From contig JAHEDX010000004.1 in assembly GCA_024641005.1 (NCBI GenBank), positions 1-64,000 on the forward strand: DNA of 64,000 nucleotides. Reading direction: 5' to 3'. Origin of the DNA: Acidimicrobiaceae bacterium (GTDB taxonomy: Bacteria; Actinomycetota; Acidimicrobiia; Acidimicrobiales; Ilumatobacteraceae). Below the pieces are notes generated by a model. The model did no database searches and had not been told where the DNA came from. It saw only the letters and a program-made list of their open reading frames with translations. This document shows positions 1-64,000 of this stretch, piece after piece (the stretch's first letter is position 1; every line of letters begins with the position of its first letter). The translations under genes and the position numbers were made by a program.

Positions 1-242
1 CACCGATCCATCGTTCATCGCAGGTTCCCCGTTCTGGTGGCCGGTCGACGAGCTGGATCGTGACCGGAGTCTGGGTTGGGCCGGGCGGCTCGGCTCGGTG
101 TGCAGACCGTACTCCTCGGTGGAGTGTCGGCTGATCGAATTCGGCGGCGGCGCAGCGGCACGATGTGCCCCGTGTCGGCTGCTGCCACGGTTTGCGGCCG
201 ACGACCACTGGTCTCGCGTCTCGCTGCCAGTACGCTGCGCAG
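1..242. other. Left-edge stretch without a supported gene
   Basis: The first 242 bases hold short open frames on both strands, but none has a ribosome binding site, a recognisable motif or amino-acid composition unlike random GC-rich translation. The downstream small protein starts at 243. Its promoter may lie here, but I see no clear -35/-10 pair. Confidence 0.5.
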
Positions 243-437
243 ATGGCTACTTATGAATGTCCGACGTGTGGCATGTCCGTGAACGCAACCTGTGGCGCCT
301 GCGATGCGCCGCTGGTCAACGACTCGATCCAGCGCGACGACGGCTCGTCGGTGCAGGTCTCCAAGTGCCCCAACGGCCACGGCAAGATCAAGTCGCCGAT
401 GTGCTGCGGCGCCGACATGAGCTGCTCGATCGCCTGA
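243..437 (+). CDS. Small Cys-rich zinc-ribbon-like protein
   Basis: This is a 64-residue protein with three Cys pairs: CPTCG at residues 5-9, a CGAC cluster near 17-20, and CC near 57-58, followed by a final Cys. The first two pairs resemble zinc-ribbon knuckles, so a metal-binding or rubredoxin-like fold is likely, though I cannot name a family with certainty. The ATG at 243 is chosen because the Cys-rich sequence begins straight after it, whereas codons further upstream read as low-quality sequence. It stands alone; the next gene starts about 180 bases downstream. The function is unknown, and DNA, RNA or metal binding are equally possible. Confidence 0.7.
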   Translation: MATYECPTCGMSVNATCGACDAPLVNDSIQRDDGSSVQVSKCPNGHGKIKSPMCCGADMSCSIA

Positions 438-619
438 GATCAGCTGCCGACGTTCGCGTCGGCCCCACACCGGCCGCGCGTCGAGAGAAGAACGATGCTG
501 TCGCGAGCTGGTGGAGGCTTCGCGTGACCTCTGGCCCTGTGATTGGGGCCCCGGGCATGTGAGGATCAGCAGGTACCGGCCGTTCGATGCTGGGCGTCAC
601 CGAATCGAGGAGTGGACTC

Positions 620-1975
620 GTGCCGCGATACCGGTTCCAGTGGGAGCACATCCCTGAATCGCTGCTGACGGAGCTCGCTGTCGCCGCGGGAGCCACCGGC
701 GAGGATCCGGCAGGTGAACTGCGCCTCGCCTACGGAGCGCGTCCCAAGGAGCGATTCGTCCACGATCTGTGGCCGACGCTGCGCGAAGTCTGGTTGGCAC
801 GCGACGAGTCGGCCCGAGCGGCTGTGATCGATGCGCTGCGGCGTGCGGGCGTCGGCCGCAGCCTGCGAGCGCAGCGTGAGCCGGTCGACGCGATGGAGTT
901 CCTGCGATCGGTCCGGAACGCGAAGTCGATGCGGACGATCGTGCTCGCAGCATTCCATGAGCTCGGTGAATCCGACTCTGCTGTCGATCCTGTACCCCGG
1001 CGCGTCGCCGATCGTGGCCTGACGCCGCGTTCGCGTGCGTGGGAGCCATATTCGATGACGCTCGCACAGACGCTGGGCGCTCTGAGCGACGGCCAGTACC
1101 TCGTGCTGGAGTGCAAGGACCGGCCCGGGTTCGTGCAGTTCGTGGTGCACGGTGTCCACGGGCTGCGCGCCGAGCTGGTCTCCAACTATTACCTCCCAGC
1201 GGAGGCACAGCTGACACCCGAGTCGATCGAGGCGGTGACCGCTCTGGGATGGCATCCGCCGACCGGCTCCCCCGAGGAGTCGACTCCCGAACAGGATCCC
1301 GACGGCTCGGCCAACTTCTTTCGTGACTGGCCGCTCCCCGTGCCGTTCATCGAAGTGGCTCGCCTCGCCGTCGACTCGCTGGTCGAAGTCATGGCGGTGC
1401 CTCATCCCCGGTATCTGCGGTACCAGGCGTTCACCGGCGGAGGTTCGGCGATATTGCTGCCCGCATTGGGTGAGCGGGCTCCTGCGGCCGGCGAATCGAC
1501 GTTCGATGTCGCCGACGAGTCGTTGGGCGCCGAGCAGGTCGCCCAGCGGGTACTGGAGATACTGCGCCACGCCAGTGGCGACGACGAACTCGAACCCGAT
1601 GACGAGGGCGATGTCGCATTGCAGTTCGGCAGCTCGGTCGTGTTCGTGCGCGTGTTCGGGGATCCGCCGATCGTGCGGATCTACTCACCGGCGCTCGGAC
1701 AGGTGCCGGACGATCCGAAGATCACCGACGTCGTGAATGACCTCAATCGTGACAGCGCCTTCACGAAATGGCTCGCCATCGACGACACGATCATCGCGGT
1801 CATGGACCTGTTCGGATCTCCATTGAACGAGGCGTCGGTGTTGCAGGCCTGCAGCGTCGTCGGCAACAGCGCGGACGACGAGGACGACGCATTGCAGCAG
1901 ATGTTCGGTGGCAAGACGTTCTTCGGCGAGTACGTCCGGCCGAAGTTGCCTCCCAGCACGGGCGGCTATCTGTAG
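620..1975 (+). CDS. YbjN / T3SS-chaperone-like domain protein
   Basis: A 451-residue soluble protein with no signal peptide or membrane segment. The C-terminal 130 residues (from about position 310) have the pattern of YbjN or type III secretion chaperone-like domains: alternating beta strands, an acidic loop, and a segment that scores local conditions (VFVRVFGDPPIVRIYSPAL). The middle part may carry a second, diverged copy of the same fold. I place the start at the GTG at 620 because GAGGAG lies seven bases upstream; an ATG at 587 in the same frame has no such site. It converges on the acetyltransferase gene with only 28 bases between stops. Its function is unknown; related actinobacterial proteins are often annotated only by domain. 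Confidence 0.6.
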   Translation: MPRYRFQWEHIPESLLTELAVAAGATGEDPAGELRLAYGARPKERFVHDLWPTLREVWLARDESARAAVIDALRRAGVGRSLRAQREPVDAMEFLRSVRNAKSMRTIVLAAFHELGESDSAVDPVPRRVADRGLTPRSRAWEPYSMTLAQTLGALSDGQYLVLECKDRPGFVQFVVHGVHGLRAELVSNYYLPAEAQLTPESIEAVTALGWHPPTGSPEESTPEQDPDGSANFFRDWPLPVPFIEVARLAVDSLVEVMAVPHPRYLRYQAFTGGGSAILLPALGERAPAAGESTFDVADESLGAEQVAQRVLEILRHASGDDELEPDDEGDVALQFGSSVVFVRVFGDPPIVRIYSPALGQVPDDPKITDVVNDLNRDSAFTKWLAIDDTIIAVMDLFGSPLNEASVLQACSVVGNSADDEDDALQQMFGGKTFFGEYVRPKLPPSTGGYL

Positions 1976-1989
1976 CCCGATTGGGCGAT

Positions 1990-2010
1990 CGCCTGACCGC
2001 GACTCAGGCG
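1990..2010. terminator. Hairpin between convergent genes
   Basis: CGCCTGA at 1990-1996 pairs with TCAGGCG at 2004-2010 across a seven-base loop; the right arm includes the stop codon of the minus-strand gene. A separate palindrome, GGCGATCGCC, lies just before it at 1984-1993. There is no T-tract, so termination is inferred from position between two stop codons. Confidence 0.4.
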
Positions 2011-2840
2011 CCCTCGGGCGGGGGGCCTTCGAGTTGGATGTAGTCGCCAAGGTGTCGGAAACCCATGGCCGCGTACACGGGCCGGCCTGCCGGCGATGCC
2101 TGCAGGATCGCGTGGTCGCAGCCGCGGCGGACACCTTCGGCGACGGCCGCCCAGGTGAGCGCCTCTCCATAACCGTGGCGACGGTGTTCGGCCGGCGTGG
2201 CGACGGTGTAGACGCCCGCCGTGGTGCCCGTGACGCTGACCATCGCGGTCGACACCGGCACACCATCGACCCGACCGACGACGATCGCCAGGTCGGGCTC
2301 TTGGAGCGTGTTCTCGTTGGCGAGCCGTTGCATGATCTCGAGCGGCATCTCGGAGCCACGCGAGCCGAGATCCTGATGTACGACCAGACCTCCCAGGTCG
2401 GTGACGGTCTCGATCTCGAGCCCATGGGGCAGGGCGGGCGCGGGCGGGATCGGGAACAGACCCATGCAGGGCGGCCCACCCGCGTGGCGCAACCCGGCCT
2501 GCCGTCCCGCCTCGATGAGCGCGTCGTCCACGCCGGCGCGAACCCACAGCAACCAGGGGACGTCGTTGCGGTGCATGAACTCGATCGCTCCCCGGACCGA
2601 TGCGTCCGGATCGACCGTCGGTGCCGTCGCGTATGCGCCGTTGAAGAACGCGCTCGGGATGCCGGTGGCGACGAGGCAGACCGGGCCCTGCTCCGCGACC
2701 GCTGCTCTGCCAGTTCGCCCGAGCGTCCTCCAGGTCAGTGCGAGGTTGGCGTCGGCGAGTCGTCCCAGTTCGTCATCGTTCACGTCGCTCACTCCGGTGT
2801 TCGAGGCGATCTGCTCACGGTTCGCAGACCGTCGTTGCAT
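2004..2840 (-). CDS. GNAT family N-acetyltransferase
   Basis: A 278-residue protein whose C-terminal half is a GNAT fold. The acetyl-CoA pyrophosphate-binding loop is visible as RRHGYGE (RxxGxG/A type) near residues 220-226, followed by the helix and the closing AMGFRHLGDY strand typical of this superfamily. The N-terminal half probably forms a degenerate second GNAT lobe, as in several actinobacterial tandem GNAT proteins. The substrate cannot be told from sequence. The first 20 residues may be untranslated leader, because a GTG near 2783 has GGAG upstream. The gene is isolated: it converges on the YbjN-like gene and diverges from the repeat protein downstream. Confidence 0.8.
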   Translation of the reverse strand: MQRRSANREQIASNTGVSDVNDDELGRLADANLALTWRTLGRTGRAAVAEQGPVCLVATGIPSAFFNGAYATAPTVDPDASVRGAIEFMHRNDVPWLLWVRAGVDDALIEAGRQAGLRHAGGPPCMGLFPIPPAPALPHGLEIETVTDLGGLVVHQDLGSRGSEMPLEIMQRLANENTLQEPDLAIVVGRVDGVPVSTAMVSVTGTTAGVYTVATPAEHRRHGYGEALTWAAVAEGVRRGCDHAILQASPAGRPVYAAMGFRHLGDYIQLEGPPPEGA

Positions 2841-3017
2841 CGGAATCTAGTCGTCATTCCAGGGGGCATTGTGAGGGTGAACGATGACTCCGCTCGGTTC
2901 GGGACCGGCCGTCGGGAAGCGGTCGATTCCGTGTGCGAGACGGTTTGTCGCTTGCGCAACGTGGTCTCGTGGTTAGGGTCGACCCAAGACCGACCGTTTG
3001 AGAATTGAGGTTTCACG

Positions 3018-3887
3018 ATGTCCGACGCACCGCCACCGCCACCGCCACCGCCGCCCGCGGGTGAAACTGGGGCGAGCACCACTGCCGCCTGGTACGCGCG
3101 CCCACTGACCTGGGTGATCGCAGCTGTCGCGGTGATCGCGGTCGTGGTCGTTGTCGTCTTGCTGTCGGGCGACGACGACACGGAAACGGAGGCATCGTCG
3201 ACGACCGATGTCGAACAGACGACGACCACCGTCGAGGAATCCACGACCACCACGGTCGAGGAGACGACGACGACGGTCGAGGAATCCACGACCACCACGG
3301 TCGAGGAGACGACGACGACCGTGGTCGACGTGGTGCCGGTCAAGATCGACGAGAGTCCGCTCCGCGCCGATCTGCTTCGTGCCGATCCGACCGATTACGA
3401 GATGCCGTTCGAGGACGGCGAGGTGGAAGCCCATTGGTACCAATGGGATGGCACCTACGTCGTGGTGTTCGCAGGGTGGGACGCGACGAAGGGCGACCCA
3501 CAGTGTCCTGGTAGCTCGATCCTCAACGCGGATGATGAGTTCGAGTTCCTCTCGAGCTCGCCGACCGCAGAAGGTGCGTGCGAACCCGAGGACCGATATC
3601 TCGACGGTGGTGTGGAACTGATCGCGATCGACGATCCGATGGGTGCCCGAGTGTGCGGTTCCCTCGTGCTGTTCCACACGATCATCCCGGTGTTGAACGA
3701 CGACGGCACTCCCCGTGAGGGCGCGCTGTGGGCTTCGGTCGAGCGGATTTTCGAAGGCGGGTTCGTCGGCTCGAACAGCGATGTCGCGATCAACGGCACG
3801 GCCGTCGCCGAGCTGCTCCCGACGGCCGAGGCGTATTCGGTTCCCGCCGGTTGGCTCCCCGACGGCCAAACGGTCGCCATCTGCTGA
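3018..3887 (+). CDS. Membrane-anchored protein with Pro stretch and Thr/Glu repeat linker
   Basis: A 289-residue protein built from a cytosolic N-terminus with about nine consecutive prolines (residues 5-13), one transmembrane helix (about 31-50), a linker of TTTVEE-type repeats (about 67-103), and an extracytoplasmic domain of about 180 residues with paired Cys residues that could form disulphides. The Pro-rich tail ahead of a single helix resembles actinobacterial septin-like or penicillin-binding scaffold proteins, but the extracellular domain is not one I recognise. The linker is encoded by a near-perfect DNA tandem repeat. GAGG lies just before the ATG. Surface exposure is inferred; the function is unknown. 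Confidence 0.7.
   Translation: MSDAPPPPPPPPPAGETGASTTAAWYARPLTWVIAAVAVIAVVVVVVLLSGDDDTETEASSTTDVEQTTTTVEESTTTTVEETTTTVEESTTTTVEETTTTVVDVVPVKIDESPLRADLLRADPTDYEMPFEDGEVEAHWYQWDGTYVVVFAGWDATKGDPQCPGSSILNADDEFEFLSSSPTAEGACEPEDRYLDGGVELIAIDDPMGARVCGSLVLFHTIIPVLNDDGTPREGALWASVERIFEGGFVGSNSDVAINGTAVAELLPTAEAYSVPAGWLPDGQTVAIC
3231..3320 (+). repeat. 45-bp tandem repeat, two copies, inside the CDS
   Basis: Positions 3231-3275 and 3276-3320 are 45-base direct copies that differ at one base (the last). They encode the VEESTTTTVEETTTT linker, so a slip would change the linker length by 15 residues without breaking the frame. Confidence 0.9.
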
Positions 3888-3897
3888 CGGTGGGTCT

Positions 3898-3926
3898 CAC
3901 GGGTCGCCGGATGACCGGCGACCGTG
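3898..3926. terminator. Strong bidirectional hairpin exactly between two stop codons
   Basis: CACGG-(G)-TCGCCGG at 3898-3910 pairs with CCGGCGACCGTG at 3915-3926 around an ATGA loop, giving a 12-base stem with one bulged G. It fills the gap between the plus-strand stop and the minus-strand stop at 3927. There is no U-tract on either side, but the position and strength suggest shared transcription termination. Confidence 0.65.
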
Positions 3927-5411
3927 TCAGGCCCCGCCCTCGGCTGTCCGTTCAGGGCCGGCTTCGGCATGCCGGACGATCGAGCGCGCCATACGGGCGA
4001 ATATCACCCAGTGGAACGGCAGCATGCTGAACCAGTACGCACGGCCCCACAGACCTCGCGGCGCGAAACTCGCCACCTGGTGCAGCCGGATCTGCGGGGA
4101 CCGATGTTCCGTCTCCTCGATCGTCCACGACAACCACGCTCGTCCGGGGACCTTCATCTCGGCCTCGAGCACGAGCTCGCGACCCGGCTCGACCTTCGTG
4201 ACGCGCCAGAAATCCAACGCTTCGCCGGACCGTAGGTCGACGGGGTGGCGTCGGCCACGTCGCAGCCCCGGGCCGCCGATCAGCCGATCGATGATGCCAC
4301 GGGCTCGCCACGCCCAGCCGAGCACGTAATACCCGTTGTCGCCGCCGACACGGGCGAAGGCTTCGAACAGCGCGCTCGGCGAGGCCGTGGTCTCGACGGT
4401 TTGATGGTCGGTGAAGGTGGATCCGCCTGCCCATTCGGGGTCGCCGGGCATCGTTTCGGCGGGGATGAACCCCGCATCGCTCCAGCGCGTCTCGACGGCT
4501 TGCGAGCTGGTCTTTCGCAGCGCGAGTTCGATGGCAGTGCGGAGATCGATCGGTTCGTGTGGGACCAATCGATCGATCGCGGCGTCGGTCATGACGGCTT
4601 CCTCGCGGAGGGAGTCGACGAGCGGACGCGCGATCGGCGACGGCAGGGGCGTCACGAGCCCGATCCACCTCGACGACAGAGACGGTGCATTCAGCGGAAC
4701 GGGAATGATGGCCCGGCGTCGCAATCCGGACACGTCGGCGACGAGGTGCAACAGCTCTCGGTACGACACCACATCAGGTCCGCCGATCTGGAGGATCCGG
4801 TCGACGGGTTCGGCATCGTCGACTACACCGACCAGGTAGAACAGCACGTCGCGGATGGCGATCGGCTGGCATCTGGTGCGGACCCACTTGGGGGTCACCA
4901 TCACCGGCAACACCTCGGTGAGATAGCGGAGCATCTCGAACGACAGCGATCCGGATCCGATGATCACTCCGGCGCGCAGTTCGGTGACGGGAGTCGCGCC
5001 TTCGGCGAGGATATGCCCGACGCGGTGACGGCTGGCGAGATGGGCCGACAGACCGCCGTCACCGCCCATCACGCCGAGATAGACGATCCGCTCGATGCCT
5101 GCAGCGTCCGCGGCGTCGCGAAAGTTGACCGCCGCGCTGGCGTCGGAGCGCTCGAAGTCGTGCTGCTGCACCATCGAGTTGACGAGGTAGTACGCCACCG
5201 AGCAGCCGTCGAACACACCCTCGAGGGAGTTTCGGTCGAGCACGTCACCGGTCACCAGTTCGACCCAGTCGGACCAGCGGTATTCGCGTGCGCGTGCAGG
5301 GTTGCGGGCGAGCACGCGAACCTCGTGACCGGCTTCGAGCAACCGCACCACCAGGCGGCCGCCCACATACCCCGTCGCGCCGGCGACGAGGATCTTGCGA
5401 GGAGTGGCCAT
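3927..5411 (-). CDS. NAD(P)H-binding SDR oxidoreductase with DUF2867-like C-terminal domain
   Basis: A 494-residue protein. Residues 1-300 are an atypical short-chain dehydrogenase / NmrA-like Rossmann fold with a GATGYVGGRL nucleotide loop at about 11-20 and a YLVNSM segment where the catalytic Tyr region lies. Residues 330-490 look like DUF2867, a lipid- or polyketide-cyclase-like fold that commonly follows this Rossmann domain. Fusions of this kind are widespread in Actinomycetota; the substrate is not established. The gene is monocistronic, ending at the hairpin it shares with the repeat protein, and its start lies 90 bases from the end of the GltD-like gene, which is on the same strand. 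Confidence 0.85.
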   Translation of the reverse strand: MATPRKILVAGATGYVGGRLVVRLLEAGHEVRVLARNPARAREYRWSDWVELVTGDVLDRNSLEGVFDGCSVAYYLVNSMVQQHDFERSDASAAVNFRDAADAAGIERIVYLGVMGGDGGLSAHLASRHRVGHILAEGATPVTELRAGVIIGSGSLSFEMLRYLTEVLPVMVTPKWVRTRCQPIAIRDVLFYLVGVVDDAEPVDRILQIGGPDVVSYRELLHLVADVSGLRRRAIIPVPLNAPSLSSRWIGLVTPLPSPIARPLVDSLREEAVMTDAAIDRLVPHEPIDLRTAIELALRKTSSQAVETRWSDAGFIPAETMPGDPEWAGGSTFTDHQTVETTASPSALFEAFARVGGDNGYYVLGWAWRARGIIDRLIGGPGLRRGRRHPVDLRSGEALDFWRVTKVEPGRELVLEAEMKVPGRAWLSWTIEETEHRSPQIRLHQVASFAPRGLWGRAYWFSMLPFHWVIFARMARSIVRHAEAGPERTAEGGA

Positions 5412-5501
5412 GGCTCAAACAGTAGGGGTTCGACGCTGGTACGACACCCTGGCGTCGAACGTCGAGCGCTGGTTGGTCGCTCGGCGGACGCGGACCTCCG
5501 T

Positions 5502-7160
5502 CTACGGCGGGGCCACCTCGAGGTAGCCGCAGGGGCAGACCTCGATGCACTTGCCGCATTCCTCACAGGCGTCGAGAGAGAGGGTGTAGTAGCTGCCCGG
5601 CTTCGGATCGGCGACCTTGGTGAAACTCATCGACGTGCAGTACATCCAACATTGCTGGCAACCCATGCAGAGACCACAGGAAAAGCATCGGTCCACCTCG
5701 GCGAGAAACTCGGCCTCGGTGATCGTTGCTGTGGGCTCGACCGTCGGATTCTGCAGCGCTACCTCGACGGGGAGATGGGGCGCATGAACCGGCGTCGTCG
5801 TCTCCTTGAACTCGAAGTTCACGCGCTCGGCTCCGATCGGTGTTGAACGATCGGTGTCGGGTGCTGTGAGCCCTCTCAGCTTTGCGTGCACTTGCTCGGC
5901 AGCCCTGCGGCCGTGGGTGATGGCCGATCCGGCGATGTCGAGGCCGCGCACGTCCCCGCCCGCCCACATCGCTCCATCGACCAGGCCGAGGTCGGACGTG
6001 GTGATCCAGCCGTCCTGGACCTGGATACCGTCGAGGGCGCTCCAGTCCGGTTGCTGGCTGACTGCTGCGATCACGGTGTCGGTGGCCATCTCGAAGATTG
6101 CGCCCGGCTCCGGTTCGGGTCGCCGCCTGCCGTCGGGCCCCGGTTCGGTCAGGCGCATTCGTTGGGTGACCAGGCCCGTGACCTTGCCCTCGGTGCGGAT
6201 GATCTCGATCGGGCCCGTGAGCAACTCGAGCCCGATTCCCTCGTCGAGGGCCTCGTCCACTTCGGCGGGAATGGCCGGCATCTCCGTTCGGGTTCGCCGG
6301 TAGACGATCACAACCTCGGCTCCGGCCCGGCGCGCCACGCGCGCGGCGTCGATCGCGGTGTTGCCGCCACCCACCACGATGACCCTGGTTCCGATGTCGA
6401 CCGGGTGTCCTTCGTTGACGTGGCTGAGGTATTCGGTCCCCGTGAACACGCCAGGGCCGTTCTCGCCGGGGATCCCGAGGAGTCGGGGCATCTGGGCTCC
6501 GATGCCGAGGTAGAGAACATCGTGTGCGCAGCGCACCTCCTCGAACGAGATGTCGGCTCCGATCGCAGTGCCGGTACGTATCTCGACGCCGAGCTCGCGG
6601 ATGCGATCGATCTCGGCCGTGAGCACATCTGGTGGAAGGCGGTAGTCGGGCACTCCGTAACGAAGCATCCCGCCGGCCATCGGTCGGCTCTCGTACACGG
6701 TCACCGCATATCCACGCCTCGCCATTTGATACGCGAACGACAACCCGGAAGGTCCCGCCCCGATGACGCCCATCGTCTCGGCCTTGGGTTCGGAGTCGAG
6801 CATGTCGAGACCGAGACCCTGATCGATCGCCCAGTCGCCCAGGAACCGTTCGAGGGCATTGATCGCGAGGGCTCCATCGTTCTCGGACCGGTTGCAGCCG
6901 AACTCGCAGGGATGGGGGCAGATACGTCCGAGCACGCTCGGAAACGGGTTGGCATCCGTGAGCGTGCGCCATGCCTTGGCGTATGCCTCCGGCGCGTCGA
7001 GACCGGTACGGTCGCGCTGGGCGACGTGGCCGATCCAACTGCGGATCTCGGATCCCGATGCACAGGCTGCCTCGCAAGGTGCGGGCTGCTCGGTCTGTTG
7101 CGGCCGGTAGCGCGGCAGACCACTGCCGTCCGTGATCCCCTGGGCCGTCGGTCGCATCAC
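5502..7160 (-). CDS. GltD-like FAD/NAD(P)H oxidoreductase with C-terminal ferredoxin-type Fe-S motifs
   Basis: A 552-residue protein of the glutamate synthase small subunit family (GltD, NfnB, DsrL and relatives). N-terminal Fe-S Cys lie at 29, 33 and in CPHPCEFGC (81-89). The FAD loop is GAGPSG (134-139), and a second Rossmann loop VVGGGNTAIDAA binds NAD(P)H. Unlike plain GltD, it ends in two Cys clusters: six Cys between 492 and 508, and CEECGKC plus CPC at 532-544, a ferredoxin-type set. It should pass electrons between NAD(P)H and a ferredoxin or partner protein. No GltB large subunit is nearby. The GTG at 7160 overlaps the TGA of the cyclic-nucleotide-binding gene, so the two are translationally coupled. 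Confidence 0.85.
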   Translation of the reverse strand: MMRPTAQGITDGSGLPRYRPQQTEQPAPCEAACASGSEIRSWIGHVAQRDRTGLDAPEAYAKAWRTLTDANPFPSVLGRICPHPCEFGCNRSENDGALAINALERFLGDWAIDQGLGLDMLDSEPKAETMGVIGAGPSGLSFAYQMARRGYAVTVYESRPMAGGMLRYGVPDYRLPPDVLTAEIDRIRELGVEIRTGTAIGADISFEEVRCAHDVLYLGIGAQMPRLLGIPGENGPGVFTGTEYLSHVNEGHPVDIGTRVIVVGGGNTAIDAARVARRAGAEVVIVYRRTRTEMPAIPAEVDEALDEGIGLELLTGPIEIIRTEGKVTGLVTQRMRLTEPGPDGRRRPEPEPGAIFEMATDTVIAAVSQQPDWSALDGIQVQDGWITTSDLGLVDGAMWAGGDVRGLDIAGSAITHGRRAAEQVHAKLRGLTAPDTDRSTPIGAERVNFEFKETTTPVHAPHLPVEVALQNPTVEPTATITEAEFLAEVDRCFSCGLCMGCQQCWMYCTSMSFTKVADPKPGSYYTLSLDACEECGKCIEVCPCGYLEVAPP

Positions 7161-7540
7161 GAGATCCTGTTCCCGGTGGCCGAGATCTGATCGTTGAGAT
7201 CTCGGACCCTGGTGGACATCGACCGGAGCAGGTTGTACGCGAGCAAGGGGTCCTCACTGATCCGCTTCAGGAGTGTTCGCTTGTCGATGGTCAACACCCG
7301 GGCTTCGCCCACCGCCCGCACGCTGGCGGAACGAACGACCTTGTCGAACAGAGCCATCTCTCCGAAGAAGTCCCCGGCCTGCAGCGCCGACAGTTGACGC
7401 TCTTCGCCATCCGATTCGAGCACGACCTCGACATTGCCGGTCTGTACGACGTACATCCGGTCACCGACGTCACCTTGTCGGATGATCACTTCACCATCTG
7501 TGAACACCTTGCCGAGTTCACCTCTGCGTCTGATGGGCAT
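7157..7540 (-). CDS. Stand-alone cyclic-nucleotide-binding domain protein
   Basis: A 127-residue protein that is a single CNB (CAP effector) domain with no DNA-binding helix-turn-helix and no catalytic domain. The phosphate-binding cassette is visible as FGEMALFD followed by RSASVRA (about residues 59-76). The domain is complete: FTDGEVIIRQGDVGDRMY at the front and the LLRSMSTRVRDLN helix at the end. It starts only 5 bases after the flavoprotein stop and overlaps the GltD-like gene by four bases. I infer that it gates or tethers one of the two flavoproteins in response to a nucleotide. The ATG at 7540 is the only sensible start. Confidence 0.85.
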   Translation of the reverse strand: MPIRRRGELGKVFTDGEVIIRQGDVGDRMYVVQTGNVEVVLESDGEERQLSALQAGDFFGEMALFDKVVRSASVRAVGEARVLTIDKRTLLKRISEDPLLAYNLLRSMSTRVRDLNDQISATGNRIS

Positions 7541-7545
7541 ATCAG

Positions 7546-9156
7546 TCAACCTTCCGGATGTGAGGGCCTGACGCCGACGACCAGGCTCCTGGCGAGGCCA
7601 TACAGGAACCCTGGGTGCAGCGAATTGACGAAGACGTCGCGGTACGGGGCGCTTCCCGTGAACATGTTCCAGAGCACCCCGCTCATGTGGAGACCCGTGC
7701 GTCGACGTTGTTCTCGAGCGGTCATGCGCAAGACGGCCTTGCGCGCGTACCTGCTCTTGCGGACGGCGATCGTGAAAAAGAAGATCAGTCGTCCGAACAT
7801 GTTGTCGGTGGCGATCGCTCGGCAGGTCGGGAAATAGTGCTGGTCGAAGTCGTGTGCCGAGACGCCATGCACGATCGCCGTCTCGGCTGCCGCTTTGGCC
7901 GTGCGATAGGCAGCTCCGATCCCGTCCTTGTAGAGGCGTGTCGTGCCGGCGTCGCCGATGAGGACAACCCGTTCGCCGAAGGGCCGCTCGGGCCCCTTCA
8001 CGTTGATCACGGGAGCGCACGAGCAGACCGCCGGCATCGAATCGGTCGGGAACGCCGCTTGCACTTCAGGCGAATCGAGGAACTGTTTGATCAGATCGGT
8101 GTCGATCTCGTCACCGAGCATCGCCATCGTCACGTAGTCACCCTTGGGGATGAGTGCGGCGAACTCGAGCCGTGGGATGTCGAGCAGGAACACGTGCATC
8201 GAGTCGCCGAGTGTTTCCAGGATCCTGTCCGCGCCGAGTTCGAACTCGGTGATGAAGGTTCGGGAGACCTCGGCGCGTCCTTGCGCCGCGTCGGGTTCGA
8301 GGAGCGAGAGAAAGTTGCTGTTGACTCCGCTCGCCACGGCTACGAGGTCGTAGGTCGTGGCCCCGTCGTTCGTGATCACCACGGGACGGTCGCCGTCGCG
8401 TTCCATGCCGATCACCAGTTGGTGGACGAGTCGGGCGCCTTCCTTCTCGCACACCTGCTGGAGGTAGCCGTCGAAGCTGTCCCAGGGCATGTCGACCGCC
8501 GTGCGCGGACCATTGCCGCGATAGATGGCGGCGATCCGTTGCTCTTCGACAGGGCTTTCGATCTCGACCACCCCGGCGTCCATGTGCAAGACGTACGAGT
8601 AGATGCCCCGTTGCACCACGGTGGGCGGGAGATTGATGCCTTCCGCCGCGAGCATCTGCACCAACGACTCCGAGACGATGCCGCCGCAGTGGTTGCAGCC
8701 GGCCGGCCCACAGTGAGAGAAGCGGCGAGGTTCGAAGACGTCGACGCTGATGTCGAGATCGATGGTGTGAGCGAGGCGAAGCAGGAAGTACGCGAACAGC
8801 GAACCGGCGGGCCCGCCGCCGACCACTGCGATACGTGATCCGTCCTCGAGGACCGCGTCGCTGTCGTCGGCGGGGCGCGAGACCAGACGCTGTATCGACC
8901 GGTTCGTCCTGAGCGAGGGTCGTTTCGACTGGTGCCACGGCCGTCGCCGATGCCGATGGCGGTCGGTCTCGGGTACATGTAGCGGCTCGGTCGGAACCGC
9001 TGTGCCGGCCGCATGATCAGGCAGGCCCGGTTGCCCGTGGGGCGTGCCAGCGGCAGTTCGTGTGATGTGGACGCCCACCACCGAATTGCCGTCCGAGCGC
9101 GCGCGACTCGGACTGGTTGTGATCCCGCCCGGACCCTTGACCGAACTCGGCTGCAT
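7546..9156 (-). CDS. Geranylgeranyl-reductase-like FAD-dependent oxidoreductase
   Basis: A 536-residue protein. The FAD-binding Rossmann loop VVGGGPAGS is at 111-119. A second flavin-family motif, RVVLIGDAG, lies near 380, and the C-terminus is helical with an FFF segment that may touch the membrane. A Cys cluster (149, 154, 157; CGPAGCNHCGG) directly follows the first strand and could bind a metal or act in redox chemistry. The ATG at 9156 is supported by GGGGAGG upstream, but it gives a Pro/Arg-rich N-terminal extension of about 100 residues that lacks obvious conservation; a shorter protein is possible, though I found no good internal start. It leads the three-gene redox operon. Confidence 0.75.
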   Translation of the reverse strand: MQPSSVKGPGGITTSPSRARSDGNSVVGVHITRTAAGTPHGQPGLPDHAAGTAVPTEPLHVPETDRHRHRRRPWHQSKRPSLRTNRSIQRLVSRPADDSDAVLEDGSRIAVVGGGPAGSLFAYFLLRLAHTIDLDISVDVFEPRRFSHCGPAGCNHCGGIVSESLVQMLAAEGINLPPTVVQRGIYSYVLHMDAGVVEIESPVEEQRIAAIYRGNGPRTAVDMPWDSFDGYLQQVCEKEGARLVHQLVIGMERDGDRPVVITNDGATTYDLVAVASGVNSNFLSLLEPDAAQGRAEVSRTFITEFELGADRILETLGDSMHVFLLDIPRLEFAALIPKGDYVTMAMLGDEIDTDLIKQFLDSPEVQAAFPTDSMPAVCSCAPVINVKGPERPFGERVVLIGDAGTTRLYKDGIGAAYRTAKAAAETAIVHGVSAHDFDQHYFPTCRAIATDNMFGRLIFFFTIAVRKSRYARKAVLRMTAREQRRRTGLHMSGVLWNMFTGSAPYRDVFVNSLHPGFLYGLARSLVVGVRPSHPEG

Positions 9157-9496
9157 GACGCCTCCCCATCGGTTCTCTCCAGACTGAACCGACTTCGATG
9201 CACGGCGAAAGGGTCATTGGTCCCGCGAAAGTGCGTACCGGAGACGACTCGCGCAGTTCCTGCTCGAGGATCCCGAACCACTCCTGCACGGCGAGGAGCC
9301 GATCCTGCTCGACGGTGCGACGGTCGGGTATCTGAGGTCGGGCGCGTAAGGCCACACGCTGGGTGGAGCGATCGGCCTTGGGTATGTCGAGCATCCCGAT
9401 GCTGTCACGCCCGAGTTGCTCGGCGCCGGAGGTTTCGAGATCCAGGTGGCCGGCGTTCCTGACCGGTACGGGACCGGTCGGGAACGGCGAAATGGA
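9157..9496 (-). other. Intergenic stretch with possible coding remnant in frame with the cupredoxin gene
   Basis: This 340-base gap lies between the cupredoxin stop (TAG at 9497-9499) and the flavoprotein start. The cupredoxin frame stays open after the TAG, well past this gap. Its first 90 or so codons, including an ATG at 9394 and RLLAVQEWFGILEQELRE, have a protein-like composition rather than shadow-like. No ribosome binding site is clear. It could be a small gene, a degraded downstream gene, or chance in GC-rich DNA. The flavoprotein promoter must also lie here. Confidence 0.3.
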
Positions 9497-9967
9497 CTAC
9501 TCGACCACGATCGTGGTCTGCATGCCCTCCATGAAGTGGCTATCGAAGGTCCCGTCGGTTTCTTCGTCGACGATGTTGCAGAACAACACGTAGGTGCCGG
9601 GAGTGAGATCGAATGTGCCCGACGACGTGGTACCGGCCTCGAACTCGGTGATCTCACCGATGAAGTCGCCCTCGGCGAATCCGTCCTCGTCGACCTTGCC
9701 GGTGTCGTCCTGCACGAACCCGTCGCTCGAATCGGCTCGAACGACGACGAGCTCGTGGGTTTCGCCACCCTCGTTGGACACGTTGATCGTGACGGCGCCC
9801 GCCTTCGCCTTGGCCGGTGCTTCGACGCTCCATTCCGACACCACGACGTCGATCGTGTCGCCGTCGGCAGCGTCGTCGCCGCCGCACGCTGTTCCGATCA
9901 GTCCAAAAGCGAGCGCGCCACCGATCGTCAGCACGCTCTTCAACTGGGTCTTCGCTGTTTGGTTCAT
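9497..9967 (-). CDS. Cupredoxin-like lipoprotein
   Basis: A 156-residue exported lipoprotein. The signal peptide ends in a lipobox (IGTAC, Cys28), followed by an acidic Asp/Gly linker. The mature domain is a cupredoxin-type beta sandwich with a full set of possible type 1 copper ligands: His71 (ETHELVVV), Cys130 (VLFCNI), His144 and Met146 or Met149 (SHFMEGM). It may carry electrons outside the membrane or bind copper. The ATG at 9967 has AAAGG six bases upstream; two upstream Met codons in frame lack one. The next gene upstream also encodes a cupredoxin-like protein on the same strand, separated by 91 bases, so the two may be co-transcribed. Confidence 0.8.
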   Translation of the reverse strand: MNQTAKTQLKSVLTIGGALAFGLIGTACGGDDAADGDTIDVVVSEWSVEAPAKAKAGAVTINVSNEGGETHELVVVRADSSDGFVQDDTGKVDEDGFAEGDFIGEITEFEAGTTSSGTFDLTPGTYVLFCNIVDEETDGTFDSHFMEGMQTTIVVE

Positions 9968-10058
9968 CTCTCTACCTTTCATGTGCTTGATCAATGAGCG
10001 CCGTTCGATGCTCGTCTGGATGATGGTTCCTTCGATTCAGTGGCTGATTCGCTCGCGT

Positions 10059-10529
10059 TCAGCCGTCGCTGGTGACGACGATCCGCGCCTCCATGCCGAG
10101 TTCACGGTGCCCCTTCACCGAGCACCACACGAGATAGCTCTCCTTCGCGACGCCGGCCTCGAGGCTGGTCGATTCGCCTGACTTCAGACGCGCCGTTCCC
10201 ACGTCCTTGGAGATCTGCAGGTTGTGTTGCGCATCGCCGACATTGCTCACGACGAAAGTGAGCGCGGTGGACGGCGCGACCTCGATGGCGTCGGGCGTGA
10301 TCTCATAATCCGACAGTTCGATGTCGACGTCCCGGTACGACAACACCTCCGGCTCCTTGTCGACGACGAAGAAGTACACGACGGCGAACGTCGCCGCGAT
10401 CAGCGCGGCCCAGAGCGTGATGACACCCAGCAGAAAGCCGACCGCACCTATCTCACGACGAGATGTCCGCGTCGACTGGCGCGAAGGTTCGGCAACTACA
10501 TCATCGGTGCCCACGTCGATTTCCCCCAT
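10059..10529 (-). CDS. Membrane-anchored cupredoxin-like protein
   Basis: A 156-residue protein with a short cytosolic N-terminus, one transmembrane helix (about 30-56) and a C-terminal cupredoxin domain facing outward. Candidate type 1 copper ligands are His102 (AQHNLQI), Cys136 (VWCSVKGH), His141 and Met146 (RELGM), a spacing close to blue copper proteins and to the CuA-like domains of oxidases. No oxidase subunit lies nearby. With the neighbouring lipoprotein it could form a short extracytoplasmic electron chain, possibly linked to the redox operon that follows; that link rests only on neighbourhood. Confidence 0.8.
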   Translation of the reverse strand: MGEIDVGTDDVVAEPSRQSTRTSRREIGAVGFLLGVITLWAALIAATFAVVYFFVVDKEPEVLSYRDVDIELSDYEITPDAIEVAPSTALTFVVSNVGDAQHNLQISKDVGTARLKSGESTSLEAGVAKESYLVWCSVKGHRELGMEARIVVTSDG

Positions 10530-11287
10530 TCCGTCGACGCCATCGTTGAGACGACGTCAGCCCGAGCGGCAAGATAACACGCAGCGTCAGATGTCGGAAA
10601 TCGATTGCACTCTGGGCGCGAACAGTCACCGGATGGTCGGGGCAATTCTCAAGTTCCGGTCTGCGTCGTTCGCTCGAACTCTGGTCGCTCGACATCGGTG
10701 GGCGGGGCGAGCCGGGCAGCGCCGACTGTGAACGGCGACGACGAGCCACCCCTCGCACGCGACCCGCGACCCGCGCCAGCTGGACTCGGGTGCCGCCGGC
10801 ACATGCCGCGCGGTGGCGGCCTCAGCGTCGACTCCACTCTTGGCGACGGCGTCCCGAAGGATCTCCTCGGTCTCGTACATCTGGGCACTGTCGAAGTGCC
10901 CGAACCCGGCGTCGATGGCAGGGGTGAGCACATCGACGGACCACTCTCGCTGCTGCATGCCGAGTGTCGGTTCCCAGGTCCCGTATCCGTTGCGGAATAC
11001 CGTCAGCTCGAGCGGGGTCGGCACTTCTGCCGTGTTCGCTCGCATTCGCATCGCCGTAGTGGTACCACCGAGGTCCAGGTCAGCGTGATGCGCTGAGCGT
11101 GCGGCGATCCACGTCGACACCCTGGTGGTGGTCTTGAGCTCTGACTGATGTCGGACGAGGATGGATGGATGTGGAGCGAGGTTCGCTCGAGGTCGGTGAT
11201 TGTCGCCGCGCCGCCAATGCCCGTGGCGATGTGCGATTGCGCCGCCGATTGCGAAGCGGGCACGCGAGCGACGGAGAAGGAGGCATC
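10530..11287. other. Long intergenic region upstream of acoX
   Basis: This region of about 760 bases carries no intact gene. It includes an aldo/keto reductase relic (10821-11015, minus strand) and the leader of acoX with its strong ribosome binding site at 11278-11283. Between 10530 and 10820 I see only shadow-like frames. The loss of a former gene probably explains the unusual gap. Confidence 0.6.
10821..11015 (-). pseudogene. Aldo/keto reductase remnant
   Basis: About 65 codons read as the N-terminal barrel strands of an aldo/keto reductase: an NGYGTWEPT segment, then AIDAGFGHFDSAQMY, then TEEILRDAVAKSGVD, which match the usual GxGTW, AIDAGxRHIDTAxxYxNE and GxAIxxSGVxR segments in order. 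The family needs about 270 residues including the catalytic Tyr, Lys and His. After residue 100 the frame loses all similarity, and Gly replaces the usual Arg before the HFDSA step. This is a decayed fragment of a once-complete gene, with only the catalytic Asp and Tyr region left. Confidence 0.65.
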
Positions 11288-12334
11288 GTGCACGACGTCG
11301 GGGTGGTCGGCATCGTGGCCAATCCGTCGTCAGCTCGCGATATTCGACGACTCGTAGCGGATGGCGCGTTCGTGACCACGAACGACAAGATCAACATGGT
11401 CAAGCGGGTCCTGACCGGGCTCCACAGCGTCGGTGTCGACCGGGCGATCTCGATGACCGATCTCGGTGGGATCTCCGCAGCGCTGGCCGACCTGGCGAAC
11501 GGTCCGACGTCGAGAGCGTGGCCGAGGGTCGACTTCGTCGATCGCGATCTCAGTCAGTCGGCCGCCGACACGACGGCAGCGGTCGAGGCGATGGTCGCCG
11601 CGGGGGTGGGAGCGATCGTCGTGCTCGGCGGCGACGGCACGAACGGAGTCGTCGCCAGCGCGTGTGGGGACGTTCCGATCGCCTCGATCTCGACGGGTAC
11701 CAACAATGCGTTCCCTCGGAGTGCGGAACCGACCGTGGTAGGGATAGCGGCCGGTCTCGTGGCGACCGGGCTGCTCGATGCCGACGAAGTCGCGGCGCGA
11801 AGCAAGACCCTGACGGTCCTCTCCGGTCGGCATCGGCATCGGGCACTCGTCGATGTCGCGATCACGACCCATGACACGGTCGCTTCGGGCGCGGTCTGGG
11901 ATTCGTCCACGGTTCGTGAGGTCTTCTTGTGCTTCGCCGAGCCGGATCGCATCGGTTTGTCGTCGATCGGCGCCCACCTCAGAACAGTCAGGCGCGCCGA
12001 CCCCGTCGGTCTGTATCTGCGGCTCGGTACGCCGGCGGTGGCGGCGGTTCGGGTCCCGTTGGGCCCGGGGCTGATGGCCGACGTCGACGTCGCCGAGTTC
12101 GCGGAGATCCCTCTCGGCTCGACGCTGACCGTACGCACTCCATCGGGCGTGGTGGCCGTCGACGGTGAGCGGGCGTTTCGGTTCGGTCCGAGCGATGCGG
12201 TGACCGTTTCGCTCGCCGCCGACGGGCCGAGAGCGATCGACGTCGAACGGGCGATGGAACTCGCCTCCGCCCGTGGGGTACTCACCAGAACCGTTGGCCG
12301 GCCGCAGCAACACCAGATCTCGCATCAGCAGTGA
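11288..12334 (+). CDS. acoX: AcoX-like NAD-kinase-fold protein
   Basis: A 348-residue protein resembling AcoX, the ATP-NAD-kinase-like protein encoded next to acetoin dehydrogenase genes. The diacylglycerol/NAD kinase signature is clear: VVLGGDGTNG near residue 110, a second Gly-rich turn STGTNNAFP at about 135, and an early VGIVANPSSARD loop. The exact role of AcoX in acetoin-type operons has not been settled; NAD or phosphoryl chemistry is inferred from the fold. The start is the GTG at 11288, with AGGAGG four bases upstream; frames further upstream are shadows. It is followed by acoA after 19 bases, so it probably leads the operon. Confidence 0.85.
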   Translation: MHDVGVVGIVANPSSARDIRRLVADGAFVTTNDKINMVKRVLTGLHSVGVDRAISMTDLGGISAALADLANGPTSRAWPRVDFVDRDLSQSAADTTAAVEAMVAAGVGAIVVLGGDGTNGVVASACGDVPIASISTGTNNAFPRSAEPTVVGIAAGLVATGLLDADEVAARSKTLTVLSGRHRHRALVDVAITTHDTVASGAVWDSSTVREVFLCFAEPDRIGLSSIGAHLRTVRRADPVGLYLRLGTPAVAAVRVPLGPGLMADVDVAEFAEIPLGSTLTVRTPSGVVAVDGERAFRFGPSDAVTVSLAADGPRAIDVERAMELASARGVLTRTVGRPQQHQISHQQ

Positions 12335-12353
12335 CACCAGTCAGGAGGACATC

Positions 12354-13331
12354 ATGAACCCACTCAATCGGCTCGATCTGTACAAGCAGATGGTCCGCAT
12401 TCGACAGTACGAGTCGCGGATCTTGCAGGAGTACCACGCCGACAAGAAGCCCGCGTGGGACATCGGCGCCGGGTTGATCCCCGGCGAGATGCATCTCTCG
12501 GCCGGTCAAGAACCGTCCGCCGTCGGGGTCTGCGCGAACCTGAAGCAGGGCGACGCGATCACGGCTCCGCACCGACCGCATCACTTCGCGCTGGCGCACG
12601 GCGTCGACATGAACGCCATGACAGCCGAGATCTACGGACGCGACACCGGGCTGTGCCGCGGCAAGGGCGGCCACATGCACCTGTTCGATCCCGAGAACCA
12701 CTTCTCGTGTTCGGGGATCATCGCCCAGGGCTATCCGGTCGCATGTGGGCAAGCGATGGCGTTCAAGCGCAAGGGCACCGATCATGTCGCTGTGGCTGTC
12801 GCCGGTGAGGGCGCCGCCAACCAGGGCGCTTTCCACGAGTCACTGAATCTGGCGTCGCTCTGGAAGCTGCCGGTGATCTTCGTCATCGAGGACAACGACT
12901 GGGCGATCTCGGTACCTCGGTCGCATTCCACCGCGAACGCATCGAATGCCGACCGTGCCTCTGGCTACGGCATGCCGGGGGTACGGATCGAGAACAACGA
13001 CGTCGAGGCCGTTTTCGAAGCTGCCGGTGTCGCGATCGATCGGGCACGCGCCGGAGGCGGTCCGAGCCTGATCGAGATCCACACACTGCGCTTGTGGGGG
13101 CACTTCGAGGGCGACGCCCAGGCGTACCGCGGGGCCGATCTCGACACGCTCGATGCTCGGGATCCGATCCCGCTCTACGCGGCCACGCTCGCGGAGATCG
13201 GCGATCTGTCCATGGACCAGGTCGCATCGATCGCCGCCGACGCTGCAGCCGAAGTCGACGCTGCGATCACGTTCGCGACGTCCAGTCCGTTCCCCACCGC
13301 CGACGATGCCTTGCTGCACGTCTTCGCTTGA
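12354..13331 (+). CDS. acoA: Thiamine-dependent dehydrogenase E1 alpha subunit (acetoin/pyruvate type)
   Basis: A 325-residue E1 alpha subunit of a 2-oxo acid/acetoin dehydrogenase. The thiamine pyrophosphate motif appears as AGEGAANQG followed by about 20 residues and IEDNDWAIS (a GEG variant of GDG-Nx-N), and the entry region has GKGGHMHLFD. The length fits AcoA or PdhA. It should decarboxylate or cleave its substrate on thiamine and pass the acyl group to a lipoyl domain together with the beta subunit. The ATG at 12354 has AGGAGG five bases upstream. Because both E1 subunits match generic acetoin/pyruvate dehydrogenases, the true substrate is open; the acoX neighbour argues for acetoin or a similar ketone. 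Confidence 0.88.
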   Translation: MNPLNRLDLYKQMVRIRQYESRILQEYHADKKPAWDIGAGLIPGEMHLSAGQEPSAVGVCANLKQGDAITAPHRPHHFALAHGVDMNAMTAEIYGRDTGLCRGKGGHMHLFDPENHFSCSGIIAQGYPVACGQAMAFKRKGTDHVAVAVAGEGAANQGAFHESLNLASLWKLPVIFVIEDNDWAISVPRSHSTANASNADRASGYGMPGVRIENNDVEAVFEAAGVAIDRARAGGGPSLIEIHTLRLWGHFEGDAQAYRGADLDTLDARDPIPLYAATLAEIGDLSMDQVASIAADAAAEVDAAITFATSSPFPTADDALLHVFA

Positions 13332-13351
13332 GTTCGACGAGGAGAAATGTC

Positions 13352-14374
13352 ATGACCACTACTGAAACCCCGACCCGCAGGATCACCACCGCCAAGGCGA
13401 TGGCCGAGGGGATCGCGCTCGAGATGCGACGGGATCCAGGCGTCTTCGTCATGGGAGAGGACGTCGGCGCCTACGGCGGGATCTTCGGATCCACCACCGA
13501 CCTGTTCGCAGAGTTCGGCGCCGACCGGGTGATCGACACCCCGATCTCGGAGACCGGGTTCATCGGCGCCGGTATCGGTGCGGCCGTCGAAGGGCTGCGC
13601 CCGGTCGTGGAGTTGATGTTCATCGACTTCTACGGCGTGTGCATGGACCAGATCACGAACCACATGGCCAAGATCCACTACGAGTCCGGCGGCAACGTCA
13701 CGGTCCCGATGGTGTTGATGGCGGCCACGGGCGGCGGCTATTCCGACGCCGCCCAGCACAGCCAGTGCCTGTGGGGGACGTTCGCCCACCTTCCCGGCAT
13801 CAAGGTGGTCGTGCCGTCGAACCCGTACGACGCGAAGGGGCTGATGATCTCGGCGATCCAGGATGACAATCCGGTGCTGTACCTGTTCCACAAGGGTGCT
13901 CAGGGTCTGGTGTGGATGGAGAAGAACCCACGCTCGATCGCACACGTGCCGGAGGAGTCGTTCACGGTTCCGATCGGCGAGGCTGCGGTCGCCCGAGAGG
14001 GCACCGATGTGACCATCGTGACCCTGTCGCTGTCGGTGCAACACAGCCTCGACGTCGCCGAACAGCTCGTCGCTGAAGGCATCAGCGTCGAGGTGATCGA
14101 CCTGCGCAGTCTGGTGCCGCTCGACACCCAGACCGTGCTGGCATCAGTTGCCAAGACCGGCCGCGTCCTCGTGGTCGACGAGGACTACCGGAGCTTCGGG
14201 CTGACCGGTGAGATCGCGGCAGTCATCGCCGAGCACGATCCGATGATGTTGAAGAAGCCGTTCCGCCGACTTGCCGTCCCCGACGTGCCGATCCCGTATG
14301 CCCGCGTGCTCGAACAGGGAATCCTGCCGACTCGCGACAAGATCGCCGCCGGCGTCAGGGAGTTGATGTCGTGA
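13352..14374 (+). CDS. acoB: Thiamine-dependent dehydrogenase E1 beta subunit
   Basis: A 340-residue E1 beta subunit of the transketolase-pyrimidine family. Visible landmarks are MGEDVGAYGG near 30, DTPISETGFIGAGIG near 63, the C-terminal transketolase domain with VIDLRSLVPLDTQTV, and VVDEDYRSFGL. It pairs with the alpha subunit to form the alpha2beta2 decarboxylase. GAGGAGA precedes the ATG at 13352 by 6-8 bases, and the gene follows acoA after 20 bases. Its stop overlaps the GTG of the lipoyl-domain gene, so the three products are probably made in fixed ratio. Product choice follows acoA; the substrate is unproven. Confidence 0.88.
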   Translation: MTTTETPTRRITTAKAMAEGIALEMRRDPGVFVMGEDVGAYGGIFGSTTDLFAEFGADRVIDTPISETGFIGAGIGAAVEGLRPVVELMFIDFYGVCMDQITNHMAKIHYESGGNVTVPMVLMAATGGGYSDAAQHSQCLWGTFAHLPGIKVVVPSNPYDAKGLMISAIQDDNPVLYLFHKGAQGLVWMEKNPRSIAHVPEESFTVPIGEAAVAREGTDVTIVTLSLSVQHSLDVAEQLVAEGISVEVIDLRSLVPLDTQTVLASVAKTGRVLVVDEDYRSFGLTGEIAAVIAEHDPMMLKKPFRRLAVPDVPIPYARVLEQGILPTRDKIAAGVRELMS

Positions 14375-14613
14375 CGACGGAGGTCCGCTTCCCGATGATG
14401 TCTCGGGACGATCCGCAGGCCGAGGGTGTCGTCGGTACCTGGTTCGTGAACCACGGTGAGACCGTGGTCGCGGGCCAGGTGATCGCCGAGGTGCAGGTCG
14501 ACAAGGTCTCCCAGGATCTGGAAGCCCCGGTCGGCGGTGTGATGTACCAACTCGTCGCCGAAGGTGTCGGAGTCCGACAGGGCGACCCCGTCTCCAGGAT
14601 CGACGAGGCCTGA
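14371..14613 (+). CDS. Stand-alone lipoyl (biotinyl/lipoyl attachment) domain protein
   Basis: An 80-residue protein that is one lipoyl domain and nothing more. The lipoylation turn is VQVDKVSQ with Lys45 as the modified residue, flanked by Gly turns at both ends. In typical acetoin or 2-oxo acid dehydrogenases this domain is the N-terminus of an E2 acyltransferase (350-550 residues) with a HxxxD catalytic core. Here the frame stops right after the domain, and no E2 core or E3 dihydrolipoyl dehydrogenase follows. It overlaps acoB by four bases (GTGA) and so acts with E1. It could serve as a free swinging arm for an E2 encoded elsewhere. Confidence 0.88.
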   Translation: MTTEVRFPMMSRDDPQAEGVVGTWFVNHGETVVAGQVIAEVQVDKVSQDLEAPVGGVMYQLVAEGVGVRQGDPVSRIDEA

Positions 14614-14650
14614 CACGGATCCTCGCTCGTGCGGTCGGCCGGGTACGGTC

Positions 14651-14670
14651 GCCCGCAACGGCGTGCGGGC
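14651..14670. terminator. Small hairpin after the aco operon
   Basis: GCCCGC at 14651-14656 pairs with GCGGGC at 14665-14670 around an eight-base loop, between the lipoyl-domain stop and the convergent acyltransferase stop. It has no T-run, so its role as a terminator is only suggested by position. Confidence 0.3.
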
Positions 14671-14720
14671 TGCCATGTCCAAACGCCTTTGCCTGGGGCG
14701 GCTGGTGGATACTGCCGTGT

Positions 14721-15257
14721 TCAGGTCGACGGCAGGTCGAATCTGGTCGCGAGTCGGGCGCGGTTGTATCGCTGCAGCATCACGGGATATCCGTTGACGA
14801 GCACGTCGAAGACGAGCGTCCACACCGTCGCCGTCCACCATCCGCGCACGATCGCGTGGACGACGATCGGCAGGGTCAGTACGAAGAGCACGGCGTGACT
14901 CGCCTCGGCGTCGCGCATCCGTTGTGCGAGGTGACCCAGGTTGTCGGGCGAGCGCTCGGACGGCAGGTGCAGATCGGGGTTGAACACGGCCAGCGGGCCG
15001 CGTCGCAGCATCGCCTTGAACGCGCCGACCCCGACCAGTTCGTATACCCGGCCGTTGTGCTCGAATGCCCTGAGTTCGTGATAGCGCGCGGGCAGCCGCA
15101 CCTGCATCCGGCGGCTCGCCATGCCGACCCACGTCATCGGTAGCCAGACGACGGCGAGCGAGAACCACACGCTGTTCGAGCCGAACGACCGCTGCGCCCA
15201 CACGATCAGCGCGCCGAAGGCGACCGCCGCCGCGACCAGTACCGACCATCTCCTCAC
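14721..15257 (-). CDS. CrtO-like glycosyl-4,4'-diaponeurosporenoate acyltransferase family membrane protein
   Basis: A 178-residue protein with transmembrane helices at about 5-22, 30-45, 125-142 and 145-160. The C-terminal signature NGYPVMLQRYNRARL (near residue 158) matches the hallmark N-x-YP-x3-QRYNR-x-R of the CrtO family, whose founding member in Staphylococcus puts a fatty acyl chain on the staphyloxanthin sugar. Only this general family is supported: in organisms without staphyloxanthin genes the acceptor is unknown. The GTG at 15257 begins the sequence just before the first helix; frames upstream are Arg-rich and implausible. Confidence 0.7.
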   Translation of the reverse strand: MRRWSVLVAAAVAFGALIVWAQRSFGSNSVWFSLAVVWLPMTWVGMASRRMQVRLPARYHELRAFEHNGRVYELVGVGAFKAMLRRGPLAVFNPDLHLPSERSPDNLGHLAQRMRDAEASHAVLFVLTLPIVVHAIVRGWWTATVWTLVFDVLVNGYPVMLQRYNRARLATRFDLPST

Positions 15258-15379
15258 GCCTCGATGATCGTCGATTCGGCGGTCGGCGACCAGGGGGCGA
15301 AGGCCACTACCTTCTCGCCCTGGTCGTACCGGTGGACGACTGTCGGCCTGTCGACGGTGTCGGCCCCGAGACGCTCGAT

Positions 15380-16171
15380 TCAGCGCACGAAGTCGGCAAC
15401 GAAGTCGAGGACGTCGCTGCGGTCCACGCGGAAGACTCCACCTGTCCCGCCACACGAGCCGTTGAGGCCGAACGATGTCACGCCGGCAACGGTGAGACCG
15501 TTGCCGAGGAAGTTCGGCCCACCCGAGTCACCGAAGCAGGTCCCACCGGTCGAAGAGTTGTTCGACAGCAGCATCGAGCCAGGCCCGGTGAACCCGGTGT
15601 TGATCTGGTCGAGCTTCGGATGGGCGACCATGCGGATGCGGTTCGCGGTCGAGAAGGCGGAGTTGACCTGTTGCAGTCCGTACCCGACGGACGTGAATGT
15701 CGTGGTGTTCTTGACCTTCAGGCCGTCGAGCGAGTCGAGGCCCGGCAGCGTGCCGTACTCGCGCAGCCGAACGGGCTTGCGCAACTCGATCATGCCGACA
15801 TCGTGGAGGTAGAACGCGGCTTCCGTGAAATCTGGGTGTGACGCCCAGCGCTTGGCTTCGATCGAGTTCTTCCCGCCGCCGTAGGGGTAATTGTTGTTTC
15901 CGCCGTCGACGTCGGACTCGGTGAAGATCCGCATGCCTGAGAACTCGCCGGGTTCACCGGTGCAGTGACCGGCGGTGAGTACGTAGGTGGGCGAGATCAG
16001 CGTGCCCGAGCAGCGGAACGCAGGCTGTCCGTCGACCTCCATCAGGATCAGTACCACCATCGGGTGGTCGTTGCCGTCCAGATCCCCGTTGGTGATGGCC
16101 GTCGCCGAGGGCGCTACGGCCAGTACTGCGATCATCGCGATCAGTGCAGTGAAGATCCGTCGAGTTCTCAT
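15380..16171 (-). CDS. Secreted S1-family (chymotrypsin-like) serine protease
   Basis: A 263-residue secreted protease. A signal peptide (Arg-rich start, hydrophobic core, ATA cleavage near 25) is followed by ITNG, the position of the activated N-terminus in chymotrypsin-like enzymes, so little or no pro-peptide remains. The catalytic triad is complete: His69 (TAGHC), Asp124 (LHDVGMIEL) and Ser216 (GDSGGP). Disulphide partners are present around each. The residue at the base of the specificity pocket (chymotrypsin 189) is Gly210, not Asp, so trypsin-like Arg/Lys cleavage is not expected. The gene is monocistronic with a 246-base upstream gap. Confidence 0.88.
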   Translation of the reverse strand: MRTRRIFTALIAMIAVLAVAPSATAITNGDLDGNDHPMVVLILMEVDGQPAFRCSGTLISPTYVLTAGHCTGEPGEFSGMRIFTESDVDGGNNNYPYGGGKNSIEAKRWASHPDFTEAAFYLHDVGMIELRKPVRLREYGTLPGLDSLDGLKVKNTTTFTSVGYGLQQVNSAFSTANRIRMVAHPKLDQINTGFTGPGSMLLSNNSSTGGTCFGDSGGPNFLGNGLTVAGVTSFGLNGSCGGTGGVFRVDRSDVLDFVADFVR

Positions 16172-16401
16172 GGTTCATCCTCAGTTCGATGTTGATCTCT
16201 CGGACACAGTAGCCAGGCGCGGCTGACCTGGATCACTCGGAGGTGTGCCCGGCCGAACGGCGTCGGTCGAGGGCACTGGGTGGTCGTGCTCGGCCTCACC
16301 TGGGCGCGCCGCGGCGCCCGCGGTTACGTCAGCTCGCAGCGCTGCGTCGAGCCGTTGGTGCACGGCGACGGACGCGACAGGTCGAAGGTGCGGTCGCATC
16401 C

Positions 16402-16417
16402 TTCGAACCGGTTCGAA
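16402..16417. promoter_or_regulatory. 16-bp perfect palindrome next to the amidotransferase stop
   Basis: TTCGAACCGGTTCGAA is a perfect 16-base palindrome ending one base before the stop codon of the amidotransferase-like gene and about 230 bases upstream of the protease start. It could be a protein-binding site for the protease promoter or a cruciform/terminator stem; it has no loop bases, so a hairpin would be strained. Confidence 0.35.
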
Positions 16418-17104
16418 TCAGGCGTCTGGCGTGAGGCCCGCCCAGTCGCAGAAGTTGGTGATGAGTCGGCGCCCGGCAGGGTGTTCTGCGGTCCAGTACT
16501 CGGGGTGGAACTGTGTTCCGGCTATCGGTCGCGATTCGTGGGCGAGGTACTGCAACTCGGTCACGTCGGTGCGGGCGAGATTGACGAAGCCGTCCGGCAC
16601 GTCCGTGAGTTCCCATGTGTGGGCGTGACGGAACACCGGCCGGGGTTCCAGACCGGTGAGCAGAGGGTGCCGACCGACGAGTTCGACCGGTTCGTAGCCG
16701 AGTTCCTTGCGCCAGCCCGGCTCGTATCTTGGGTGGGGATCGGTCTCGCCGTCGCGGAGTGGCCCGATCCGTTCGAGCCGGGCACCGAGCGTTCTTCCGA
16801 TCAGCTGGAACCCGCCACAGAAGCCGAATACCGGTGTTCGGCCCGACCGGATGATCTCGGTCAGTCCGGCGAGGTCGGCCGGTTCGTAGCTGGCCGCGTC
16901 GGCCCCGTTGCCACTGATGAACATCGCGGTGATGCCGAGGTCGTCGATGATGTCGGCGTCGACATCGGTGTAGCGCTGCAGCAGGCATCGTTGACCCGAG
17001 AGGTCTTGCAGCATGTACGAGATGCGTGCGCGCGCCGCCAGCAACCAGTCGGTGTTCGGCTTCGAGTAGGTGGAAGCATGCTCGTAGTCGACGTACAGGA
17101 TCAT
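16418..17104 (-). CDS. Class I glutamine amidotransferase-like protein
   Basis: A 228-residue protein with the class I amidotransferase triad: Cys96 in the nucleophile elbow (FGFCGGFQ), and His200 with Glu202 (GTQFHPEYW). This matches GMP-synthase-like or PuuD-like glutaminase domains. The N-terminal 60 residues are unusual for the family (ILYVDYEHA at the start) and may form part of the partner-binding face. No synthetase domain is attached, so it may work with a partner encoded elsewhere or hydrolyse gamma-glutamyl compounds. The ATG at 17104 is chosen because the Rossmann-like start follows it directly. Confidence 0.75.
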   Translation of the reverse strand: MILYVDYEHASTYSKPNTDWLLAARARISYMLQDLSGQRCLLQRYTDVDADIIDDLGITAMFISGNGADAASYEPADLAGLTEIIRSGRTPVFGFCGGFQLIGRTLGARLERIGPLRDGETDPHPRYEPGWRKELGYEPVELVGRHPLLTGLEPRPVFRHAHTWELTDVPDGFVNLARTDVTELQYLAHESRPIAGTQFHPEYWTAEHPAGRRLITNFCDWAGLTPDA

Positions 17105-17150
17105 GGCAGCCGACAACGCTAACCGAGCGCCGGTGCCGCCGGCCGACGGT

Positions 17151-17957
17151 TCAGAAACCGTAGAGAGCGCTCGGATTGTCGACCAGCACCCGACGGCGCA
17201 GAACATCGGTCGGTAACCAGCGATGACACAGTTCGGCCATCCGCTGGGGTGATGGCGGTGCCGGTTGGCCCGGATGCGGCCAGTTGGTGGCCCACAGCAG
17301 GCGGTCGGGATACTTCCGGACCAGTTCGTCGACCAAGGGCAGTACCGCGTTCTCGTCGGGCGACGACTCGTACGGCGCCGACAGCTTCACCCAGGTGCGA
17401 CCTTCGTCGAGGAGCGCGAGGAGCGCTTCGGCACCGGGATGATCCACCCTGCTGGGCGGCATGAAGCGGCCGATGTGGTCGACCACCAGGTCGACAGGAA
17501 GTCGCCGCAGCCGGTCGAGCCGATCGTGCAGCTCGAGGCCGTTCATCTGCAGTTGGATGTGCCATCCGACCGATGCGATCCGCTCGGCGACGGGCTCGAG
17601 GGTGTCCCATCCGACAGCGCCGCCGGCGAGCATGTGGAATCGTGCGCCGCGGACGCCGAGTTCGGTCATCCGCGCCAACTCGGACGGGTCGGTGGCGGCG
17701 TCGACGACCATGACGCCGCGTGCCGATTCACCGAACGCAGTCATCGCTGCGAGCTGGCACCGGTTGTCGAGGCCGTAGGTGGTCGGTTGCACCACGACCA
17801 GGCGATGCATGCCGAGCGTCGCTTGCAGATCGCGGTAGTCGGCCACCGTGGCATCGGGCGGGCGCAGCACCGTTGTCGCGGCTGCCGGGTACGAGGCGTC
17901 ATAGAAGTGCACGTGCGTGTCGCAGGCGCCGTGTGGTAGAGGGAACGGCTCGGTCAT
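17151..17957 (-). CDS. Amidohydrolase-2 family hydrolase (2-pyrone-4,6-dicarboxylate lactonase-like)
   Basis: A 268-residue TIM-barrel amidohydrolase of the branch that includes the LigI pyrone dicarboxylate hydrolase and sulfomuconolactonase. Landmarks: DTHVHFYD (HxH near 16-18), DHIGRF near 160, and TNWPHPG near 225. Many members have Asp before WPH; this branch often has Asn, as here. It likely opens a lactone or hydrolyses a ring-fission product. Its start overlaps the stop of the 2-hydroxyacid dehydrogenase by four bases (ATGA), so the two form an operon, consistent with lactone hydrolysis coupled to a hydroxyacid step. The substrate is not identified. Confidence 0.8.
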   Translation of the reverse strand: MTEPFPLPHGACDTHVHFYDASYPAAATTVLRPPDATVADYRDLQATLGMHRLVVVQPTTYGLDNRCQLAAMTAFGESARGVMVVDAATDPSELARMTELGVRGARFHMLAGGAVGWDTLEPVAERIASVGWHIQLQMNGLELHDRLDRLRRLPVDLVVDHIGRFMPPSRVDHPGAEALLALLDEGRTWVKLSAPYESSPDENAVLPLVDELVRKYPDRLLWATNWPHPGQPAPPSPQRMAELCHRWLPTDVLRRRVLVDNPSALYGF

Positions 17958-18943
17958 CTCGCGAAGAACTCGCGCAACCGTGCGGCGTGCTCGGTGTTGA
18001 CGGCGCGGGGCGGCACCACGCCGTCGAGCATCGCCTGGACCTGTTCGACGCTGCTGGCCGCCTGGGCATCCGCGTTCTCGGGCGTCAGACCACCGAGATG
18101 AGGTGTGGCGACGACGCCGGGGCGAGCGGCGAGAGCGGGGGATGGTCTCTGATCGGCGGCTCGACCGACGTCCATCCCGAGGCCGCCGAGGTGACCGGAG
18201 TCGAGGGCGGCGGCCACGGCCTGTTCGTCGAGCGCTTCGCCGCGCGACACGTTGATGATCGTCGCCCCCGGCTTCATCATGTTCAGCTGCTCGGCGCCGA
18301 TCAGGTTCTCGGTCGTCTCGTCGACGACGGTCAGGGGGAACACGGCGTCCGAGCGGGCGAACAGCTCCTGGAGCTCGACTTGGCGCAGGTCGGGATCATC
18401 GACGGTCGCGAACGGATCGCACACCAGGACGTGCATCCCCAACGCGTTCAACAGATCGGCCAGGTACGCGCCGATCGCGCCATATCCGATGATCCCGGCC
18501 GTCTTGCCGGCGAGCTGGTGTCCCGGTCGTTGTGGAGGTGTTCGATGGGCCTGGTAGTCGCCGGTCGACGCGCTGATGTTGCGTGCCGTGTCGATCAACA
18601 GACCCAACGCCAGTTCGGCGGTCGACGCGATGAAGCTCTTGTCGGCTCGGGCGACCAGCACGCCGTTCGCGCCGGCCGCTTCGACGTCGATCGTGCTGAT
18701 GTCCACCGCGCATCGGAGGAACGCGACGAGGCCCGGCAACCGCTCGAAGACCTCGGCTTCCCCAGGGGTCGAGCGGTGGGCCACGATCACGTCGCATCCG
18801 GTGGCGGCCTCGATGAGTTCGACCGTAGTCAGATCTCTGTCGAGTGGATTGGTGACGACCTCGGCGATCGCTTCGAGTGCGGGCAGGGCCCGGCCGTAGT
18901 ACGCCTCGAGATCCTCCGGGTTGTGAGTGACGAACACCCGCAC
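17954..18943 (-). CDS. D-isomer 2-hydroxyacid dehydrogenase
   Basis: A 329-residue NAD(P)H-dependent dehydrogenase of the D-2-hydroxyacid/phosphoglycerate dehydrogenase family. The dinucleotide loop is GIIGYGAIGAYLADLL (about 150-165). The catalytic residues sit in expected motifs: Arg in NVSRGEALDE, Glu later in the VGR-A stretch, and His in TPHLGGLTPE. It would interconvert a 2-oxo acid and its D-hydroxy acid in the cytosol. Coupling to the downstream lactonase-like gene suggests both act on the same pathway. Family-level assignment is firm; the substrate could range from glyoxylate to a phosphonate or sugar acid. Confidence 0.87.
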   Translation of the reverse strand: MRVFVTHNPEDLEAYYGRALPALEAIAEVVTNPLDRDLTTVELIEAATGCDVIVAHRSTPGEAEVFERLPGLVAFLRCAVDISTIDVEAAGANGVLVARADKSFIASTAELALGLLIDTARNISASTGDYQAHRTPPQRPGHQLAGKTAGIIGYGAIGAYLADLLNALGMHVLVCDPFATVDDPDLRQVELQELFARSDAVFPLTVVDETTENLIGAEQLNMMKPGATIINVSRGEALDEQAVAAALDSGHLGGLGMDVGRAADQRPSPALAARPGVVATPHLGGLTPENADAQAASSVEQVQAMLDGVVPPRAVNTEHAARLREFFAR

Positions 18944-19042
18944 AGAACCAAGCTAGTGATGTGCGCTGCGTTCCACCGAGTGCTACCCGGACGCGGGTGA
19001 CCGCCACGCCGCGGCCGGATCACATCGATTCGAATGCTCGGC

Positions 19043-19696
19043 TCAGGCGGTCGTGGCGGCCTTCTGGTAGAGGAGTACGCCGGTCACGATGATCCAGATT
19101 CCCCACAGCACGGCTGCGAGCAGGCCGAAGAAGCTGAAGACGTCGTTGTCGGACGCGATGGAGATCATGGCACCCAACGAGAGGATCACGACGCCGTAGC
19201 TGAGGTAGCCGACCCACTTCGGGAGGAATCCGGTTCGCAGGATCAGCCCGCCGACCGCGGTGGCGAGCACCACGTCACCCATTGCCGAGAAGCCGAAGCT
19301 GATGTTCGAGATCTGGAAGAAGACGGCGGACCCCTCACCGAGCACATCGATCGCCGCGGCCGCTCCCGCGTCGATCGTGAAGCTGAGCGTCGCTCCGATG
19401 CCGCTCAGTACGAGTCCGATCAGGGCGATGACCGCAACTCGAGGTGTTCCCGCCTCGGCGTTCGTCATCGCGCGCCACAACGTGCCGAACCACCAGACGA
19501 GCCCGATGATGCCGAGGGCGCCCAGGAACGCTCCGAGTTGCAGCCCGTCGGCGTGGTCGGCGTAGTGCTTGGCGATGTCGGCGGCCGGGTCGGTGCGGCT
19601 GGGTGGCGCACCGGCGGCAATCCCACCGATCACCACCAGCACCACGAACCACACGCCCCCCAGTGCGCCGTACCGTTCCCATGTCTTGTCGTTCAT
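19043..19696 (-). CDS. Polytopic membrane protein (DUF4386-like size)
   Basis: A 217-residue integral membrane protein with about six hydrophobic helices (approximately 12-30, 55-74, 86-108, 115-135, 140-160 and 190-212). There is no catalytic or transport motif that I recognise. Many actinobacterial proteins of this length and helix number carry domains of unknown function such as DUF4386, but I cannot confirm that from sequence alone. The gene diverges from the ACT-domain gene, with about 250 bases between their starts including an inverted repeat. Its function is unknown. Confidence 0.65.
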   Translation of the reverse strand: MNDKTWERYGALGGVWFVVLVVIGGIAAGAPPSRTDPAADIAKHYADHADGLQLGAFLGALGIIGLVWWFGTLWRAMTNAEAGTPRVAVIALIGLVLSGIGATLSFTIDAGAAAAIDVLGEGSAVFFQISNISFGFSAMGDVVLATAVGGLILRTGFLPKWVGYLSYGVVILSLGAMISIASDNDVFSFFGLLAAVLWGIWIIVTGVLLYQKAATTA

Positions 19697-19752
19697 TGGT
19701 CGAACCCCCTGTTCGAGATGTCACGACGTTTGTCCATGACGTTCGAGAGCGT

Positions 19753-19782
19753 AATCACAAACGCACGAGCGATTGTGTGATT
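19753..19782. promoter_or_regulatory. Inverted repeat in the divergent promoter region
   Basis: AATCACA at 19753-19759 and TGTGATT at 19776-19782 form a perfect seven-base inverted repeat with a 16-base spacer, in the short AT-richer stretch between two divergent genes. This layout, with centres about 23 bases (two helical turns) apart, fits a dimeric repressor or CRP-like protein; the protein is not known. Confidence 0.35.
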
Positions 19783-19943
19783 GTGACCGCGGGGCGGATC
19801 GTGTGGAGCGAGGCACCGTCGCGAGCTCCTCGCCGGCACGGCGTAGGGCCGTTCAGCCCACGTCGACCCGGCCGATCGGATCTTGGCGAGTGACGCTGAG
19901 GATGCGACGATGTGACGCATCCAGTCTGATGAGAGGACGATCG

Positions 19944-20336
19944 ATGGCAAGCGACCTGGTGATCGAGTTGGAGCGGGACGAGCCCGGAGCGTTGGCCCGG
20001 GTCGCGACGGCGTTGAGTGATGCGGGCATCAATATCGCCGCGGCGACTGCGCTCGGGAACGGCCACAAGGCCGAACTCCATGTGCTCGTGCCGCACGCCG
20101 AACCCGTGCGGCACGCCCTTGCCGTAGTGCACAGTGTCTCGATCACGCGCGAGCGTGAGGTGGTCGTCGTCGAAGTGCACGATCGGCCCGGTGAGCTGGC
20201 CGAACTGGCGGGCAAGATCGCAGCCGCCGGGGTGAACCTCGACCTGGTCTACGTGGCGACCGGTTCCCGGGTGGTGTTCGGGTCACCGGATCTCGAAGGT
20301 CTGCGCGCCGCCCTGGCCGAGGCCGTCACCGGCTGA
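19944..20336 (+). CDS. ACT-domain protein (two tandem ACT repeats)
   Basis: A 130-residue protein consisting of two ACT-type regulatory repeats (about 2-65 and 70-125). Each begins with a strand and a Pro-Gly turn typical of ligand-binding ACT folds: ERDEPGALARVATAL and VHDRPGELAELAGKI. ACT domains usually bind amino acids and control metabolic enzymes; a stand-alone pair may act as a sensor or bind an enzyme in trans. The ATG at 19944 has GAGAGG seven bases upstream, which is why I do not use earlier in-frame codons. The gene ends 22 bases before the first palindromic element of the catabolic island. Confidence 0.8.
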   Translation: MASDLVIELERDEPGALARVATALSDAGINIAAATALGNGHKAELHVLVPHAEPVRHALAVVHSVSITREREVVVVEVHDRPGELAELAGKIAAAGVNLDLVYVATGSRVVFGSPDLEGLRAALAEAVTG

Positions 20337-20358
20337 CCCCCAGTTCCCCCCGCAACCA

Positions 20359-20415
20359 CCCCGTTCTGTTCAGCAAACCGCAGCACCGGTGCTGCGAAAC
20401 GCTGAACAGAACGGG
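20359..20415. repeat. Palindromic element copy 1 in a convergent junction
   Basis: CCCGTTCTGTTCAGC (20360-20374) and GCTGAACAGAACGGG (20401-20415) form a perfect 15-base stem. The 26-base interior is AAAC + CGCAGCACCGGTGCTGCG + AAAC, in which the 18-base core is itself a perfect palindrome. The element sits between the stops of the ACT-domain gene and ligB. A related copy lies at 27208-27269. Function is unknown: bidirectional terminator, mobile repeat, or nuclease/regulator site. Confidence 0.85.
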
Positions 20416-20431
20416 CTGGTCGGGCGATCGT

Positions 20432-21259
20432 TCAGCTGGCGGCGAGGTCGTACGTGGCCACCGTGCAGCCCACCGCGAAGATCGGGATCGGCTCGTAGAA
20501 GTGCACCGTCCCGGTCGCTCCCGATGCAGCGGCGCTGACGGCGATAAACGTGCGCACCTCGAATCCGCCCTGACCGGCGTCGGCGTAGATCTCGAGGTCG
20601 GTGTAGTCGAGCAGGGCGTCGCGATCATTGCGCGACCATCGATCGAGGAAGTCCCGATCCCAGTCGACGTTGATCTTCCCCGAATCGGGGGTTGCGGGCC
20701 AGTGTGAGATCCCCCCGGTGCCCACGACCGCGATCCGTTCGGGGAGGGCGTCGGCTGCGGCGCGGATCGACTCGCCGAATGCCCAGGCCCGGTGCAGAGG
20801 CGTCAGTGGTGGGCCCTGGCAGTTGATGTTTGCCGGAATGATCGTGAGGTCGTATCGCGGGGTCAGGAAGTGGAGCGGCACCATGATGCCGTGGTCGAAG
20901 AGCCACTCCTGGGCATACGCCACATCGGAACCGTTCATCACCTCGGTGATGAAGCGCTCGGACAGGTGCCGATCACCGGGAACCTGCACCTTGTCGATGC
21001 CCAGCCAACCCGTGTCCTCGATCGGGCCTTCGTACAGGTCGGCCATGCCGATCGCGAACGACGGCATGTTGTCCATGAAGAAGTTGGCGAAGTGCTCGGC
21101 GGTGATCACCACCAATGCGTCTGGTCGGGATGCCTCGAGTGCCTGGCGCATCCCGTCGAACGCCGCGTAGAACTGGTCGCGAACTGTCGGGTCGGCCAGT
21201 TCTGTCCTGCCGGTGATCCCGGGAGCGTGGCTGCAGACGCCTGCGAATACGAGCGGCAT
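20432..21259 (-). CDS. ligB: Class III extradiol ring-cleavage dioxygenase, LigB-type beta subunit (module 1)
   Basis: A 275-residue protein of the LigB superfamily (protocatechuate 4,5- and gallate-type dioxygenases). Iron ligands by pattern are His11 (VCSHAPG), His56 (TAEHFANFF) and Glu234 (GGFEVR); the catalytic His of the family fits His186 (GGISHWP). It should open a catecholic ring next to the hydroxyls. It overlaps ligA by one base (TGATG). The neighbouring pathway genes are hpc/hpa-type, so homoprotocatechuate or a close relative is the likely substrate, although a homoprotocatechuate dioxygenase of that pathway is usually a different family. Confidence 0.87.
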   Translation of the reverse strand: MPLVFAGVCSHAPGITGRTELADPTVRDQFYAAFDGMRQALEASRPDALVVITAEHFANFFMDNMPSFAIGMADLYEGPIEDTGWLGIDKVQVPGDRHLSERFITEVMNGSDVAYAQEWLFDHGIMVPLHFLTPRYDLTIIPANINCQGPPLTPLHRAWAFGESIRAAADALPERIAVVGTGGISHWPATPDSGKINVDWDRDFLDRWSRNDRDALLDYTDLEIYADAGQGGFEVRTFIAVSAAASGATGTVHFYEPIPIFAVGCTVATYDLAAS

Positions 21260-21609
21260 CAGCGGCCTCCGGAGTCGGTGGGAACAGCACGATGGGCGTC
21301 GACGCCCTCGTAGCCGGTCATCGCATAGACCCCCTCCCGAACCGGGCCGTGGATGGCGAGACCGTCGCGCATGCGCTGGAGGTAGTCGGCCCACGCGATC
21401 TGGTGGAATGCCGCGAAGTGCATGAGGATCTGGCCGTTCACACCGAGGTGGAACAACAGCCCGATGTCGGGTTCGACGATCGCCCGCCTCTCCTCGTCGC
21501 TGAGAGCGTAGGGCGCGAGTACCCCTTCTCGATCGGCGAGGTAGGCCTGTTGCAGTTGCTCGCTGCGGTTGAGTTCGTACAGGAACTTCTGCAGGGTGTA
21601 GAGGCTCAT
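21259..21609 (-). CDS. ligA: LigA-type alpha subunit of extradiol dioxygenase (module 1)
   Basis: A 116-residue helical protein of the LigA family, the small subunit that caps the active site of LigB-type dioxygenases. The expected pattern is present: LYTLQKFLYELNRSE at the N-terminus, then YALSDEERRAI (the LTxEExxAL-type turn), and GVNGQILMHFAAF. LigA has no iron ligands of its own and orders the substrate pocket. The ATG at 21609 overlaps the P450 stop by four bases, and the stop overlaps the ligB start, making a tight P450-ligA-ligB transcript. Confidence 0.85.
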   Translation of the reverse strand: MSLYTLQKFLYELNRSEQLQQAYLADREGVLAPYALSDEERRAIVEPDIGLLFHLGVNGQILMHFAAFHQIAWADYLQRMRDGLAIHGPVREGVYAMTGYEGVDAHRAVPTDSGGR

Positions 21610-22910
21610 TGCTGATCCCACTCCAGGTGGAGCACGTCAGGGCCCCGGAAGGTGATGTTCGGGAAGTACTCGAAGCTTTGGCCTTCGACGAGGCGCAGCG
21701 AGGGGAGGCGCTCGGAGAGGAGTTCGAGCGCGATGCGTGCCTCCATCCGTGCCAGTCCCGAGCCGAGGCAGAAATGGATGCCTTTGCCGAAGGAGATGTG
21801 GTGGTTGGCGTTGGCGCGATGGATGTCGAACGTCTCGGGTGCCTCGAAGACGTCGGCTTGGTGATTGGCCGCGGCGAAGTTCAACAGGATCCGTGTCCCC
21901 GCGGGCAGATCGATCCCGCCCAGGTTCGTCGGCCGGGTGGTGATCCGCCGCCACGAGACCTGGCTCGACTCGAAGCGCAGCGTCTCGTCGACGGCGGCCG
22001 CAGCCAGTGATGGATCGGCGCACAACGCGTTCCATTGGTCGCGACGGGGCAGCAGGCACAGCAGCGTGTTGCACAGCAGGGCGGTCACCGGGTCGTGGCC
22101 GGCGAAAGAGATGCCGTACACCACGGACTCGACCTCGCGGTAGCTGATGCCCGTGCCGTTGGCGGGATCGGGGTCGGCATCGTGCGCGTCGAGCAGCTCG
22201 GAGCAGAAGTCGTCGGCTCGCACGTCTCGGCGCTCGGCCACGAATGCTCGGCAATAGCGCCAGTAGTCGAGCATTCCGTTGGCGATCTCGATCTGCTCGG
22301 CGGCCGTCGGTTTGCCCCACGAGAACGCCTTGCGATTGACGCACCACGACTTGATCATCGCGTCGTCCTCCGGCGGAAATCCGATGAACCGGAACACGAT
22401 CTCGGCGGGGAGCGGAAAGGCAAGCGCCCGGATGTACTCGGCCGGGGAGCCCGCTTCGATCATGTGGTCGAGCAGCACACCGGCCCGCTCGCGCATGTAC
22501 TCCTCGAGCGTCTTGAGGCGCCGGTTCGAGAATCCCTGACGGGTGTAGACACGGATCCGTGCATGGTCGGGTTCGGGGCGGTTCGACATGACTGCGATGG
22601 GGTCGAAGTCGTCAGCTCCGAGTACGGCGGCGGCCTCCGGCGCCAACGGAAAGATCGGGTCCTGCACGTTGGTCGACGCGTAGATGTCCGGATTCATGAA
22701 GATCGTCTCGATGTCGTCCATCTTGGTGACGACGACGTGGCCGAGCTGCTCGGCATAGAAGATCGGGTGCTCGTCACGCAGCGCCGAGGCGATCGGGTAG
22801 GGGTCGGCGAGGTAGTCGGGATCGAGCGGTGACCATTGCCGATCCATCGGGCAGCCGCTCGGCGCCTTGCCGATCGTCTCGGGAGCCCGGTGATAGGTGT
22901 TACCGGTCAT
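21606..22910 (-). CDS. Cytochrome P450 (module 1)
   Basis: A 434-residue bacterial class I P450. The heme loop FGKGIHFCLGSG places the thiolate at Cys381, and the ExxR pair is Glu309-Arg312. The I-helix reads AGHDPVT (270-276): the usual AGxxT oxygen-activating Thr is replaced by Pro274, with a Thr two positions on. That is unusual and may point to altered proton delivery. It opens the P450-ligA-ligB operon, so it probably hydroxylates or demethylates an aromatic to give the ring-cleavage substrate, in the place where flavin hydroxylases normally act. No ferredoxin or reductase is encoded next to it. Confidence 0.9.
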   Translation of the reverse strand: MTGNTYHRAPETIGKAPSGCPMDRQWSPLDPDYLADPYPIASALRDEHPIFYAEQLGHVVVTKMDDIETIFMNPDIYASTNVQDPIFPLAPEAAAVLGADDFDPIAVMSNRPEPDHARIRVYTRQGFSNRRLKTLEEYMRERAGVLLDHMIEAGSPAEYIRALAFPLPAEIVFRFIGFPPEDDAMIKSWCVNRKAFSWGKPTAAEQIEIANGMLDYWRYCRAFVAERRDVRADDFCSELLDAHDADPDPANGTGISYREVESVVYGISFAGHDPVTALLCNTLLCLLPRRDQWNALCADPSLAAAAVDETLRFESSQVSWRRITTRPTNLGGIDLPAGTRILLNFAAANHQADVFEAPETFDIHRANANHHISFGKGIHFCLGSGLARMEARIALELLSERLPSLRLVEGQSFEYFPNITFRGPDVLHLEWDQQ

Positions 22911-22979
22911 GGACGTGTCTCCTCTTCGGGGCCCGGTCGGGTGCGGACGGTCGGGGGCGGGCGATGCCGGGTTCGGACT

Positions 22980-23435
22980 TCACCATCGGGCGAGCCTCTC
23001 GAGGAGGTCGTAGAGCTGGTCGAGTTCACCGACGTCGAGATGGGCGTCGATCGTGTCGTATGCCGCCTCGCTGCGCGGGGCGATCGTCGCGACCAGCTCG
23101 ATCCCGGTTGGCGTGATCGTGATGTCGGCACGGCGTGCGTCCTCCGGCACAGACGTTCGCGTGATCAGACCGCGATCATCGAGCGAGACCAGCATCCTCG
23201 ACAGGCTCGGCCCGAGCAGAAAGGTCCGTTCGGCCAGCTCGCCGACGGAGAGTGCCGTGGCGGCGTCGTGCAGAGCACGCAGGACCCGCCACTGTTGTTC
23301 GGTGAGTTCGTGTTCGGCGAGGATCGGGCGGAACTGGCGCATCACGGCTTCGCGGGCCCGCATGAGTGCCATCGGGAGCGAGCGTTCGAACGTTCGCAGG
23401 CCGACGCCGGCCTCGTCGATCATCGCGTCACTCAT
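22980..23435 (-). CDS. MarR family regulator (HpaR/HpcR-like)
   Basis: A 151-residue MarR-type winged-helix regulator. The winged helix covers about 40-110: LTEQQWRVLRAL at the entry, LGPSLSRMLVSLDDRGL as the recognition helix, and the wing RTSVPEDARRADITIT. The homoprotocatechuate operon repressor HpaR/HpcR is of this family, and the gene sits inside that pathway, overlapping the fumarylacetoacetate-hydrolase-type gene by a few bases. It likely binds the palindromic promoter near 24315 and is released by an aromatic acid. I take ATG at 23435; a GTG nine bases upstream is possible. Confidence 0.82.
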   Translation of the reverse strand: MSDAMIDEAGVGLRTFERSLPMALMRAREAVMRQFRPILAEHELTEQQWRVLRALHDAATALSVGELAERTFLLGPSLSRMLVSLDDRGLITRTSVPEDARRADITITPTGIELVATIAPRSEAAYDTIDAHLDVGELDQLYDLLERLARW

Positions 23436-24300
23436 CGCGGACACCGTTGCGCAACGTGCCGATCTCGGGCACGTTCACCTCGACCACATCGCCTGGTGTG
23501 AGGAACCGCGGCGGGTCGAATCTGGCTCCCGCTCCGGTGGGGGTACCGGTGAAGATGATGTCACCGGGAGCCAGCGTGCAGAACGTCGACAGGTAGGCGA
23601 TCTGGAATTCGATCGGGAACGCCATCGACGCCGGTGTGTCGTCCTGACGCAGCTCGCCGTTGACCCGCGTGGTGAGGTGGAGTTCGTCGAACGTGCCGAT
23701 CTCGTCGAGGGTGACCAGCCAGGGCCCGATCGAGCCGGTCGAGTCCCAGTTCTTGCCCTGGGTCACGTTGAACTTCGCGTGGCGCACCCAGTCGCGGATC
23801 GTGCCTTCGTTGCCGAGCGTGAGCCCGGCGATGTGGTCTCTGGCCGACGCCTGGGGGATGCGCCGGCCGCCCTTGCCGATGACCGCCACGATCTCACCCT
23901 CGTAGTCCAACTGTGAGCTCTCGGGAGGGCGAACCAATGGTTGCTCGTGGCCGACGAACGACTCGGGGAAACGGATGAACACGCTGGGCTTCGTCGGGGC
24001 GTTCTGCCCGTCGGCGTACTCGGCGTTGCGGCCCCCATAGTTGACACCGATGCAGAAGATCTTGCCGGGGCGCGGCAGGGTGCGCAGGTACGTGATGTCG
24101 GACAGCGACACATCGGCGCTTGCAGACTGTGAGATCGAGCGAGCCTCGTCGAGTCGATCTTGCGCGAGCAGATCGGACAGGTCGGCGACATCGTCGAGCC
24201 GGCTTCCCAGATCGACGACGGCTTCGATCTCGCCATCGCCCGTCGGGACGGCAGCACCGAACGTCGATCGGCCGTCGTGGGAGTAGCTGAGCAATCGCAT
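23428..24300 (-). CDS. Fumarylacetoacetate hydrolase family enzyme (HpcE/HpaG-like)
   Basis: A 290-residue protein of the FAH superfamily. The N-terminal 60 residues are variable and the C-terminal 210 form the FAH fold, with metal-site sequences DYEGEIVAVIG (Glu and Glu) and the later GSIGPWLVT and FTGTPTGAG motifs. In hpc/hpa pathways this family includes the enzyme that isomerises and decarboxylates the ring-fission diacid. It leads the minus-strand operon that continues into the MarR gene, and it diverges from hpcD. The match to that role is by context; acylpyruvate hydrolases share the same fold. Confidence 0.83.
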   Translation of the reverse strand: MRLLSYSHDGRSTFGAAVPTGDGEIEAVVDLGSRLDDVADLSDLLAQDRLDEARSISQSASADVSLSDITYLRTLPRPGKIFCIGVNYGGRNAEYADGQNAPTKPSVFIRFPESFVGHEQPLVRPPESSQLDYEGEIVAVIGKGGRRIPQASARDHIAGLTLGNEGTIRDWVRHAKFNVTQGKNWDSTGSIGPWLVTLDEIGTFDELHLTTRVNGELRQDDTPASMAFPIEFQIAYLSTFCTLAPGDIIFTGTPTGAGARFDPPRFLTPGDVVEVNVPEIGTLRNGVRDE

Positions 24301-24406
24301 CTTGCAGTTATAGATAACATGTTAGATAATCAAGTGCAATGCCTGATCTCGATTTCGAATGTCGTGGTGTCGATCGACTCGACCCGACTGATGTGATTCG
24401 CGTGCC
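24301..24406. promoter_or_regulatory. Divergent promoter with TAACATGTTA palindrome
   Basis: This 106-base gap separates the divergent FAH-type and hpcD genes and is AT-richer than its surroundings. A perfect palindrome TAACATGTTA (24315-24324) is flanked by GATA repeats, and TATAG/TATCT-like hexamers could serve as -10 boxes for the minus-strand genes. The MarR protein encoded downstream is the natural candidate to bind here. Confidence 0.55.
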
Positions 24407-24817
24407 GTGCCGCATCTGATCGTCGAGCACTCGGCGAATGTCGCCGACGTCGCCGACATCCGTGGACTCGTCGATGCGTTGCACAGCGCGGCACTCGCGA
24501 CCGGCATCGCTCCGCTCGACGCCCTCCGCACCAGAGCTGCCCCGAGGGAGTACGTCGCGATCGGTGATCGGGATCCGAGCAACAAGTTCATCGCCGTCAC
24601 GGCCCGACTCGGCGCCGGCCGCTCCGACGCCGACAAGCAGAGGTTCATCGACGCTCTGATGCACGCCCTCGACGAGTACCTCGGCGCGGCGCAGGAAACC
24701 ATCATGCTCAGCGTCGAATACCAGGAGATCGATCCGGCATGGCGGCTCAACAAGAACAATCTGCGCGACGTCATCGGCGAGCGCGCCGAGCGATCCGGCC
24801 GGCCAACCGACGGATGA
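24407..24817 (+). CDS. hpcD: 5-carboxymethyl-2-hydroxymuconate isomerase (tautomerase family)
   Basis: A 136-residue small tautomerase. The start codon is the GTG at 24407, so Pro becomes the second codon (PHLIVEHSANV), giving the N-terminal Pro base that this superfamily needs. The pattern PHLIVEHS matches the CHM isomerases (HpcD/HpaF) of homoprotocatechuate breakdown rather than 4-oxalocrotonate tautomerases, and the length of about 126-136 fits. It isomerises the oxidised ring-fission product before hydration. It is followed after 34 bases by the semialdehyde dehydrogenase, in pathway order. Confidence 0.85.
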   Translation: MPHLIVEHSANVADVADIRGLVDALHSAALATGIAPLDALRTRAAPREYVAIGDRDPSNKFIAVTARLGAGRSDADKQRFIDALMHALDEYLGAAQETIMLSVEYQEIDPAWRLNKNNLRDVIGERAERSGRPTDG

Positions 24818-24851
24818 TCCACGACGAATGCCAGCCCACGAGGAGTAACAC

Positions 24852-26381
24852 ATGGCCGTGACCAAGACCTTCGACGACTATCGCGCCGCGGCGACCGCTC
24901 AGCTGGAGCGCTTCGCGCGGACAACACTCACGCATTTCATCAACGGCGAGCCGACCCCGAGCGTGAGCGGCGAGACGTTCGACAACCACTCACCGATCGA
25001 CGGCATGCTCCTCGGAAGGGTCGCTTCCGGAGGCGCCGCCGACATCGACGCGGCGGCGTCGGCCGCCGCCGGAGCGTTCGCGGACTGGTCGGGTCGGAGC
25101 GGACAAGAACGAAAGCGCGTGCTGCACCGTGTCGCCGATCTGATCGTCGAGCGAGCCGACGAGATCGCCGCGGTCGAATGCGTCGACACCGGGCAGACCG
25201 TCCGTTTCATGAGCGCCGCGGCGATTCGCGGGGCGGAGAACTTTCGGTTCTTCGCCGATCACGCGCCCGACGCCGGCAACGGCCGCTCGATGCCCGACGA
25301 GCATCACGTCAACTTCTCGAGCCGTACGGCACTGGGCCCGGTCGGGGTGATCACCCCCTGGAACACACCGTTCATGTTGTCGACCTGGAAGATCGCGCCG
25401 GCACTGGCCGCCGGTTGCACGGTGGTGCACAAGCCGGCCGAATGGTCGCCCTACTCGGCTGCGCTACTGGCGGAGATCGCGCTCGAGGCGGGCCTCCCGC
25501 CCGGCGTACTCAACACGGTGCACGGGTTCGGCGAGTCGGCCGGCAAGTCGCTCACCGAACATCCGGCGATCAAGGCGATTGCGTTCGTCGGCGAGTCGGC
25601 GACGGGCTCGATGATCCAGGCGCAGGCCGCCCCCACGTTGAAGCGTGTGCACTTCGAGCTCGGTGGCAAGAACCCCGTGCTCGTGTTCGACGACGCCGAC
25701 CTCGACCGAGCGCTCGATGCGGTCGTGTTCATGATCTACAGCCTCAACGGTGAGCGGTGCACGTCGTCGAGTCGGCTCCTGGTGCAGGGATCGATCCACG
25801 ACGAGTTCGTCGCCCGACTGACCGAACGTGTCCGTGCCCTCCGCGTCGGACATCCGCTCGACCCGTCGACCGAGATCGGACCGCTCATCCATCCGCTCCA
25901 CTGCGCCAAGGTTCGCGGCTACACGGCCACGGCCGAAGAAGACGGCGCAACCGTCATCGTCGGAGGTGGGGAAGCGACAGATCCCGAGTCGTACTACGTG
26001 AACCCGATGCTGTTCACGGGAGCGACGAACGACATGCGCATCGCCCGGGAGGAGATCTTCGGTCCGGTGTTGACCGTGATCCCGTTCGCCGACGAGGCGG
26101 ACGCGGTGGCGATCGCCAACGACACCGACTACGGCCTCGCCGCGTACCTGTGGACGGGCGACACCGGCAGGGCTCACCGGGTCGCCCGAGATCTCGACGC
26201 CGGGATGATCTGGGTCAACAGTCAGAACGTGAGGCACCTGCCCACTCCGTTCGGCGGCACCAAAGCCAGCGGCATCGGACGAGACGGTGGCCCGGAGTAT
26301 TCGTTCGATTTCTACATGGACACGAAGAACATCGCCATCGCGTACGACACCCATCCGATCCCGAAGCTCGGAACGCCCTGA
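24852..26381 (+). CDS. hpcC: 5-carboxymethyl-2-hydroxymuconate semialdehyde dehydrogenase
   Basis: A 509-residue NAD-dependent aldehyde dehydrogenase. The catalytic Cys303 is in NGERCTSSS and the base Glu269 in HFELGGKNP; GVITPWNTPF and the NAD-binding turns are in place. Length and neighbours match HpcC/HpaE, which oxidises the meta-cleavage semialdehyde to the diacid. It overlaps the hydratase gene by one base (TGATG). Other ALDHs that act on ring-fission aldehydes would look alike, so the exact substrate follows from the operon. Confidence 0.87.
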   Translation: MAVTKTFDDYRAAATAQLERFARTTLTHFINGEPTPSVSGETFDNHSPIDGMLLGRVASGGAADIDAAASAAAGAFADWSGRSGQERKRVLHRVADLIVERADEIAAVECVDTGQTVRFMSAAAIRGAENFRFFADHAPDAGNGRSMPDEHHVNFSSRTALGPVGVITPWNTPFMLSTWKIAPALAAGCTVVHKPAEWSPYSAALLAEIALEAGLPPGVLNTVHGFGESAGKSLTEHPAIKAIAFVGESATGSMIQAQAAPTLKRVHFELGGKNPVLVFDDADLDRALDAVVFMIYSLNGERCTSSSRLLVQGSIHDEFVARLTERVRALRVGHPLDPSTEIGPLIHPLHCAKVRGYTATAEEDGATVIVGGGEATDPESYYVNPMLFTGATNDMRIAREEIFGPVLTVIPFADEADAVAIANDTDYGLAAYLWTGDTGRAHRVARDLDAGMIWVNSQNVRHLPTPFGGTKASGIGRDGGPEYSFDFYMDTKNIAIAYDTHPIPKLGTP

Positions 26382-27205
26382 TGGCACCGACGCTCACGAG
26401 CGGGCAGATCGGGGTCCTCGCGGCCGCTCACGAGACGGCGCGCCGTACGGCTGTGCAGATCGAGCCCGTGACGCGGACGTATCCCGACGCGACGCTGGAA
26501 GACGCCTACGCGATCCAGGCGGCATGGATCGACCTCCAAGTCGCCGGTGGTGCCGCGGTGAAGGGGCACAAGATCGGGCTCACGAGCAAGGCCATGCAGT
26601 CGGCGATGAAGATCGACGAGCCCGACTTCGGAGCCCTCCTCGACTACATGTTCCTCGAATCGGGTTCGACCATCAGCGCCGGGCGGTACCTCGACCCGAA
26701 GATCGAGGTGGAGTTCGCCTTCGTGCTGGGCGCAACGCTCGATCGGGCAGACCTGACCTCGGCCGACGTGTATGCCGCCACAGACCACATCGTGCCCGCA
26801 TTGGAGTTGATCGACGCGCGGTCGTATCGCGTCCATCCGGCAGATGGCCGCCCCCGCACCGTGATCGACACGATCTCCGACAATGCAGCGGACGCCGGGA
26901 TCGTGCTGGGTGGTGGCCGGGTGTCACCCGGCGAGGCCGCGTCCGGCGCGCTGCGGTGGGCCGGCGCGATCTGCAAGCGCAACGGTGTGGTCGAGGAGAC
27001 GGGGCTCGGCGCCGGCGTGCTCGACGACCCGGTGATGGGCGTCGTGTGGCTCGCGAACCGGTTGCACGGCCTCGGCATCTCGTTGATGGCAGGGGAGACG
27101 ATCCTCGCCGGATCGTTCACCAGACCCGTCGACTGCCGGTCGGGCGACCACTTCGAGGTGGATTTCGGGAAGCTCGGAACCATCGAACTGACGGTCAGCC
27201 CCTGA
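26381..27205 (+). CDS. hpcG: 2-oxo-hept-3-ene-1,7-dioate hydratase (HpcG/MhpD family)
   Basis: A 274-residue hydratase of the HpcG/MhpD/4-oxalocrotonate decarboxylase family. Signatures are KGHKIGLTSKAMQ near 60, the metal-site pair in KIEVEFAFVLG near 107, and SLMAGETILAGSFT close to the end. It adds water to the oxo-enoic diacid after isomerisation. The next enzyme of the classic pathway, an HpcH/HpaI-type aldolase, is not found in this window, so the last step must be encoded elsewhere or use another route. The stop lies within a few bases of the palindromic element. Confidence 0.87.
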   Translation: MAPTLTSGQIGVLAAAHETARRTAVQIEPVTRTYPDATLEDAYAIQAAWIDLQVAGGAAVKGHKIGLTSKAMQSAMKIDEPDFGALLDYMFLESGSTISAGRYLDPKIEVEFAFVLGATLDRADLTSADVYAATDHIVPALELIDARSYRVHPADGRPRTVIDTISDNAADAGIVLGGGRVSPGEAASGALRWAGAICKRNGVVEETGLGAGVLDDPVMGVVWLANRLHGLGISLMAGETILAGSFTRPVDCRSGDHFEVDFGKLGTIELTVSP

Positions 27206-27206
27206 C

Positions 27207-27635
27207 TCACCCCGTTCTGTTCAGCATCTCGCCGTACCGGGTCTGCGAAACGCTGAACAGAACGGGGTGGGAGGTGGCCTGGCAGGCGTGGAGGAGCGGC
27301 TCGAGCGCCATCGCCTTGGACTTCGAACCCGACACCTTGAGCTTGCGGAACAGCAGCGCCCGCCCGAGGGGGAGCGTGCCGAGCAGCAACTCGTGCATCG
27401 AGTCGGCGCTCAACGTGGCGGTCAGGGTTGCGTCGACACCGATCGGCTCGAACGTCGTGGTGACGGGCCGCGTCCGTCCGTCGACCCAGACGTCGGCGTC
27501 GGGGTGGTCGAGTCGGAAGTTGATCACCATCTGCCGGTCGACCAGCGTGGCCATCGAGTCGTCGTCGGAGATGTCGGCGAACATCTGCGTGTACACGGCC
27601 CTGAGCTGGTCGGCGTCGGCATAGATCCGGCTCAT
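27207..27635 (-). CDS. SCP2 sterol-carrier-like protein
   Basis: A 142-residue protein whose first 115 residues read as an SCP2/alkyl-sulfatase C-like fold: an N-terminal helix, the amphipathic strands FRLDHPDADVWVDGR, then a DATLTATLSADSMHELLLG turn and the LFRKLKVSGSKSKAM strand typical of SCP2. Such proteins bind hydrophobic ligands. The final 24 residues (from about HPVLFSVSQ) are encoded by the second palindromic element, so this tail arose from the repeat; the stop codon lies inside its flank. The ligand and its role next to the dioxygenase module are unknown. Confidence 0.72.
   Translation of the reverse strand: MSRIYADADQLRAVYTQMFADISDDDSMATLVDRQMVINFRLDHPDADVWVDGRTRPVTTTFEPIGVDATLTATLSADSMHELLLGTLPLGRALLFRKLKVSGSKSKAMALEPLLHACQATSHPVLFSVSQTRYGEMLNRTG
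27208..27269. repeat. Palindromic element copy 2, overlapping the SCP2 gene end
   Basis: CACCCCGTTCTGTTCAGC (27208-27225) and GCTGAACAGAACGGGGTG (27252-27269) form a perfect 18-base inverted repeat with a 26-base interior. The interior starts ATCT and ends AAAC, with a decayed copy of the inner palindrome of copy 1. The outer stem is conserved while the core has drifted. It occupies the convergent junction of the hydratase and SCP2 genes and contributes coding sequence to the latter. Confidence 0.87.
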
Positions 27636-27678
27636 GGCCACCAACCCTAGGGCGCGCCGATCACCCGCCGGGCGGAGG

Positions 27679-28530
27679 TCAGGACGAGACGTTGCTCGCG
27701 GCGAGCACCTGCACCGCCGCGGCCGTGTTCGAGATCGGGATGTGGTAGTTGCGGTGCACTTCGGTGACATCGCCGCCGAGGGCGCCGCGCATCGCCAGCC
27801 AATTGATGACCTCGACACCCTGCGAACCGGCGAGATCGACGAGCTCGGGGATGGTGTGCTTCGTGATCGTCGCGGTGGTGCCGGCGGCGAGGGCATCGAG
27901 GCAGACCCGGTCGAAATCGGGATTGAGGAATCCGGCGCGTCTGCCTTCGAGTTGGTGCGAGAGCCCGCCACTGCCGAACACGACGACGCGCTCGTCGCCC
28001 GGCCACGACCGCACAGCGTCGCCGATGGCGACGCCGAGCGCTTCGCATCTGGCGGCGCTCGCCAACGGATGTTGGACCGTGTTCACGTGGATCGGGACGA
28101 CCTTCAAGTCGGCGGGCCGCTCGGGCCACAGCAGCGCCATCGGTACCCAGAACCCGTGGTCGATCAGCATCTCCTGGCAGGTGGTGAGGTCGAAGTCGGC
28201 CGCCATGGCCGTCTCGATGAGATGCCACGAGAGGGCGGCGTCACCCGCGAAAGGTTCGACGGTGCCGATGCCCCAGCCCTCGTCGTCGCTCTCGTAGCGG
28301 TCGGCCGCCCCCACCGCGAAGGTCGGCATCGCGTCGAGGAAGAAGTTCAGACCGTGGTCGTTGTAGAACACGATGGCGACGTCGGGGCGAACGTCGGCGA
28401 GCCAGGCACGGGCCGGGCCGTACCCGTCGAAGAACGGGGCCCAGTACGGGTCGTCGTACAACTTGTTCGTGATCGCGTTCGCGATCGCCGGGACGTGCGA
28501 CGTCCCGATCCCTCCGACGATCGTGGCCAT
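27679..28530 (-). CDS. ligB: Class III extradiol dioxygenase, LigB-type beta subunit (module 2)
   Basis: A 283-residue LigB-superfamily protein. Iron ligands by pattern are His12 (GTSHVPA), His59 (YNDHGLNFF) and Glu240 (GVEVINW), with the catalytic His at 192 (GGLSHQL); the spacing matches LigB of Sphingobium (His12, His61, Glu242, His195) closely. It is only distantly similar to the beta subunit of module 1, so it likely accepts another catechol or gallate-type ring. It overlaps its ligA by one base. A second such enzyme in the same 10 kb is unusual. Confidence 0.88.
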   Translation of the reverse strand: MATIVGGIGTSHVPAIANAITNKLYDDPYWAPFFDGYGPARAWLADVRPDVAIVFYNDHGLNFFLDAMPTFAVGAADRYESDDEGWGIGTVEPFAGDAALSWHLIETAMAADFDLTTCQEMLIDHGFWVPMALLWPERPADLKVVPIHVNTVQHPLASAARCEALGVAIGDAVRSWPGDERVVVFGSGGLSHQLEGRRAGFLNPDFDRVCLDALAAGTTATITKHTIPELVDLAGSQGVEVINWLAMRGALGGDVTEVHRNYHIPISNTAAAVQVLAASNVSS

Positions 28531-28895
28531 CAGCAGTCTCCCTTCGCTCGTGCCTGCCGGCCGGCCTCGAGCAGTTGCGCTTTGAACTCGTCGACCGTCG
28601 TGCCGGTCTGGAGAGCGCCGAGGTCTTGCACCCCGAGCCCGAGTACGCCGGCCAACTTGGCGAGGTAATAGACGTTGCCGCCCGCGTCGAGCATGCCGAG
28701 CACGTCGCGTGCCTGCACTGCCCGTCGTTGCTCGTCGGTCAGCCCGAAGCGGTCGAGATAGGCGTCTTCGTCGGCGATCAGCGCGGCCCGGTTCTCGGGC
28801 CGGTTCAGCGAAAAGCACATCTTGTTGAGGGCGTATCCGCGCCGGGCCAGGGACCCGTCGAAGAGCACCGCTTCGGGAAGTTCATCGGTGGTCAC
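28530..28895 (-). CDS. ligA: LigA-type alpha subunit (module 2)
   Basis: A 121-residue LigA-family small subunit: GYALNKMCFSLNRPENR near the N-terminus, FGLTDEQRRAVQARD, and GGNVYYLAKLAGVLGL in the second half. This is closer to the canonical LigA pattern (LNxxCFSLxxxxNR) than the module 1 copy. The start is the GTG at 28895, with AAGGA about seven bases upstream. Its stop overlaps the ligB start, as in module 1. The P450 gene ends 58 bases upstream of its start on the same strand. Confidence 0.87.
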   Translation of the reverse strand: MTTDELPEAVLFDGSLARRGYALNKMCFSLNRPENRAALIADEDAYLDRFGLTDEQRRAVQARDVLGMLDAGGNVYYLAKLAGVLGLGVQDLGALQTGTTVDEFKAQLLEAGRQARAKGDC

Positions 28896-28953
28896 GTGAC
28901 CGTCCTTTCTGATGGCGTATCCGGGGTCGTGTCGGATGTCGTCGGTGTGCTCG

Positions 28954-30117
28954 TCATGTTCTCACCAGATCGAGTCGCATGGGACTGCGGAACGTCGACG
29001 ACGGCATCCACGGGAGCGTCCCGTTGACCCGCTCGTACTCGGGGACGACGTCGTGAAATGCCTGCATCGCGATCTTCACCGACATCCGGGCGATGGTGGT
29101 GCCGAGACAGAGATGCACGCTCCCGCCGAATCCGAGGTGTCCTTTCGTGCGGCGGTGGATGTCGTAGGTGTCGGGATCGGGATACCGGCGCTCGTCGCGG
29201 TTGGCGGATCCGAACGCGAGGCACACGAAGTCGCCCTCGCACATGGTCTGGCCGTGAAGTGTGTGGTCGCGGGTCAGGCACCGCTTGAAGCGTTGCGCGG
29301 ACGTGTTGTACCGCAGCGACTCCTCGATCGCGTTGCGCAACAGGTCGGGGTTGTCGACACATTCGCGGCGGGCGTCGGGGAAGTCGGCCATGTTGAGGCC
29401 GAACATCGACATGAATCCGCCGAGCGATTCGACTCCGGCCATGATCAGGGTCGTCGTCGTCAGTAGCACCTCGCGCTCGTCGAGCCGGTCCCCGTCGATC
29501 TCGGCGAGCGAGAAGTGCGAGATGAGATCGTTCCGGGGGTGGGCGCGCCGCTCTTCGATGACGCTCGAGGCGTAGTCCTGCATCCATTCGTAGGCGGCGA
29601 TGTGCTCGGGGCCCTTCGCGCCGGTGGCTGCGTCGTTCTGGACCATCAGCACGGCCTTCTCGCGCACGATCGCCTCGTCGCCCAGCGGCAGGCCGAGTGC
29701 GGCGAACAGGACCCGCACCGTGAACTTCGACGAGAAATCACCGATGAAATCGAACTGCTCGTGCTCGGCGAGCGGGGCCACCGCCTGCTCGGCGAGCTCG
29801 CGGATCGGTTCGGTCAGGCTGTCGAGGTTGCGACGGACGAAGGCGTACTGGATCAGGTCGCGCAGGCGGTCGTGGTGGGGTGGGTCGGTCGTGCCGAGCG
29901 TGGCGCCGGCGCGGCCGGGGAGCTCGGTCATCATGTTGCCCTGGGCCGACGAGAACGTCTCCCAGTCGTCGAGCGCAGCGACGACGTCGTCATAGCGCGA
30001 CAACACCCACATCTGGGCGTCGTCGCTCCAGAAGCACGGGTGCTCGTCGCGCAGGACCTGATACGCCGGGAACGGATCGGCGTCGGTCTCCGGCGAGAAC
30101 GGGTCGAAGCGGAACAT
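28954..30117 (-). CDS. Cytochrome P450 (module 2)
   Basis: A 387-residue class I P450. The heme loop FGGSVHLCLGTT gives Cys337 as thiolate; the ExxR pair is Glu266-Arg269. The I-helix motif is AGVESLG (227-233), with Ser231 where most P450s have the oxygen-activating Thr, so both P450s of the island depart from AGxxT. It precedes ligA-ligB on one transcript, as in module 1, and diverges from an AraC regulator. Hydroxylation or O-dealkylation of an aromatic ahead of ring cleavage is inferred. Electron-transfer partners are not encoded nearby. Confidence 0.9.
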   Translation of the reverse strand: MFRFDPFSPETDADPFPAYQVLRDEHPCFWSDDAQMWVLSRYDDVVAALDDWETFSSAQGNMMTELPGRAGATLGTTDPPHHDRLRDLIQYAFVRRNLDSLTEPIRELAEQAVAPLAEHEQFDFIGDFSSKFTVRVLFAALGLPLGDEAIVREKAVLMVQNDAATGAKGPEHIAAYEWMQDYASSVIEERRAHPRNDLISHFSLAEIDGDRLDEREVLLTTTTLIMAGVESLGGFMSMFGLNMADFPDARRECVDNPDLLRNAIEESLRYNTSAQRFKRCLTRDHTLHGQTMCEGDFVCLAFGSANRDERRYPDPDTYDIHRRTKGHLGFGGSVHLCLGTTIARMSVKIAMQAFHDVVPEYERVNGTLPWMPSSTFRSPMRLDLVRT

Positions 30118-30158
30118 GACGCAACCGTAGGCTCGTGGGTCGTCGTGATGAAGGCACG

Positions 30159-30170
30159 ATCCGATCGGAT
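30159..30170. promoter_or_regulatory. 12-bp palindrome between the P450 and AraC genes
   Basis: ATCCGATCGGAT is a perfect 12-base palindrome in the 73-base gap between the divergent P450 and AraC-type genes, followed by a TACTAT hexamer at 30176-30181 just before the regulator start. It may be an operator or chance, since GATC-rich palindromes are common in this DNA. Confidence 0.3.
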
Positions 30171-30190
30171 ACGGGTACTATTCCGTCACC

Positions 30191-31114
30191 ATGTCGTATC
30201 GCGACGATTCGATCCCCCGCTATTACCTCTATGGCGAGGACGCCGAGGCCCGTCCGTTCGAGTTCGTCCACGTCGAACGCCTACGGGACCGTAGCGAGCC
30301 ACGAGACTGGACGATCGACGTCCACACACATATCGGACTGGCACAACTCGCGGTCTTCCTCGAGGGCGGAGTCGAACTCCACCTCGACGCCACGACCTCC
30401 ACCGTGAGGGCGCCGGCCGCGGTCACGATTCCGTCGGGTGCTGCACATGCGCTCGATGTCGTGCCGGGCTCGCAAGGGTATGTGGTGATGCTCGCCGATG
30501 ATCATCTCGACCAGGCTCGGCTCGGTCGGTGGCTCCACGACACCTTGTTCTCGCGGTCGGTGATGCTGAGTCTCGACCGATCGAACTCGTCCCAGGCCGA
30601 GCACCTCTGCGAACAGCTGGTCCGCGAGCAACAAGCCCTCGAGGTCGCTCACGATGCCGTGACCCAGTGGCTCGCGCTCAGCCTGCTCACGTTGCTGGCG
30701 CGTCGAGCCGACACGTCAGCGGGGTCAGCGAGCGGACAACTCGATCGGTTCCGCGACTTCCGGCGGCTCGTCGAGGAGCACTTCCACGAGCATCGATCCG
30801 TCTCGTGGTACGCCGGTCGGTTGCATCTCTCGGAGAGTTCGCTCAACCGGCTGTGCGACAGCGCGGGCGGCACGACCGCGTTCGAGGTGGTGCAGGGCCG
30901 TCTCGAACTCGAGGCGCGGCGGAGGTTGCGCTACACGACCGCCCCCGTCACCACGCTGGCCCACGAGCTCGGCTTTCGCGACCAGTCGTACTTCTCGCGG
31001 TTCTTCCGGCGCCGCACAGGCCGGTCGCCCAGTGACTTCCGGCTGGCCGACCAGGCGATCCTCGACGATGCTGCGGTCGCCTCGGCCGAGCCGTCGACGC
31101 TTGCGGCTCGGTGA
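30191..31114 (+). CDS. AraC family regulator with cupin-type sensor domain
   Basis: A 307-residue AraC/XylS regulator. Residues 1-110 form a cupin-like ligand domain with IDVHTHIGLAQLAVFL and the IPSGAAHALDV turn. Residues 200-295 hold two helix-turn-helix units, with YAGRLHLSESSLNRLC in the first and LAHELGFRDQSYFSRFFRR in the second, the best conserved AraC signature. This layout resembles PobR and HpaA, activators of hydroxybenzoate and hydroxyphenylacetate catabolism. It diverges from the module 2 operon and probably activates it in response to the aromatic substrate. Confidence 0.87.
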   Translation: MSYRDDSIPRYYLYGEDAEARPFEFVHVERLRDRSEPRDWTIDVHTHIGLAQLAVFLEGGVELHLDATTSTVRAPAAVTIPSGAAHALDVVPGSQGYVVMLADDHLDQARLGRWLHDTLFSRSVMLSLDRSNSSQAEHLCEQLVREQQALEVAHDAVTQWLALSLLTLLARRADTSAGSASGQLDRFRDFRRLVEEHFHEHRSVSWYAGRLHLSESSLNRLCDSAGGTTAFEVVQGRLELEARRRLRYTTAPVTTLAHELGFRDQSYFSRFFRRRTGRSPSDFRLADQAILDDAAVASAEPSTLAAR

Positions 31115-31123
31115 CGGCGCCGC

Positions 31124-31564
31124 TCAGTTCGTGTCGGGCTTGGCCAGCAGGACGGCTGTGCGGCCGGCGATCCGCCATCCCTCGTCGGAGAGGGCGAACG
31201 TGTCGATGAATTCACCCAGCGCCGGCGCGCCGACGACCGGGAGTTCGCCCGGCTGCGCCGTGGTTGGTTCGGTCCACGAATAGAGCAGCACGATGGTGGT
31301 GGCCGTCGCGGTGGTCTCGCTGTCGATCGTCACCTTGATGTTGGTGCAGACGTGCCGTGTCCGCCGGTCCGCCGGCCCGTTGCGGTACGAGGCATCGATC
31401 GCCTCGCGACCTTCGATCACCTGTCCGGAGGGTCGCACGAGATGTGCGCCGGGCGCGTAGAGCGCCGACAGCGCGGACCAGTCGCGGTGGTCGTTATGGG
31501 TGGCCGAGTCGAGGATGAGACGCTCGCATGCTCGCTCGATCAGGTGTGCGCCGTCCGCGTTCAT
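31124..31564 (-). CDS. SnoaL-like / NTF2-fold protein
   Basis: A 146-residue protein with the NTF2/SnoaL cone fold: an N-terminal helix with DWSALSALYAPGAHLVRPSG, then GREAIDASYR, a VLLYSWTEP strand and a final GWRIAGRTAVLL strand. Such proteins are hydratases, isomerases or ring-hydroxylase small subunits without a fixed motif. The start codon overlaps the stop of the upstream MetE-like gene by four bases (ATGA), so the pair is translated together. Its substrate is unknown; a role in the same aromatic pathway is inferred from place. Confidence 0.78.
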   Translation of the reverse strand: MNADGAHLIERACERLILDSATHNDHRDWSALSALYAPGAHLVRPSGQVIEGREAIDASYRNGPADRRTRHVCTNIKVTIDSETTATATTIVLLYSWTEPTTAQPGELPVVGAPALGEFIDTFALSDEGWRIAGRTAVLLAKPDTN

Positions 31565-32709
31565 GCTGTCTCCGGTGCCGTAGCAGTCGCCAACGCGGCG
31601 CCCTCGACCAGGCTGGCCAGCTTCTTGAACACCACGTCGGGATCGACCCGGCCGAGCCCGGCGAAGGTGCCGAACCCGCAGTCGGTCGCGGCGATCACCC
31701 GGGCAGGGCCGACCATGTCGACGAAGGGTCGCAGCAACTGGGCGACCCGTCTGGGGTGATCGACATAGTTGACGGTCGAGGTGATCACGCCCGGGGCGAG
31801 GATCTTGTCGTCGGGGATGTCGGCCTCGGCCCACACTTCCCACTCGTGGCTGTGGCGAGGGTTCGCGGCCTCGAACAGCACTGTCGACGGTCGCGCCCGC
31901 AGCACCGCAGGCAGGATGCGCTCGAGCGCGATGTCGTGGTCGTGCGGACCCTCGTAGTTGCCCCAGCAGAGATGCATCCGCATGCGGGCCGGATCGATCC
32001 GTCGCGTCGCGTGGTTGAGGACGTCGACGTGCAGCTCTGCCCGCGCCACGAACTCGTCGTCGGTGAGGTCCTGGAAGCCGGTGTGGTGGGCCATCGCCAG
32101 GTCGGGGCAGTCGAGTTGCAGCTGGAATCCGGCGTCGACGATGGCCTCGTATTCGACCTGCATAGCGTCGCCGACGGCGGCGACATAGTCGTCGTGGCCC
32201 GCGTAGAAGGCGTTCGGTTGGAATGCCGTCACCAACCCGGGCGAGGCGGCGTTGAGGAACCCGGCCGATGCGCCGGTCGCCTGCATCGCCGCAGTCATTC
32301 GGGCCAGGTCGGCGTGAAGGTCGATTTCGCCGAGGTATCGGATCGGCCCGACGCACGACGGTCGCCGGAACGCCTGCGACCCGCCGTTGGCGGCGGTCAT
32401 CCGGGCGGACAGCTCGGGGTAGGGGGCCAGGTCGAGCGCGGGACGCCGCGGCGTATCACCGTCGAAGCCGCTCAGCCGGTCCTTGATGTAGGTGCTGTAC
32501 GAGATCTTCGACATCTCGCCGTCGGACACGACGTCGATGCCCACGTCGACCTGTCGCTGCACGACATCGGTGACAGCCGACCCGATCACGGCCTCGAACT
32601 CGGCGCCGTCGACCGTGGCACCCGATTCGCGGTCGGTCAGCAATCGTGCAACGGCAGCGGGCCGGGGGAGCGATCCCACATGGGTCGTGCGGATGGCGGC
32701 CTCGGTCAC
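31561..32709 (-). CDS. Cobalamin-independent methionine synthase-like (MetE C-terminal family)
   Basis: A 382-residue protein matching the catalytic C-terminal half of MetE. The zinc site is intact by pattern: HLC in MRMHLCWGN, Glu in VLFEAANPR and the late Cys in AATDCGFGTF. The N-terminal MetE half is absent, as in archaeal-type core proteins. It may transfer a methyl group from a donor to a thiol. Its position beside P450 and dioxygenase genes raises the idea of methyl transfer during aromatic O-demethylation, which is speculation. The GTG at 32709 has AGAGGA six bases upstream. Confidence 0.8.
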   Translation of the reverse strand: MTEAAIRTTHVGSLPRPAAVARLLTDRESGATVDGAEFEAVIGSAVTDVVQRQVDVGIDVVSDGEMSKISYSTYIKDRLSGFDGDTPRRPALDLAPYPELSARMTAANGGSQAFRRPSCVGPIRYLGEIDLHADLARMTAAMQATGASAGFLNAASPGLVTAFQPNAFYAGHDDYVAAVGDAMQVEYEAIVDAGFQLQLDCPDLAMAHHTGFQDLTDDEFVARAELHVDVLNHATRRIDPARMRMHLCWGNYEGPHDHDIALERILPAVLRARPSTVLFEAANPRHSHEWEVWAEADIPDDKILAPGVITSTVNYVDHPRRVAQLLRPFVDMVGPARVIAATDCGFGTFAGLGRVDPDVVFKKLASLVEGAALATATAPETA

Positions 32710-33040
32710 CCTCAATCCTCTCGGTCGATCGATGCGATGGGCCGACGGTAGCCCATCGCCCCGTTTGTCGACCGAAGCCTGCATCTGTTGCTCGCCACCG
32801 GATGGACACCGGCCGACGTCTACCGACCGGCTGCGCCGACGATGCGACTGGCCCGAGGCGATGGTGGCAGCGTTCCGGACCGTTCGGGCGTGAATCTCAG
32901 CAGGTGCGCCGATCGGCTCGAACGAGGGTTGGGTCGGTATCTCGTGTATCCACCCGAGAATCGGAGTCGAACCCGAACGTCTCCCCGTTCCTTGTGGCTC
33001 GCGGGCCCCCGACCCGAGGCGGATTCGATACCGTACGTCG
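32710..33040. other. Intergenic region without a supported gene
   Basis: Between the divergent MetE-like and UPF0303 genes lie 331 bases with only shadow-like frames. It contains a tRNA-like stretch near 32961-32990 that does not fold as a tRNA. Promoters for both neighbours must lie here, but I see no clear boxes or operators. Confidence 0.5.
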
Positions 33041-33532
33041 ATGACCAGCGACGTCGAACGGATCGAGGAACAACAACGTCGGCTGCGACCATCCGCGTTC
33101 GACGCGGACGCCGCCTGGAGGCTCGGAAACGATCTTCGCCGTCGGGCCATCGATCGCGACGTGGCGGTCACCATCGAGGTGCGGATCGCCGGGGAGACGG
33201 TGTTTCTTCATGCAATGCGCGGCACGACACCCGCCAATGCCGATTGGGCTCGCCGTAAACGAAACGTCGTCGAATTGCTCCACCGCCCGTCTTACGCGGT
33301 CGGCCTCGAGTCCGAACGTGACGGCCGATCGATCCTCGAGCTCATGGGGTTGCCGGAACGAGATGTGGCATGTCATGGCGGCAGTTTCCCGATCGCAGTG
33401 GATGGCATCGGATGCGTCGGCGTGGTGACTGTTTCGGGTCTGCCCCAGCGTGCGGACCATGATCTGGTCGTCGAGGCGCTTGCGCATCTGTGCGGGGTCG
33501 ATCTCGCCGAAGTGTGTCTGGACGCGCGGTAG
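33041..33532 (+). CDS. UPF0303 family (heme-degrading-domain-like) protein
   Basis: A 163-residue protein of the UPF0303/DUF336 type. The segment DAAWRLGNDLRRRAIDRDVAVTIEV and the later NVVELLHRPSYAVGLE match the family, while the second half (HGGSFPIAVDGIGCVGVVTVSGLPQRADHD) is the typical Gly-rich strand that ends in an ASG or VSGLPQ-x-DH motif. Members have been called heme-binding or heme-degrading-like, but the function is not established. The gene is isolated, converging on the sensor kinase with about 217 bases between stops. Confidence 0.83.
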   Translation: MTSDVERIEEQQRRLRPSAFDADAAWRLGNDLRRRAIDRDVAVTIEVRIAGETVFLHAMRGTTPANADWARRKRNVVELLHRPSYAVGLESERDGRSILELMGLPERDVACHGGSFPIAVDGIGCVGVVTVSGLPQRADHDLVVEALAHLCGVDLAEVCLDAR

Positions 33533-33749
33533 GCCCACACGCCGAGGATGCGTCCCCCGAGTTCAGCCTGGTCGAATACCGATTGCAGATCCCACGGCTG
33601 CCCCAGAGTCTGTCGGAGCCAACCCAGCAGCAGCTAGGGGACATGGTGGGACCTCGTCGGGAGAGGACAGAACAGGCGCATGCGAGGTCGTCAACCTGGA
33701 TTCCGGGTTCGCGTCCGCAACGCCCTGGAACGGCACCGGCCCAGGTCGA

Positions 33750-35144
33750 TCAGCGGTGGGTTGGGAGCCGCACGGTCGCCGTGGTCGACCCGGGCACCGA
33801 GTCGAACGAGATCGTTCCACCGTGGCGCTCGACCACGATCCGCCGTGAGATGTCGAGGCCGAGCCCGGTGCCGCTCCCGACGTCCTTGGTCGTGAAGAAC
33901 GGCTCGAACACTCGCAGCTGCACATCGGGGTCGATCCCCGGCCCGCTGTCGGTGATGTCGATGACGACCTCGTCCCCGTCGAGCGATGTCGCGAGCCGGA
34001 GCGTTCCGTCGCCATCCATGGCATCGAGCGCATTGTCGATCAGGTTGGTCCAGACCTGGTTGAGTTCGGCCGCGTAGACCTCGATCTGAGGGACCGTGTC
34101 GTCATAGGCGCGCACCACCTCGATGCCGGCGAGCTTCGGGGCCAACATGGTGAGCGTGCTCTCGATGCCGGCCGGGACGTCGACGCACTGCAGCGACGCG
34201 CGGTCCATCTGCGAGTAGGTCTTGACATCCTGCACGAGGTGGGAGATCCGATTGGTCGTCTCGGTCAATTCCTCGAGCAGCCCGGCGACGCCGACGGTGC
34301 TCGAAATCCATTGCAGCGACGGGCCCAGGCCGTCGGCGCCGACGACCGCCTCCACGCTCGCGAACCACGCCTCGTCGACACCCTTGGTGGCGAGCAGCGG
34401 TGCCATCTGCCAGGCGAACTCGATCCCGTGGTCATCCATCCACTCGCCGATCATCTCTTCGCGATCGGCGGTCTCGAGCGCACTGCCGATGGCGCTCGGG
34501 CGCTGCTGGAGCTCGGCGCGGATTCGGTCGACTTCGAGGAACGCCTGGGCGTCGACGCCGTGCTGGGCAAGACGGACGAGGGACTGGAGCATGTAGTCGC
34601 TCGTGCTGCGGAGTGAGTCGACGGCGCGCAGCGATGCCGATGCCGGATTGTTGATCTCGTGCGCGAGACCGGCCGCCAGCTTGCCGAGCGCCACCAACGA
34701 CTCGCGTTGGCGCGCCGTGGCATCGACCCTGCGAACGGTCTGGTAGACCGCGTCGAGGAGGTGTTTGCCGATCGGCAGCCATTTCTGGACGAATGCTCCG
34801 AGGTCCGTGGACGGGATCACGTAGCAGCGTCCCGACGTGACTGCGCGCCCGGTCACCAGGAACACGGCGTGTTCATCGGCGCTTCCCCATGCGGCGTGGC
34901 CGCCTGCCCATTGACCCGGCACCGTCATGGTCAACATCACGGTCGCCTCGCGTCCGAGTTGCTGGGTGAGTTCGATCTCGCCGTCGAGCAGCATCCACAG
35001 GTGGTCAGCCGGTTGCCCTTCGTGGAACAGCTCGTCGCCGGGCGTGAACTCGTGCGTGATTCCGATCGAGGCGAAGTCGGCGAGTTGCTCGTCGGTGAGC
35101 GCGTTCGTGAGGCTGGCGTGCTTCAGGTCGTCGATCAGCGTCAT
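33750..35144 (-). CDS. Sensor histidine kinase with N-terminal cyclic-nucleotide-binding domain
   Basis: A 464-residue cytosolic kinase with no membrane helix. Residues 1-130 are a CNB-like sensor (FTPGDELFHEGQPADHLW and WMLLDGEIEL). The H-box LAAGLAHEINN gives the phospho-accepting His162. The catalytic domain shows the N-box (NLIDNALDAMDG), G1 (DSGPGID) and G2 (GTGLGLDIS). It therefore senses an internal signal, possibly a cyclic nucleotide, rather than an external one. The start overlaps the stop of the receiver-reductase gene by four bases, so the two are a dedicated pair. Confidence 0.88.
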   Translation of the reverse strand: MTLIDDLKHASLTNALTDEQLADFASIGITHEFTPGDELFHEGQPADHLWMLLDGEIELTQQLGREATVMLTMTVPGQWAGGHAAWGSADEHAVFLVTGRAVTSGRCYVIPSTDLGAFVQKWLPIGKHLLDAVYQTVRRVDATARQRESLVALGKLAAGLAHEINNPASASLRAVDSLRSTSDYMLQSLVRLAQHGVDAQAFLEVDRIRAELQQRPSAIGSALETADREEMIGEWMDDHGIEFAWQMAPLLATKGVDEAWFASVEAVVGADGLGPSLQWISSTVGVAGLLEELTETTNRISHLVQDVKTYSQMDRASLQCVDVPAGIESTLTMLAPKLAGIEVVRAYDDTVPQIEVYAAELNQVWTNLIDNALDAMDGDGTLRLATSLDGDEVVIDITDSGPGIDPDVQLRVFEPFFTTKDVGSGTGLGLDISRRIVVERHGGTISFDSVPGSTTATVRLPTHR

Positions 35145-36802
35145 ACGGTCTCCAGGTAGAGGTGCACGTTGCTGACCGAGCTCGATCCCTCACCGACGGC
35201 CGAGGCCACCCGTTTCATCGATGTGCGGCGCACGTCGCCGGCGGCGAACACACCGGGAACGCTGGTCTCGAGCAGGAATGGCGCCCGTTCGAGGGGCCAG
35301 CGCACAGCGTCGCCATCGAGCGCCGCGACGTCGGGTCCGGTCAGCACGAAGCCATGTTCGTCCCGAGCGACGTTGTCGCCCAGCCAGTCGGTCCGGGGGA
35401 GTGCCCCGATGAACGCGTACAGCCAGTTGGCCTCGACGGTTTCCTCGGCCCCGGTTGCACGGTCGACGAGGGTGAGCCATTCGAGATGGTCGGCGCCGCC
35501 TCCGCGCACCACCTCGGTCTGGAGCCGTACGTCGATGTTGCCGCTGGCCTCGATCCGCTCGACGAGGTAGTGCGACATCGATGCGGCCAGCGAGTCACCC
35601 CGGACCACCATCACGACGCGGCGTGCGAACTGCGCGATGTGGAGTGCCGCCTGGCCGGCCGAGTTCGCGGCGCCGACGATGTACACGTCGTCACCCTCTG
35701 TCGACCGGGCTTCGCTTGCCGACGCACCGTAGAAGACGCCTCTGCCGGTGAAGTCGGCGAGCCCGTCGGCGGCCAGTAGCCGGTAGGAGACACCGGTCGC
35801 CACCACGACGGCGCCGGCCTCGACCTCGGTGCCGTCGTCGAAGCGAACGGCATGGATCGAGCCGCGCTGTTCGAGCCCTTCGACGGTGCGTGCGAGAACC
35901 ATCTCGGCGCCGAGCCGTCGGGCCTGTGTGGTGGCGCGGTGTGACAGGTCCGAACCGCTGAGCCCGTTCGGGAACCCCAGGTAGTTCTCGATCCGAGCGC
36001 TCTGGCCGGCCTGTCCCCCGGGCGCGTCACGCTCGATGATCGCGACGCTGAGGCCCTCGGATGCTGCATAGACGGCGGCGGCCAGGCCGGCCGGCCCGGC
36101 GCCGACGACGACGAGGTCGTACAGCTTCGACTCGGTGCTCGTTCGAAGTCCGAGCGCGTCTGCGAGCTCGGAGGTGCTCGCTCCGTGCAGGACGGTTCCG
36201 TCGGGCAGCAGGACGAGCGGGAGCGAGTCGGTGGTGGCTTCGAACAAGGTGTGCAGGCGTTGCGCCTCGGGGTCGCGCTCGAGTTCGAGCCATTGGTAGT
36301 GCACATGGTTGCGGGCGAGGAACATCCGCGTGTCGTAGCTGTGGTCCGACCAACGGTTGCCGACCACACGGACGCCGTCGAAGCGGTGCTGGTTGGCTTG
36401 CTCCCAGTCGGCGAGGAGATCGTCGAGAACGGGATACAACCGCTCGTCGGGGGGCGACCACGGCTTGAGCAGATAGTGGTCGAGTCCGATCTCGTTGATC
36501 GCCTTGATCGCCACGTCGGTGTCGGCGTACGCGGTCAGTAGGACGCGCTTGGCGCCCGGGACGACGGGTCGCGAATGCTCGAGCAGCTCGATGCCGGTCA
36601 TCCCGGGCATGCGATGATCCGACACGATCAGCGCGACCTGCAGGTCGCGTCGGGCGAGCTCTTCGAGGGATTCGAGCGCCTCGGCGCCCGAGGTCGCGCG
36701 GACGATGCGGTAGCGATCGGCATACCGGCTGCGCAGGTCGCGTGTGATGGCCTGCGAGACCGACATGTCGTCGTCGACCGTCAGGATGATCGGTTTGGCC
36801 AT
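35141..36802 (-). CDS. Response regulator receiver fused to thioredoxin-reductase-like flavoprotein
   Basis: A 553-residue fusion. Residues 1-135 are a receiver (acidic DDD at 10-12, phospho-Asp62 in VSDHRMPG, Lys in YLLKPW). A thioredoxin-like linker follows. Residues 240-553 are a pyridine-nucleotide disulphide-oxidoreductase fold with two Rossmann loops (VVGAGPAGLAAAVYA and YIVGAANSAGQAA). The redox CxxC of thioredoxin reductase is missing: GVFYGASASEARS stands in its place. The FAD/NADPH parts appear intact, so it may pass electrons to another acceptor, or phosphorylation may gate a flavin switch. This architecture is known but poorly characterised; it pairs with the CNB kinase. Confidence 0.87.
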   Translation of the reverse strand: MAKPIILTVDDDMSVSQAITRDLRSRYADRYRIVRATSGAEALESLEELARRDLQVALIVSDHRMPGMTGIELLEHSRPVVPGAKRVLLTAYADTDVAIKAINEIGLDHYLLKPWSPPDERLYPVLDDLLADWEQANQHRFDGVRVVGNRWSDHSYDTRMFLARNHVHYQWLELERDPEAQRLHTLFEATTDSLPLVLLPDGTVLHGASTSELADALGLRTSTESKLYDLVVVGAGPAGLAAAVYAASEGLSVAIIERDAPGGQAGQSARIENYLGFPNGLSGSDLSHRATTQARRLGAEMVLARTVEGLEQRGSIHAVRFDDGTEVEAGAVVVATGVSYRLLAADGLADFTGRGVFYGASASEARSTEGDDVYIVGAANSAGQAALHIAQFARRVVMVVRGDSLAASMSHYLVERIEASGNIDVRLQTEVVRGGGADHLEWLTLVDRATGAEETVEANWLYAFIGALPRTDWLGDNVARDEHGFVLTGPDVAALDGDAVRWPLERAPFLLETSVPGVFAAGDVRRTSMKRVASAVGEGSSSVSNVHLYLETV

Positions 36803-37520
36803 CGTCGTTCCCCGTTCGGCATTCGTTGTTCCCCATGCAGCCTCCGCCAGGGGTGCCGCGGGCTCGAACGTTAGCGTTCGAGCCACGCGATGCCTGGACC
36901 GGGGGCATCGAGTCGAGCGCCACCGATCCGGCGTGGTGTTGAACGTCGCAGCGCTCTACCCCGTTCCGGTCGACCAGCAGGGTCGCCTCCAGCGAGTCAT
37001 TCGGCCCCGCGCCTGTCGGCGACACGCTGTGGCCGATCGGCGTGGCGCGATGTCATGGCGACCAGTTGGAGCTGTGGACATGACCGGTCCGGTGTGGCGC
37101 GCCTGACCGTCGATCAGGATGAGGATCGTGTGGGCGTCGCGACGTGGTCGCCGTGTCGTCGATTCGGATCGAGTCGCGGGCGTCGGCGTCGTGCCGGTGT
37201 TCGTGTCGGTGTTCGTGTCGGTGTTCGTATCGATGGTGTGTATGGCGGATGTCCTGTGTCTGGGGCCGTGGACCGTTCGAGCCATCAGCGACCGTACGGA
37301 GACGCCTCGCTTCCGAGCAGTTCAGAAGCTGAACTCACCCGGTGCCAGGAATGGACCGGCGACGGAGGGTGCACGAGCCCGATCGAGTGTTGGCGACGCT
37401 TGTCGAACGTCTCGACCGCGTCTGAACGAGCGACCTTCGGCCCTGGCGTCGCGATGGGCATCGCGCGCACATCTGGTGTCGACACCGTCGGCCGTCACCT
37501 CGGCATGGCGGTCTGGACCC
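36803..37520. other. Intergenic region before the WS/DGAT gene
   Basis: About 720 bases separate the divergent reductase and acyltransferase genes. An open frame continues upstream of the acyltransferase but is Arg- and Ser-rich with no homology pattern, so I treat it as non-coding. It includes a short tandem repeat at 37197-37232. I see no promoter or operator I can name. Confidence 0.55.
37197..37232 (+). repeat. Three 12-bp tandem repeats
   Basis: GTGTTCGTGTCG occurs at 37197-37208, 37209-37220 and, with one change, 37221-37232. It lies in non-coding DNA about 290 bases upstream of the acyltransferase start. The unit is a single low-complexity motif, so its role may be simple slippage. 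Confidence 0.85.
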
Positions 37521-38888
37521 ATGCAGCAGCTCACACCACTCGACGCCGCGAACCTCTTCATGGAGACCTCCACCTCGTACTGGCACGTCGCGACCCTGAT
37601 CGTCTTCGACGGTAGGGCGTCCGACGGGGCGACGCTCGAGCGGATGAAGGAGCGATACCGGGAGCGGCTCCCGTTGCTCGCTCCGATGCGCCGCAAGCTC
37701 GTCGACGTGCCGCTCCGGCTCGACTACCCGTACTGGGCGGACGACCCCGACCTGGATCTCGACGAGCACGTCCGGCACGTCTCGCTGCCACCGCCCGGCG
37801 ACGACGAGCAGCTTGCTGTGCTCGTGGCCGAGCTCACCGCCCGCCCGCTCGATCGGAGTCGCCCTCTGTGGGAGCTGTACGTGATCGACGGGCTGCCCGA
37901 CGGCCGGGTCGCCCATCTCACCTTGTGCCATCACGCCACCGCGGACGGCGTGGCGTTCGTCCGGATGCTGATGAATCTGCTCGATCACGACGCCGACGGC
38001 GGCCACGACCCGATCCCGGAGCCCACCACTGAGGTCGCCCCGTCCAGGGTCCAGATGCTCGGCCACGCCCTCACGACGATCGCCTCTCAGCCGCTGCGCC
38101 AAGGTCGGGTCGCGGCGAGGATGCTCTCGGCGCTGCCCAGGATGGCGGGCACGATCCAGTACGCGTCGCTTCGGGAGGCGCCGCCGACCCGGTTCAACGA
38201 GAAGATCGGGCCGCACCGGGCGGTCGCGTTCACATCGATTCCGCTCGACGACGTGCGTGCCGTGAAGAACTCGGCCGGGGTGACCCTCAACGACGTCGTG
38301 CTCGCCATCTGCTCCGGCGCGATCCGTGCCTACCTCGAACGGATCGACGGGCTCCCCGACGATTCGCTCCGGGCCATGATCCCGGTGAGCGTCCGCACCG
38401 ACGAGGAGCCCGACGTGTACGGCAACCAGGTGTCGGCCGCCATCGCGTCGCTGCACACCGACGTGGACGACCCGATCGAACGGCTCGAACTGATCGGCAA
38501 GAGCATGGAGGTCGCCAAGCAGACCGCCACCGCGATCCCCGGCAAGGTGCTGGGTGAACTCGAGACGCTGGTCCCGTCATTGGTTGCCGAGTCGGCCGTT
38601 CGTTTGGTCGGGCACGTCCGGCCGTTCAACGTCGTGGTCTCCAACGTGCCAGGGCCGCGGATCCCGCTCTACGCGGGCGGCGCTGAGATGCTCCACTACT
38701 ACCCGTTCGCCCCGATCGTCGACGGTCTCGGTCTGAACATCAGTCTGTTCTCGTACGCCGGGCAGATCGAGTTCGGCCTCAACGCCTGCCGCGACCTGGT
38801 CCCCGACGTCCAGGTCCTGTGCACCATGCTCCACGAGTCCTTCGACGAGCTCCGCGCCGCTGCCGGCGTGACTGGTCGACCATGTTGA
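37521..38888 (+). CDS. Wax ester synthase / diacylglycerol acyltransferase (WS/DGAT)
   Basis: A 455-residue member of the WS/DGAT family, which makes wax esters or triacylglycerol from acyl-CoA. The catalytic motif HHATADG (His137, His138, Asp142) is the HHxxxDG signature. Other family blocks present are PLDRSRPLWELYVIDGL, TLNDVVLAICSGA, and the C-terminal NVPGPRIPLYAGGAEML. Storage lipid synthesis is likely, as in most actinobacteria with this family. The start ATG at 37521 fits the usual N-terminus (PLDAANLFMET); no obvious ribosome binding site precedes it. A 34-codon frame begins at its stop. Confidence 0.9.
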   Translation: MQQLTPLDAANLFMETSTSYWHVATLIVFDGRASDGATLERMKERYRERLPLLAPMRRKLVDVPLRLDYPYWADDPDLDLDEHVRHVSLPPPGDDEQLAVLVAELTARPLDRSRPLWELYVIDGLPDGRVAHLTLCHHATADGVAFVRMLMNLLDHDADGGHDPIPEPTTEVAPSRVQMLGHALTTIASQPLRQGRVAARMLSALPRMAGTIQYASLREAPPTRFNEKIGPHRAVAFTSIPLDDVRAVKNSAGVTLNDVVLAICSGAIRAYLERIDGLPDDSLRAMIPVSVRTDEEPDVYGNQVSAAIASLHTDVDDPIERLELIGKSMEVAKQTATAIPGKVLGELETLVPSLVAESAVRLVGHVRPFNVVVSNVPGPRIPLYAGGAEMLHYYPFAPIVDGLGLNISLFSYAGQIEFGLNACRDLVPDVQVLCTMLHESFDELRAAAGVTGRPC

Positions 38889-38986
38889 CGCCCGACGAGA
38901 TCTCGGACGTCACCAGACGACTCGAGTCGATGGTCGGCGAGCAGGCGACCGACTGGGCGCTCCACGGCAGTTCGCCAGTCGGCTGA
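38882..38986 (+). CDS. Tiny ORF overlapping the WS/DGAT stop
   Basis: The ATG at 38882 overlaps the TGA of the acyltransferase gene and opens 34 codons (MLTPDEISDVTRRLESM...), predicted as one amphipathic helix with balanced charges. The composition is more protein-like than the surrounding non-coding frames, and overlap suggests re-initiation. It could equally be the N-terminal stub of a lost gene. I have no family for it. Confidence 0.3.
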   Translation: MLTPDEISDVTRRLESMVGEQATDWALHGSSPVG

Positions 38987-39224
38987 CGCTCCGGCCCCGG
39001 TGGCCGCGAACGCGTCGTCGGTCGGCCGACCCGTTCTCCCGGTCCGGTCGGTCCATCACATGGCTGTCGGCACCGACGACGGGTTGTCCCGATATCTCAT
39101 CGCTCGAGCGAAGTCGGCCGCGATCCTGATCGACCCGTGGAACGCACCTGCTCGTCGGCCAGACGGGTTCAGATCTTGCACGCTGCTTCACCCGGGTGTC
39201 TGATGGAGGTAGAGAGAGTGCGTC

Positions 39225-40646
39225 ATGCGCCGTGAAGTTGCGTGGGTTCTTCTTGCGGCCGTTGTAGCCGCGTGTGGTGACTCCGACGATCCCGGCTCGA
39301 CGTCCGGTATCACTTCGTCGTCAGTGACCAGTTCGACGTTCGCGGAGCCGTCGACGACCTCGACCCGGGCGGTGGCACCTGACGCGACGAATCCACCGAC
39401 GACTTCGACCCCCGACACCGGCGTCGTCGAGTCGACCGTCTCGACACCCGAGGGTGCGGTCACGCTCGGCGCACCAGACCCGGCGTTGCTGTCTGCGTTG
39501 CCATCCGATGCGATCGACTGGACGGCGGTCGGGCCGGGCTGGCTGCTGATCGACCATCCGATGGGTCACGGTGGCCCGTTCGTCGAGCCGACCACGCTCG
39601 ATCAGCGCGGGCTCTATCTGGTCGCACCCGACGACACCGTGTACGGGGTGTCGGCCCTCCCGAGCGACGGGAGCCGGATCGTCGCAGTGTCGAACGACGG
39701 TCGCCAGGTCCTCCTCGAGTCGAACGACCAGGCCTGCGCCGATGGCTGCAGCTGCCCCGACGATGCCGCGGTGATGTCGCAGGCGTACGGGTTGGTACTG
39801 CTCGACCTGACGACGACTGGCATGCAACCGGTGATCGATCCCGTCCCGGTGTCGGTATGTCGACCCGGCGTGTTCCGACGCGAGGCGGAGTTCACGGCGA
39901 ACGGTCGAGGGATCTGGGTGTCGGAGACCTGGTACACCGACGACTCCCGACCGATGAACGTTCGCCTCAGCAGGGTCGAGCTCATCACAGGAGCCTGGGT
40001 CACGATCATCGATGAACCCGTTGCGATCGATGAGACGGCAGCTCCCAGCAGCTGGTCGATCAGCGTCGTCGAGTTGGTCGACGGCCGGATCGTCACCACG
40101 ACAGATGACGGTGCCTGGCTGCGCGAGGCCGACGGGGCGGCGATCCGCGAGCTCGACACCCCGGGTACGAGCTGTACTCTCGACCGTGCGTGGGGCGCGG
40201 ACGATGTCGTCGCTCGCTGCATGGTGCCGGTCGGTGAGTTCCCTGCACCACCCGAGGTCCCGACCGATCAGTGCCGTACCAGCGGTCTGTGGTCGATCCC
40301 GCTCGACGGCTCTGTGGCGCGACCGCTCGCGATCCCGTTCGATGATCGCGGCTACCTCCAATGTTGGGCCGGGTATGCGACGGCGGAACAGATCGGCGAC
40401 GAGCTTGCGGTCCAAGTCGGTGGGGACGGCTGCTCGGACGATGTCGTCCTGTTCTCCGCCGAGGGGGTTGTCACCCGATGGGTGCCCGACTTCGAGGGGT
40501 CGTGCACCGAGAGTCTCTTCGGCGTCCGTAACGGAGCGTGGCTGATCGGTGCGTGGCCAGAGGACGGTGCTGGATTCGTCTACGAGGTCACCGGCGACGG
40601 TGTGACGAGGCTCGAGTTGCCGTCGGGTCAGATCATCGTGCTCTGA
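39225..40646 (+). CDS. Large exported lipoprotein with WD-like or beta-propeller-type repeats
   Basis: A 473-residue lipoprotein. The lipobox is VVAAC (Cys17), followed by a Ser/Thr/Pro linker (about 20-75). The mature part has repeated strands of the kind seen in beta-propellers (VYGVSALPSDGSRIVAVSNDG, VVELVDGRIVTTTDDG, WSIPLDGSVARPLAIPFDD), with several Cys pairs. A propeller is my guess from the strand periodicity. The ATG at 39225 has GGAGGT upstream, somewhat far. The substrate or partner is unknown; position beside no obvious operon argues for a stand-alone cell-surface role. Confidence 0.68.
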   Translation: MRREVAWVLLAAVVAACGDSDDPGSTSGITSSSVTSSTFAEPSTTSTRAVAPDATNPPTTSTPDTGVVESTVSTPEGAVTLGAPDPALLSALPSDAIDWTAVGPGWLLIDHPMGHGGPFVEPTTLDQRGLYLVAPDDTVYGVSALPSDGSRIVAVSNDGRQVLLESNDQACADGCSCPDDAAVMSQAYGLVLLDLTTTGMQPVIDPVPVSVCRPGVFRREAEFTANGRGIWVSETWYTDDSRPMNVRLSRVELITGAWVTIIDEPVAIDETAAPSSWSISVVELVDGRIVTTTDDGAWLREADGAAIRELDTPGTSCTLDRAWGADDVVARCMVPVGEFPAPPEVPTDQCRTSGLWSIPLDGSVARPLAIPFDDRGYLQCWAGYATAEQIGDELAVQVGGDGCSDDVVLFSAEGVVTRWVPDFEGSCTESLFGVRNGAWLIGAWPEDGAGFVYEVTGDGVTRLELPSGQIIVL

Positions 40647-40701
40647 TCGATGCCAGTCGACGAGGCACGCGTCGGGGTGCGAATGCGCGATCGCCGATCT
40701 C

Positions 40702-40731
40702 CCACCGGTGCCGATCGGTGAGCGCCGGTGG
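40702..40731. terminator. Hairpin between convergent genes
   Basis: CCACCGGTGC (40702-40711) pairs with GCGCCGGTGG (40722-40731), allowing one G-U pair, around a ten-base loop. It lies in the 99-base gap between the lipoprotein stop and the stop of the small membrane protein gene, so a shared terminator is likely. Confidence 0.5.
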
Positions 40732-40745
40732 CCGACCGGGCGTTG

Positions 40746-40865
40746 TCAGATGATCTGGCTGACGATGAACGCGATGAGCAGGCCGGTGAGCAGCATCATG
40801 GCGATCGCCGCCAGCCCGTCCCGGCTGGTTCGGTCACGTTCTACTGATCCGGATTCGTGATTCAT
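40746..40865 (-). CDS. 39-residue single-helix membrane protein
   Basis: A tiny frame encoding MNHESGSVERDRTSRD followed by one transmembrane helix (about 17-37: LAAIAMMLLTGLLIAFIVSQ). GAGGA lies about eight bases before the ATG at 40865. Single-helix proteins of this size often tune a larger membrane complex. It sits right after the acyl-CoA dehydrogenase gene (40 bases), so it may belong to the same transcript. No family is known to me. Confidence 0.55.
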   Translation of the reverse strand: MNHESGSVERDRTSRDGLAAIAMMLLTGLLIAFIVSQII

Positions 40866-40905
40866 GATCCCGTCCTCGGGGTTGTCGGTAGGGCCATTGC
40901 GGTGG

Positions 40906-42165
40906 TCATCCCTCGGCCCAGTGGGCCTGGTACGTGGTGCGGGGCTCGACGGGGCCCTTGTCGGCATGTCGGCGCAGCTCGAGCCGGCCGATCTGATTGC
41001 GGTGGACCTCGTCGGGACCATCGGCGAGCCTGAGCAGGCGGGCGGTCGCGTACATCGCCGCCAACCCATAGTCATTGTTGGTACCGGCACCCCCGAACGC
41101 CTGGATCGCCCAGTCGACGATCTGGCACGCCATGTTGGGCGCCGCGACCTTGATCATCGCGATCTCGCGACGGGCTTGCTTGTTTCCCACGGTGTCCATC
41201 AGATGGGCGGTCTTCAGGGTCAGCAGTCGGGTCTGCTCGATGGCGATCCGCGCCTCGGCGATGCGTTCGAGCGTCACGGTCTGTTCGGCGATGGGACGAC
41301 CGAACGCGACCCGGTGTTGCACCCGTCGACACATCATCTCGAGTGCTCGTTCGGCGAGTCCGATCAGCCGCATGCAGTGATGGATGCGCCCAGGGCCGAG
41401 ACGACCCTGCGCGATCTCGAACCCCCGGCCTTCACCCAGCAGCATGTTGCTCGCCGGCACCCGCACGTCGGTGAACTGCACCTCTGACGCACGGTCTGGC
41501 ATGCCGTAGAAGTTGAACACGGGCAGCGGCCGGATGACCTCGACACCCGGCGTGTCCTTCGGGACCAGGATCATCGACTGCTGCCGGTGCCGGTCGGGGT
41601 TCGTCGGGTCGGACTTACCCATGAAGATGATGATCTCGCAGCGCGGGTGGGTGGCGTTCGTCGTGTACCACTTCCGACCGTTGATCACGTACTCGTCGCC
41701 GTCGCGGATGATCGAACTCTCGATGTTCGTCGCATCGCTGGAGGCGACCGCAGGTTCGGTCATGGCGAACGCCGACCGGATCTCGCCCGCCAGCAGCGGT
41801 GCGAGCCAGCGGGCTTGCTGCTCGGGCGTGCCGTAGCGGGCGATCGTCTCCATGTTCCCGGTGTCAGGTGCGGCGCAGTTGAACACCTCGGGCGCGAGAT
41901 GGCTGCGGCCCATGACCTCACACAGCGGTGCGTACTCGAGATTGGTCAGGCCGGCGCCGTCGTCGCTGTCGGGAAGGAACAGGTTCCAGAGCCCTGCTTC
42001 GCGTGCGAGCGGTTTGAGCTCTTCGACGACCGGCCACACCGCCCACGGCCCGAGTTCCATCGATTCGCTGAAGAAGCGGTCCTCATTCGGATAGATGTGC
42101 TCGTCCATGAACACTTCGAGTCGCTGGCGCAGCTCGTGTGTGCGGGGTTCCTCGTCGAAGTTCAT
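40906..42165 (-). CDS. Acyl-CoA dehydrogenase, ACAD11/IBR3-like
   Basis: A 419-residue flavin acyl-CoA dehydrogenase. Landmarks: [31 protein letters not shown], the [21 protein letters not shown] helix, and the C-terminal [10 protein letters not shown], which carries an Asp in place of the usual Glu of the R-x-YEGT motif, as in the ACAD11-like group that oxidises hydroxylated acyl-CoAs. It acts on a fatty or branched acyl-CoA in beta-oxidation. The start at 42165 is the first ATG that gives a natural N-terminus; in-frame codons upstream may extend it. It lies next to a FadR-type regulator. Confidence 0.85.
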
Positions 42166-42298
42166 CGCGGTGAGACGGTAGGGCAAGGCAAGCCTCGCGT
42201 CGTTGTCGAAGAGGTCGATCGGCTCGGCGGCGAGGGTGAGGCCGACTCGGGTAGGGGCCGGTGTTGGGTTGCGGCGCGTGCGGGCGCCGAGCAGTTCT

Positions 42299-43027
42299 TC
42301 ACGTCTGCACACCGGTGGGAGGCTGTCCCATCCTCGTCGGCGTTCCGGGTTTTCCGCTGCGGAGCTGCTCGATCCAGCGTTGCCGTTCGTCGACCTGCAC
42401 CACTGCGATCGACCTCGCGGTTTCGCTGTCCCCCCGTTCGAGCGCACCGAGCAGCAGCCGCTGATGGGAGAGCGCGATGTCGCGCATCGCCGGATCGGAA
42501 CTCAACCAGGTGCGCCGGATGTTCTCGCTGCGTACTTGCAGTGCGCGCAGGATCGAGCTGAGCGTCTCGTTGCCGGTCGCGTCGGCGATCATGGCCTGGA
42601 ACTCCCTGTGCAGCCCGGCGATCTCGTCGGTGTCGGTGGCCGATTCGAGCCGGTCGAGCATGACGCGCATCTCGCTGATCTGCTGGTCGGTGACGCGCTG
42701 TGCGGCCAGTGCTGCAGCGGGCGGGAGCAGCAGCCGGCGAACTTCGAGCACCTCCTCGAGGCCCTGTGGCTGCAGCAGTTCGATCGCGAATCCCAGGCCC
42801 GACAGCAGCTCGGTGGGGGCGAGGCTCGTCACGTAGGTCCCGTCGCCGCGCCGCACGTCGAGCACCTTGATCTGGGCCAGGGCTCGCACCGCCTCGCGAA
42901 GCGACCCACGCGACACACCGAGCCGGTCGGCCAGCTCGTTCTCGGGTGGGAGCCGGTCGCCCGGCCCCAGTTCGCCGGAACTGATCATCGCCCCGATGCT
43001 GTCGACCGCCCCCGTCGTGACACTCAT
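42299..43027 (-). CDS. GntR/FadR family regulator (FCD domain)
   Basis: A 242-residue GntR-type transcription factor. The N-terminal winged helix has the family signature [25 protein letters not shown] with VRRGDGTYV for the wing. Residues 90-220 are the helical FCD domain with His in LHREFQAMI and [14 protein letters not shown], likely metal and effector ligands. FCD-type regulators respond to organic acids or acyl-CoAs. It diverges from accB and precedes the acyl-CoA dehydrogenase on its own strand, so it probably controls both. Confidence 0.85.
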
Positions 43028-43311
43028 GCCCAAACCTCCAATGTTTCCGACCTCGTCGAGCCCAGCCTTCAGCCTGCCACACGGGCCGAGTGTCGCGGCA
43101 AGAATCTCGACCACATGGTGCGCTCGGATGCATCCTGCAGCGCGCGATCGTGGCGCTGCCGTCATCGCCGGTGGCGGCGGTTGGGCGATGTGGTTCGTGG
43201 TCGGGATTCCTGAAACGTATGATGATTCGAGGTGGGGCCGGGGGTCGGACCACCGAACCGTCCCGATCGGTCGTCTGGATGGCCAGACCCCATGGGCAGC
43301 GAGGAGGCGAG
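43028..43311. promoter_or_regulatory. Divergent promoter region of fadR-like and accB genes
   Basis: This 284-base gap lies between the start of the FadR-type gene and the GTG of accB. It contains GAGGAGG at 43301-43307, the accB ribosome binding site. A palindromic operator for the regulator would be expected but none stands out, and no clear -10/-35 boxes are visible. Confidence 0.45.
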
Positions 43312-43797
43312 GTGCACGGTTCTGGGGATGCGATCAAGCGGGTCGTGGAGGCGTTCGAGCGCTCGAACTGGACCGAGATCGATGTTCGCGTCGGTGACAT
43401 TCGGGTGCACCTGGTGGCCGGTGGAGCGGCGAGTGCGGCGCCCACCGAGGTGCCGGCGACTCCCGTGGGCTCGACCGCCATCTCGGCCGCTGTCGGTGTG
43501 CCGTCGATCGCACCCGTGCCGGTCGCCCTGGAGGTGCCTCCCGGGGCCCATCTGGTCACCGCTCCCTCACCGGGGATCCTGTGGCGCTCACCCGAACCCG
43601 GTGCACCACCGTTCGCCGACGTCGGTGACCAGCTCGAGTCATCGACCACGGTATGCATCCTCGAGGTCATGAAGTTGATGAGCCACATCAAGGCCGGGGT
43701 CGAGGGACAGGTCGTGGCGGTCTATGGCGAGAACGGCGTCGCCGTCGAGAAAGGGCAACCGTTGTTCGCGATCGCTCCCTCGCGGCAGATGTCATGA
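43312..43797 (+). CDS. accB: Biotin carboxyl carrier protein
   Basis: A 161-residue BCCP. After a hydrophilic Ala/Pro linker the biotinyl domain spans about 80-158, with the modified Lys in ILEVMKLMS (EVMKLM rather than the usual EAMKM), Gly turns on both sides, and an AIAPS C-terminus. Together with accC and the carboxyltransferase-like gene it would complete a three-protein biotin carboxylase. The start is the GTG at 43312 with GAGGAGG four bases ahead. Its stop overlaps the accC start by four bases. Confidence 0.88.
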   Translation: MHGSGDAIKRVVEAFERSNWTEIDVRVGDIRVHLVAGGAASAAPTEVPATPVGSTAISAAVGVPSIAPVPVALEVPPGAHLVTAPSPGILWRSPEPGAPPFADVGDQLESSTTVCILEVMKLMSHIKAGVEGQVVAVYGENGVAVEKGQPLFAIAPSRQMS

Positions 43798-45155
43798 CCA
43801 TCCGGCGAGTCCTGGTCGCGAACCGCGGCGAGATCGCAGTACGAATCGTCCAGGCCTGCCGGGCCGGAGGCATCGATGTGATCGTCGCCGTGAGTGATGC
43901 CGACCAGGACTCGCTCGCTGCGCGGTTGGCGAACGACGTCGTTCGCATCGGGCCGGCCAATCCGGCGTTGAGCTATCTGCGCGTCGAGCAGGTCATCGCC
44001 GCTGCCCTGCTCAGCGGATGTGACGCGGTGCATCCCGGATACGGCTTCCTGTCCGAGCGTGCCGAACTCGCCGATGCGTGTGTCGAGCACGGGTTGGTCT
44101 TCGTGGGTCCACCGGCGGACACCATCAGACGGGGCGGCGACAAGGTGGAGGCGCGCCGCGTCGCCCACTCCGCCGGGGTCCCGACCGGTTCGGGTTCGGC
44201 GTCGGTGGGCAGCGTCGATGCAGCGGTGGCGGTTGCAGCCGATGTCGGCTACCCGATCCTGCTCAAGGCCGCAGCGGGCGGTGGCGGCCGGGGCATGGTG
44301 CGCGTCGACACCCCGGATGCCCTCGCGTCACGTTTCGCGACGGCGTCGAGGGAGGCGGAGGCCGCTTTCGGCGACGGGCGCATGTACCTCGAGCGTTACG
44401 TCGAGCGAGCACGCCACGTCGAGGTGCAGCTGCTCGGTGACCACCACGGCAACATCGTCCATCTCGGCGACCGCGACTGTTCGACACAACGCCGCTTCCA
44501 GAAACTGGTCGAGGAAGCCCCGGCCGCCGTGCTGGCCGACGATCTCCGCCGGCGTATCTCCGATGCCGCAGTCGCGCTCGGTCGACGACTCGACTACCGC
44601 GGCGCGGGCACCGTCGAGTTCCTCGTCGATCTCGAACGCGACGACTTCTCCTTCCTCGAGATCAACACACGGATCCAGGTCGAGCACCCCGTGACCGAGA
44701 TGGTCACCGGGATCGACATCGTGCGTGAGCAGCTCCGCATCGCCGACGGCGAGCCGTTGGGGTTCGACCAAGGCGACGTCACGATCAGCGGGCACGCCAT
44801 CGAATGTCGTATCAACGCCGAGTCGGTCGTCGACGACTTCCGGCCGTCGCCCGGCACCATCACCCACTGGGCACCGCCGACCGAAGCCTGGGTCCGCGTC
44901 GACAGTCATGGGTTCGTCGGCTACGACGTCCCGCCGCATTACGACTCGTTGGTCGCCAAGCTGATCGTGACCGGGGCCGATCGAGACGAGGCGATCGACC
45001 GCTCACTCCGAGCGCTCGATTCGTTCCGGATCGACGGCATCGCCACGACGAGTCCGCTTCAGCGAGCCGTGCTCGCGCACGACGATTTTCGCAACGACAC
45101 CATCACCACCCAGTGGCTCGAGACGACCTTGCTGCCCAGCTGGTCGCCCGGCTGA
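43794..45155 (+). CDS. accC: Biotin carboxylase
   Basis: A 453-residue ATP-grasp biotin carboxylase. Motifs: VLVANRGEIAVR (biotin carboxylase N-domain), the Gly loop AAAGGGGRGM, EEAPAAVL, the active-site segment EINTRIQVEHPVTE, and a lid HYDSLVAKL. It carboxylates the biotin on AccB using bicarbonate and ATP. It overlaps accB by four bases (ATGA) and is followed 35 bases later by the carboxyltransferase-like gene. The usual residues appear present. Confidence 0.92.
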   Translation: MTIRRVLVANRGEIAVRIVQACRAGGIDVIVAVSDADQDSLAARLANDVVRIGPANPALSYLRVEQVIAAALLSGCDAVHPGYGFLSERAELADACVEHGLVFVGPPADTIRRGGDKVEARRVAHSAGVPTGSGSASVGSVDAAVAVAADVGYPILLKAAAGGGGRGMVRVDTPDALASRFATASREAEAAFGDGRMYLERYVERARHVEVQLLGDHHGNIVHLGDRDCSTQRRFQKLVEEAPAAVLADDLRRRISDAAVALGRRLDYRGAGTVEFLVDLERDDFSFLEINTRIQVEHPVTEMVTGIDIVREQLRIADGEPLGFDQGDVTISGHAIECRINAESVVDDFRPSPGTITHWAPPTEAWVRVDSHGFVGYDVPPHYDSLVAKLIVTGADRDEAIDRSLRALDSFRIDGIATTSPLQRAVLAHDDFRNDTITTQWLETTLLPSWSPG

Positions 45156-45190
45156 TCGTTCACGACGCAACCCGAGGAGGCATTTCATCC

Positions 45191-46654
45191 ATGGCGCAGA
45201 TCGACATCATCGACCAAACCCTCCGCGACGGCCAACAGAGCCTGTGGGGGATGAGAATGAAGGTCGCGCACCTCGCCGAGGTCGCCGACGACATCGATCA
45301 GGCGGGGTATCGCGTGGTCGACCTCACCGGCAGCTCCATCTTCGAGTGCATGATGCGCTACAACCGCGAAGATCCCTGGGACGGGCTCGACCTGTGGCGG
45401 ACATGGCTGCCGAACTCGCGATTGCGTGCCGGGTCGCGAAGCAACTGCATCGCGAAGTTCGGCCTCACACCCGACTCGCTCATGGAGCTGTGGATCCGCA
45501 CCCTGGCCAGGCACGGCATCGACAGTTTCTGGATCTACGACTGCCTCTACAACATGGACGCGATGCAGCGACTCTGTCGCGTCGTGTCCGACGAGGGCTG
45601 TGAGGTCGTGCCCGCGATCATGTATGGCATCAGCCCGGTGCACACCGACGAGTGGTTTGCCGACCGGGTCCGCGAGTACGTGGGTTGGGGTATCACCGAT
45701 GCCATCTATGTCGAAGACGCGGCGGGCATCCTGACGCCCGATCGTGCCAAGACGTTGCTGCCGGCGCTCGTCGAGGCGGCCGGTGAGGTGCCGGTCGAAC
45801 TGCAATGCCACAACACCGTCGGGATCGCCGGTTTGAACTATCTGATCGGGGTCGAAGCCGGCGTACGGATCCTGCACACCGCCCCCGGCCCGATGGCGAA
45901 CGGGCCGTCGGTGCCGTCGACCGAGCAGACCATCGAGAACCTCCGGTGGGAGGGCCACACGACGAGCGTCGACGTCGAACGGGTTCGCCAGGTGAGTGCG
46001 CACATGCGCCGGGTCGCGGAACAAGAAGGCCATCCCATCGGCATCCCCCACGAGTACAACGTGTTCCCGTACCACCACCAACTGCCCGGCGGTATGACCG
46101 GCACGCTGAAGGCCCAGCTCGCGCAATACGACATGTCGGATCGGTTCGAGGAAGTGCTCGAGGAGATCGTGCAGGTGCGCGCCGACCTGGGCCATCCCAT
46201 CTCGGCGACGCCGTTCTCGCAGCTGATGGGGATTCAGGCGACCCTGAACGTCGTGACCGGAGAGCGGTACGGCTCGGTGCCCGACGAGGTGCTCGTCTAC
46301 GTGCTCGGTCATTTGGGCGAGCCGCCTGCCCCGATCGACGAGAACGTGCTCGACCGGATGTTGTCGACGGATCGAGGGCGGGAGATGCAGGCGTGGGAGC
46401 CGCCGCAACCCACCATCGCAGAACTGAAAGCACAGTACGGAGATCGTTCGATGAGCGACGAGGAACTGCTGCGCCGTTACCTGGTTCCGCTTCAGGACGT
46501 CGAAGCGACCCGGGCCGCCGGGCCGGCGGCGCGCGCGTACCGATTCGACGACGCGGGGCTTCCCGAGTCGATGATCGAAGAATTGCTCGCCGGCACCCGA
46601 GCCTCTTTTGCCCACATCGAGACCGGCACGTCCACGGTCACCCTCCGGCGATGA
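45191..46654 (+). CDS. Pyruvate-carboxylase/oxaloacetate-decarboxylase-type carboxyltransferase with altered metal site
   Basis: A 487-residue DRE-TIM carboxyltransferase-like protein. The start DIIDQTLRDGQQS fits the family, and the downstream GGMTGTLKAQL and AISATPFSQL regions align with oxaloacetate decarboxylase alpha. The metal and carbamate residues differ: by alignment from memory, KDMAG is replaced by EDAAG, and the HTHDTSG metal pair becomes QCHNTVG, leaving one His. The C-terminal region after residue 330 is an unusual helical extension. It follows accC, so it should take carboxybiotin to an unknown acceptor, unless the altered site marks another reaction. The ATG at 45191 is the natural start. 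Confidence 0.8.
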   Translation: MAQIDIIDQTLRDGQQSLWGMRMKVAHLAEVADDIDQAGYRVVDLTGSSIFECMMRYNREDPWDGLDLWRTWLPNSRLRAGSRSNCIAKFGLTPDSLMELWIRTLARHGIDSFWIYDCLYNMDAMQRLCRVVSDEGCEVVPAIMYGISPVHTDEWFADRVREYVGWGITDAIYVEDAAGILTPDRAKTLLPALVEAAGEVPVELQCHNTVGIAGLNYLIGVEAGVRILHTAPGPMANGPSVPSTEQTIENLRWEGHTTSVDVERVRQVSAHMRRVAEQEGHPIGIPHEYNVFPYHHQLPGGMTGTLKAQLAQYDMSDRFEEVLEEIVQVRADLGHPISATPFSQLMGIQATLNVVTGERYGSVPDEVLVYVLGHLGEPPAPIDENVLDRMLSTDRGREMQAWEPPQPTIAELKAQYGDRSMSDEELLRRYLVPLQDVEATRAAGPAARAYRFDDAGLPESMIEELLAGTRASFAHIETGTSTVTLRR

Positions 46655-46805
46655 GGCCCCGTCCGCCACTGACGCCCTCGGAAACGTCGGACGTTATGAT
46701 CTGCCGCGTTCGGATGGACTGGTGCCGAACGACGTTCCGTGGGGGAACTCGGGTGTCGGTGACGACTGGGACATCCACGACGTCAGACCCATGGGGAGAA
46801 ACCGC

Positions 46806-48434
46806 ATGACCGCATACGAGTTCGACACGACGCTCGACCCGAGCTATCCCGTCCTGACGCGCGGCAACGCCGGCGAGATCATGCCCGACATCGTGTCGCC
46901 GCTGTCGGCCACCGTGTTCTTCCCGCCGCTGGAACGGGCATGGCGACGCTCGTTCACCGAGACCTGGGACGTGATGGACTGGCCCGAGTGCCCGACGACC
47001 TTCGCGCCGATCATCGGTGGCCGCTTCTACATCAACATCTCGGCGTTCCGTCGGCTCGCCGACCTCACCCCGGGCACCAGTCCGGAGGACATCGACCGGA
47101 CCCTGTTCGCTGCGGGTGGCATCAAGCTCGAGCCCTACCGAACTCCTGACGAGCCGGGGTACGAGGGCAGGGGTGAGCGCATCGCAGCAGCCACCGCATC
47201 GTTCCTCGAAGACCCGCCGGTCGAGCGCATCCAACGCGAGCACGACGCTGCCCAGGCGCGGCGTGCCGAGGGGCGGGCGCGGCGTTCGGGTAGTTCGAAC
47301 GACGAACTGCTCGCGCGGTTCGAGTCGCTGCAGCCGTTCATGGAGTCCGACTTCGTCACTCTCTTCGTCGGGTCGTCGGTGAGCCCGGTGGTGCTCGGTT
47401 CGCTGCAGGCCGGTCTCGTCGAGGTGTACGGCCAAGAGGGATACGAGTTGGGACGCCAGGCGGTGATGGGCATCGGCGGGATCGAATCGGCGGATGCCGG
47501 CAAGGCGGTTGCATCCCTCGCTGCGCTCGAGGGCGACGAGTTCGAGGCGGCGTTCGAGCGAGTGCTCGAACAGTACGGGTTCCGTGGTGTGAACGAGTGG
47601 GAGATCGCTGCCCCCTCGTGGGAGATCCGAACCGATGTCCTCCGGCGTGCGGTCGGGGCCGTTCGTTCCGGCGGTGCCGAGCGCGACCCCGACGCCACGC
47701 GTCGGTCGGCGCTGGCGAAGTTCGACGCGGACGGTGTGCGGGACTCGTTTCCCGATCTCGATCTGTGGCTCGATCGCTGCACCGTGTGGATGGGCATCAG
47801 GGAGCGCACGAAGGCCACCTGTGTCCTCACGATCAACGAGATGCGCCTCGACGCACTCGAGATCGGTCGCCGGTTGGTGATCGACGGACGGTTGGAGTCC
47901 GCCGATCAGATCTATTTCCTCACCTTCGACGAGTTCCGTAACGCCGCCCGCGGCGAAGGTGTCGACCTCGACCGTATCCATACCCGGCAGGCGGCCAAGG
48001 CCGAACTGCTGCAGTACCAAGAGCCCTTGTTCGTCATCGCCGGCGAGGCGCCGCCCGTCGAGAACTGGCCCCGGAAGACCGACGCCGTCACGGGCTCCGA
48101 CGATCAGATCGAGATCACTGGCGCGGCGGGCAGCCCCGGCGTCGCGACGGGCAGGGCGCGCGTGGTGATGGACGCGTACGTCGACGACCCGCCCGAGCCG
48201 GGGGAGGTGCTGGTCGCGCCGATCACCGACCCGGGGTGGATGCCGTTGTTCGTCGGCGCGGTGGCTGTGGTGGCCGAGATGGGGGGCGAGTTGAGCCACA
48301 CGATGATCGTGTCGCGCGACCTCGGCATCCCGGCGGTGGTCGGTGCAGTCGGCGCCACCGCCGTCATCAAGACCGGTGACCTGATTCGGGTCGACGGGTC
48401 GAACGGCACGATCCGTATCGTGGAGCGGGCATGA
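46806..48434 (+). CDS. PEP-utilising-enzyme mobile-domain protein without ATP-grasp domain
   Basis: A 542-residue protein whose C-terminus is the phosphohistidine swivel domain of PEP synthase and PPDK: GGELSHTMIVSRDLGIP with the phospho-accepting His498. The residues before it (about 50-430) are mostly helical and lack both the ATP-grasp nucleotide domain and the PEP TIM barrel. Phenylphosphate synthase of phenol-degrading bacteria uses a similar split, with a His-swivel subunit and a separate ATP subunit, so phosphoryl transfer to an alcohol or phenol is plausible. No ATP-domain partner is encoded nearby. It overlaps the SDR gene by four bases. Confidence 0.75.
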   Translation: MTAYEFDTTLDPSYPVLTRGNAGEIMPDIVSPLSATVFFPPLERAWRRSFTETWDVMDWPECPTTFAPIIGGRFYINISAFRRLADLTPGTSPEDIDRTLFAAGGIKLEPYRTPDEPGYEGRGERIAAATASFLEDPPVERIQREHDAAQARRAEGRARRSGSSNDELLARFESLQPFMESDFVTLFVGSSVSPVVLGSLQAGLVEVYGQEGYELGRQAVMGIGGIESADAGKAVASLAALEGDEFEAAFERVLEQYGFRGVNEWEIAAPSWEIRTDVLRRAVGAVRSGGAERDPDATRRSALAKFDADGVRDSFPDLDLWLDRCTVWMGIRERTKATCVLTINEMRLDALEIGRRLVIDGRLESADQIYFLTFDEFRNAARGEGVDLDRIHTRQAAKAELLQYQEPLFVIAGEAPPVENWPRKTDAVTGSDDQIEITGAAGSPGVATGRARVVMDAYVDDPPEPGEVLVAPITDPGWMPLFVGAVAVVAEMGGELSHTMIVSRDLGIPAVVGAVGATAVIKTGDLIRVDGSNGTIRIVERA

Positions 48435-49168
48435 GTATCAGCTTCGACTTCACCGGCCGCACCGTTCTCGTCACCGGCGGGGCCCGTGGGATCGGGAGGG
48501 GCCTGAGCGACTTCTTCGCCGATGCCGGCGCAACGCTCGCCGTCGCCGACGTCGATGCCAGGGCTCTCGCCGAGGTAACGACCGCGCTCCCCGCAGCGAT
48601 ACCCCTCGAGATCGACGTCTCCGATCCAGCATCGGTGGCCGCGGGGGTCGCCGACGTGGTCGAGCGCACCGGTCGGCTCGATGTCGTCGTCAACAACGCG
48701 GGAATCCTGCGCGACCGGGTCGTGTGGAAGCTCACTGACGACGACTGGCATGCGGTGCTCGGGGTACACCTCACGGGGACGTTCAACATGACGCGTGCAG
48801 CGGTCCCGGCGATGCGCGACCAGGGATACGGTCGCATCGTCAACGTCACGTCGTACACCGGTTTGCACGGCAACATCGGCCAGGCCAACTACGCCGCCGC
48901 CAAGGCAGGGATCATCGGCTTCACCCGTACGACAGCGAAGGAACTCGCCCGCTTCGGCATCACGGTGAACGCCATCTCGCCCAACGCCGAGACCGACATG
49001 GTGGCCTCGATCCCCGAGGACAAGTTGGCCGAACTGAGGGCACAGGTGCCGATGGGCCGTTTCTCGGCGCCCGCCGAGGCCGCCCCGGCGGTCGCGTTCC
49101 TGGCATCGGAAGAGGCCGGCTACATCACCGGCGTGGTACTTCCCGTCGACGGAGGCCTCTCGATCTGA
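48431..49168 (+). CDS. SDR family oxidoreductase (FabG-like)
   Basis: A 245-residue classical short-chain dehydrogenase. The cofactor loop is VTGGARGIGRG, the NNAG motif is present (VVNNAGILRD), the catalytic YxxxK is NYAAAKAG, and the Ser sits in VTSYTG. It would reduce a 3-oxoacyl-type or hydroxy-acyl substrate with NAD(P)H. The start overlaps the previous stop (ATGA) and the acyl-CoA ligase follows after about 45 bases, so it belongs to the carboxylation operon. The substrate is not evident. Confidence 0.87.
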   Translation: MSISFDFTGRTVLVTGGARGIGRGLSDFFADAGATLAVADVDARALAEVTTALPAAIPLEIDVSDPASVAAGVADVVERTGRLDVVVNNAGILRDRVVWKLTDDDWHAVLGVHLTGTFNMTRAAVPAMRDQGYGRIVNVTSYTGLHGNIGQANYAAAKAGIIGFTRTTAKELARFGITVNAISPNAETDMVASIPEDKLAELRAQVPMGRFSAPAEAAPAVAFLASEEAGYITGVVLPVDGGLSI

Positions 49169-49212
49169 TTCGACGTCCGGCCACCGAGAACATCGGATGT
49201 CTGGTCAGTACT

Positions 49213-50796
49213 GTGGTGAGGATGACGTCGCCGCTCCACGACCCGCCTCTGTTCCCTCACCTGGTCATCCGAAGCCTCGAAGCCCGCGAAGACGAACCCT
49301 GCATCCACCTCGCCGGTCGGGTCGCGACGTACGGAGAGATCCGACGTCGTACGAGCCAGCTGGTGCAGGCCCAGCGTTCCCGCGGCGTCACCCTCGGGAC
49401 GCGGTTGGCCGTGCTGTCGAAGAACCGACCGGAGGTGCTCACCAACCTCACCGCGTCGCTCGTGAACGGTTGCGTGATCACGCCGCTGCACCCGATGGGA
49501 TCGTTCTCCGACCACGCTTACGTGATCGGCGACGCCGAGATCGAGTGCCTCGTGTTCGACGCCGACCATTTCTCCGAACGGGCGAGCGAGTTGCGTGCGC
49601 AGTACCCGAATCTCGTGCTGCTCGGGTTCGGGCCCAACGACGTCGGCGACGACTACCTGGCGCTCGCCGACCAGTACGAACCGGCGCCGCTCGAGGCGCC
49701 GGACGTGCGGCCCGACGACCTGTGCACGATCGTGTACACCGGCGGCACCACGGGGCGTCCCAAAGGTGTGCTGATGAGTCATCGCGTCTGGCAGGCGATG
49801 ACGTGGATCCAGATCGCGGAGTGGGAGCTGCCCCACGAACTCCGCATGGCGATCGCCACGCCACTGTCGCACGCGGCGATGTCGTTGGTCGCTCCGGTGT
49901 TGGTCTCGGGTGGGGCGTTCTACGTGATGGAGGCGTTCAGTCCGGCCGGGTTCTTCGACCTCGTCGAGCAACACCGGATCACGGCGACGCTGATCGTGCC
50001 CGTCATGCTCTACGCGCTTCAGGGGGATGCCCGCTACCGAACCGCCGACATGTCGTCGATGGAGACCGTGTTCTACGGCGCCTCACCGATGAGCCCAGCC
50101 AAGCTCGCCCAGGCGATCCGGGACTGGGGTCCGATCTTCTATCAGTTCTACGGGCAGACCGAGGCACCGATGGTCATCGCCCACCTCAAGCGTGGCGAAC
50201 ACGACCTCGAGCGTCCCGAGCGTCTCGCCTCGTGCGGGCGACCCGTGCCGTGGATGCATGTCGCACTCCTCGACTCGAACGACCAACCCGTGCGGCCCGG
50301 GGCGTCGGGTGAGATCTGCACCCGGGGCCCCTTGGTGATGTCGGGCTACAAGGATCTGCCCGACGAAACCGCCGAGGCGTTGTCGGGTGACTGGCTGCAC
50401 ACGGGTGACGTCGGCCGCTTCGACGAAGAGGGCTACCTCTACATCGTCGACCGCACCAAGGACATGGTGATCACCGGCGGCTTCAACGTCTTCCCCCGGG
50501 AGGTCGAAGACGTCATCAGCGCTCACCCCGCCGTGAGCATGGTGATGGTCATCGGTGTGCCCGACGATAAATGGGGCGAGGCGGTCAAGGCGGTCGTCGT
50601 GCTCCAGCCCGGACACGAAGCATCCGATGACCTGACGCGAGAACTGCAGCAGTTGGTCAAGTCCCACAAGGGCTCGCAGCAAGCACCCAAGACGATCGAC
50701 TATGTCGACTCCCTGCCGCTGACCCCCGTCGGCAAACCCGACAAGAAGGCGGTCCGGTCCGGGTACTGGTCCGAGACCGGGCGGGCGGTCTCGTAG
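49213..50796 (+). CDS. Acyl-CoA synthetase (AMP-forming)
   Basis: A 527-residue adenylate-forming ligase. The P-loop-like motif is YTGGTTGRPKG, followed by FYGQTEAPMV and the hinge TGDVGRFDEEGYLYIVDRTKDM, with the C-terminal catalytic Lys region GKPDKKAVR. It activates a carboxylic acid to its CoA thioester. The substrate may be a short or aromatic acid imported by the adjacent ABC system. Start codons GTG (49213 and 49216) and ATG (49222) are all in frame; GGTGAGG lies directly before the ATG. Its stop faces the binding-protein gene across a hairpin. Confidence 0.88.
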   Translation: MVRMTSPLHDPPLFPHLVIRSLEAREDEPCIHLAGRVATYGEIRRRTSQLVQAQRSRGVTLGTRLAVLSKNRPEVLTNLTASLVNGCVITPLHPMGSFSDHAYVIGDAEIECLVFDADHFSERASELRAQYPNLVLLGFGPNDVGDDYLALADQYEPAPLEAPDVRPDDLCTIVYTGGTTGRPKGVLMSHRVWQAMTWIQIAEWELPHELRMAIATPLSHAAMSLVAPVLVSGGAFYVMEAFSPAGFFDLVEQHRITATLIVPVMLYALQGDARYRTADMSSMETVFYGASPMSPAKLAQAIRDWGPIFYQFYGQTEAPMVIAHLKRGEHDLERPERLASCGRPVPWMHVALLDSNDQPVRPGASGEICTRGPLVMSGYKDLPDETAEALSGDWLHTGDVGRFDEEGYLYIVDRTKDMVITGGFNVFPREVEDVISAHPAVSMVMVIGVPDDKWGEAVKAVVVLQPGHEASDDLTRELQQLVKSHKGSQQAPKTIDYVDSLPLTPVGKPDKKAVRSGYWSETGRAVS

Positions 50797-50815
50797 ACCA
50801 GGGCCCGGACGCGAA

Positions 50816-50862
50816 ACGGCTCGGCCCGCCGGCACCCGGTGGGGTGGGGCGAGCCGAGCCGT
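50816..50862. terminator. Strong GC hairpin between convergent genes
   Basis: ACGGCTCGGC (50816-50825) pairs with GCCGAGCCGT (50853-50862), and after one mismatch the stem continues four more pairs inward. It lies in the gap between the acyl-CoA ligase stop and the stop of the ABC binding-protein gene, so it is likely a two-way terminator. Confidence 0.65.
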
Positions 50863-50886
50863 GCGCTCGGAGTTCGTGTCAGCGGA

Positions 50887-52221
50887 TCAGTCGGCGATCC
50901 CCATCGCCAGATTGCCGACGTCCTCGAAACCGCCGTCCAACGGAACGACCTTGCCGTTGTCGAGCGTGCTGTACACGACGCTGCGGTTGAACAGACGCTG
51001 GTAGCCGTCGAGCCCGTCGGTCCATTCCTGGGTGAAGTCGAGCACCGGCACCATGCCGTTGAGGTCGAGACTGGACGTGGTCGATGCCGCTTGGTAGAAC
51101 GACTCGGCGGTCACATCGCCATCGATCGACTCGGCGATCTTGGTGAAGCCGACGAATGCTGCCCACGTGCCCATGCCACCCAGACTGTTGTAGTCGAGTG
51201 CGCTGGTGTCGAGGCCGGCCTCGTCGAGCGCCACCCGGTACTCGGACCACGGGTCGGTCGAGATGTCGGGGTACATGCCCACGATGATGTCACCGTCGGT
51301 CGCAGCCTCGTTCCCCTTGGCGGACACCTCGTTGAGGTTGCCCTGGGGGCCGTACTGGCGAGCCTCGGTACCCGACTGGGTCCACGCCGTGTTCCAGGTG
51401 ATGAAGGGCGTCTCGGAGACGATGACGATCACACAGTCGGCGTCACCGCTGGTTGCCTTGGCCACTTCGGCCGAATAGTCCTGAGCGGTCGGTGGGAGGA
51501 TCACGACCTCACCGAAGCTCTTGCCCAGCGCCTTGATCGCGTTCTCCATCGGCGGGATGAAGATCTGGGCTCCGTCGATGATCACGGCGTTGATGTTCTG
51601 GCAACCGTCGTCGACCGCCTTCTTCACCGCTCCGACCGCATACATCGGCTGGTTGCCGATGTTGAACGAGTACGGGCTGGTGAGCTCGGACGGTGTGATC
51701 GGGCAGCAGGCCCCGAACCATGTGATGCTCGATTCGGCGATGACCGGAACGATCGACTCTGCGAAGTAGGTGAACGAACCGACGATGGAGACCATGCCCT
51801 CCTCGACCGCCTGACGTGCGCAGGTGGTCGCAACGGCCGGATCGAACTGCTCATCACAGACGGTGACCTCGAGCGGATGCCCGGCGACACCACCACGAGC
51901 GTTGATGTACGTCGCGTACGCCTCGGCGGTGTTGGCGATGTTCTCGTAGGTCGGCCCGGCCGCGTTGAGCGTCGTCACGGTCATGACCTTGATGGGGTCG
52001 CCGGTCGGTTCGGTCGGTGCGTCGGTGGACGTGGGTGCGTCGGTGGCCGTGGGTGCGTCGGTGGCGGTGGGTGCGTCGGTAGCCGTGGGTGCGTCGGTGG
52101 CGTCGGGTGCGGTGGTCGTGTCATCGTCGCCGCCACAGGCAGCCAGCGTGAGCGCGATCGCCACGAGCGGCGCGACCATCGTCCGCAAGGATCGTGTGCG
52201 GTGAGCAGGTGCTCTGGTCAT
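50887..52221 (-). CDS. Branched-chain-type ABC transporter substrate-binding lipoprotein
   Basis: A 444-residue periplasmic-binding-protein type I lipoprotein. The lipobox gives Cys29 (LTLAAC), then an acidic region followed by repeats of ATDAPT (about 38-65). The binding fold follows: GPTYENIANTAEAYATYINARGGVAGHPLEV at the start of lobe 1 and QPMYAVGAVKKAVDDG for the ligand cleft. It resembles LivK/urea/aromatic-acid binding proteins; ligands in this family include amino acids, short carboxylates and benzoates. It diverges from the fused permease gene with 290 bases between starts. Confidence 0.87.
   Translation of the reverse strand: MTRAPAHRTRSLRTMVAPLVAIALTLAACGGDDDTTTAPDATDAPTATDAPTATDAPTATDAPTSTDAPTEPTGDPIKVMTVTTLNAAGPTYENIANTAEAYATYINARGGVAGHPLEVTVCDEQFDPAVATTCARQAVEEGMVSIVGSFTYFAESIVPVIAESSITWFGACCPITPSELTSPYSFNIGNQPMYAVGAVKKAVDDGCQNINAVIIDGAQIFIPPMENAIKALGKSFGEVVILPPTAQDYSAEVAKATSGDADCVIVIVSETPFITWNTAWTQSGTEARQYGPQGNLNEVSAKGNEAATDGDIIVGMYPDISTDPWSEYRVALDEAGLDTSALDYNSLGGMGTWAAFVGFTKIAESIDGDVTAESFYQAASTTSSLDLNGMVPVLDFTQEWTDGLDGYQRLFNRSVVYSTLDNGKVVPLDGGFEDVGNLAMGIAD
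52013..52102 (-). repeat. Five 18-bp tandem repeats within the binding-protein linker
   Basis: The 18-base unit (GTGGGTGCGTCGGTGGCC and variants) is repeated at 52031, 52049, 52067 and 52085, with a diverged fifth copy at 52013. It encodes the ATDAPT linker next to the lipid anchor, so copy-number change would alter linker length in steps of six residues. Confidence 0.88.
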
Positions 52222-52511
52222 GTCAATTGTCCCCCTCTTGCTTGTTTGGCACGCCAGGTCTGCCCGATTCGGCAGCGACAGGACCCCTTGCGCCTTGGAT
52301 GTCGTCATTCCATCACAAAACATCCAATGTCCGCTATGTCGGAGCAACGAGGTGACGAGTCGGCTCGATAGCGGGAGATGCAGCGTCTTCGCTGGTCAAC
52401 GAACCGAACCTCCGATACGTCGGCGAGGTGGCGGTGCGTTATACGATCGCCTGACGCGTCGACCGATCCGATGTCTGGGTGTGCCCGGCACGGAACGGCG
52501 AGAGGGGGACG

Positions 52512-55256
52512 ATGAACGAGGTCATCAGGTTCGCACTGTTGGGGTTGGGTGTCGGCGCGCTCTACGCGTTGGCGTCGCAGGGACTGATCGTCATCTACCG
52601 CGGTACCGGTGTGCTGAACTTCTCGCTCGGTGCCACGGCGATCGCCGGCGTCTTCCTGCAGTGGGAGTTGCAGTACGAGCAGGGGTGGCCGTTCTTGGCC
52701 GCATCGTTGGCGGGCATCGCGCTGTCGGCGTTGCTCGGTGCGCTGACCCACTGGGTGATCATGCGGCCGTTGCGCCGTGCGAGCTCACTCATCCGTGTGA
52801 TCGCCACGCTCGGGGTCTTGATCACGATCCAGGCCGGAGTGGTGATCCGCTACGGCTCGAACCCGCGACAGATCGAGAGTTGGTTGCCGACGAACCGGGT
52901 GACGCTGTGGGGCGATGTCGCCATCACCGTCGACCGGCTGATCCTCATGGCGATCGCGAGCGCGTCGGCGTTCGGCCTGTGGCTGCTCTATCGCGCCACC
53001 CAGTTCGGGCTCGCCACCGAGGCGGTGTCCGAGAGCGAACGCTCTGCCTCCGCTGTAGGGGTGTCACCGAACCAGGTCGCGCTCGTGAACTGGGCGCTCG
53101 GCTCAGCGCTCGCCGCGATGGCCGGAATCCTCGTCGTTCCGATCATCACCTTGCAGGTGACAGCGATGACAGGTCTGGTGTTGGCGGCGCTCGCCGCGGC
53201 ACTGGTGGCCGACTTCAGGTCCTTCCCGATCGCCACAGCGGCTGGTCTCGTGCTCGGGATCGGGCAGACGTTGGTCGGTCGCTTCGTCGACCAGCAGGGC
53301 CTCGGCCCGTCGCTGCCGTTCCTGGTCATCATCGTGTTCCTGGTGTTGCGCGGTCGGTCGATCCCGCTGCGTGACTACTTCTTGCGAGAACTGCCGATGG
53401 TGGGGAACGGTCGCATGTCGTGGGACTGGACGATCTTCGCGTCCGGCGCCGTCGTCTTCATCATGTTGACGAAGCAGACGAAATGGATCGACGCCTTCAC
53501 CGTCTCCTTGGGCGTGGCGATCGTCCTGCTCTCGATCGTGGTCTTGACCGGTTATGCCGGCCAGCTGTCGCTCGCCCAGTATGCGATCGCCGGCTTCGGT
53601 GCCTATGTCGCAGGTCGACTGGTCGCGGTCTTCGACATCCCCTTCCTGCTGGGTCTGGCCGCCGGGGTGGCAGCCGCCGTCCCGCTCGGCGTGCTCTTCG
53701 GGTTGCCTGCCGTGAGGACCAGAGGCATCAACCTCGCAATCGTCACACTCGGCCTGGGGACGACGATGGAACTCATGTTGTTCCGCAACCGCGACTACAC
53801 CGGCGGTGTCCAAGGCACCCAGGTCGGGAACCCCGAGATCTTCGGCTATGACATCGGTTCCATCAATCATCCCGAGCGCTACGGCATCTTCGTGTTGGCG
53901 ATGGCGCTGTTGGCGGTGTGGGTGGTGGCCAATGTCAGGCGGGGTCGCAGCGGCCGGCGTCTCATCGCGGTTCGCACCAACGAGCGGGCGGCAGCCGCGC
54001 TCGGCATCGATGTGATGCTCGCCAAACTGTTTGCCTTCGCGCTCGCCTCCGCGATCGCGGCGCTCGGCGGCATCCTGCTGGCGTTCCGCCTCAGTTCGAT
54101 CAGCTATCAGTCCTTCAGCAACTACACGTCGATCACCTATGTCGGGCTCGCACTGCTCGGCGGTGTCGGCTATTTGCTCGGTGCGTTCGTCGGCTCGACG
54201 ATGGCGACGGCCGGAGTCAGCCAGGAGGTGCTCGAGTCGACCTGGGGTGGAGTCGGGCGCTGGATCCAGCTGATCAGCGGCATCGCGATCCTGCTGACGG
54301 TGCTGGGCTACAAGGATGGTGTGGCCGCCGAATGGGACCGGCTGTACACGTTGTTCAAGCGGTCGAAGAAGTGGGGACGTCCGTACACGATCGAACTCGA
54401 GGACGTCGCCGACACGGCTGCCGACGCCGATCACCCGGCGTTGGTGCCACCCCGCACGCTCTCTGTCGAAGGGTTGACGGTGCAGTACGGGGCCGTTGTT
54501 GCCGTCGATGATGTCAGCTTCCGGCTCGAGCCCGGTCGGATCACCGGCCTGATCGGGCCGAACGGTGCCGGTAAGACGTCGCTCATCGATGCGTTGAGCG
54601 GGTTCACCCCCGCCTCTGGCCGGGTGGTGCTCGAGGGCCTCGATCTCAGCGCGGAGCCGGCGGTCAAGCGGGCCCGCGCCGGGCTCGCGAGATCGTTCCA
54701 GTCGCTCGAGTTGTTCGAGGACTCGACCGTCTTCGAGAACATCAGCGTGGCCGCCGACCCACAGGATCTCCGCTCGTACGTGCGAGATCTCGTGTGGCCG
54801 GTCAATCCACCGTTCCCGGCCGAGGTCGTGCGGGCGATCGTCGAGTTCCAGCTCGACGACGAACTCCATCGTGACGTCAAGGACCTGTCGTACGGCAAGC
54901 GTCGACTGTTGGCGATCGCCAGGGCCGTGGCGATGCATCCCAGCGTGATCCTGCTCGACGAGCCGGCAGCGGGCCTGAGTTCGGCGGAGACCGCCGAGTT
55001 GGGTCGGGTGGTGCGGCGCTTGGCCGACGAGTGGGGGATGGCGGTTCTGGTCGTCGAGCACGACATGAACTTCGTGATGGAGGTCTGCGACGAGGTGATC
55101 GTCCTCGACTTCGGGCGGCTGATCGCAGACGGCACGCCCGAGGAAGTTCGCTCCGACCCTGCCGTCATCGTCGCCTATCTCGGTCTCGACACCGATCACG
55201 AACCAGACGGTTCCCCGGTGTCGTTGCCGACACACGTCGCCGGAGGTGGATCATGA
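52512..55256 (+). CDS. Fused LivH-LivM-LivG: two permeases and one ATPase in a single polypeptide
   Basis: A 914-residue protein that joins three ABC-importer components. Residues 1-300 form a LivH permease (GLIVIYRGTGVLNFSLG at the front), 303-620 a LivM permease (LTGYAGQLSLAQYAIAGFGA and VRTNERAAAALGI), and 648-900 a LivG ATPase with Walker A GPNGAGKTS at about 682-690, a signature LSYGKRRLL at about 792, and Walker B VILLDEPAAG at 811-820. The signature lacks the usual LSGGQ. Each part is complete and the frame is continuous. AGAGGGGGA precedes the ATG. It overlaps livF by four bases. Confidence 0.9.
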   Translation: MNEVIRFALLGLGVGALYALASQGLIVIYRGTGVLNFSLGATAIAGVFLQWELQYEQGWPFLAASLAGIALSALLGALTHWVIMRPLRRASSLIRVIATLGVLITIQAGVVIRYGSNPRQIESWLPTNRVTLWGDVAITVDRLILMAIASASAFGLWLLYRATQFGLATEAVSESERSASAVGVSPNQVALVNWALGSALAAMAGILVVPIITLQVTAMTGLVLAALAAALVADFRSFPIATAAGLVLGIGQTLVGRFVDQQGLGPSLPFLVIIVFLVLRGRSIPLRDYFLRELPMVGNGRMSWDWTIFASGAVVFIMLTKQTKWIDAFTVSLGVAIVLLSIVVLTGYAGQLSLAQYAIAGFGAYVAGRLVAVFDIPFLLGLAAGVAAAVPLGVLFGLPAVRTRGINLAIVTLGLGTTMELMLFRNRDYTGGVQGTQVGNPEIFGYDIGSINHPERYGIFVLAMALLAVWVVANVRRGRSGRRLIAVRTNERAAAALGIDVMLAKLFAFALASAIAALGGILLAFRLSSISYQSFSNYTSITYVGLALLGGVGYLLGAFVGSTMATAGVSQEVLESTWGGVGRWIQLISGIAILLTVLGYKDGVAAEWDRLYTLFKRSKKWGRPYTIELEDVADTAADADHPALVPPRTLSVEGLTVQYGAVVAVDDVSFRLEPGRITGLIGPNGAGKTSLIDALSGFTPASGRVVLEGLDLSAEPAVKRARAGLARSFQSLELFEDSTVFENISVAADPQDLRSYVRDLVWPVNPPFPAEVVRAIVEFQLDDELHRDVKDLSYGKRRLLAIARAVAMHPSVILLDEPAAGLSSAETAELGRVVRRLADEWGMAVLVVEHDMNFVMEVCDEVIVLDFGRLIADGTPEEVRSDPAVIVAYLGLDTDHEPDGSPVSLPTHVAGGGS

Positions 55257-56140
55257 GTGCCTTGCTCGAAACCCGCAGCCTCAAGGCGGGGTATCTGGGC
55301 CGAGAGGTGGTGCAAGCCGTCAACCTCAAGGTCCAGCCCGGAGAGGTGGTCTGTCTGCTCGGTCCCAACGGGGCGGGCAAGACGACCACCTTGCTCACCA
55401 TCGCCGGGGAACTGGATCCGGTCGACGGCCTCGTCATGTTCAGCAACGTGCCGACCTTCACCCCGATGTACCAGCGGGTTCGCGATGGCGGAATCGGTCT
55501 GGTCACCGAGGACCGCTTGGTGTTCACGAAGATGTCGACACGCGACAACCTGCGAATCGGGGGTGGCTCGGTCGAAAAGGCGTTGGAGTTGTTCCCCGAA
55601 CTCGAGCCGCGTCTGTCGGTGCGGGGCGGCATGCTCTCGGGCGGTGAGCAGCAGATGCTGGCCCTCGCCCGTGCGTTGAGCCGCGACCCGAAGCTGCTGC
55701 TCGCGGACGAGATGTCGCTCGGGCTCGCACCCATGATCGTCGACCGCTTGCTCGGCGCGGTTCGGCGTGCCGCCGACGAACACGGAACCGGCGCGTTGAT
55801 CGTCGAGCAGCATGCGCACAAGGCGTTGCGCTACAGCGACCGTATGTACCTGATGGCTCGCGGCCAGATCCTGTTGGAGTTGAGCGCCGAGGAGGCGCTC
55901 TCCCGGCTCGACGAGATCGAGGAGGCGTATCTGCGGGGCACGTCCGAGACCGAGGAAGACCACATCGAGCGGTTGCGTCGCAAGAACAAGCGCAAAGCAT
56001 GGCGGCGACAACGAGTTCGCGAACGCGAGCTCCACCGACTGTCGGGGAAGACCATCTCCACCAGGAAGGAAGAAGATGACGAGTACTACTTCGAGGCTGA
56101 ACGCCAGCGGCGCGAGTGGGCGCAGCGGGTGCGGAGGTAA
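55253..56140 (+). CDS. livF: LivF-type ABC ATPase with charged C-terminal extension
   Basis: A 295-residue ATPase of the branched-chain amino acid type. Walker A is GPNGAGKTT (37-45), the signature LSGGEQQ (128-134), and Walker B LLLADEMSLG (148-157). The last 67 residues (229-295) are a highly charged helix (EEDHIERLRRKNKRKAWRRQ and onward) not found in ordinary LivF, perhaps a contact to the fused partner. Its start overlaps the fused gene stop by four bases (ATGA). A DUF3556-like gene starts six bases after its stop. Confidence 0.88.
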   Translation: MSALLETRSLKAGYLGREVVQAVNLKVQPGEVVCLLGPNGAGKTTTLLTIAGELDPVDGLVMFSNVPTFTPMYQRVRDGGIGLVTEDRLVFTKMSTRDNLRIGGGSVEKALELFPELEPRLSVRGGMLSGGEQQMLALARALSRDPKLLLADEMSLGLAPMIVDRLLGAVRRAADEHGTGALIVEQHAHKALRYSDRMYLMARGQILLELSAEEALSRLDEIEEAYLRGTSETEEDHIERLRRKNKRKAWRRQRVRERELHRLSGKTISTRKEEDDEYYFEAERQRREWAQRVRR

Positions 56141-56145
56141 CTGAC

Positions 56146-57939
56146 ATGGCATATCGCACCGCAGAGCTTCCTCCCGTGGAGCTCGACGAGTTCTCGAAGA
56201 TTCCGTTCTTCGAACGCATGAAGATGCTGCAGCTCCACTGGGTGGAGGAGGGCTTCGGCACGCCGAAGCAGACGATCACGTTCTATGCGTGGAAGATCTT
56301 CTTCTACGGGTTGTTCGGATTGATCGTCGCCGGAGCGTTCACGGCCGGGCTCGAGTTCAACAACATCGGTGGTTGGTGGGACGAACCGATCCTCTACCAG
56401 AAGCTGATGATCTGGACCATCCTGATGGAGATCCTCGGCCTGGCCGCCACGTGCGGTCCGCTGGCGTTTCACTTCGATCCGCCGATCGGAGGGGTTCTGT
56501 ACTGGTGGCAGCAGGACACCCTTCGGGTACCGCCGTACCCGAAGCGTCTCCCTTTCACGCGGGGGACGCGTCGTACACCATGGGACACCGGGCTCTACAA
56601 GCTGATCGTGTTCTGGCTGGTGATGATGCTGTTCCTCTCGGGCGAGCAGGTCGACGGGTTGCCGGAGGGCCGGGCCGGGGTGATGCCGCAGTGGGCGTTG
56701 ATCGTCTATTGCTGTCTCATCTTGACGATGGGTCTGCGTGACAAGGTGGTGTTCCTGTCATCGCGCGCCGAGCAGTATGTGCCGACCCTGTTGTGCTTCG
56801 GGTTGTTCAGCAACTTCGTCGACATGGTGGTCGCCGCCAAGATCTTCATCGTCTTGATCTGGATGGGCGCCGGCTTCTCGAAGCTGCAGCACGGCTTCTC
56901 GTGCACGGTGGCGATCATGGTGCAGAACACCCCGTGGGTCGTGTGGGACAAGTTCCGCAAGGCGACCGTGAGGGACTACCCGAACGATCTCCGGCCGTCG
57001 AAACTCACCCATTTCATGGCTCACGTCGGTGGCACCACCGCCGAGCTCGTGATGCCGCTCGTGCTGCTGTTCTCTCCGTGGCCGTGGTTGACGTGGATCG
57101 CGATCATCTCGATGTGGATGCTCCACACCTTCATCATCTCGACCTTCCCGCTGGCGGTGCCCTTGGAGTGGAACGTCTTCTTCATGTTCTGCGCCGGGTT
57201 CCTGTTCGCCAACTTCCACGCCGGCAGCGGCTACGGGGTCGGCGACATGGATCCTGTGTTGTTGGCGATCGTCGTGTGCGGGGGGCTCGCTCCGATCGTG
57301 CTCGGAGCGTTGAAACCCGAGTACGTCTCGTTCCTGGTCGGCATGAAGCAGTACGCAGGCAACTGGGCGTCGGCGACGTTCTCTTTCCGCGACAAGTCGA
57401 TGGAGGACCGCATCAACGAGCGGATCGTCAAGTCGGCTGACAACCAGATCGACCAGATCGAGCCCTTGTTCGGCAAGGAGATCTCCGAGATCTTCATCCA
57501 GAAGGCGCTCGCGTTCCGGATGATGCACCCGATGGGCCGGATGCACTACTCGGCGCTGATGCGGCACACGCCGTCGCTCGACGACCGGGTACAGCGCGAG
57601 GGAGAGTTCGTCAGCAATGTCCTGACCGGATGGAACTTCGGTGACGGCCACTGCATCGACGAACGGCTGATCAGCGGGCTGCAAGAGCGGTGTCAGTACG
57701 AGCCGGGTGACGTCGTGATCGCGTTCACCGAGTCGCAGCCGGCGTTCAACAAGAAGGTGCAGTACCGGGTGATCGACGCAGCGGTTGGTGTGGTCGAGAA
57801 GGGGTGGTATCACAATGACGATGCCTTCAACACCCAACCCTGGTTGCCCGACGGCCCGATCCCGCACACGATCACCTGGACGAGGCCCGGCTACGAGGCA
57901 CCGGGGGTCGCCTACCCGGGTGCCGGTGGCCGCAGCTGA
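56146..57939 (+). CDS. DUF3556-like polytopic membrane protein
   Basis: A 597-residue protein with about nine membrane helices in the first 400 residues and a soluble 190-residue C-terminus (NQIDQIEPLFGKEISEIF onward, ending in Pro/Gly). The size and pattern (YWWQQDTLRVPPYPKRLPF and the FHAGSGYGVGDMDP motif) match DUF3556 proteins, which are found almost only in Actinomycetota and whose function is unknown. It follows livF after six bases and precedes an oxidoreductase gene, so it may help the importer or process its substrate at the membrane. Confidence 0.75.
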   Translation: MAYRTAELPPVELDEFSKIPFFERMKMLQLHWVEEGFGTPKQTITFYAWKIFFYGLFGLIVAGAFTAGLEFNNIGGWWDEPILYQKLMIWTILMEILGLAATCGPLAFHFDPPIGGVLYWWQQDTLRVPPYPKRLPFTRGTRRTPWDTGLYKLIVFWLVMMLFLSGEQVDGLPEGRAGVMPQWALIVYCCLILTMGLRDKVVFLSSRAEQYVPTLLCFGLFSNFVDMVVAAKIFIVLIWMGAGFSKLQHGFSCTVAIMVQNTPWVVWDKFRKATVRDYPNDLRPSKLTHFMAHVGGTTAELVMPLVLLFSPWPWLTWIAIISMWMLHTFIISTFPLAVPLEWNVFFMFCAGFLFANFHAGSGYGVGDMDPVLLAIVVCGGLAPIVLGALKPEYVSFLVGMKQYAGNWASATFSFRDKSMEDRINERIVKSADNQIDQIEPLFGKEISEIFIQKALAFRMMHPMGRMHYSALMRHTPSLDDRVQREGEFVSNVLTGWNFGDGHCIDERLISGLQERCQYEPGDVVIAFTESQPAFNKKVQYRVIDAAVGVVEKGWYHNDDAFNTQPWLPDGPIPHTITWTRPGYEAPGVAYPGAGGRS

Positions 57940-57966
57940 CCCGGTCGGTGAGATCAGGGTGACGTC

Positions 57967-59391
57967 TTGACGTCTGCCATCGTCGTCGGCAGCGGGCCCA
58001 ACGGGCTCGCTGCCGCCGCGCGGTTGGCGCGCGCGGGGCTCGAGGTGACGGTGCTCGAGGCCGCCGATACGGTCGGGGGCGGCACCCGCAGTTCCGAGAT
58101 GATCGTTCCCGGTCTGCTCCACGACCACTGCTCGGCGTTTCACCCGATCGCAGCCGCCTCCCCGTTCCTCGATGGGCTCGACCTCGGCGCACGCGGCCTC
58201 ACCTGGTTGCAGCCGGAGATCGACTGTGTCCACCCGCTCGACGACGGTTCGGCGGGTGTGTTCCACCAGTCGATCGACCGCACCGTTGCTGCGCTCGGTG
58301 TCGACGGAAACAGGTGGCGGCAGGTGTTCGGCGTGCTGAGCGAGCACTTCGACGATGTGTTGGCCGACGCGGCCCAGCCGATCCTGCGGATCCCTCGGCA
58401 CCCGCTGTTGCTCGCCCGGTTCGGTGCGGTGGCGGCGCTCCCAGCCACCGCGCTCGCCCGTGTCTGGAAGACCGAGCAGGCTCGAGCGCTGTGGGCCGGC
58501 GTCGCTGCCCACGTCTACCATCGTCTCGACCGGCCGCTCACCAGCGCGGTCGGTGCGATGCTGTTCGTCGCAGGGCATTCGCGGGGGTGGCTGGTGGCCG
58601 AGGGTGGCTCGCAAGCGATCGCCGACGCGCTCGTCGCCGACATTCGAGCCCACGGCGGCATCGTCGAGACCGGCTGCAAGGTGGGCGACGTCGCCGATCT
58701 GCCGCCCACCGACGTGCTGATGCTCGACGTCTCACCGTCGATCGCCGCGGACATCCTGGGTGATCGTCTCCCTCGTCGTGTCGCTCGTGCGTATCGTCAC
58801 TACCGGCACGGTCCGGGCGCGTTCAAGGTCGACTTTGCGATCGATGGTGCGGTGCCGTGGACGGTCCCGCAGGCCCGTGCGGCAGGCACCGTGCATCTCG
58901 GCGGTGACTTCGACGAGGTGGTGGCTGCCGAGCTGACGGTCCATCGAGGTGCGATGCCGGAACGACCGTTCGTGCTCGTCGGCCAGCAGTACCTGGCAGA
59001 CCCGAGCCGGTCCGTCGGCGACATCCATCCGCTGTGGACGTACGCGCACGTACCGCACGGATATACCGGCGACGCGACTCAGGCGATCGTCGACCAGATC
59101 GAACGGTTCGCCCCTGGCTTTAGCGAGCGGGTCGTGGGTATGGCGGTGCGGTCCACGACCGAGATGTCGGTGTACAACCCGAACTACATCGGCGGCGACA
59201 TCATCGGCGGGTTGTCATCCCCGCTTCGGCTCGTCTTTCGGCCGCGCGTCGCGCTCGACCCGTACTCGACGGGTATTGCGGGCACCTACCTGTGCTCGGC
59301 GTCGACGCCGCCGGGCGCCGGGGCCCACGGCATGTGTGGTGCCAACGCCGCGTCGAGAGCGCTCAGCGAGTTGGGCATCGCGACCGACTGA
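57967..59391 (+). CDS. Phytoene-desaturase-like NAD(P)/FAD-dependent oxidoreductase
   Basis: A 474-residue flavoprotein of the phytoene desaturase/PYROXD2 group. The FAD loop VVGSGPNGLAAAARLA (5-20) and the VLEAADTVGGGTRSSE segment are classic, and the C-terminus has a second FAD contact (STPPGAGAHGMCGANAA). Members desaturate or oxidise carotenoids and other lipids; some have unknown substrates. The only possible start is the TTG at 57967, since a nearby GTG frame runs into a stop. It may be co-transcribed with the DUF3556-like gene 27 bases upstream. Confidence 0.82.
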   Translation: MTSAIVVGSGPNGLAAAARLARAGLEVTVLEAADTVGGGTRSSEMIVPGLLHDHCSAFHPIAAASPFLDGLDLGARGLTWLQPEIDCVHPLDDGSAGVFHQSIDRTVAALGVDGNRWRQVFGVLSEHFDDVLADAAQPILRIPRHPLLLARFGAVAALPATALARVWKTEQARALWAGVAAHVYHRLDRPLTSAVGAMLFVAGHSRGWLVAEGGSQAIADALVADIRAHGGIVETGCKVGDVADLPPTDVLMLDVSPSIAADILGDRLPRRVARAYRHYRHGPGAFKVDFAIDGAVPWTVPQARAAGTVHLGGDFDEVVAAELTVHRGAMPERPFVLVGQQYLADPSRSVGDIHPLWTYAHVPHGYTGDATQAIVDQIERFAPGFSERVVGMAVRSTTEMSVYNPNYIGGDIIGGLSSPLRLVFRPRVALDPYSTGIAGTYLCSASTPPGAGAHGMCGANAASRALSELGIATD

Positions 59392-59404
59392 CGTCACAAC
59401 TGCT

Positions 59405-59440
59405 GACCCATTCGGGTGGGTCGACTCGGCCGGGCGAGTC
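59405..59440. terminator. Two short hairpins in a convergent junction
   Basis: GACCCA (59405-59410) pairs with TGGGTC (59417-59422), and GACTCG (59423-59428) pairs with CGAGTC (59435-59440). They lie between the oxidoreductase stop and the MarR gene stop. Termination is inferred; neither has a T-run. Confidence 0.4.
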
Positions 59441-59945
59441 AGTCGACTGATTCTGCGGGGCGACCGGTGTCGTGCAGTTTGTCGGCGAACCGTGTCAGCA
59501 GGTCGGCGAGTTGTGCCTGCTCGTCGACGCTGAAATCGCTCACGATGCCGTCGATCCAGCGTCGTCGTGCGTCGCGGAGCCGGGCCAACGCGGCCGCGCC
59601 GTCGTCGGTGAGGCGGTGTCGCCGTGCCCGGTGTTCGGCCGGGTCGGGCGTCCGCTCGACCAGGCCGTGTTCGACCAGCCGTGCCACCTGGCGGCTCGCG
59701 GTCGAGGTGTCGACGTCCGCAGCTGCAGCAACCTGGGCGAGATGCGCGTCGGGGAACTCTTCGATCCGGGCGAGCAGCGTGAACCCGCGGCGCTCGATGT
59801 CGACACCTGCCCAGCGCTTGAGCATCTCCGTCGTGCGTGTGTCGGTGATGCTGCGTACGAGCTTGACGAGCGATGCGTCGATGCGGTCGACCCGCGCCAG
59901 TTCCTCTGCCGACAGTGAATTCGTCGGCGCGTCGGTGCTGCCCAT
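59439..59945 (-). CDS. MarR family regulator
   Basis: A 168-residue MarR-type protein. The winged helix is around 50-120, with DVDTSTASRQVARLVEHGL as the recognition helix and RTPDPAEHRARRHRLTDDG as wing and linker. It diverges from an MFS efflux gene with 92 bases between starts and is likely its repressor, as in EmrR/EmrB-type systems. The ATG at 59945 is preferred over an upstream in-frame ATG because the upstream codons look non-coding. Confidence 0.84.
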   Translation of the reverse strand: MGSTDAPTNSLSAEELARVDRIDASLVKLVRSITDTRTTEMLKRWAGVDIERRGFTLLARIEEFPDAHLAQVAAAADVDTSTASRQVARLVEHGLVERTPDPAEHRARRHRLTDDGAAALARLRDARRRWIDGIVSDFSVDEQAQLADLLTRFADKLHDTGRPAESVD

Positions 59946-60037
59946 CGATCTCCAGTGTAGGTGACCGGGTGCATCACTTGTAGTCTGCAACTGAGATCCG
60001 GCACCACCACCCAGACGAGCCGGGGGAGAAGGACGTC

Positions 60038-61567
60038 ATGACCGAATCCGACCGTGTCGTCGACGAGTCAACGCGGCCTACGCCCGGGCGCCTCGCCGGC
60101 ATCCCGTACCGGTGGGTGGCGATGGGCGTCGTGCTGTTCGGCACCTTCATGGTGGTGCTCGACACCACGATCGTGAACCTCGGCCTCCCGTCACTGCAAG
60201 ACGACTTCGACACGGTCCACGGCGTCGAATGGGTGGTGACGGCGTACCTGATCGCGGTCGGCGTGACCCAGCTCACGAGCGGCTGGGTCGGAGATCGCTT
60301 CGGTCGTCGACGGACATTCATCGTCGCGCTGGCGATGTTCACCATCGCCTCGATCTTGTGCGCGGCCGCACCCACGTTGTGGCTGCTGGTCGTGGCGCGG
60401 GTCCTCCAAGGTGTCGGCGGCGGGCTGTTGACGCCGGTGGCGATGGCGATGATCTACGAGCTGTTCGAACCTGCCGAGCGTGGCCGGGCACTCGGCTACT
60501 TCGGGATTGCAGTGATGGCTGCGCCCGCGATCGGACCCGTCCTCGGGGGCACGGTGGTGTCCTCGGTCGGCTGGCGGTGGCTGTTCCTCATCAACGTGCC
60601 GGTGGGTCTCGTCGGCGTGCCGGTCGCCATCCGCCTGCTGCGCGAGACCGGCTTCCGAGAGTCGCGCCCGTTCGACTCGTGGGGGCTCGTCACGGCAGGT
60701 ACCGGGTTGGTCGCCGTGCTGATCGGGCTCCAGCAAGGCGGCTCGTGGGGCTGGTCGTCGCCCCGCATCGTCGGCCTGCTTGCGGTCGGGGCCGTGTCGC
60801 TCGCCGTGTTCGTGCGCCATTCGCTCCGCCACGCCACGCCGTTGGTGGAGATGCGGATCTTCGGTAATCCGGTCTTCGCGCTCTCGATGCTCGCGATCGG
60901 GCTGATGACGGTGGCACAGTACTGCCGTCTCGTCTACATCCCGTTGGAACTCGGGTCGACGCGTGGGATCGACGAGCTCAGGATCGGACTCGTCATGTTG
61001 CCCGCCGCGTTGGGGGTCGCTGTCATGATGCCGTTCGGTGGCCGCCTCACCGACCGCATGGGGTCTCGCGTCCCGTTCAGCCTCGGCGCCGCGATCCTGC
61101 TCGTCTCGTACTGGCCGCTCGCCCATCTCAGCCCCGACACCGACCTGAAGTGGATCTCGCTGGCCCTCCTCGGCGGTGGGTTCGGCGCCGGGCTGGGCAT
61201 CATGTCGCCGAACGTGATGGCGATGAACGCGACCAAGGCCTCCCAGGTCGGGCAGGCGTCAGGGCTCAGCCAGGTCTCGCGACAGGTCAGCGCAGCGTTC
61301 GGTACCGCGGTGCTGGCGTCGATCTTTGCGTCGTCGGCTCCCGCCGGTGATCTGGGTGATCCGGCGATTGCGGATCAGGCGATCGCCGCGTACAACGACG
61401 TCTTCAGGGCGACCCTCGTGGTCCTGGCCCTCGCGGTTCTGGTCGGGCTCACGCTCCCCGGTCGCGATCGGGCGCTCGAGATCCAGCGAGAGCGGCGAGA
61501 CGAGCGTGCCGAGATGATCGCCTCGGGCCGCTTGCTCGACGAGACGCCACCCGCCACCGGGCACTGA
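60038..61567 (+). CDS. MFS transporter, DHA2 (EmrB/QacA) family
   Basis: A 509-residue drug:H+ antiporter with 14 predicted helices. Motif evidence includes MVVLDTTIVNLGLPSL in helix 1, GDRFGRRRTFIV for the A motif, the VLQGVGGGLLTPV antiporter region and GWRWLFLINVPVGLV in helix 5-6. DHA2 members export drugs, dyes or lipids. It is divergently transcribed from the MarR gene, which probably controls it. The substrate cannot be predicted. Confidence 0.9.
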   Translation: MTESDRVVDESTRPTPGRLAGIPYRWVAMGVVLFGTFMVVLDTTIVNLGLPSLQDDFDTVHGVEWVVTAYLIAVGVTQLTSGWVGDRFGRRRTFIVALAMFTIASILCAAAPTLWLLVVARVLQGVGGGLLTPVAMAMIYELFEPAERGRALGYFGIAVMAAPAIGPVLGGTVVSSVGWRWLFLINVPVGLVGVPVAIRLLRETGFRESRPFDSWGLVTAGTGLVAVLIGLQQGGSWGWSSPRIVGLLAVGAVSLAVFVRHSLRHATPLVEMRIFGNPVFALSMLAIGLMTVAQYCRLVYIPLELGSTRGIDELRIGLVMLPAALGVAVMMPFGGRLTDRMGSRVPFSLGAAILLVSYWPLAHLSPDTDLKWISLALLGGGFGAGLGIMSPNVMAMNATKASQVGQASGLSQVSRQVSAAFGTAVLASIFASSAPAGDLGDPAIADQAIAAYNDVFRATLVVLALAVLVGLTLPGRDRALEIQRERRDERAEMIASGRLLDETPPATGH

Positions 61568-61695
61568 GCCGATCGCCTTGCTGGTGGCGCCGTCTTGGTC
61601 AGCCGATGAGGACCGTCAGCGGTACCTTCCCTGCACTGCTGGTCAAGGGTGAGACGACCTGCCCTCCGGTGTCGTGCGATCGCCGGCGGCGGCGG

Positions 61696-62718
61696 TCATC
61701 CCGAGGCGCCGACATCCTCACGGCGATGGCTGTTCGCGAGCTCGGCCAGTTTCCCGCGATCGATCCCGTCGGACGGCGCCACTGCCACCTTGCACTCCGT
61801 GACGGCCCGCAGGGTCGCGGTGCGTTGGCCTCCTTCCAGAACGGCTCGCTCACCGAACACCGAACCCGGGCCCATCTCGGCGAGCTGCTCACCATCGACC
61901 TCGACGACGAGCACGCCGTTGAGCAGCAGGAACAGCTCGTCTGACGTCGCGCCCTGCTCGACGAGGGTACTGCCCTCCTTCACCCGCTTGATGACGGGCC
62001 TCGTGTCGCCCCGCATCACCGAGTCCTGCAGCTCGCGCTCGAGCAGCGTCTCGATCTGGCTGGTCAATGCCGGCGAGTCCTCGTCGCCCCACGGTGTACG
62101 CCGCCCGAACGAGTGGGCCATCCACTGCTTGTACTCGGCGACGCTGCTCTTGGCGGTCAGCTCACCCGCGTGGTCGAACACCCAGTGTCGTGGGAAGCCC
62201 GACGCGCCGGTCATCGCCCCCTCGTGTGACCCATCGGCGTTGATCGTCAGGTCGAGGGTCGTCCAGACCGTCGGCGCGAAGTACTGGATGAAGGGAGGGT
62301 GGGGAACGGCGCGCGGCATCGGTGCACCGGTGCGACCACCGACCGTCTGTGTGAATCGGACCGAGCCACCCACGACCTCGGGCTCGGCCTGGAGATCTGG
62401 CAGCTTCACGGCCGGGATCGTGATCGATCCCACGCCGAGACCCACGGTGGTGGCGCCGATGACACCACCGCCGACGTAGCCGAAGCCAGTGATCCGCCCC
62501 TCGTCGTCGACCTCGATGAACGCCCGCAGCTCGTTCGCGAACCGGAATCGGTCGTTCACCCGGAGATCCTCGATGACGGCAGGAACATCCGCGCCGAGCG
62601 GATCGGGTGGGGGAGGGTCGTGGTGGGCCATCTTCATGCGCGTGGCGATCTTGCCCATGCCCTCCAGCAGGTCGGACGGGATCCACGACACCGTCGTGAT
62701 GCTGCGTTCGATCCTCAT
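61696..62718 (-). CDS. Protein with C-terminal cyclic-nucleotide-binding domain
   Basis: A 340-residue cytosolic protein. Residues 1-240 are a domain I do not recognise, with Gly-rich segments (VGGGVIGATTVGLGVG) and FIQYFAPTVWTTLDL. Residues 245-335 form a CNB domain with GSTLVEQGATSDELF and the cassette GSVFGERAVLEGGQRTATLRA. No DNA-binding motif is evident, so the CNB part may regulate the N-terminal domain. The ATG at 62718 follows GAGGAGGATGTC. It is the third CNB-domain protein of the window and the second without DNA-binding or kinase parts. Confidence 0.75.
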   Translation of the reverse strand: MRIERSITTVSWIPSDLLEGMGKIATRMKMAHHDPPPPDPLGADVPAVIEDLRVNDRFRFANELRAFIEVDDEGRITGFGYVGGGVIGATTVGLGVGSITIPAVKLPDLQAEPEVVGGSVRFTQTVGGRTGAPMPRAVPHPPFIQYFAPTVWTTLDLTINADGSHEGAMTGASGFPRHWVFDHAGELTAKSSVAEYKQWMAHSFGRRTPWGDEDSPALTSQIETLLERELQDSVMRGDTRPVIKRVKEGSTLVEQGATSDELFLLLNGVLVVEVDGEQLAEMGPGSVFGERAVLEGGQRTATLRAVTECKVAVAPSDGIDRGKLAELANSHRREDVGASG

Positions 62719-62887
62719 GACATCCTCCTCGACGTCGGTGACGTGACTCGTCGTTGCGGTCATGGTGCGCTCGGCTCGATCGCCCGCACCAGGGCACTGC
62801 CCTGCGTCGCAGGGTGTTGCTGGCATCACCCCCGACCCGGGTGCGAGCGCTCCTCCCGCGTCGCTTCGCATGTGGTTCAATGCGGCG

Positions 62888-64000
62888 ATGATCGCTGGGA
62901 TGCTCCTGTATGCGCGCGCTGAATGGCGACGGCGATGGGGCGTGCTCGCGTTCTTGGCCGTGTTGATAGCCGTCGGGGGTGGTGCCTCGCTGTTCGCGGT
63001 CGCAGCTGCTCATCGCTCCGACACAGCGTTCGACCGGTTTGCGCGGCAACTCAACTCACCGAGCCTGAGCATGTCGGGCCTCAGCGAGGACGGGTTCAAC
63101 GACCTCGACCCCGACAGCTTCGAGCAGATCGAGCAGATCGACGGCGTCAGAGGTTTCTGGGCGCTGGCGTTCGTCTTCGTCGCTGCGGAGGAGTATCCCA
63201 ACTACTTCTCGGTCGCGGTCGTCGAGCGCCGGGGTGAAGCACCCGACTATCTCACTCTCGAAGGTACCGGCGCCGCCGGCGATCTCGGCCCGAACGACAT
63301 CCTCGTCAACGAAGCGATGCAGGACGAGCTCGACAAGGGCGTCGGCGACACCGTCGTAGTGAATTCGCTCACTTCGGACCAGTTCTTTGCGTCGTTGTCG
63401 GGTGAGGACACCGGCCCTCCGGGTGGACCGACGATCTCGGCCCGGATCGCCGGTGTCATTCGCGCCGCCGAGGAGGTCAGCGATGCCCCTGATCCGTTCC
63501 TCATCATGTCTCCCGCGTTCTACGCAAAGTATCGCGACACGGTCGGCGGCTGCCTCTGCATCCTCGAACTCAACGTCGACCCCGACAAGATGGCCGCCGT
63601 CGAGGCCGAGTTGGCGGCCAGCTTTCCCGACGCCAACATCGAACGCACCGAAGACTTGGGAGCACGGCTTACCGACACGATTTCGCTGCAGCGGGCAGCA
63701 TGGTGGGCGATGGCGTTCGCTGCGTCCGTGGCCGGACTGATCGCCGTCTACTATGCCTCACGCGAGGTTGCCGACACCCTCGAAGCCGACGACGACACCC
63801 AGAAGGCTCTGGGCATGCGCGGCCGCGACCGTCACTGGTCGCGGCTCGTCGTTCTCACCCCGTCGATCATCATCGGCTCGGCAAGCGCGCTCGGCGTCGC
63901 CTACGCGCTGTCGCCACTCTCGCCGGTGGGTGTCACTCGGCGCGCCGAACCACAACCTGGGCTGCGATGGGACGCCGGCATTCTCTTACCAGGACTGATC
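62888..64000 (+). CDS. FtsX-like ABC permease, truncated by the window end
   Basis: The frame is open from ATG at 62888 to the last base: 371 codons, with the C-terminus beyond the window. It has one helix at 14-35, a large extracytoplasmic domain (about 40-255), a helix at about 265-285, and another near 315-335, then SPLSPVGVTRRAEPQPG, a segment typical of actinobacterial FtsX/MacB-type permeases. Such proteins work with an ABC ATPase in lipoprotein or drug export or cell-wall control. The partner ATPase is not in this window. Confidence 0.8.
   Translation, partial: MIAGMLLYARAEWRRRWGVLAFLAVLIAVGGGASLFAVAAAHRSDTAFDRFARQLNSPSLSMSGLSEDGFNDLDPDSFEQIEQIDGVRGFWALAFVFVAAEEYPNYFSVAVVERRGEAPDYLTLEGTGAAGDLGPNDILVNEAMQDELDKGVGDTVVVNSLTSDQFFASLSGEDTGPPGGPTISARIAGVIRAAEEVSDAPDPFLIMSPAFYAKYRDTVGGCLCILELNVDPDKMAAVEAELAASFPDANIERTEDLGARLTDTISLQRAAWWAMAFAASVAGLIAVYYASREVADTLEADDDTQKALGMRGRDRHWSRLVVLTPSIIIGSASALGVAYALSPLSPVGVTRRAEPQPGLRWDAGILLPGLI

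Follow-up and report, generated by a model that had tools for sequence, protein, structure and literature searches.

The three adjacent plus-strand genes at positions 43312-46654 of the window, by which we mean the whole 64,000-nucleotide stretch of DNA analyzed, probably encode (probability roughly 0.6) a three-component biotin-dependent carboxylase of catabolic function that acts on an imported CH-acid other than pyruvate, most likely a ketone. The genes specify a biotin carrier, a biotin carboxylase, and a carboxyltransferase (CT), and the CT lacks two residues that hold the metal in its relatives of known structure.

Three carboxylase genes and an altered metal site

The biotin carboxyl carrier protein (BCCP; 43312..43797, 161 amino acids) matches PF00364 and the NCBIfam BCCP model (91 bits). 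Its gene starts with GTG preceded by AGGAGG, and the biotin-accepting Lys121 (codon at 43672-43674) lies within EVMKLM. The biotin carboxylase gene (43794..45155, 453 amino acids; PF00289, PF02786, and PF02785; PRK08591, 597 bits) begins before the BCCP gene ends (43794 versus 43797), and the motifs of the protein, those of the ATP-grasp fold included, are all intact (GGGGRGM, RHVEVQ, QRRFQK, EINTRIQVEHPVTE, and ECRI). A first-pass annotation had described a complete carrier and biotin carboxylase set, and we agree. The CT (45191..46654, 487 amino acids; PF00682 and PF02436), whose gene has a ribosome-binding site upstream, has the fold of pyruvate carboxylase (PC), oxaloacetate decarboxylase (OadA), and transcarboxylase 5S. 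It is an HMGL-like barrel rather than the crotonase-fold CT of acetyl-CoA/propionyl-CoA-type carboxylases.

The first ~390 residues of the CT align with the two-subunit pyruvate carboxylase 5ks8 (E 1.5e-64), with OadA 2nx9, and with transcarboxylase 5S 1rqb. Moreover, a predicted model (pLDDT 90) has a PC-type barrel and funnel and matches 5ks8_D with a Z score of 43.5 across 435 residues. The best NCBIfam match is PRK09282 at 324.6 bits, under the family cut-off of 402. In PC-type CTs of known structure, one of the groups that hold the metal is a lysine, which must first become carboxylated. In the three alignments, EDAAG of the window CT falls on KDM(A)(G/S/A) and QCHNT falls on HxHxT, such that Glu175 (VEDAAG; GAA at 45713..45715) stands at the position of the carboxylated Lys and Gln205 (LQCHNT; CAA at 45803..45805) at that of the first metal His. 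In the predicted model, residues 175 and 205 are placed on barrel strands 172-176 and 202-206. Two of the four ligands that mark the PC/OadA/5S metal site (Asp, carboxylated Lys, and HxH) are therefore changed. The first-pass annotation had named both substitutions and proposed structure-based alignment to pyruvate carboxylase and oxaloacetate decarboxylase as a check, and both residues indeed fall where it placed them. Sequencing error at Gln205 was ruled out, as the same Glu/Gln pair is found in three related genomes (L044, L045, and L046; 82-87% identical) and thus four genomes agree.

What remains of the site is familiar. The second metal His is kept as His207 (45809-45811), Asp13 (45227..45229) is the metal-ligand Asp and is present in all 95 aligned homologs, and Gln16 corresponds by alignment to the pyruvate-site Gln of PC, OadA, and 5S. 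The metal ligands of Lactococcus PC are reported to include two His, an Asp, and a carboxylysine, and its Arg606 to bind pyruvate (PMC9581989); read from the alignment, Arg83 (45437..45439) appears to be the counterpart of Arg606. PC beta, OadA alpha, and 5S share with the window CT the fold, the Asp, the second His, and the pyruvate-site Arg and Gln, but they have the Lys and first His, are ~30% identical, and occur in other genomic contexts. The DRE-TIM metallolyases (HMG-CoA lyase and isopropylmalate/homocitrate synthase) belong to the same barrel superfamily, match the CT weakly and locally in sequence, and hold their metal without a carboxylated Lys. Unlike the window CT, however, they have neither biotin partners nor a PYC_OADA domain (PF02436). 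The earlier assertion that the double loss would block a pyruvate-type reaction is not established, as the carboxylate of Glu could replace the carboxylated Lys and Gln could, in principle, ligate a metal.

A clade of carboxyltransferases without the lysine

Three-part carboxylases for acceptors other than pyruvate are already known: HpeCBA of Rhodococcus rhodochrous GD02 and AcvCDE of Sphingobium SYK-6, with XccBCA of Aromatoleum aromaticum EbN1 as a homolog. All three resemble the window enzyme in consisting of three separate subunits with a PC-type CT. HpeCBA carboxylates 4-phospho-acetovanillone and 4-phospho-acetophenone, not the free ketones (PMC9618137), and acts after HpeHI has phosphorylated the substrate (PMC9618137; PMC12167813). 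Variants of the Hpe pathway have been reported (PMC13101465). Here, the characterized GD02, SYK-6, and EbN1 proteins were represented by plasmid clusters with the same gene set, from Rhodococcus sp. JS3073 (L038) and Rhizobium leguminosarum (L041). The window CT is 34-40% identical to the CTs of hpe-like clusters, and 35-40% identical to those of L038 and L041. CTs of hpe-like clusters have Lys-His-His and Thr83 (11 of 11), whereas the clade of the window CT has lost the Lys and kept the Arg.

A scan of 84,980 species genomes, with search patterns that favor the clade of the window, found at least 79 loci with relatives and at least 244 confirmed stretches. Among 95 CTs, position 175 is Glu in 49, Tyr in 28, Gly in 10, Lys in 7, and Ala in 1. 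Every Tyr-type CT has HxN in place of HxH, and Gln205 is confined to the window and L044-L046. Lys-His-His was kept in all Lys-bearing proteins examined, PC-, OadA-, and 5S-like proteins included. In a tree rooted on PC, OadA, and 5S, every Lys-less CT falls to the same side of a single branch (99% SH-aLRT), and Tyr/Asn, Gly, and Gln each arise once. A second tree, from which the trait columns were dropped and PC rows excluded and in which 29 more Lys-type proteins were included, gathered 67 Lys-less rows on a single branch (99%) and 11 Hpe-like Thr83 rows on another (100%). The window CT does not group with the hpe-like CTs, and its clade is probably the sister of their branch. Both trees were quick searches with long branches, however, so the sister relationship is likely rather than proven.

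Loss of the Lys marks a large clade, and loss of the first His is limited to a small lineage of Ilumatobacteraceae. We suggest that the metal site was reorganized early in the clade and not merely in the window protein, because differing solutions are tolerated there, as seen in the Gly, Ala, and Tyr/Asn relatives. In the open-licence papers searched, we found nothing on Lys-less PC-type CTs or on this clade beyond the Hpe papers, and no biochemical data for its members. The unusual acceptor has published precedent, and for the missing carboxylysine none was found in that literature. A natural clade that lost the Lys once and then diverged provides ready-made test cases for the role of that Lys. 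The clade also points to unexplored carboxylation pathways in actinobacteria and proteobacteria, beside the lignin-ketone pathway described in 2022.

Neighboring genes and host genome

The gene downstream of the CT encodes a 542-residue phosphotransferase component (46806..48434, plus strand; PF00391) with a C-terminal swivel domain, catalytic His498 in GGELSHTMIV, and no ATP-grasp domain. The protein resembles HpeH of HpeHI (hhalign against HpeH homologs, probability 99.9, E 1e-34) and matches 5fbs (E 4.8e-29), an entry deposited as PEP synthase that we take to be rifampin phosphotransferase. Its predicted model was too poor (pLDDT 52) and was left out of the evidence. Next on the plus strand are a short-chain dehydrogenase (SDR; 48431..49168, 245 amino acids; PF13561), whose start overlaps the preceding stop, and an AMP-forming acyl-CoA ligase (49213..50796, 527 amino acids; PF00501), which scores 603 bits against PRK06188, misses the cut-off of 875, and has FadD8 as its nearest model. 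On the minus strand, a divergent GntR/FCD regulator (42299..43165; PF00392 and PF07729) has homologs near CTs in 13 loci, and an acyl-CoA dehydrogenase (40906..42447) is 72-76% identical to dehydrogenases that neighbor Tyr-type CTs in alpha- and gammaproteobacteria (L083, L093, and L114). A branched-chain-type ABC importer follows at 50887..56140 (PF13458, PF02653, and PF00005): a binding protein (50887-52347, minus strand), a permease-ATPase fusion (52479-55256, plus strand), and an ATPase (55031-56140, plus strand), for which we give the longest reading frame and the true start lies further downstream. Importer homologs occur near the CTs of L046 and L063 and partially in L045 and L065. Beyond the importer are genes for a DUF3556 membrane protein (56116-57939, 701 bits) and a CrtO-like oxidoreductase (57967-59391); both are kept in L045, and the DUF3556 gene is also kept in L046.

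Each of the four members of the window lineage has the swivel phosphotransferase gene downstream of the CT (76-83% identical). Between the two, L044 has an inserted gene (2668-3969, minus strand) that by eye looks histone-deacetylase-like. The next CT relatives, from Acidithrix ferrooxidans (67%) and Pseudonocardia dioxanivorans (68%), instead have a split phosphotransferase module, in which a short swivel protein, a protein of ~510 amino acids, an acyl-CoA ligase, and a protein of ~200 amino acids are followed by an ATP-grasp-plus-swivel protein and a tyrosine-phosphatase-type gene (domains taken from the Rhodococcus version). Two conserved proteins of the module, encoded in L024 at 4578-6155 (525 amino acids) and 7638-8246 (202 amino acids), had no match in Pfam (E 0.01) or NCBIfam (E 1e-10). 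Among loci that span 17 kb or more, phosphotransferase genes were found in 44 of 47 from five sub-lineages of the clade, including all three nearest relatives outside the window lineage, and in none of the 12 long loci of a sixth sub-lineage (14 loci in all); the queries were drawn from such clusters, so kinases of other kinds would be missed. Many of the same clusters, L046 of the window lineage among them, also contain genes of the tyrosine-phosphatase type, and gene order around the CT is kept across distant genomes. We note that Gly-type clusters from Nanopelagicales and other actinobacterial metagenome-assembled genomes (MAGs; L052, L055, L056, L057, and L058) carry a second, divergent CT on the opposite strand, 47-48% identical to that of the window, so that one pathway may there involve two carboxylases.

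The host encodes a PEP carboxylase, and no other PC-type CT was found in its genome at E 0.001. Among 10 genomes of the genus, its own included, there was one other close copy (87%) and one more relative at 37%. An anaplerotic role is therefore unlikely. So is the idea that the window enzyme is the pyruvate carboxylase of the genome, given the PEP carboxylase and the absence of the gene from most relatives in the genus. The findings agree better with an accessory, catabolic gene set.

No ATP-grasp partner for the phosphotransferase was found near the locus. In the genome, ATP-grasp matches of the phosphotransferase family are limited to a PEP synthase and a PPDK-like protein, and the candidate on C167 was rejected as an HpeI ortholog because it is a full-length PEP synthase (791-amino-acid frame). 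No HpeI-like partner was found in the genome, although at 94% completeness the assembly could lack one. Elsewhere, the genome encodes at least three additional HpeH-like swivel proteins of full length (31-33% identical; C162:6572, C113:28949, and C116:47210), and no dedicated ATP-grasp partner was found there for them either. With that many paralogs, the swivel protein of the window could serve another step.

Proposed reaction and alternatives

How the window enzyme might work can be outlined from its parts. Biotin carboxylase would load CO2 onto the Lys121-biotin of the carrier, using ATP and bicarbonate, and the CT would transfer it to the carbon beside the carbonyl of the acceptor. Arg83 and Gln16 would hold an anionic or polar group of the acceptor, as in PC. 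A divalent metal would be held by Asp13, by His207, by Glu175 in place of the carboxylated Lys, and perhaps by Gln205. We propose that, with Glu175 standing in, CO2-dependent lysine carboxylation would not be needed. Retention of the metal with Glu175 among its ligands is a tentative assignment, and the Gly-, Ala-, and Tyr/Asn-type relatives indicate that a Glu ligand is not required everywhere in the clade. Phosphorylation of the substrate, or of an intermediate, would fall to the HpeH-like protein, much as HpeHI acts in the acetovanillone pathway; its phosphate donor is not encoded in the neighborhood. The ligase would then turn the beta-keto acid product into a CoA ester, for the dehydrogenases to process.

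That the acceptor is something other than pyruvate is very likely, because a PEP carboxylase is present, the cluster is patchy within the genus, and its neighbors include the phosphotransferase, ligase, SDR, and acyl-CoA dehydrogenase genes together with those of the ABC importer. A ketone-type acceptor is probable, and the chances that the acceptor or an intermediate is phosphorylated appear evenly balanced. The first-pass annotation had raised the prospect of a new acceptor; the gene neighborhoods back a non-pyruvate acceptor, but such an acceptor has precedent in HpeCBA (PMC9618137). We think that the window enzyme probably works like HpeCBA, as a three-part carboxylase with a non-pyruvate and perhaps phosphorylated acceptor, but lies outside the Hpe branch. 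More tentatively, the clade without the carboxylated Lys, mostly paired with a split dikinase that would phosphorylate the substrate, may represent a second carboxylation pathway that depends on phosphorylation, distinct in its acceptors and in how the enolate is stabilized.

Perhaps the enzyme is simply a pyruvate carboxylase or oxaloacetate decarboxylase whose metal site has drifted while pyruvate or oxaloacetate is still the substrate. Arg83, Gln16, Asp13, and His207 are kept, and the closest solved structures are PC beta, OadA, and 5S, but Lys-His-His is universal among the PC/OadA/5S-like sequences examined and the NCBIfam cut-off is missed. Moreover, the genome has a PEP carboxylase, the gene is patchy in the genus with catabolic neighbors, and G214 carries a Lys-less relative alongside a canonical-looking PC-type protein (1129-amino-acid frame). 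We consider this reading improbable. Also improbable is a true hydroxyphenylethanone (Hpe/Acv) carboxylase of 4-phospho-acetophenones, despite the same three-part make-up, the probable sister branch, and the HpeH-like gene in the operon. Identity is low, Glu and Arg83 stand in place of Lys and Thr83, and the window contains no homologs of HpeI, HpeD (HAD protein), HpeF, or the acetoacetate-CoA-ligase-type and amidohydrolase proteins of hpe-like clusters.

A carboxylase of yet another acceptor, such as a free keto acid or a CoA thioester, that proceeds by no phosphorylated intermediate is unlikely but deserves a place, with the swivel protein then acting in a separate step. Arg83 is kept as in keto-acid enzymes, the locus has no ATP-grasp partner, and the sub-lineage in which phosphotransferase genes were found in 0 of 12 long loci indicates that phosphorylation is not constant across the clade. 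The swivel gene nevertheless follows the CT in every member of the window lineage, and most other sub-lineages have a phosphotransferase module. Finally, change of two of four metal ligands might signal an inactive or non-carboxylating paralog. We regard this as very improbable, as residues are conserved within lineages, the carrier and carboxylase motifs are intact, and gene order is maintained across distant genomes.

We also note a variation among Hpe-type clusters themselves. On plasmids of Sphingomonas bisphenolicum AO1, Pseudomonas putida YC-AE1, and Novosphingobium humi, a gene for a Tm-1-like ATP-binding protein occupies the place of HpeHI before an Hpe-type carboxylase and a HAD gene (L026, 4972-6204; L040, 4883-6130; and L042, ~4989-6176, respectively). 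This protein may be MarK, a single-component kinase that PMC13101465 mentions.
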